DNA from: Nitrososphaerota archaeon
GTDB taxonomy: Archaea > Thermoproteota > Nitrososphaeria > Nitrososphaerales > UBA183
Direction: 5' to 3'
Assembly: GCA_027886925.1 (NCBI GenBank)
Contig: JAPCJN010000002.1
Coordinates: forward strand, 46,465-67,387
Length of the DNA: 20,923 nt
A program made the position numbers and the translations under genes. The notes beneath the pieces were generated by a model that was not told the origin of the DNA, made no database searches, and was given only the letters and a program-made list of their open reading frames with translations. This document shows, piece by piece, positions 1-20,923 of the stretch (the stretch's first letter is position 1; the number at the start of each line of letters is the position of its first letter).

Positions 1-43
1 GGCATCGACCCTCGTGTCGCTGTTCGTCTTCGGAGTCGCGTAG
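1..43 (+). CDS. C-terminal tail of an upstream gene, product unknown (partial)
   Basis: Reading from base 2, the frame gives a hydrophobic tail (ASTLVSLFVFGVA) ending in TAG at 41-43. The end of a membrane segment is plausible. Because pilin-like genes and a secretion ATPase follow, the missing part could be the FlaJ/TadC-type membrane protein that normally partners the ATPase, but 13 residues cannot prove this. The gene would lie almost entirely outside the window. It could also be a chance open frame. Confidence 0.35.
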   Translation, partial: ASTLVSLFVFGVA

Positions 44-55
44 CGTTTGTGGGCG

Positions 56-65
56 GATAAATATG
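56..65 (+). promoter_or_regulatory. TATA box of the pilin-like operon
   Basis: The AT-rich element GATAAATATG sits in GC-rich surroundings. Its centre is about 25 nt upstream of the TTG at 85, the usual archaeal TATA-to-transcription-start distance. This suggests a leaderless or nearly leaderless transcript starting at that TTG. It lies just after the stop codon of the upstream frame. Confidence 0.5.
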
Positions 66-84
66 GCAAGGCCATTCTGTTGCG

Positions 85-546
85 TTGAAGTTCCAGAACA
101 AAGGGAGGACATCTCGAGTGGGGATCAGCCCATTCCTCGCAACGGTGATTCTCGTCGTGATAACGCTGATGTTGGGCGGCATCCTCTATTCTTCATTTCG
201 GCAATTGGTGATCGCGCAAGTGAAAGACCCATCCGTGACCCTCGCGGCGACGAACGTTTCCGCGGACGGTGAGACTATAATCCTCGACGTGAAGAACGAC
301 GGGAATATCCCTGTAGCGCTCCAGGCCATCGACGTGACCTATGGCTCGGCATCGAACTCTTTCGTCGCGAGCGGCGCAGGAGCGAACATGACGCTCCTGT
401 CCTCGTCGGGGAGCGGCCTCAGCATGCAACCGGGTGACTCACTAACGGCAAAGTTCAAGACAAACTTCCAGCTGCCCGCGTTCGCGACCTTCACGGTCAC
501 GGTGGTGGGCGACCAGGTCGCAAAAGCGTTCAATATCCAGGCATGA
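85..546 (+). CDS. Archaeal type IV pilin-like protein 1
   Basis: A small protein of 153 residues with an archaeal class III (prepilin) leader: a basic N-terminus ending in ...RVG, followed by ISPFLATVILVVITLMLGG, the hydrophobic helix that packs into a pilus core. Cleavage by a PibD/FlaK-type prepilin peptidase is expected after the Gly. The rest (about residues 40-153) is Ser/Thr/Val-rich and probably a beta-sandwich head exposed outside the cell. TTG at 85 is chosen because it keeps the basic n-region and sits the right distance from a TATA box. A GTG at 118 has a GGAGG 9 nt upstream but would remove the basic residues. Its stop overlaps the next gene's ATG (ATGA). The pilin-like class is well supported; the specific role (adhesion, archaellum-like or other) is unknown. 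Confidence 0.75.
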   Translation: MKFQNKGRTSRVGISPFLATVILVVITLMLGGILYSSFRQLVIAQVKDPSVTLAATNVSADGETIILDVKNDGNIPVALQAIDVTYGSASNSFVASGAGANMTLLSSSGSGLSMQPGDSLTAKFKTNFQLPAFATFTVTVVGDQVAKAFNIQA

Positions 547-1184
547 TGCCCAGCCGGACCGCCATAGCCCAGTACGAGGCGACGGTAGTGCTGATAGTCG
601 TTTCACTTTCGCTCGCATCGATAGTCTATCAAGGCCTTAAGCCAGAAGCGAACTTGGGTTCCAAGCCCATCTTCGTGAACGATGAGACGATAATCGGCGG
701 CGATCCGACGATAGAGCGTGTCGTTTCGAATTCCTCCTCCTCGACTGTCATTTCGTCTTTCAGCGTCGACGCGGCTAGTTCGAATGGCGGCATTCTCGCT
801 CTAATTGGGGCGACATATTCATCATCGCCCACGCTTTGCACGGGCAGCGCCACGACATTTTTTTCGGTCCTGGCGCGTCAAGCGGGCTCGATCCAGATCG
901 CGACCGACGGAAGGCCCTGGGTCTCGGGCTCAACGGGGGCCTCGATTCAGGTGTCCGCCGGATGGCACGAGGTGATGATCGTGAATGGGACCACTTGCTC
1001 GATTTCGTTGCCCGGCGGAGAAGTTGTCAGTGGCCCCTGGAGCCCTGCGTCGACCACTGTTTCGCCGGTCCCCGTGGACGGCAATCCTGGCGGGATCACT
1101 TTTGCCATCTATCTTCCCACCGACGGGAACCCTCACAGCATCTTGATGACCTTTGGCGGAGGCTTCGATGCCTTTGAGATTTGA
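543..1184 (+). CDS. Pilin-like (pseudopilin) membrane-anchored protein 2
   Basis: 213 residues, starting in an ATGA overlap with the previous gene (a second in-frame ATG follows at 546). A short N-terminus with one Arg leads into the hydrophobic stretch EATVVLIVVSLSLASIVY (about residues 12-29), then an extracytoplasmic domain rich in Ser, Gly, Val and Thr with two Cys that could form a disulfide. The processing site is less canonical than in its neighbours (AIA/QYE rather than RG/ISP). It could therefore be a minor pilin or a simple N-terminally anchored subunit. The tight overlaps on both sides point to co-translation with pilins 1 and 3. I recognise no enzyme motif. Confidence 0.65.
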   Translation: MMPSRTAIAQYEATVVLIVVSLSLASIVYQGLKPEANLGSKPIFVNDETIIGGDPTIERVVSNSSSSTVISSFSVDAASSNGGILALIGATYSSSPTLCTGSATTFFSVLARQAGSIQIATDGRPWVSGSTGASIQVSAGWHEVMIVNGTTCSISLPGGEVVSGPWSPASTTVSPVPVDGNPGGITFAIYLPTDGNPHSILMTFGGGFDAFEI

Positions 1185-1584
1185 GGCTCGCCGCGGGGTT
1201 AGCGAGGTGGTATCTTCAATGGCCGTACTGATGATCACGATCGCGCTCCTGGGAGGCATAAGCGCGGTCGCGCTCGGGTCGATAAGGAGCTCGAGCAACC
1301 TCCTGTCATCCAGCTCCCAGAACGCGGCAAAGGGATACGCGCTCCTGCTCGCAGTCGTATCGGTTCAAACTAACTCCACCGGTTCCTACGCATGGGTCTA
1401 CAATTACGGATGGGTCCAGGGGACCCTCGCAGCGACGTACGTCGATGGGAGTTTGACGCAATCATTAACAAATTGCTCGGGAGTGGTCCAACCGCAAAAC
1501 ATGTGCTCGGTCCGCATTCCGCCGAACGCTCACGGAGAGGTGAGCCTAGTATTTGGAACGAAGAGCCTGGGTTTCTCGGTTTAG
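1168..1584 (+). CDS. Archaeal type IV pilin-like protein 3
   Basis: About 138 residues from the ATG at 1168, which has GGAGG five bases upstream and lies inside the end of the preceding gene. A TTG at 1153 is an in-frame alternative. The N-terminus has the prepilin leader pattern: basic ...ARRG followed by VSEVVSSMAVLMITIALLGG, then a small domain with two Cys and an NST sequon. The Gly-Val-Ser-Glu-Val-Val motif is typical of archaeal pilins, and PibD/FlaK-type cleavage after the Gly is expected. It is the third pilin-like gene in a row and leads directly into the assembly ATPase, so all four probably build one pilus-like structure. Confidence 0.75.
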   Translation: MPLRFEARRGVSEVVSSMAVLMITIALLGGISAVALGSIRSSSNLLSSSSQNAAKGYALLLAVVSVQTNSTGSYAWVYNYGWVQGTLAATYVDGSLTQSLTNCSGVVQPQNMCSVRIPPNAHGEVSLVFGTKSLGFSV

Positions 1585-3148
1585 CGCGTTCGCGCCCTTA
1601 GCGTCGCGTCTGGTGAGCCTCGGGGTCATCGCTCGTCCAAGCTTCTCCTCGCTTCGGATAATTCCCTTCGACCCTCCTCGAGGAGGGCGGCTCGTTGAGA
1701 ACTACGTCGTCGACTATGAGTTAAGGTCGGGCTACGGTGCGACCTACAGGTCGGGTTACGCTGTCTACATCTACGACGACCGCGGAAAGGGGCTCTACCT
1801 CGTCAAGGAGCCCTACGTTAGTCCTGAAGTAAGCGCGACCGTAGCCGAGGCGATAGATTCCCTGTCGACGTGGCTCGCTCCATCCCCTGTGATCACTGTC
1901 GACCCGCTCGGCTATCTTTTCGCCGAGCTGAGGCGTTCAGGCTTTCTCGACGGCCTGGCGGTCGAGCAGCAAGAGGAGAGCAAGGCGGTTACCCACTACC
2001 TGATGAGGGACATACTCGGTTATTCCGTCGTAGACCCTCTCCTGAGAGACCCGGAGCTCGAAGACGTCTCCTGCGAGGGACCAGGGAGGCCAGTGAAGGT
2101 GTGGCACAAACGGTACAACGGTCAGGGGTGGCTGGAGACCAACGTGATGTTTCGCGAGCAGGAGGACCTGAACGCCATCGTCGCACGGCTCGTCCAGCGC
2201 TCGAACCGGTCGTTGTCGGTCTCCTCACCAATCGTAGACTGCGTCCTGCCCGAAGGCTACCGATTGGCTGCGACCTGGGGAAAGGAGGTCACCTCTCTGG
2301 GAAGCTCCTTTAGCATCAGGAAATTGAGGGCGACCCCTTACACCATCTCCGAACTTGTCCGCGCCGGCACGCTTGACTCGAAGCTCGCGGCGTACCTATG
2401 GCTCCTCCTTGAGATGAGGGGATTCGTGATGATCGCCGGAGTGACCGCCTCGGGGAAGACGACGCTTCTAAACGCGGTCGCGACCGTCCTCAACCCGAAT
2501 TGGAAGATCCTTTCGATAGAGGACACAAGGGAGATCACCTTGCCCCAGGGGGGCTGGAAGCCTCTCCATACCCGGTTCGCGCACAACAAGGTCGGCGGGA
2601 GTCCGACGGGGGAAGACGTGACCCTATTCGACCTCGTGAAGCTGAGCCTGAGGGAGAGACCAGACTTTGTCGTCCTGGGCGAGTCGAGGGGCGAGGAGGT
2701 CCAAGCCCTTTTCCAAGCCGCGGCGACCGGGACGGGCTGTCTTACCACGTTCCACGCTTCACACACTGACGGGCTGACGACCAGGCTCACGCAGCCCCCT
2801 CTCTCAGTAGCTCTTTCATCCCTCGGGTTGATAGACGCAGTCGTCTTCATGGTGAGAGACCCGGGAGGCTTCAGGTACGTTCAAAGTGTGGTGGAACCAG
2901 GCGAGCCGTCATGGACGACTCTGTTCACGCGTGAAAGGGAAGGTGGAATTTGGGAGGGTTCCGCAGGGGCCTCGGCAAGTCTGGGGCGACGGGGCCAGGG
3001 CTTCGGGCGGTCTGCCAAGACGATCTCAATGGAGCTCGAGAATCGAGTGGCGTTCCTTGACGGGCTGGTGGGGAAGGGCGTTTCAGACTACGAGACGCTC
3101 GCCAAGGAGCTCAGGTCTTTCTACGCCGCGTCAGCCTTGACCTTCTGA
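1553..3148 (+). CDS. Type II/IV secretion (pilus assembly) ATPase, FlaI/TadA/GspE family
   Basis: Cytoplasmic hexameric ATPase expected to power assembly of the pilin-like proteins encoded just upstream. Visible motifs, numbered from the 1553 start: Walker A GVTASGKTT at 296-304, Asp box SIEDTREI at 321-328, Walker B-like DFVVLGESRGEE at 371-382 and His box TTFHASHTDG at 398-407. The N-terminal region (about 30-110, with ENYVVDYEL and LYLVKEPYVSPE) resembles the N-domain of archaeal FlaI homologues. TTG at 1553 is preferred because GAGGTGA lies 9 nt upstream; a GTG at 1613 would avoid the 32-nt overlap with pilin 3. At 531 residues the length suits FlaI-like proteins. The 3' end overlaps the convergent ligase gene by 28 nt. 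The usual FlaJ/TadC membrane partner is not inside the window. Confidence 0.88.
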   Translation: MERRAWVSRFSAFAPLASRLVSLGVIARPSFSSLRIIPFDPPRGGRLVENYVVDYELRSGYGATYRSGYAVYIYDDRGKGLYLVKEPYVSPEVSATVAEAIDSLSTWLAPSPVITVDPLGYLFAELRRSGFLDGLAVEQQEESKAVTHYLMRDILGYSVVDPLLRDPELEDVSCEGPGRPVKVWHKRYNGQGWLETNVMFREQEDLNAIVARLVQRSNRSLSVSSPIVDCVLPEGYRLAATWGKEVTSLGSSFSIRKLRATPYTISELVRAGTLDSKLAAYLWLLLEMRGFVMIAGVTASGKTTLLNAVATVLNPNWKILSIEDTREITLPQGGWKPLHTRFAHNKVGGSPTGEDVTLFDLVKLSLRERPDFVVLGESRGEEVQALFQAAATGTGCLTTFHASHTDGLTTRLTQPPLSVALSSLGLIDAVVFMVRDPGGFRYVQSVVEPGEPSWTTLFTREREGGIWEGSAGASASLGRRGQGFGRSAKTISMELENRVAFLDGLVGKGVSDYETLAKELRSFYAASALTF

Positions 3149-4803
3149 GATTCGTAGATTTCCTTCACCCTTTCTATGGTGTCGATGTCCGCGGGCCGCT
3201 TGTCGTCCCTTACGCGCTTGATTCGGGGGAACCTCAGGGCGTATCCGCTGTCGTGCCTTTCGCTCCTCTGCACGCTGTCGAAGGCGACCTCGAGCACAAT
3301 CTCGGGCTTTACCTCCATGCGGTAACCTCCGCTCCCCCGCGCGAGTCTCTTTATGCGAACCATCAACTCGTCGATTTCTTCGTCGGTGAGCCCCGAGTAG
3401 GCCTTGCCGATCACTTTCAACTCTTCCCCGTCCTTCACCGCGAAGGTGTAGTCGCTTATCTTCCCGGCCCTCTTCCCGTGCCCGTATTCCGCCGCGACCA
3501 TCACGACATCGAGCGTGTCCAGCTCCTCTTTGAGCTTGGCCCAATACCTCCCCCTTCGTCCGGGCGTGTAGGGGCTGTCAGGCTCCTTGAGGACGAGTCC
3601 CTCGTATCCGAGCCTCCTACTCTCCCTGAAGAAGGCCTCGATTTCCATCGCATCATGAACGGTCTTGGTGTCAGCCTTGTAGATGTCGGTCCCCTCGAGT
3701 ATCTCCCACAGCGCCCTGCGTCTCGAGTCGAAAGGATCCTCGTAGGTGGGGCGACCGTCGAGATAGAGGATGTCGAAGGAAAAGTACCGGGCGGGCGCGA
3801 TGAGCCTAGATTCCCCTTTGTCCACTTTCCGCAGCCTGCGCTGAAGGAGCTGGAACGAGATCGGCCCCTGTCCTTCTTTGAACGCCACGATCTCGCCGTC
3901 GAGGATCATGTCGTGAGGTATCTTCGCCGCCGCCTCGGCCACCTCCGGGAAGCTCGCCGTTATCTCCTCGAGCCTCCGAGAGAAAATCTTCACCTCGTTC
4001 CTGGCCTTGTGGACCTGCGCCCTCACTCCGTCGTACTTGAACTCCGCATAGAGCTCTTTCCCCTCGAAGTACTTCGCTATTTCCTCTGCATTTGGCATAG
4101 GTTCGGCGAGCATGAAACTCGCAGGGCGCATCGGCTCGATCTTCACCTCTCCGAGCCGACCGGCCTTCGCCTCCCTCGCGAGTAGGCCGATGTCTCCGAG
4201 CATCAGATAGGCGCGCTTCACCCTCTCCTTCCCGCCGCCGTCGAAGGCGGCGGCTATTGCCTCCTCGACCAGGCCCTCGACCAGGCCTATCCTCATCTCC
4301 TTGCTCAAGATCTTTACGATGTACTTCGCCTCTAGCGCGCTCTCGCTGCGGAGCAAGAGGGACCTGACCATCTCCCTCTTCAACAAGGCCGATCCCTTGC
4401 CTCGGGACTCGGTCATCCGCTCGAAAATAGAAGCGACGTCGAGGATGCTCAGCCTTCCCTCGGCGCCCTGGAAGAGGGTCGTCTCCTTCTTCCGCCCAAT
4501 GAACTCAGCGACGGCCTCGCTGAGGTCTCCGTGTTTGAGGTAGCTCTGGCTCAACTCGGCCTGAGTCACCCCCGTCACCTCGCGAAAGGCGCCGATGAGC
4601 GTCGAGTATCCCACTTGCGTCTCGTCGGCGCTCCCCTTGCGGGTCGCCTTCCCGGTCGCGAACCTCGCGGCGAAACCGACCTCCTCTTCGGTTAGGCGCG
4701 CAAGGAGGTTGGCGAGTATCGAGACCTTCTCGTTCTTCCCTCTGGCGAGCTTCACCTTTTCCAGCGTCTCCGCGAGATCTTGGAACTTGGTCGCTGTTGT
4801 CAA
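3121..4803 (-). CDS. lig: ATP-dependent DNA ligase
   Basis: Seals nicks in DNA during replication and repair by forming an enzyme-AMP intermediate. It has 560 residues, normal for archaeal replicative ligases. Domain order is an N-terminal DNA-binding domain (about 1-220), an adenylation domain with motif I KYDGVR (nucleophile Lys256), a motif III-like SFDILYLDG at 342-350, motif IV EGLVLK at 401-406 and motif V WAKLK at 421-425, then an OB-fold domain. The start is a TTG with GGAG three bases upstream and a TATA-like element about 38 nt upstream. ATP rather than NAD dependence follows from the archaeal/eukaryotic-type motif set. Its end overlaps the secretion ATPase gene tail-to-tail by 28 nt. 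Confidence 0.95.
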   Translation of the reverse strand: MTTATKFQDLAETLEKVKLARGKNEKVSILANLLARLTEEEVGFAARFATGKATRKGSADETQVGYSTLIGAFREVTGVTQAELSQSYLKHGDLSEAVAEFIGRKKETTLFQGAEGRLSILDVASIFERMTESRGKGSALLKREMVRSLLLRSESALEAKYIVKILSKEMRIGLVEGLVEEAIAAAFDGGGKERVKRAYLMLGDIGLLAREAKAGRLGEVKIEPMRPASFMLAEPMPNAEEIAKYFEGKELYAEFKYDGVRAQVHKARNEVKIFSRRLEEITASFPEVAEAAAKIPHDMILDGEIVAFKEGQGPISFQLLQRRLRKVDKGESRLIAPARYFSFDILYLDGRPTYEDPFDSRRRALWEILEGTDIYKADTKTVHDAMEIEAFFRESRRLGYEGLVLKEPDSPYTPGRRGRYWAKLKEELDTLDVVMVAAEYGHGKRAGKISDYTFAVKDGEELKVIGKAYSGLTDEEIDELMVRIKRLARGSGGYRMEVKPEIVLEVAFDSVQRSERHDSGYALRFPRIKRVRDDKRPADIDTIERVKEIYESQKVKADAA

Positions 4804-4836
4804 TTCTCCGTGACGTGACCGCCAGGATATTCGGGA

Positions 4837-4845
4837 CCTATATTG
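4837..4845 (-). promoter_or_regulatory. TATA-like element of the DNA ligase gene
   Basis: Read on the minus strand this is CAATATAGG, centred about 38 nt upstream of the ligase TTG. It would give a short leader of about 12 nt, which contains the GGAG next to the start. It implies the ligase can be transcribed separately from the acetyltransferase gene 63 nt upstream. Confidence 0.35.
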
Positions 4846-4866
4846 ATGTCTGTTCGGAGAAACGTT

Positions 4867-5364
4867 TCAGAGGGACTGGGCCATCAGGTACGCAGACTCG
4901 CCATCCTTGTAGTAGCCCTGCATCGTCCCTGTCACCTGGAAGCCCAGCTTCCTATAGAGCCTCACCGCGTCGTCATTGGTGACCCTCACCTCAAGGAAGA
5001 CTTCCTTGCAAGAGCCCTTCCTCATCTCCTCCATGACCTGCTTGATGAGCATGGTGCCGACACCCTTTCCTCTATGCTTCTCCAGCGTAGCGACAGAGAT
5101 GATGTGTCCCTTGCGGGCCAGGCCAAAACGCCTTATGACTGAAAGACCATACTCTATCCTACACATCACGTAACTTACGAGCTCGCCTTCGAGGTCGGCA
5201 ACGATGAACGTGTTGGGGAACTCGTTGAGTATCTCGTAGTAGAAATAGTCTGAGTAGTGCTCGGGGAGCGTCAGAGCATTCACGTTCACGACGCTGGGGA
5301 TGTCTGAAGCTTCGCAGTAGCGTATCGAGTAATCTCCCGCCTTGCCTATTACTGATTTTTGCAT
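4867..5364 (-). CDS. GNAT-family N-acetyltransferase (RimI/Ard1-like)
   Basis: Transfers acetyl from acetyl-CoA, most likely to protein N-termini as archaeal Ard1/RimI-type enzymes do. The acetyl-CoA pyrophosphate loop is HRGKGVG (about 97-103, matching R-x-x-G-x-G). It is followed by the conserved LEVRVTNDDAVRLYRKLGF region (about 124-142) and the YYKDGESAYLM strand near the C-terminus, all typical of the RimI/Ard1 branch. Length (165 aa) matches the family. The ATG at 5364 is preceded by a TATA-like element. The downstream neighbour on the same strand is DNA ligase, 63 nt away. The exact substrate cannot be deduced. Confidence 0.88.
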   Translation of the reverse strand: MQKSVIGKAGDYSIRYCEASDIPSVVNVNALTLPEHYSDYFYYEILNEFPNTFIVADLEGELVSYVMCRIEYGLSVIRRFGLARKGHIISVATLEKHRGKGVGTMLIKQVMEEMRKGSCKEVFLEVRVTNDDAVRLYRKLGFQVTGTMQGYYKDGESAYLMAQSL

Positions 5365-5390
5365 CCGCTATCTCGGACGGCTCCCGTCCC

Positions 5391-5400
5391 CTAAATAAGG
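5391..5400 (-). promoter_or_regulatory. TATA box of the GNAT gene
   Basis: Reads CCTTATTTAG on the minus strand, centred about 31 nt upstream of the ATG at 5364. It predicts transcription starting only a few bases before the start codon. Confidence 0.45.
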
Positions 5401-5658
5401 TTCGCCGGATATTTGCCGATATGTCTCTTCAAGGCGCACTTGAGTCGGTTGCCTTGGTCTCTATCACGACGCGGGGCTGAATGGAATTGGAATGTATCGG
5501 AGATCACAGCGCAATACTCCGTTCAAGGTAGTCTGGGACGCTCGTATTCTCCAACTAACAGGAATCTTCTGAAGGGGCAAGATGCTTTTGCCTATCTGCT
5601 CCACCCTGCTGGACTGTCCCTGCCGCAGAACAATCTATTGAATAGAGATTGGGTCGTC

Positions 5659-5730
5659 CTCCTCGACTGAGGGCCGCGATCCTCGCAGCCTCTGGAGAGG
5701 CATGGCGTGATGGCTCGACATGACGAGGAG
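5659..5730. other. Possible structured RNA: closing stem with two inner hairpins
   Basis: CTCCTCG (5659-5665) can pair with CGAGGAG (5724-5730). Between them are GCGA-TCC-TCGC (5676-5686) and GCCTC-TGGA-GAGGC (5688-5701). Together they could form a branched fold. The stems are short and no family is recognised. Archaeal intergenic DNA of this GC content can produce such stems by chance. Confidence 0.25.
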
Positions 5731-5938
5731 TAGGTGCGACTCAGCGATTTCTCTGTTCTTTGAAAGGGTCTAAGGTCGTACAACAACCCCCCAGGCCGAC
5801 GGCCCAGCGAAACTGGAAGCGTTTTCCTCCACATCTCATAGTTAATCAGTCTGGCATGATCACCTGGGATTGCCAGGGAACGGGGAGTCTTCCAATCGAG
5901 GCGCCCTTGGTGACGATATCCATTTGCCGCACGCTAAG

Positions 5939-5946
5939 GTTTATTG
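5939..5946 (+). promoter_or_regulatory. TATA-like element of the M50 homologue gene
   Basis: GTTTATTG lies about 34 nt upstream of the TTG at 5976. It predicts a leader of under 10 nt and supports choosing that TTG as the start codon. Confidence 0.35.
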
Positions 5947-5975
5947 CGATTGCATCGCGACCTCTCTAGAAGCAT

Positions 5976-7130
5976 TTGTCGGCGATAAACACCGAGGTCG
6001 ATTCCGCGGTGAGGTCGCTCTTCTCTGTGAACGACTACTTCGTCGCAGAGGAAGGGGCGGCCGAATACAGCGTCGCCTTCGACAACCGGTCTTCTTCGAA
6101 TTTCTTGAAGCTGTTGAAACTGCTGAAGAGGCCGGGTTACTCTGCGCAGCTCTACGGGGATCCAGAGCATGCCACGCTCCTCGTCACCAAGAATCCTCCC
6201 TTGCCGGAGCGCCGTCCCCAGGTCCTGAAGCTGAGCGCGCCGGTATTCTTGTTCTTCCTCACATTGCTCTCGACCTTCGTGACGGGTTACGTGGTCGCGG
6301 TGATTTTCCCCGACATCGCCCCAAACAGCTCGCCGCTCGAGATGGGCGCGGGGTTCGAGGCCGGTCTGCTCGCGGTTTTGGTCTCGCGCGAGCTCGTGCA
6401 CCGCTACATAGAAGGCAAGGGGAGCTTCTCGTCGGTCTCTTACTTCCTGCCTAACGTCCCACTGTTCGTCCCTATCCCGACCATGTACTTCCTGCCCACC
6501 TTCGGGTCAGTGAGCTTCCCTTCGACCCCGTCTGCGAACAGGAACAAGCTTTTTGACTTTTATTTCCTCGGTTCACTGGTAGCGGTCGCCGTTGCCGCGG
6601 TGGTCGCCTTCCTGGGGGCCGGCACGTCGGTCGTCCTCAGCCAGTCCGATTATGCCGCCCTTTTGGCGGGGAACCAGACCGCGACCATCCAGACAAACCC
6701 GAGCATCATCCAGACCGCGGCGCTCTCGCTCGCGCAGTCCGTCGGGCTCTCTCCCGCGGTCCCACCGGGAGGGACGCTGATTTTCTCGCCGATTGAGATC
6801 GCTGCGTGGCTCGGCCTCCTCTTGGCCTTCTTCAACCTCATGCCGGCAGGTCTCTTCGACGGCGGAAGGATGGCACGTCTCGTCCTGGGCGACAAGGGGA
6901 GCAGGGCCACCACGATGGTCACCGGGGCGCTGCTTCTCGTGGTCGACCTCCCCAACTACTGGGTCATCTTCGTGCTCCTCTTCCTTATGGCCTCATTCCC
7001 GGTCCAGGGGGAGACGCTAGATTCGATCTCGGGTCTGTCCTCCTCGAGGAAGGCCGTCTTCGTCGTGGCTATCGTGGTAGGGCTTCTGTGCGTCCCGAGC
7101 CCGCAAACCTTCGCTACGCTTCCCGCCTAG
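5976..7130 (+). CDS. Site-2 protease (M50) family membrane protein with degenerate active site
   Basis: Polytopic membrane protein of 384 residues resembling archaeal/plant-type site-2 proteases, which cleave substrates inside the membrane. Order: a cytoplasmic N-terminal domain (1-85), a first TM (about 87-110), the region where HExxH is expected, the conserved TFG...NRNKLFDF segment (175-195), further TMs, the third motif NLMPAGLFDGG at 287-297, and more TMs. The zinc motif reads RELVH (138-142): the first His is Arg, encoded CGC, one base from CAC. The Ala-Gly-Pro normally following the NR-LFD segment is also missing (FLGSLVAV). So it is probably an inactive paralogue or one working differently. 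The start is TTG, supported by an upstream TATA-like element. It ends sharing a CTAG with the convergent gene. Confidence 0.8.
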   Translation: MSAINTEVDSAVRSLFSVNDYFVAEEGAAEYSVAFDNRSSSNFLKLLKLLKRPGYSAQLYGDPEHATLLVTKNPPLPERRPQVLKLSAPVFLFFLTLLSTFVTGYVVAVIFPDIAPNSSPLEMGAGFEAGLLAVLVSRELVHRYIEGKGSFSSVSYFLPNVPLFVPIPTMYFLPTFGSVSFPSTPSANRNKLFDFYFLGSLVAVAVAAVVAFLGAGTSVVLSQSDYAALLAGNQTATIQTNPSIIQTAALSLAQSVGLSPAVPPGGTLIFSPIEIAAWLGLLLAFFNLMPAGLFDGGRMARLVLGDKGSRATTMVTGALLLVVDLPNYWVIFVLLFLMASFPVQGETLDSISGLSSSRKAVFVVAIVVGLLCVPSPQTFATLPA

Positions 7131-8221
7131 GGGAGCACTGTCTCGCAGGCGCGAGTGACCACGTTCAGCTTCGCGTTCCTCCCGATCGAGGCGAAGACCT
7201 TGCCGAGCGCTTCTCCTGAGCCGCGGGCGGTCCTGAATCTGAGCTTGCCTCCGGCGTAGAGCTCAGGCAGGGATGAGATTAAGGTGACCGAGTACTTCTC
7301 CCTGAGATCGAGCACATACGATATCTCCTCGAGGCTCTCGACATAACTACCTCTCTTCAGGAAACTTTCGCTCATTCTCCCCGTTAGGTACAACTGTAAG
7401 GCCTCTGAGCCCATCCCTTCTTTGCACTCCGCGACCAGCACTATCTCCCCGCCCTTCCTGACGCCCTTCAGCGAGCCGACCGCCAGCCTGATGGCGTGCG
7501 AGAGGCTATCGTCGTATCCCTTCCCACCGACGCCGACTACCATCCCTTTGGTCTGGGGGACTTCGTCGGAAAGGTAATGGGTCCGTGCCTGCTTCACTGC
7601 GTCGCCTTCCACGATTGAATACGGCGCTCCTCCTCGGGTGATGATGGTGGCGTAGCCCGCGTCGTTGGCCCCTGATCCTTCGAACAGCGAGCGCACCGCC
7701 GAGTAGCTGGGCGAGTCCTCGCGGAGGGGCTGGGGTGCGTCACCATCGCGCCGCTCGTAAGCAAGCCTCCTCGCTCCCTCGATGCAGCTCATCGCAAGGG
7801 CAACTGGTGCATCGATGAATCCAAGAAGGGGATCAGGTTCGCCGGTGGCGATCGAAAACTTCTTGGTGGGCTCTTGTAGATCTGGCGATACCCTTGTCGC
7901 CTTCGTCGAGCCCGCCGGCGGCCGCAGCTTCAAGACGAGGTCTTTGAGTTCGGGGACTTCGGACTCGAGCTTCCGCGGCTCGGCTGCCACGAACCTCACT
8001 CCTTCTTTGGGAAGCCGGGCGACAAGCGCCTTGACTACTTTGACCGTCGCTGGCTTGAGGTCCAAGATGAAAATCCTTTCTGCGCCCTTCAACCGCTCGA
8101 GGAGCGTCACAACCATCTCGTCGAGGTGTGACTCGGGCCGCGGGTCCAGGGTCTCCCCGAGGTTCTCTTGCATGAGCGTGATCAGCGACTCGACCTCTCC
8201 GTAAGGGACCCAGATTTCCAT
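7127..8221 (-). CDS. LarA/DUF2088-like (lactate racemase-related) protein
   Basis: 364 residues. The C-terminal half matches the LarA fold: GGKGYDDSLSHAIRLAVGS (232-250) followed by KGGEIVLVAECKEGMGSE (256-273), the counterpart of the GG-x-D-x-N-x-x-Q-A ... VAEC-x-EG segment in lactate racemases. The N-terminus begins with WVPYGEVE, as LarA proteins do with a Pro-Tyr-Gly. The middle section (50-190) lacks the family's GTH and PH-x-x-GFSGG-type motifs and the catalytic Lys region, so I doubt Ni-pincer racemase activity. It could be a diverged hydroxyacid-binding or regulatory paralogue. It is divergent from pyrE, with about 100 bp between. It shares its stop-codon bases with the M50 homologue (palindromic CTAG). 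The start is an ATG without an obvious Shine-Dalgarno. Confidence 0.72.
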   Translation of the reverse strand: MEIWVPYGEVESLITLMQENLGETLDPRPESHLDEMVVTLLERLKGAERIFILDLKPATVKVVKALVARLPKEGVRFVAAEPRKLESEVPELKDLVLKLRPPAGSTKATRVSPDLQEPTKKFSIATGEPDPLLGFIDAPVALAMSCIEGARRLAYERRDGDAPQPLREDSPSYSAVRSLFEGSGANDAGYATIITRGGAPYSIVEGDAVKQARTHYLSDEVPQTKGMVVGVGGKGYDDSLSHAIRLAVGSLKGVRKGGEIVLVAECKEGMGSEALQLYLTGRMSESFLKRGSYVESLEEISYVLDLREKYSVTLISSLPELYAGGKLRFRTARGSGEALGKVFASIGRNAKLNVVTRACETVLP

Positions 8222-8321
8222 TGGGCGCTTCTATCGCAAGACCTGTCTGTCCGGCGTCTATCAAGTTTTGTTGTCGATATCCTCCCCACTCTTTTTCTAG
8301 GGCGGCCGGAAGGCCCTGTCC

Positions 8322-8945
8322 ATGGCCTGGAAGCGCAAGGAACTCCTCGAGGAGTTGGCAATGGTGCTCGTAAAGGTCAAGGCCATCCAGTTCGGGACTT
8401 TTACCTTGGCGAGCGGGAAGATCAGCTCATATTATGTCGACCTCCGGGCGGTCCCGAGTTACCCAGGCGCCTATCGCGCTCTCATCAACGCCTACGGCGA
8501 GTTTCTGCGCCATCAGATCGATGACGCGAGCTACGACGCCATCGCGGGAATACCCACCGCGGGCCTTACTCTCTCTTCTCCGCTCGCCCTCAAAGTTGAG
8601 AAGCCTATGATCTACGTCAGGAAGGAGGTGAAGGACCATGGTAGGGCAAGGCTGGTAGAAGGTGTCACGAAGCCCGGATGGAAGGTCTTGGTCGTGGACG
8701 ACGTCATAACAAGCGGCACCTCGATACTTTCTGCGGTGCAGCCTCTCAAAGAGGAGGGATGCGAGGTCAACCAGGCCGCGGTGGTCATCGACAGGCTGGA
8801 AGGGGGCTCGCTCGCGCTCAAGAAGCAGGGGGTGAAGTTGCACGCGATGACCGACATACTTGAGCTCGTGAAGATCCTCCGGGCAAAAGCCCTTCTATCA
8901 CCTGAAGAAGCGAACGCCGTGACGAATCAAGTGCAGCGACGTTAA
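8322..8945 (+). CDS. pyrE: Orotate phosphoribosyltransferase
   Basis: Joins orotate and PRPP to make orotidine 5'-phosphate in de novo pyrimidine synthesis. The PRPP-binding loop VLVVDDVITSGTS is at 122-134. The N-terminal FGTFTLASGKISSYYVDLR (24-42) is the classic orotate-binding segment, and the YVRKEVKDHGRARLVEG stretch (98-114) is the flexible catalytic loop. The length of 207 aa is normal. It starts at ATG 8322, shares the intergenic region with the divergent LarA-like gene, and stops 19 bp before the convergent TBP gene. No other pyrimidine genes are in the window, so it is not in a pyr operon here. Confidence 0.95.
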   Translation: MAWKRKELLEELAMVLVKVKAIQFGTFTLASGKISSYYVDLRAVPSYPGAYRALINAYGEFLRHQIDDASYDAIAGIPTAGLTLSSPLALKVEKPMIYVRKEVKDHGRARLVEGVTKPGWKVLVVDDVITSGTSILSAVQPLKEEGCEVNQAAVVIDRLEGGSLALKKQGVKLHAMTDILELVKILRAKALLSPEEANAVTNQVQRR

Positions 8946-8964
8946 CAGCGATATCCTCAGGCGC

Positions 8965-9522
8965 CTAGTAGACCATCAAGTTCTTTTCCTCAAGAAGGAC
9001 GTGCAGGTTGTTCACGGCCCTGTAGACCTCGCTCTCCCTCTTGGCTCCCGTGCAGACTAGCTTCCCTGAGGCGAAGAGGAGGATTACCGTCTTGGGGTCT
9101 GCCATCCTGTGGATGAGACCTGGGAACTGCTCTGGCTCGTACATCGACTTTGGGAGCTGCCGAGCCGCCTCCTCGAGGTGGACCTTCCCTCCAAGATTGG
9201 CCGACGCGACGATGTTTTGGATCTGTATTTCCGCCTCGTTCTTGATCGGGATGCTGCCCTTCTTCAATCGCCTGACGACCTCCTGCACAGCCTTCCGCGC
9301 CTGTTCCTCAGACTTGGCGCCTGTGCAAACCATCTTTCCGGAGCTGAAGATGAGCGTCGCGGTCTTTGGAGTTTTGAGTCTGAAGACGAGGCCTGGGAAC
9401 TGGTCCGGATGATATTCGACGTCTACGAAATTCTTGGTTATCTGATTTAGGTCTACCGTCTGGTTTATCGACGCTGACGCGACCACGTTCTCGATGCTGA
9501 CGATTGCCTTCGTCTGTGGCAT
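8965..9522 (-). CDS. tbp: TATA-box-binding protein (TBP)
   Basis: General archaeal transcription factor that binds and bends promoter TATA boxes and recruits TFB and RNA polymerase. The 185 residues form the expected two direct repeats: about 12-90 (with FPGLVFRLKTPKTATLIFSSG and VCTGAKS) and about 103-180 (with FPGLIHRMADPKTVILLFASG and VCTGAKR). The conserved saddle motifs are intact in both. The ATG at 9522 has a TATA box centred 25 nt upstream, so the mRNA is probably leaderless. It converges with pyrE and is divergent from a small membrane protein gene. It is strong evidence for an archaeal source. Confidence 0.97.
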   Translation of the reverse strand: MPQTKAIVSIENVVASASINQTVDLNQITKNFVDVEYHPDQFPGLVFRLKTPKTATLIFSSGKMVCTGAKSEEQARKAVQEVVRRLKKGSIPIKNEAEIQIQNIVASANLGGKVHLEEAARQLPKSMYEPEQFPGLIHRMADPKTVILLFASGKLVCTGAKRESEVYRAVNNLHVLLEEKNLMVY

Positions 9523-9542
9523 TTGACGCCGCGGAGTCGGCG

Positions 9543-9552
9543 ACTATATAAG
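9543..9552 (-). promoter_or_regulatory. TATA box of the TBP gene
   Basis: ACTATATAAG (plus strand) reads CTTATATAGT toward the TBP gene and is centred 25 nt from its ATG, predicting a leaderless transcript. A second AT-rich element, TATAAAA at 9556-9562, lies directly behind it and might act as an alternative TATA. Confidence 0.6.
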
Positions 9553-9586
9553 TAGTATAAAAGGGAAGGCGCATTTGCGGCCGCGC

Positions 9587-9598
9587 AAGTTTTATTTG
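9587..9598 (+). promoter_or_regulatory. TATA-like element of the small membrane protein gene at 9631
   Basis: AAGTTTTATTTG is centred about 38 nt before the GTG at 9631. It predicts a leader of about a dozen bases containing the GGGGAAGA that precedes the start. Confidence 0.4.
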
Positions 9599-9630
9599 CA
9601 GGGGACAGAGGCGCAAAAGGGGAAGAAACA

Positions 9631-9936
9631 GTGTCAGGAGACCCGCACAAAGACGCCGAGGTTCACGGATCAGCTGTTCAGCACGTGGCCGCCCCGATAG
9701 GCAGGTCTTCGTCTCGCAGACTCGGGTTGATTACCATCATCATGTTGGGTTTCGCAATCCTGACATGGGGACCTTCCCTCTTCCAAAGGAACATGCAGGC
9801 GGCGTTCATACCAGCGTGGCTGACCCTGACGATAGCCACGGTGGTGATCAGCATGTGGTTCGCGAAATACATCCTGACAGCAGAAAAGTACCGAGACTCG
9901 GAGGCGGCACCGGCGCCGTCGGCTCCCTCTCACTAG
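9631..9936 (+). CDS. Small two-TM membrane protein, unknown function
   Basis: 101 residues from a GTG start with a purine-rich GGGGAAGA a few bases upstream. A hydrophilic N-terminus (1-30) precedes TM1 (about 31-46, LGLITIIMLGFAILTWG). A short loop with PSLFQRN follows, then TM2 (about 59-77, FIPAWLTLTIATVVISMWF) and an Ala/Pro/Ser-rich tail. The two-helix layout with a basic loop is reminiscent of small subunits of sodium/solute symporters, but no large subunit is nearby and I do not claim that function. The last 89 nt overlap the convergent signal peptidase gene. Confidence 0.6.
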   Translation: MSGDPHKDAEVHGSAVQHVAAPIGRSSSRRLGLITIIMLGFAILTWGPSLFQRNMQAAFIPAWLTLTIATVVISMWFAKYILTAEKYRDSEAAPAPSAPSH

Positions 9937-10519
9937 GGCTCCCACCTCCACCTCCACTATCAACTCCGCTCGCCATCTCATTTTCTTCTCCGCTCTTTCC
10001 CTCTTTAGACGGGCGAAGCTCGGCGAGGAACACGAAGAGCAGTATCAGTCCGACCAGGATGTAGTTGTAGGGATAGGGGATAATCATCGAGACTAGCCCC
10101 AGGTACGGAACCGCCAAGAAGACAACCCCCTTTACGCAAGAGGTGGGGACGGGAGGCCACTCGTATGGTTCGTCGGGATGGGGGTTGGATATCCTGTTGT
10201 CCCCCTGCGTTATCAATCCTGCACTCGTGATGTTAACCACTCTGTGGACTATGGTGAGCCCCTCAGGGTTCGGACACGACCCTCCCGGAGTGGGCTGAAT
10301 GTAGATTATCACGTCCCCGACGTGGATGTTGCTGAAGGGCACGCTATGCGCTACGACCAGGTCGCCGATTTTGAGAGTCGGGACCATGCTGCTGCTCACA
10401 ACGACGTAGACCGGAGACGAGCCGAGGGCGCTTCCCACTACGAGCTGGGCTGAGGCAACTATGATGACTACTATGAGGACGTACGTGATGCCCCGACTAA
10501 CGTTCTTGGAAAACCGCAA
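9848..10519 (-). CDS. Signal peptidase I (archaeal type)
   Basis: Membrane-bound serine protease that removes Sec/Tat signal peptides on the outer face of the membrane. TM1 spans about 10-30. The catalytic Ser is Ser44 in SSSMVPT. His92 (VHRV) takes the place of the bacterial Lys, and Asp107 (TQGDNR) completes the S-H-D set typical of archaeal and ER enzymes. A second TM lies at about 151-167. After it comes a charged, Gly/Pro-rich tail of about 55 residues that is not family-like and is encoded by the DNA overlapping the convergent small gene. The start is TTG with GAGAGG just upstream. A TATA-like CGCTTAACC lies about 33 nt upstream. It would process the secreted proteins encoded nearby. 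Confidence 0.9.
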   Translation of the reverse strand: MRFSKNVSRGITYVLIVVIIVASAQLVVGSALGSSPVYVVVSSSMVPTLKIGDLVVAHSVPFSNIHVGDVIIYIQPTPGGSCPNPEGLTIVHRVVNITSAGLITQGDNRISNPHPDEPYEWPPVPTSCVKGVVFLAVPYLGLVSMIIPYPYNYILVGLILLFVFLAELRPSKEGKSGEENEMASGVDSGGGGGSPSEREPTAPVPPPSLGTFLLSGCISRTTC

Positions 10520-10595
10520 GGCCTCTCGGGGGGCGTCCAGCCGAGACGGTTAAGCGTTGCCGCTGGATCCGCGCTTTTTCGAGTAAAGGCTTTAG

Positions 10596-10946
10596 ATGCC
10601 GGAGCGACGGCCCATTCGCTCAACCGGAATGAAGATCTTCTCGATCCTAGAGGTCGTAGTCGTAAACGCTGTCCTGCTCGCTCTGCTGGCCTGGGTGACC
10701 GGTGACTATTCGACTCGTGCCGACTACTGGGGGCCCGAGTCGTTCACGCCGACTATGGTCCGCTACCCGCTCTTCATGATAACGTCTGCGGCAAGGGGAT
10801 CTACCGTGATCCCTGGACTGCTCACAGTGGACTGGCAACAGATCATAGTGCTAATTCTAGTCGTGACGGACGTGATATATCTCTGGTCGGCAACGCAGCA
10901 TGACAGGGAGCAAAATGCCCAGCAAGCTTTGCAAAAAGCGAAATAG
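10596..10946 (+). CDS. Small two-TM membrane protein, unknown function
   Basis: 116 residues with a TM at about 17-36 (ILEVVVVNAVLLALLAWV), a polar stretch of about 45 residues with Trp and aromatic residues presumably outside the cell, a second TM at about 82-98 (QQIIVLILVVTDVIYLW), and a Gln-rich charged tail. An ATG at 10629 is an alternative start. I recognise no family. It is transcribed divergently from signal peptidase I with about 75 bp between. A weak hairpin and a T6 run follow the stop. Confidence 0.55.
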   Translation: MPERRPIRSTGMKIFSILEVVVVNAVLLALLAWVTGDYSTRADYWGPESFTPTMVRYPLFMITSAARGSTVIPGLLTVDWQQIIVLILVVTDVIYLWSATQHDREQNAQQALQKAK

Positions 10947-10948
10947 AC

Positions 10949-10995
10949 CCATTTTCCGGGTTTATTCAATCAACTCTTTCGTTCTCCCCTTTTTT
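10949..10995 (+). terminator. Likely terminator of the small membrane protein gene
   Basis: ACCC...GGGT can form a weak hairpin right after the stop codon. It is followed by pyrimidine-rich DNA and a run of six T at 10990-10995. Archaeal termination depends mainly on such T tracts. Confidence 0.4.
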
Positions 10996-11079
10996 CGCCT
11001 CGGCCCCTAAGCCGTGACTCGCGTTCCTGTTCACGGTCATCCGTCTCTTAGCCTCTTCATTGTTATCCGCAAGCGTCGG

Positions 11080-11093
11080 CGGAAATCTTTCCG
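11080..11093. repeat. Perfect inverted repeat CGGAAA-TC-TTTCCG
   Basis: Two exact 6-bp arms with a 2-bp centre in gene-free DNA. It could be an operator for a dimeric regulator or a small hairpin. It is about 455 bp upstream of the transporter gene. Confidence 0.35.
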
Positions 11094-11251
11094 TTTGACG
11101 ATTCGTGCAGCTGCAAATGAGCCTGAAAGTTTGCTCTTCTGAAAGAACCGACGAGTCAATCTATCGACCCCTAATGACCTTCGCACGACCTAGGAGCTCT
11201 CGGTCGAGTCTTCTATCCTACCATGGACCAAGCCTCCTTAGCCGGTTGTCC

Positions 11252-11321
11252 CTGATCTAGGGTCGTCCGGTCATTGGCATGTCTGGTCAGATACGACCGG
11301 GTCCGATGCGACTCGGATCAG
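11252..11321. other. Possible structured RNA or regulatory element with nested stems
   Basis: CTGATC (11252-11257) can pair with GATCAG (11316-11321), enclosing GGTCGT (11261-11266) with ACGACC (11293-11298). A competing 7-bp stem, GGTCCGA (11300-11306) with TCGGATC (11313-11319, one G-U), uses part of the outer 3' arm, so two folds exclude each other. No known RNA family is recognised. Confidence 0.3.
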
Positions 11322-11343
11322 ATGAAAGAAGACGTCGCGAGTG

Positions 11344-11356
11344 CGCCATTTTGGCG
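11344..11356. repeat. Hairpin CGCCA-TTT-TGGCG
   Basis: Perfect 5-bp stem with a 3-nt loop, followed at 11360-11364 by a short T-rich stretch. It is too short to assign a role. Confidence 0.25.
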
Positions 11357-11508
11357 AGGGTTTTCTGGCAGAAGTATTCTCGTGAGGCGAATCCCGGCTA
11401 TTGATTCGACTGGAAGAGGATCGGCACAAGCGAAAGAGAGTCCCTGAGGAACGAGCCGAGGCCTAATAGCTTCGCAAAGAGCACTGAATTTAGCAGAACC
11501 AAGATTCG

Positions 11509-11524
11509 ATATAGTTATATATCA
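11509..11524 (+). promoter_or_regulatory. TATA box of the transporter operon inside a palindrome
   Basis: GATATA-GTTA-TATATC is a perfect 6-bp inverted repeat. Its AT-rich core is centred about 32 nt upstream of the ATG at 11549, where a TATA box is expected for a transcript with a very short leader. A dimeric regulator binding the palindrome would block TBP. Both the TATA and the symmetry are visible; regulation is inferred. Confidence 0.6.
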
Positions 11525-11548
11525 AATTCGCATTCGAACTCTGTTCAC

Positions 11549-14074
11549 ATGGCACTAAGGAACTATGTCGCCTTGTCTATAGCTCTCCTGTTCGTGTTCT
11601 CGTCACTCCCGATGGTCGATGCGGCGACCAACACGGGCATCATCACGGGGGCGCAGGCCGATCTTCACGGGCCTCGGGTGAACAAGGTTCTTTTCACGGT
11701 AATCACGTCGGACTCGACCCTGTACAACTCGCTCGCAGCGGGGACGATCCAAGGTCCTGAGTGGACCTTCACAACGGGGAGCTTCACCTCCGCGCAAACC
11801 AACACGAACCTCGTTGCGAACTCTTCTCTCGGATACTCGTTTTATGGGATAGGATTCAACATGCTCCGTCCGGTGACCAACACCACTGCGTTCAGGCAGG
11901 CGATGGCGTATCTGACAGACTACAGTTTCATAGAGAGCACAATCCTCCAAGGAGTAGCGGGGTCAGCGCAGCCTGACCTGTTCCCATGTCAGGCCTATCC
12001 TTCGGCTTGCAATACGAGTATCCCGACATACCCGTATTCCGCCACCTACACGAACGCGGTCAAAGAGTTGAAGCTATCGGGCCTCAAGGAGGGCAACACG
12101 ACTGACGTGGCCCTTAGCGCCATCACTTGGCTCTATAACGGTCAGGCATTCACCCCGAAGTTCGTCTACAGGAGCGACGACCCGCTTCGAACCGCTGTCG
12201 CGACTGCCCTGATCAAGAACGCTGCGGCGATTGGATTACAATTCAACGCCCTTGGGACCGCAAAAGCGGCTCCTGTGGTTTACTCGCCGTCTGCAGCCGC
12301 AGCGCTAAAGGCAGGAGTCTACAACCCGAGCACGGGATACAACACACCTGCGGTGTTCAACTATTCGGCGGCGCAGACGGTTGACAACTGGGACTTGTAC
12401 ACGTTCGGATGGATCACTAGCGCCAACTACAACTGGGCTTTCTCTTTCTTGAACTCGCAGAACGTCGCGACATCTCTGAACTTCATGAACTACGCCAACA
12501 AGACGATGGACTTTGACACCAACGCGATACAATACGCTTCTACCATCGCTGCGTCGAACGCCGCAGCAAAGAGGGTGGACATGGACAACGCCGTTAGCCT
12601 CCCTTACCTGATGTCGTTCTATGAGAACCTGCTATGGGCTGATTACATCAACGGATGGACCGGCTATGTCAATGTACCCGCGTACGGCCCGAACGGCATC
12701 GCGGGAATCTACTACACCCTGCTGAACGTCCACCCCACAAACAACGCCAACGGAGGGACGTTCAACTACGCTGTCCATCAATCAGCGGACGCGGGAGGGA
12801 TGAACCCGCTCTACAATACGAACTGGCAGTGGCAAGCTGACATTTGGAGCGAGATTTACGACACGCCTCTGGCGACACCGCCCGCCCAGACCAACGTGGC
12901 TCTCGCGCTAATCAACTGGATGACGACGAGCTACTCCGTAGCCAACTTTACGGGCAGCACCGGAACGGGTCCTGGATGGTTCCAGATGCAAGGGAACCAG
13001 GGCACAGCGAACAAGATAGTGCAAGGCGCCCTCGTGACCTTGAACTTCGACAAGAACATCACGTGGTCAGACAACGTGCCGCTAACAGCGGCGGACTACA
13101 ATTTCTCGCTCTATGAGCAAGGAATCTCGTCTCCATCGACCCTGCCTCTAATATCGACGCCTGTTTCGGGAGTGCTCTCTGGCCCAGAAGGGATGTGGGC
13201 AACGTACATCCCGCCCTCGAACCCCTACCAGATTCAGATTCTGGTGAACAGCTCCTCGGTTTGGAACATCCCTTCTGTGATCGTGGCTGTACTGCCTTGG
13301 CACGTGTTCAAGTACTTCAACCTGAACAAGATCGCGACGCAGAGCGCAGCAATGGACACGACGCTGCCTTATGCGCAGGCCACAGCCGCCAGCCAATGCA
13401 ACAGTCCCTGCTCGTTCCTGACCTCAACGCCGGCGCCGACATGGTTGCAGTACCTCCCCAACCTTGAGGTGGGCTCAGGGCCGTTCTGGCTAAAGGCATT
13501 CTCCGCGACGACTGGAGCCGGCGAACTAGACAAGAACGTGAACTACTTCAGGTCGGCGTGGAAGTCGACCGCAGCCAACGTGGCGGCGGGATCCTCGTTC
13601 GCATTCACGACCGACATCAATGAGACCATCTATAACGCCGGAAGTTCGACGATGGGCGGCGTTGCTTCGGGACAGGTAGGGGCGGTCCCGATAACGAACG
13701 CGACCGCGAAGGTCACGGTGATCTCCCCCAGCGGGGCCAACGTGACAACCGTAACTCTCACAGGCGGCACGAATGGCGTATACACGGCCAGCATACCTAC
13801 GACAGGCCTGTCCTCAGGGACATACGAGCTGGTAACGCAGGGCAGCTTCAACTTCCTAGGTCTGGCCAGGACCTGGTATCAGGCAACCGGCATGGCGGTC
13901 ACCGGAGGCGCGACCACCTCGACGTCGGCTGGATCTAGCACCACCAGCACGTCTTCCAGCTCTGGGACGACCACCGTGAGCGGCGGCACCGATTACACCA
14001 ACTACATCCTGGGAGCTGTAGCGATCATAGTGATCGTGGTAGTGGTCGCCGCGTTCGTCCGAAGAAGACGATAG
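11549..14074 (+). CDS. Opp/Dpp-type substrate-binding protein, apparently circularly permuted, membrane-anchored
   Basis: 841-residue extracellular binding protein of the SBP_bac_5 family that delivers peptides or similar solutes to the permeases encoded next. Order: Sec signal peptide (1-25); a block normally C-terminal in the family (about 39-396), with PRVNKVLFTVI, GIGFNMLRPVTNTTAFRQAMAYLTD and a VxGYxxx-like ending; then the block normally N-terminal (about 403-671), with GGMNPLYN...SEIYDTPL, ITWSDNVPLTAADYNFS and VGSGPFWLKAF...NVNYF; an Ig-like beta segment (about 710-785); a Ser/Thr-rich linker (786-813); and a TM anchor (817-836) with RRRR. The C-terminal anchor with Ser/Thr linker is known for archaeal binding proteins; the block order is unusual. 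The TATA box is just upstream, and GC hairpins follow the stop. Confidence 0.88.
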   Translation: MALRNYVALSIALLFVFSSLPMVDAATNTGIITGAQADLHGPRVNKVLFTVITSDSTLYNSLAAGTIQGPEWTFTTGSFTSAQTNTNLVANSSLGYSFYGIGFNMLRPVTNTTAFRQAMAYLTDYSFIESTILQGVAGSAQPDLFPCQAYPSACNTSIPTYPYSATYTNAVKELKLSGLKEGNTTDVALSAITWLYNGQAFTPKFVYRSDDPLRTAVATALIKNAAAIGLQFNALGTAKAAPVVYSPSAAAALKAGVYNPSTGYNTPAVFNYSAAQTVDNWDLYTFGWITSANYNWAFSFLNSQNVATSLNFMNYANKTMDFDTNAIQYASTIAASNAAAKRVDMDNAVSLPYLMSFYENLLWADYINGWTGYVNVPAYGPNGIAGIYYTLLNVHPTNNANGGTFNYAVHQSADAGGMNPLYNTNWQWQADIWSEIYDTPLATPPAQTNVALALINWMTTSYSVANFTGSTGTGPGWFQMQGNQGTANKIVQGALVTLNFDKNITWSDNVPLTAADYNFSLYEQGISSPSTLPLISTPVSGVLSGPEGMWATYIPPSNPYQIQILVNSSSVWNIPSVIVAVLPWHVFKYFNLNKIATQSAAMDTTLPYAQATAASQCNSPCSFLTSTPAPTWLQYLPNLEVGSGPFWLKAFSATTGAGELDKNVNYFRSAWKSTAANVAAGSSFAFTTDINETIYNAGSSTMGGVASGQVGAVPITNATAKVTVISPSGANVTTVTLTGGTNGVYTASIPTTGLSSGTYELVTQGSFNFLGLARTWYQATGMAVTGGATTSTSAGSSTTSTSSSSGTTTVSGGTDYTNYILGAVAIIVIVVVVAAFVRRRR

Positions 14075-14077
14075 AGA

Positions 14078-14124
14078 GCCCGCCAGGGGGGCGGGCCAGA
14101 GAGGCCCGCACCATCTTCTTCTCA
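14078..14124 (+). terminator. Terminator/attenuator-like alternative hairpins between binding protein and permease genes
   Basis: GCCCGCC (14078-14084) pairs with GGCGGGC (14090-14096). Alternatively GCGGGCC (14091-14097) pairs with GGCCCGC (14103-14109). The two 7-bp stems exclude each other, and the second is followed by a pyrimidine-rich tract ending before the permease TATA box. It probably limits read-through, giving more binding protein than permease. Confidence 0.55.
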
Positions 14125-14133
14125 TTTTATATA
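14125..14133 (+). promoter_or_regulatory. TATA box of the dppB-like gene
   Basis: TTTTATATA is centred about 28 nt upstream of the ATG at 14158, predicting a leaderless or nearly leaderless transcript. The permease/ATPase genes therefore have their own promoter beside the binding-protein transcript. Confidence 0.55.
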
Positions 14134-14157
14134 CTGCGCCTCGCGTTTGGCGACTGA

Positions 14158-15189
14158 ATGGGACTAGGCAGGTACGTAGCTCGACGCGCGCTAAACCTGG
14201 TGGTACTCCTTTTGGTCATTGTCGGGTTCAACTTCGTCCTTTTCCAGATAGTCCCGTTCACGACATCGTGCCCCGGCCTGAGCTACAACTCTTGCGTCCA
14301 GGAACTCTACGTCCCAGTCGCGCCCGCGAAGGGTGGGAACGCCTCCGCCATCATCGAGCACGAGAGGGCGCAGGTGATATCGAGTTTCGGGTTTGACCAG
14401 CCGCTGACCACGAGGTTCTTTCTCTATTTTGTCGACATGTTCACGGGCCAGTACGGGTACAACATCGGAGGCCTCATCGGCGGCCCGGTCTCGCAGACTG
14501 TGGCCGAGAGGACCCCGTATACCGTCCTCCTCCTGGGCACATCGACGATAGCCGCGTTCGTCATCGGGATAGGGGTCGGCGTCCTCTCAGCCGCTAAGCG
14601 CGGGAAGATCTTCGATGTCGGGTCTCTGGCGGTATTCCTTTTCATAAACTCCCTCCCCGTCTTTTTCGTCGGAGGCATCCTCATAATCCTCCAGATCATA
14701 ACCACACACACCGCTTACGTCAACCTGGGCACTCTCACCCTCACGAAGTACGGGTTGAACGCGATCGCCCCCACGCTCCGGGCGATGTGGCTTCCTTTCC
14801 TGTCCCTCACTCTCGTCAGCATCGGCGGTGTCTATTTGACGATGAGGGCGACCATGATCGACGTCCTCTCGGAGGACTACATTGTGATGGCCAGGGCAGA
14901 GGGGCTTGACGAGAGGAACGTCCTCTACAGGCACGCTTTCAGGAACGCCGTAATCCCGATAGCGACGCTTTTCGCCCTTTCCATCGGGTTCATCCTCGGC
15001 GGCGCGGTCATCACGGAGGCCGTCTTCGACTGGCCAGGCCTCGGCTCGGCCATATACGGCGCGGTGGTCACGAACGACTTCCCCCTCGAACAGGCCATGT
15101 TCTTCATCATCTCCCTGATGGTGCTGGCGGCGAACTTCGTCGTCGACGTCGCCTACGGCTTCCTCGACCCGAGGATAAAGGCCGGATAG
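14158..15189 (+). CDS. dppB: Peptide/nickel-type ABC transporter permease, DppB/OppB family
   Basis: Inner-membrane channel subunit of 343 residues. TM1 (about 12-33) is followed by a roughly 90-residue extracytoplasmic segment containing two Cys (38 and 46). The binding-protein-dependent transport domain follows, with five more TMs. The cytoplasmic EAA loop that docks the ATPases is seen at about 239-265 (EDYIVMARAEGLDERNV ... FRNAVIP). The C-terminus FLDPRI is typical of DppB. The ATG is preceded by its own TATA box. It should pair with the DppC-like subunit 18 bp downstream. The dpp/opp assignment is by family; the substrate could be peptides, oligosaccharides or metal chelates. Confidence 0.93.
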   Translation: MGLGRYVARRALNLVVLLLVIVGFNFVLFQIVPFTTSCPGLSYNSCVQELYVPVAPAKGGNASAIIEHERAQVISSFGFDQPLTTRFFLYFVDMFTGQYGYNIGGLIGGPVSQTVAERTPYTVLLLGTSTIAAFVIGIGVGVLSAAKRGKIFDVGSLAVFLFINSLPVFFVGGILIILQIITTHTAYVNLGTLTLTKYGLNAIAPTLRAMWLPFLSLTLVSIGGVYLTMRATMIDVLSEDYIVMARAEGLDERNVLYRHAFRNAVIPIATLFALSIGFILGGAVITEAVFDWPGLGSAIYGAVVTNDFPLEQAMFFIISLMVLAANFVVDVAYGFLDPRIKAG

Positions 15190-15207
15190 ACGGTTCAGCT
15201 GGAGTGG

Positions 15208-16812
15208 TTGTTGTCGACGACGAGCAATCGATCCAGGGGGTCCACGGGCCGCAGGGCCTTCGTCCAGGGATTCAAGAGGAACCTGAGGCTGTTCATCAAG
15301 TCGAAAATCGGAGTGATAGGCCTGGCCATAATCGTGTTCTTCGTCGTCCTTGCGACATTCGCCCCCTTCATCACGCAAAACGACCCCGTCTTCGGGTACA
15401 ACGTCTCCGCCCCCTATTCCGTGCCCGAGTGGGCCACGATAATCCCAAGGTACCAGAACCTCGCCGTGACCTCCTATCCGGTCGACTCGAATTCCTTCAA
15501 GAGCCAGGCCGACGTCTCCGCGTGGAACTACACTGGAGGGCACTTCTCGGTGGCCGCAGCCCCGACCGCAGGGCCTCCCGGGAACCTCACGAAGTATACG
15601 GGGAGCCTGCTCGTCAACGCCTCGACTACGGCTTCGCAGATCGAACAGACAAACCAGTACCTGCCGGGGGGTCAGCCCGTTTTCGCCATGTCCAAGTCCT
15701 TCTCCTACTCTACAAAGCCCCCGACGAACTTCGTCATCAGCGCGTTCATCGACCCTCTAGTCATGAAGAACGTCTCCGCGGTCTACGTCAACTTCCTGAT
15801 GCAGACGCCGACCAAGAACTTCTCCTTCAGCTCTGTGGATGCGTTCGCGCTCAGGAATGAGATCCAGATTACGTCCGGGCAGTTCGGCCAATGGAGGAAC
15901 GTCACCGTGCCCAGCGGCCTCCTGCCCCTCTCCGGGCTGCCCGGGTTCAGCCAGTCATCGAGCGCCGCGCAGGTGATCCTCAATCAGCCCGGCACCTATC
16001 GGTTCACCTTGGAAGTCGACGTCGTCCCGACCGGGAACAACGTCCAGACCTCGTTCTACCTCACGGGGATAACATTCCACATCCTCGGCGGGGCATACGG
16101 CCTGCTCGGCACCGACATCTACGGCAGGGACCTGTGGTCACAGTTCGTTTGGGGCTCGCAGATATCGCTTGCCATCGGGGTGCTCTCGGCGCTGGGTGCC
16201 GTCGGGATCGGGACGGTCACAGGCCTTGTCGCTGGCTACCTCGGCGGAGGCAGCGACGAGGTGATTTCGAGGGCGACGGACTTTGTTCTCGTCCTTCCGT
16301 TCCTCCCTCTGGCCATAGTGATCATCTCTTTGCTCGGGCAAAACCCCGCCCTCTACAAGAACATCTACTCGTGGGTCATCGCCCTCTTCGTCGCGCTCTC
16401 TTGGCCCGGGATAACCAGGATAATCCGTAGCCAGGTCCTCAGCGTCAAGGAGAGGCCCTACGTGGAGGCGTCGCGAGCCCTGGGAGCTGGACCGGGTCAC
16501 GTCATAAGGAGGCACATCCTCCCCAACGTCATGGGCCTGGTCTATTCGCAGACGGCCTTGAACGTCTCCGGGTTCATAATATTAGAGGCGGCGCTCGACT
16601 TCCTCGCCGTGGGAATCCACCCCATCAACACAGTGACCTGGGGTTTGACCCTGACCAACGCCCTCTCCGACGCCCTGACTAACTCGACGGTCGACTACGC
16701 TTGGTGGTGGTTCCTGCCTCCGGGCATAGCGATAGCGGCGCTCTCGCTCGCTTTCGTGCTCGTAGGCTTCGCGCTGGACAGGATTTTCAACCCGAGGCTC
16801 CGGACGAGGTGA
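15208..16812 (+). CDS. dppC: Peptide/nickel-type ABC transporter permease, DppC/OppC family, with large ectodomain
   Basis: 534 residues, against about 300 for ordinary DppC. TM1 is at about 34-54. About 200 extra residues (about 60-290) of beta-rich, Asn/Ser/Thr-rich sequence then face outside, before the normal family segment LLGTDIYGRDLWSQFVWG (299-316). Further TMs follow, and the EAA loop lies at about 417-443 (PYVEASRALGAGPGHVIRRH). The family C-terminus FALDRIFNPRLR is intact. TTG at 15208 or the adjacent TTG at 15211 is the start, with GGAG 3-6 nt upstream. It follows dppB by 18 bp and precedes the ATPase genes. The inserted domain may dock the unusual binding protein or contact the substrate. 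Confidence 0.92.
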   Translation: MLSTTSNRSRGSTGRRAFVQGFKRNLRLFIKSKIGVIGLAIIVFFVVLATFAPFITQNDPVFGYNVSAPYSVPEWATIIPRYQNLAVTSYPVDSNSFKSQADVSAWNYTGGHFSVAAAPTAGPPGNLTKYTGSLLVNASTTASQIEQTNQYLPGGQPVFAMSKSFSYSTKPPTNFVISAFIDPLVMKNVSAVYVNFLMQTPTKNFSFSSVDAFALRNEIQITSGQFGQWRNVTVPSGLLPLSGLPGFSQSSSAAQVILNQPGTYRFTLEVDVVPTGNNVQTSFYLTGITFHILGGAYGLLGTDIYGRDLWSQFVWGSQISLAIGVLSALGAVGIGTVTGLVAGYLGGGSDEVISRATDFVLVLPFLPLAIVIISLLGQNPALYKNIYSWVIALFVALSWPGITRIIRSQVLSVKERPYVEASRALGAGPGHVIRRHILPNVMGLVYSQTALNVSGFIILEAALDFLAVGIHPINTVTWGLTLTNALSDALTNSTVDYAWWWFLPPGIAIAALSLAFVLVGFALDRIFNPRLRTR

Positions 16813-16822
16813 CACCCCTGCC

Positions 16823-17881
16823 ATGACGACCCCCGCCATCCGTGAGAGAGAGCCCCCCAGACTGGGGGAGGCTGTCCTCGAGGTGGGCGACCTCAGGATG
16901 TATTACACTACGTCGGCCGGCGAGGTCAAGGCCGTCGACGGGCTCAACTTTTCGGTCAAGAGGGGAGAGGTGCTGGGCGTCGTCGGCGAGAGCGGGTGCG
17001 GCAAGACCAGCCTCGCGCTGACGATAATGAAGCTCCTCCCTTCGAACGGGAAGATCAGATCGGGCCGCATACTCATCAGGGGGAGCGACGTCGTCCCGAT
17101 GTCGGACACGGAGATCAGGCGGAAGATCCGCTGGAGCGAGGTCGCGCTGATCCCGCAGGGCGCGATGAACGCGCTCAACCCGATCTTCAAGGTAGGGGAC
17201 CAGATCTCGGAGGTCATCATGGCTCACAGCCTGACCTCCAGGGCCGAGGCGCGCAAGAAGACGGAAGAGCTTCTCGTGTTGGTGGGCATCGACCCCTCGA
17301 GGGCGAGCCACTACCCGCACGAGTTCAGCGGCGGGATGAAGCAGAGAGCAATGATAGCGATGTCCCTCGCTCTCGACCCCTCCCTTCTTATCGCCGACGA
17401 ACCGACGACGGCCCTCGATGTCATCGTCCAGGCGGGGATCGTGAGGCTCCTACTCGACGTCAAGAAGAGGCTGGGAATCTCGATCATCCTGATCAGCCAC
17501 GACCTCGCGCTCGTGGCCCAGATGAGCGAGAAGGTCGCGATAATGTACGCGGGAAAGTTCGTCGAGTTCGGGACAAGCGTGGACGTCTACGGGTTGCCGC
17601 TGCACCCATACACGCTGGGATTGCTGGGCGCCTTCGCCGACATCAGGAAGCCGAAGGAAAAACTCACGGCGATCCCGGGTTCACCTCCCGACCTGCTCGA
17701 CCCTCCGAGCGGCTGCAGGTTCCGGACGAGATGCAAATACGCCCAGGAGCTCTGCGCCACCGCGGAGCCTCCCCTTGAGGAGGCGCTTCCGGGCCACTTG
17801 GTCGCCTGCCACTTTTGGAAGGACATCAAGGAGAATCGGGCCCCCATCAACCTGGGTAAGTGGGGGGAGGCCAAGGCTTGA
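16823..17881 (+). CDS. dppD: Peptide/nickel-type ABC transporter ATPase, DppD/OppD family
   Basis: Cytoplasmic nucleotide-binding subunit. Walker A GESGCGKT is at 55-62, the Q-loop Gln at 112, signature FSGGMKQ at 168-174, Walker B LLIADEP at 188-194 and the switch His at 226. The C-terminal oligopeptide/dipeptide (oligo_HPY) extension contains PPSGCRFRTRC and four Cys (298, 304, 311, 329), an arrangement known in this family and in some members reported to hold an iron-sulfur cluster. Length (352 aa) is normal. The ATG is at 16823 with GAGGTGA about 10 nt upstream. The stop overlaps the next gene's TTG. It should form a heterodimer with the DppF-like ATPase. Confidence 0.95.
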   Translation: MTTPAIREREPPRLGEAVLEVGDLRMYYTTSAGEVKAVDGLNFSVKRGEVLGVVGESGCGKTSLALTIMKLLPSNGKIRSGRILIRGSDVVPMSDTEIRRKIRWSEVALIPQGAMNALNPIFKVGDQISEVIMAHSLTSRAEARKKTEELLVLVGIDPSRASHYPHEFSGGMKQRAMIAMSLALDPSLLIADEPTTALDVIVQAGIVRLLLDVKKRLGISIILISHDLALVAQMSEKVAIMYAGKFVEFGTSVDVYGLPLHPYTLGLLGAFADIRKPKEKLTAIPGSPPDLLDPPSGCRFRTRCKYAQELCATAEPPLEEALPGHLVACHFWKDIKENRAPINLGKWGEAKA

Positions 17882-18942
17882 GCGACACCAGGTGGAGAGC
17901 CACCCTGGGTGGAGGCGACAAGGTCATCCTGGAGGTCTCGCACCTTGTAAAGCACTTCCCTGTGAGGCGGAGCTTCAGCGAGTCGCTGAGAGGAGGCAAG
18001 TCCTCGATCGTCCACGCGGTAGATGACGTGAGCTTCACAGTGAGAAAGGGGGAGATAATGGGGCTGGCGGGCGAGAGCGGGTCGGGAAAGACGACCGTCT
18101 TGAGGACGGTGCTGATGCTTACCGAGCCAACCTCAGGGTCCGTCGTCTTCGACGGGGTCGACATATCGAAGCTGAAAGGGAAAGACCTCAAAAAGTACAG
18201 GCCGAAGTTGCAAGTCGTCTTCCAGGACCCGTACGAGTCCGTGAATCCTAGAATGACCGTGTTCGACATAGTCGCCGAGGGCCTCTTCGTCAACAACCTC
18301 GTCGCTTCCCGCGAGGAGGCGGAGGAGAAGGTCTTGAAGGCTCTCCGGGACGTGCAGATAATCCCCCCCGAAGAATACCTCTACAGATACCCTCACGAGC
18401 TCTCCGGAGGCCAGCGGCAGAGGGTCGCCATAGCAAGGGCCGCGGTGCTCGATCCGGACCTCATCCTGGCAGACGAGCCTGTCTCGATGCTGGACGTCTC
18501 GATTCGCGCCGAGGTGTTGAACGTCCTCCTCGCACTCAAGAACGAGAAGGGGATATCCATCCTGATGGTAACGCACGACTTGGCGCTCTCGAAGGACGTC
18601 GTCGACAACTTGGCCGTCATGTACCTCGGGAAGATAGTCGAGTCCGGCCCGGCCGGAGAGGTGGTGGAGAAGCCGTATCACCCGTACACCCAGGCGCTGA
18701 TAGCTGCCGTCCCAGTCCCCGACCCCGGAGGCCCGCAGATAAAGGTCCTCGCGAGCGGTGAGATCCCCACCAACATCTCGCCCCCGAGCGGTTGCAGGTT
18801 CCACACGCGCTGCCCTTTCGCGCAGCAGATATGCAGCGACGTAGAGCCTCCACTCGAGGAGGTCACGCCGAAGCACCAGGTCGCCTGCCATTTTTGGAAC
18901 TTGGCCCACGAGACGTTCGGGAGAGAGTCGGCGCGAAAGTAG
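17878..18942 (+). CDS. dppF: Peptide/nickel-type ABC transporter ATPase, DppF/OppF family
   Basis: Second nucleotide-binding subunit, 354 residues from the TTG at 17878. That TTG overlaps the previous stop (TTGA) and has GGGGGAGG about 7 nt upstream, which is why it is preferred to the GTG at 17860. Walker A GESGSGKT is at about 65-72, with FQDPYESVNP as the Q-loop region, signature LSGGQRQR at about 175-182, Walker B LILADEP at about 195-201 and the switch His in VTHD. The oligo_HPY extension has PPSGCRFHTRC and again four Cys (about 306, 312, 319, 337). Together with dppD this completes the transporter. Confidence 0.95.
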   Translation: MSDTRWRATLGGGDKVILEVSHLVKHFPVRRSFSESLRGGKSSIVHAVDDVSFTVRKGEIMGLAGESGSGKTTVLRTVLMLTEPTSGSVVFDGVDISKLKGKDLKKYRPKLQVVFQDPYESVNPRMTVFDIVAEGLFVNNLVASREEAEEKVLKALRDVQIIPPEEYLYRYPHELSGGQRQRVAIARAAVLDPDLILADEPVSMLDVSIRAEVLNVLLALKNEKGISILMVTHDLALSKDVVDNLAVMYLGKIVESGPAGEVVEKPYHPYTQALIAAVPVPDPGGPQIKVLASGEIPTNISPPSGCRFHTRCPFAQQICSDVEPPLEEVTPKHQVACHFWNLAHETFGRESARK

Positions 18943-18972
18943 TCGGCGGTGCTGGACTCCTTGGCGTGGCGC

Positions 18973-19791
18973 ATGTCTTTGTGCAGCAAAAAGGGAGCGG
19001 CAGTTGCTGCCACCATCGCCCTCCTGCTCCTCTCGTCGGCACCCCGCGGCGCGATGGCGAGGACGGTCGGAGTCTCCCCGAACGACTCGTTCGTCTTCAA
19101 CTACACTGTGTTGACCACGTTCTCCACGCCCAACGGCAACCAGACCACCCTCCAGCACAACCAACTCAAAGTAGGCGTCCTGTGGACCAACACGACCAGC
19201 CCTCTGGGAGAGGTCGCCTACTCAGAAGCGATAACCGAGCTCAACGGCACCAACGTCAACAACCCCTCTACCTTCCAAAACACCACCACCGTCTTCGACC
19301 CCTACGACAACGACACCTATCTCGGAAACATCGGGTTCTATCCTTTCGCCTACACAGACTTGAAGGCAGGGGCGGCGAATGCCCTGAGCGTCTCGCTTAC
19401 GGTGACCGGCATTCCGGGAGGGGACCTCACCGGCGCGCAAGAGGTCAACGCGACCGTGTCGCGACCGCCCGGAGAGATCGACGTGAATTTCACGATTTTC
19501 TCCAGCGGGGTCACCGCACCTCCTTCGCAGACGGTCTTGCGCTATAACGCCTCCACTGGCGTCCTAACCAGTGGGACCACCTACACTCATTTCTTCAGCG
19601 TCGAGAAGAACTTCGTCTACACGCTGGAGAGCTCCACACATGAAAGTGGAGCGGGTGTGCCGAACGCAAACCTGATCATCATCCTCGCTTCGGTCGCCGT
19701 CGTGATCTTCGCCTTCGCGGCTCTCCGGAAGATCACCTCCTCCAGACCCAAGGGGAGGTTCGCGAAAGCTAGACAGAAGATAGGAAGATGA
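18973..19791 (+). CDS. Secreted, C-terminally anchored protein linked to the transporter, unknown function
   Basis: 272 residues from the ATG at 18973; an in-frame GTG at 18949, seven bases after dppF, is an alternative. It has a signal peptide (MSLCSKKG, then a hydrophobic core LLLLSSAP) and an ectodomain of about 205 residues. The ectodomain is rich in Asn, Thr and aromatic residues, with about ten N-x-S/T sequons. A C-terminal TM (about 233-251) and a basic cytoplasmic tail follow. No enzyme motif is recognised. The segment YNASTGVLTSGTTY resembles short beta motifs common in archaeal surface proteins. Its place directly behind dppF suggests co-transcription, perhaps as an accessory surface component, but this is inference. 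Confidence 0.6.
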   Translation: MSLCSKKGAAVAATIALLLLSSAPRGAMARTVGVSPNDSFVFNYTVLTTFSTPNGNQTTLQHNQLKVGVLWTNTTSPLGEVAYSEAITELNGTNVNNPSTFQNTTTVFDPYDNDTYLGNIGFYPFAYTDLKAGAANALSVSLTVTGIPGGDLTGAQEVNATVSRPPGEIDVNFTIFSSGVTAPPSQTVLRYNASTGVLTSGTTYTHFFSVEKNFVYTLESSTHESGAGVPNANLIIILASVAVVIFAFAALRKITSSRPKGRFAKARQKIGR

Positions 19792-19822
19792 CCCGACCGA
19801 CCCTGGGGAGCCCGCCCTAGTC

Positions 19823-20344
19823 TTGTTCTCGTCGGCCTCCAGGAGGAAAAGAGCCAGGCCATCTCTCGTCAGCCTCGGGTTCTCAATCGCGGTTGCAGCG
19901 GTCGCCTCATACCTCGTCTTCTACGTTTTCGGGAGCCTGTCGTACATTCCGCTCGCGGTGGCTCTCGCGACGACTCTCGTCGTGTCCCACCTCCGGTCGC
20001 GCACCCTAAGGTCCAGGCTACCCGAACCCTACGGCAAGGGCAGAGAGGACCACATCGGGCGAGGGCAGATGGCGCGCATGGGCCTGGGCCTGATCGGCGG
20101 CGGGTTCGCGCTCGTCGTGCTACCGCTGGTGAGCGTCTTCTTCCTGCCTGTGATCCTTTTCGTCGCGTACACCGCGTTCCCTCTCGGGATCGCCCTCGCC
20201 GAGGTGGTCCACTTCCTCTGGGTAAGGCGGCTCGAGAAGACCACGGGGAGCGATGTCTATTCCGTCACGGAACCCGTCGAGGTCGACGGGAGGGCAGAGC
20301 TCGTCAAGACCGCGCAGCTCGTCCCTAAGGACAAGCCCGCTTGA
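19823..20344 (+). CDS. Four-TM membrane protein, unknown function
   Basis: 173 residues from a TTG start, with GGGGAG about 12 nt upstream. The N-terminus is basic (RRKRARP). Two hydrophobic segments (about 17-37 and 40-56) are followed by a cytoplasmic basic stretch (about 57-85). Two more TMs (about 87-107 and 108-133) and a polar tail with acidic and basic residues complete it. No motif of a known transporter or enzyme is recognised. It follows the anchored surface protein by 31 bp on the same strand and may belong to the same transcript. Confidence 0.6.
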   Translation: MFSSASRRKRARPSLVSLGFSIAVAAVASYLVFYVFGSLSYIPLAVALATTLVVSHLRSRTLRSRLPEPYGKGREDHIGRGQMARMGLGLIGGGFALVVLPLVSVFFLPVILFVAYTAFPLGIALAEVVHFLWVRRLEKTTGSDVYSVTEPVEVDGRAELVKTAQLVPKDKPA

Positions 20345-20397
20345 AGTTAAGCGAGGTAAGTTTTTCGCCTTTGGGATTCCACCCTGGCCGGCCTCGG

Positions 20398-20923
20398 ATG
20401 AAAGAGAACTACGCCGGTGGGGTGCGCAACCTTGAGATTCCTCCGCCTCCGTCCTCCGCCACGATCGAGAGCTCTCTCGTTTCGAGGCTCGGCTCAAAGA
20501 GAGCCGCGAACCGGGCTGTCAGCAGGGTCGCTGCCGAGCTGGGCGTCTCCATGGACGACTCTCAAAATGTCCTCCGCGCCCTCGCGCTGGCGAAGCTGGG
20601 GGGAGACCTCGACCGCATCGCAAAGTCGCTCGCCTGGGACGAGTTCGAGGCCTTCTGTGGGAGCGCGATTTCCGCGGCTGGCTATTCTGTGCAGAGGAAC
20701 GTCAGGCTTCGCAAGCCGACGCGCCAGGTCGACATCGTCGCCGAGTCGGCTTCCCTCGTCTTGTCCGTTGACTGCAAGCACTGGAAGAGGGCCGTCGGAG
20801 CGCGAGGTCTCGAGAGGCTCGTCCGGGCCCAGGCCGCCAGGACGAGACAATATGCTGGGAGGCTGGACCAGGGCGGCGCGAGGTCGTACCTTCCCGTGCT
20901 GCTCACGATGATGGACAACCAGC
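20398..20923 (+). CDS. PD-(D/E)XK nuclease-like protein (restriction-endonuclease fold), 3' end outside window
   Basis: An open frame from the ATG at 20398 runs to the window edge, giving 175 residues without a stop. The N-terminal 75 residues look helical. Then come WDEFEAFCGSAISAAGY (80-96; Glu82/Glu84), a strand with VQRNVRLRKPTRQVDIVAE (98-116; Asp112) and LSVDCKHWKR (122-131; Asp125, Lys127). The E...D...DxK order with GY-V and Q-VDI fits archaeal Mrr/Holliday-junction-like nuclease folds. It probably binds or cuts DNA, though whether it restricts foreign DNA or repairs the host's own is unknown. A T-rich element at about 20358-20365 could be its promoter. The overlapping frame at 20417-20911 is rejected. 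Confidence 0.72.
   Translation, partial: MKENYAGGVRNLEIPPPPSSATIESSLVSRLGSKRAANRAVSRVAAELGVSMDDSQNVLRALALAKLGGDLDRIAKSLAWDEFEAFCGSAISAAGYSVQRNVRLRKPTRQVDIVAESASLVLSVDCKHWKRAVGARGLERLVRAQAARTRQYAGRLDQGGARSYLPVLLTMMDNQ

Follow-up and report, generated by a model that had tools for sequence, protein, structure and literature searches.

Peptide- and nickel-binding proteins such as DppA, OppA, NikA and AppA belong to cluster C (SBP_bac_5), and their termini lie close together; neither the label nor this closeness served as a test in the present analysis. The natural permutation of a tethered binding protein has been described for Treponema pallidum MglB-2 (Tp0684), a glucose-binding protein of cluster B in treponemes and Gram-positive bacteria, in which three strands of one sheet have moved; the paper suggests a ‘Type Ic/Cluster Bc’ subclass and considers that the topology may be an adaptation to anchoring (PMC4990184). 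This was the one natural case among binding proteins found in our literature search, which returned no natural permutation in the peptide/nickel cluster, a weak negative from a search that subscription papers mostly escaped. In the accessible part of a further paper, SBP_bac_5 appears nowhere but in a table about domain versatility, and circular permutation is mentioned solely in a reference (PMC2588589).

We analysed a stretch of 20,923 nucleotides, hereafter the window, which, judging by its TBP and ligase genes, is archaeal chromosome. On its + strand, at 11549..14074, lies an 841-aa ORF that, by Pfam, profiles and structure comparison, very probably encodes a natural circular permutant of a cluster C (peptide/nickel, SBP_bac_5) binding protein, belonging to an archaeal DppBCDF importer. 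The protein resembles DppA, OppA, NikA and AppA in sequence and in the predicted fold of both parts, and its gene accompanies DppBCDF, but its order is rotated at the loop near DppA residue 205, and a beta-rich domain, a linker and a C-terminal anchor come after the rotated end. Both it and MglB-2 are natural permutations of a tethered binding protein relative to canonical relatives, whereas the present family is assigned to cluster C, is chiefly archaeal, and has four cut sites and apparently several origins.

After the binding-protein ORF, on the same strand, follow genes for a DppB-type permease (14158..15189; PF00528, E 4.6e-35), a lengthened DppC-type permease of 534 aa (15208..16812; PF12911 and PF00528; coordinates from a TTG start, the true start being provisional), a DppD-type ATPase (16823..17881) and a DppF-type ATPase (17860..18942), the two ATPases each with PF00005 and PF08352. 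Because its gene precedes these four, the window protein is most likely the anchored binding protein of the adjoining importer. Elsewhere in the window, positions 85-3148 hold three small ORFs with hydrophobic N-termini and no Pfam match, which by eye we take to be pilin-like, and then a type II/IV secretion ATPase (PF00437); positions 3121-10519 hold an ATP-dependent DNA ligase, a GNAT acetyltransferase, an M50 peptidase, a phosphoribosyltransferase, TBP and a signal peptidase S26 match.

The protein opens with a hydrophobic, signal-peptide-like segment (residues 1-25, 11549..11623, +), seen in the sequence, modelled as a helix at 2-18 with low confidence, and probably cleaved. The canonical C-terminal part comes first (residues 38-397, 11660..12739, +), as recognised by profiles and by a structure match to DppA 206-507. 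Five residues, NNANG (398-402, 12740..12754, +), located by structure comparison and sequence, join the old C- and N-termini, and the canonical N-terminal part comes second (403-670, 12755..13558, +), recognised by profiles and by matches to NikZ 5-186 and AppA 20-211. Beyond it lie a beta-rich, Ig/MG2-like domain (691-786, 13619..13906, +; seven model strands and a weak MG2 match, E 0.022), a linker rich in Ser, Thr and Gly (787-816, 13907..13996, +; from the sequence, with pLDDT under 50 at 789-816) and a putative C-terminal transmembrane anchor (817-839, 13997..14065, +), for which a model helix spans 817-839 and the sequence agrees; its membrane topology is presumed.

The window protein scored 73.9 bits against PF00496, above the gathering threshold of 32.4 bits, in two matches of reversed order, profile positions 146-357 preceding 19-141. 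On its own, the second half gives a weak Pfam match of 17 bits, and it takes profiles or structure to make it clear. Rotated back, with residues 401-690 followed by 39-400, it gave a single PF00496 match over profile 19-356 that scored 81.4 bits as against 73.9. When a profile of 58 rows (A1) was compared with a profile of 85 canonical proteins, residues 39-371 aligned with positions 223-515 (probability 99.7) and residues 400-670 with positions 35-225 (probability 99.5), again in reversed order. The canonical-only HMM, of 587 positions, was also run over all six frames of the window in ORF pieces of at least 25 aa, and this ORF was its sole match. The 50 structure matches listed for each half are, by their titles, of the DppA/OppA/NikA kind, which leaves room for families not listed (cluster B). 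An earlier note, made from the letters alone, had claimed that the two halves of the family stand in swapped order with a join at about residue 400. Pfam, the canonical-only profile and the structure comparison of both halves agree on the swap, and the old ends are indeed joined by residues 398-402. An alignment in ordinary N-to-C order was looked for and was absent, as were standard connectivity and a pair of unrelated domains, the halves matching complementary parts of the same folds. The permutation in ORF 11549-14074 (+) is thus confirmed, and the earlier interpretation is supported with two qualifications, concerning an origin by tandem duplication and the view of the protein as a single oddity.

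The same order, which we call type I, recurs in relatives. The note had proposed comparing the hit order of separate half-profiles and searching related archaea; half-profiles ordered 65 of 66 proteins (query included), all 65 permuted in the same way, while P0063 (479 aa) showed one part only. On the same 66, the canonical-only HMM found both parts reversed in 59, one part in six and none in one. For the P0066 family, both halves find matches (PF00496, 2e-56), with probability 100 for both segments against the canonical profile. By name, the permuted proteins include some from Nitrososphaerales, Nitrososphaeria, Conexivisphaera, Thermoprotei, Bathyarchaeota and the Asgard archaea Thorarchaeota, Odinarchaeota and Promethearchaeota, with one from Aminivibrio, a bacterial name; a Thorarchaeota protein of canonical order was also found (P0178). 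A protein of ocean ammonia oxidisers (Nitrosopumilus) seems to be among the rotated relatives, to judge from sequence. The protein at locus L083 has 100% identity to that of a record named Nitrosopumilus sp. K4, among the best 120 listed of 3056 relatives (those of 7996 candidates that pass E 0.001), and when a profile of the Nitrosopumilus family was aligned with the canonical one, its two halves came out in reversed order (probabilities 99.1 and 94.7).

In a crude hydrophobicity scan, 45 of 59 type I ORFs and 107 of 143 type I proteins had a hydrophobic segment at the C-terminus. In a type I protein bearing the name Aminivibrio (P0074, 557 aa), the binding domain forms the end of the chain; the permutation is therefore not always paired with a C-terminal anchor. 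P0074, with the similar P0076, is a possible bacterial member, as is P0158, a protein of another cut type with a lipobox-like N-terminus by eye. Several candidates for further cut types (P0018, P0040, P0017, P0037, P0050, P0051, P0054, P0058, L006, L008 and L028/L038) were not counted as such, since they have the appearance of type I genes that are truncated or broken and mimic other cut sites; L028 with L038 (from the genome of L011), and L008, are type I genes seemingly split over two frames, by frameshift or assembly error. P0194, P0199, P0203 and similar proteins, P0053 and L077 start at profile positions 228-238 and were counted as type I.

The canonical-only HMM placed the cut at four sites: about position 228 in type I, the window’s own, 272-292 in type Ib (L089, L090, L091), 365-390 in type II (L093-L097 and, by half-profiles, P0082, P0083, P0157 and P0158) and 446-460 in type III (L069, L100). 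Comparison with PDB sequences gave corresponding orders. In L090 (Ib), residues 109-345 match DppA 264-495 and residues 377-614 match 6ofq 43-262. In P0157 (II), residues 231-565 match AppA 22-345 and residues 64-191 match AppA 368-488, the latter weakly (i-Evalue 2.8) and clearly against 8efz (i-Evalue 1.6e-5). In L100 (III), residues 498-760 match DppA 175-421 and residues 299-359 match DppA 37-97 (i-Evalue 0.07); the match of residues 180-216 to 5f1q 469-505 was not significant, which leaves profiles as the basis for the first part of type III. By the crude scan, a hydrophobic segment is present at the N-terminus alone in types Ib and III and, within type II, in P0157 and P0158, while L093-L097, P0082 and P0083 (II) have hydrophobic segments at both ends.

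PF00496 was sought in 61 genomes from the phylum of the centre genome G002 (judged to be Thermoproteota) and matched in at least 59 of them; stretches were chosen by hand from the matches listed, and 30 were added automatically. A permuted-scored protein was present in 42 of the 54 sampled genomes with a classified ORF, by a profile (MIX1) that includes rotated permuted sequences and leans towards permuted proteins. By type, these were 34 genomes with I, three with Ib, six with II (one of them, G016, resting on a 324-aa ORF) and two with III, some having more than one type. Canonical proteins occurred in 35 of the 54, together with permuted ones in 23; G002, also permuted (L002), was counted apart. 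As odd-looking rows were fetched on purpose, these counts are not frequencies. With the canonical-only HMM, both parts were reversed in 24 of 56 permuted ORFs, from 21 genomes (13/45 of type I, 3/3 of Ib, 6/6 of II and 2/2 of III). The remaining 32, all type I (32/45), showed the first part alone, their second half being visible only with a profile that includes permuted relatives.

One alternative is that the permuted proteins no longer serve transport but work as receptors or adhesins, and that the swap was tolerated because transport had become dispensable. Three Nitrosopumilus-type loci (L152, L153, L166), with no Dpp-like gene within the 20-kb stretch around the permuted gene, point in this direction, but their genomes (G025, G057, G033) have genes with PF00528 and PF08352 at other places. 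In the remaining 26 of 29 loci, which include all four cut types, the permuted gene does have Dpp-like genes near it, as it does in the window. We therefore regard a loss of transport as improbable. The association varies in form: L090 has a weak DppB piece only, in L011, L157, L163 and L165 the Dpp-like genes are on the other strand or some distance off, and in L154 they are on both strands.

A second alternative is that the two halves act as separate domains of one chain, for example after fusion of two truncated genes, and form no single trap. The halves do differ in the strength of their Pfam matches, and their joint folding is predicted only: as the whole structure is a prediction, their packing into one trap rests on a pTM of 0.85 over 841 residues and on the match of the rotated sequence. 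That pTM nevertheless speaks against separate domains, as does the complementarity of the halves, which in the structure comparison cover AppA 212-520 and 20-211, so that all parts of the fold are present. The join, too, is short in most relatives, with a median of 14-17 residues between profile positions 545 and 48 in every type (range 8-96). In ten genomes picked for having one or two PF00496 matches, moreover, the permuted protein was the sole PF00496 protein found, with PF00528 and PF08352 genes present in all ten; in seven of these the protein is 55-100% identical over most of its length to that of Nitrosopumilus sp. K4/P0186, in the other three 24-30%. Separate domains are accordingly very improbable. 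That the order is canonical with misread motifs, or an assembly artefact, is scarcely credible given the same order in 65 of 66 proteins from many contigs, the recurrence of this pattern in a protein encoded on a 1.65-Mb contig and identical to the Nitrosopumilus sp. K4 record, and the structure comparison and profile alignment of both halves.

For the history of the permuted binding proteins, sequences were rotated to canonical order and aligned to MIX1, giving 440 rows, 200 without near-copies and 199 in a FastTree tree. A quick IQ-TREE analysis used 78 rows: 20 of main type I, two of a second type I clade, eight of II, two of Ib, one of III and 45 canonical, of which 27 were hand-picked and 18 random. 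Order classes were set by profile position before the tree was made, and the division of type I in two was noticed on the tree. A branch with SH-aLRT 99 separates main type I from the other rows. At least seven changes of order state are required on the 78-row tree, and for the canonical label the starred branches alone force four. AU tests rejected all permuted proteins as one clade (p 3.7e-5), all type II as one clade (p 6.7e-4) and the two type I clades together (p 1.4e-4). This tree comes from a quick analysis and has long branches, many rows flagged for unusual composition and 25 of 75 inner branches open. The window’s clade seems to have undergone a single permutation, and separate permutations, mostly at other loops, seem to have taken place in other clades of the family; the window protein is apparently one member of a larger, repeatedly permuted group.

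As to how the order arose, the tandem duplication that the earlier note called natural, with fusion of the copies and loss of the outer parts, is plausible but unproven. No double-length intermediate was present in what was examined. One long ORF was followed (2064 aa, L168:2926-9117, G071) and rejected as a fused intermediate; it holds a single canonical binding protein plus other parts, which by eye we take to be thioredoxin-like, PQQ-repeat and C39-peptidase-like. Type I tails (L077, L078, L079, P0194, P0203 and others of 13 candidates) contained no convincing second copy of a segment, and overlapping profile ranges, such as 144-361 with 4-174 or those of L077, were taken as profile extensions into the following beta-rich domain rather than as duplication. 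Adjoining binding-protein genes do occur: L005 has two type I genes in one operon, and L154 has type I and Ib side by side.

The DppC permease near type I proteins is long. The permease of E. coli DppBCDF-DppA (8z1v-8z1z) is a relative, and window DppC 296-532 corresponds to E. coli DppC 77-299; compared with the E. coli chain of 300 aa, window DppC has about 200 extra residues before this shared part. The extra segment, 227 aa at 15400..16080 (+), putatively on the outer face, lies between the N-terminal TM domain and the GTDxxGRD loop, and no Pfam domain covers it. For comparison across loci, we counted DppC ORFs within 3.5 kb of a binding protein, the nearest one deciding; lengths were taken from stop to stop and are upper bounds, some loci are near-copies (L171, L172), and the type I proteins concerned are only partly placed in the tree. 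Beside type I-scored proteins there were 33, from which we set aside L158, L160 (second type I clade by tree) and L159 (like pattern), at 357, 365 and 435 aa, together with L155 (314 aa, its own canonical binding gene lying outside the stretch) and L172 (372 aa, cut by the stretch end). All 28 remaining ORFs measured 461-619 aa, as against 178-344 aa for all 20 DppC ORFs lying nearest to canonical proteins, none of which reached 461 (L206 is cut by a contig end). For the truncated type I genes, the adjacent DppC measured 524 aa (L006), 550 aa (L008) and 516 aa (L010); it measured 293-302 aa beside true Ib, 315-369 aa beside II and 388-419 aa beside III. One contig (L155) holds a type Ib operon with a DppC of 293 aa, a type I operon with one of 461 and part of a third with 314. 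After iteration, 17 ORFs, with the window’s own among them, contain a recognisable relative of the window insert, and for the others the same test does not show kinship. DppC near type I proteins carries an extra segment, absent from DppC beside canonical binding proteins, in the window (15208-16812), L001-L012, L154, L155 and L165-L188.

The order, join, parts and operon follow from computation. The chain begins at the loop near DppA residue 205, continues to the old C-terminus, crosses the five-residue join to the old N-terminus and stops at the place of the cut; the beta-rich domain, the Ser/Thr linker and the C-terminal hydrophobic helix come next. Folding jointly, both halves would form an ordinary two-lobed trap that shuts around its ligand, most likely a peptide, and docks on DppB/DppC, and the anchor would pull on a new point of the trap. 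The extra segment of the DppC that accompanies the permuted protein in the window’s clade may face outwards and guide the docking of the trap. The anchoring idea raised for MglB-2 can be tested with the present family, because its rotated proteins differ in their anchors; the Aminivibrio protein, which has no anchor at its C-terminus, is evidence that anchoring is not the only reason. We tentatively suggest, as a possibility that we hold to be somewhat doubtful, that archaeal cluster C proteins were permuted repeatedly, at no fewer than four loops, because tethering lets the anchor move to different points of the trap, and that the permutation became fixed, within the main clade (Nitrososphaeria to Asgard archaea), along with a new outer DppC segment that docks the rotated, anchored trap.

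Natural permutation of binding proteins is known from few cases, and here one family has apparently been permuted several times. Genomes that hold canonical and differently rotated relatives together (23 of the 42 permuted genomes also have a canonical protein) amount to a natural experiment on where binding-protein loops tolerate cutting and on whether delivery to the permease depends on the point of anchoring. When a profile search presumes a single order, permuted proteins are broken up into two weaker matches, and the annotation of archaeal peptide uptake is affected as a result; in the seven picked Nitrosopumilus-type genomes, the permuted protein is the only PF00496 protein found. If our proposal is true, the proteins of the main clade would be part of a distinct architecture of importer, on which ammonia oxidisers of the ocean, among other organisms, rely.
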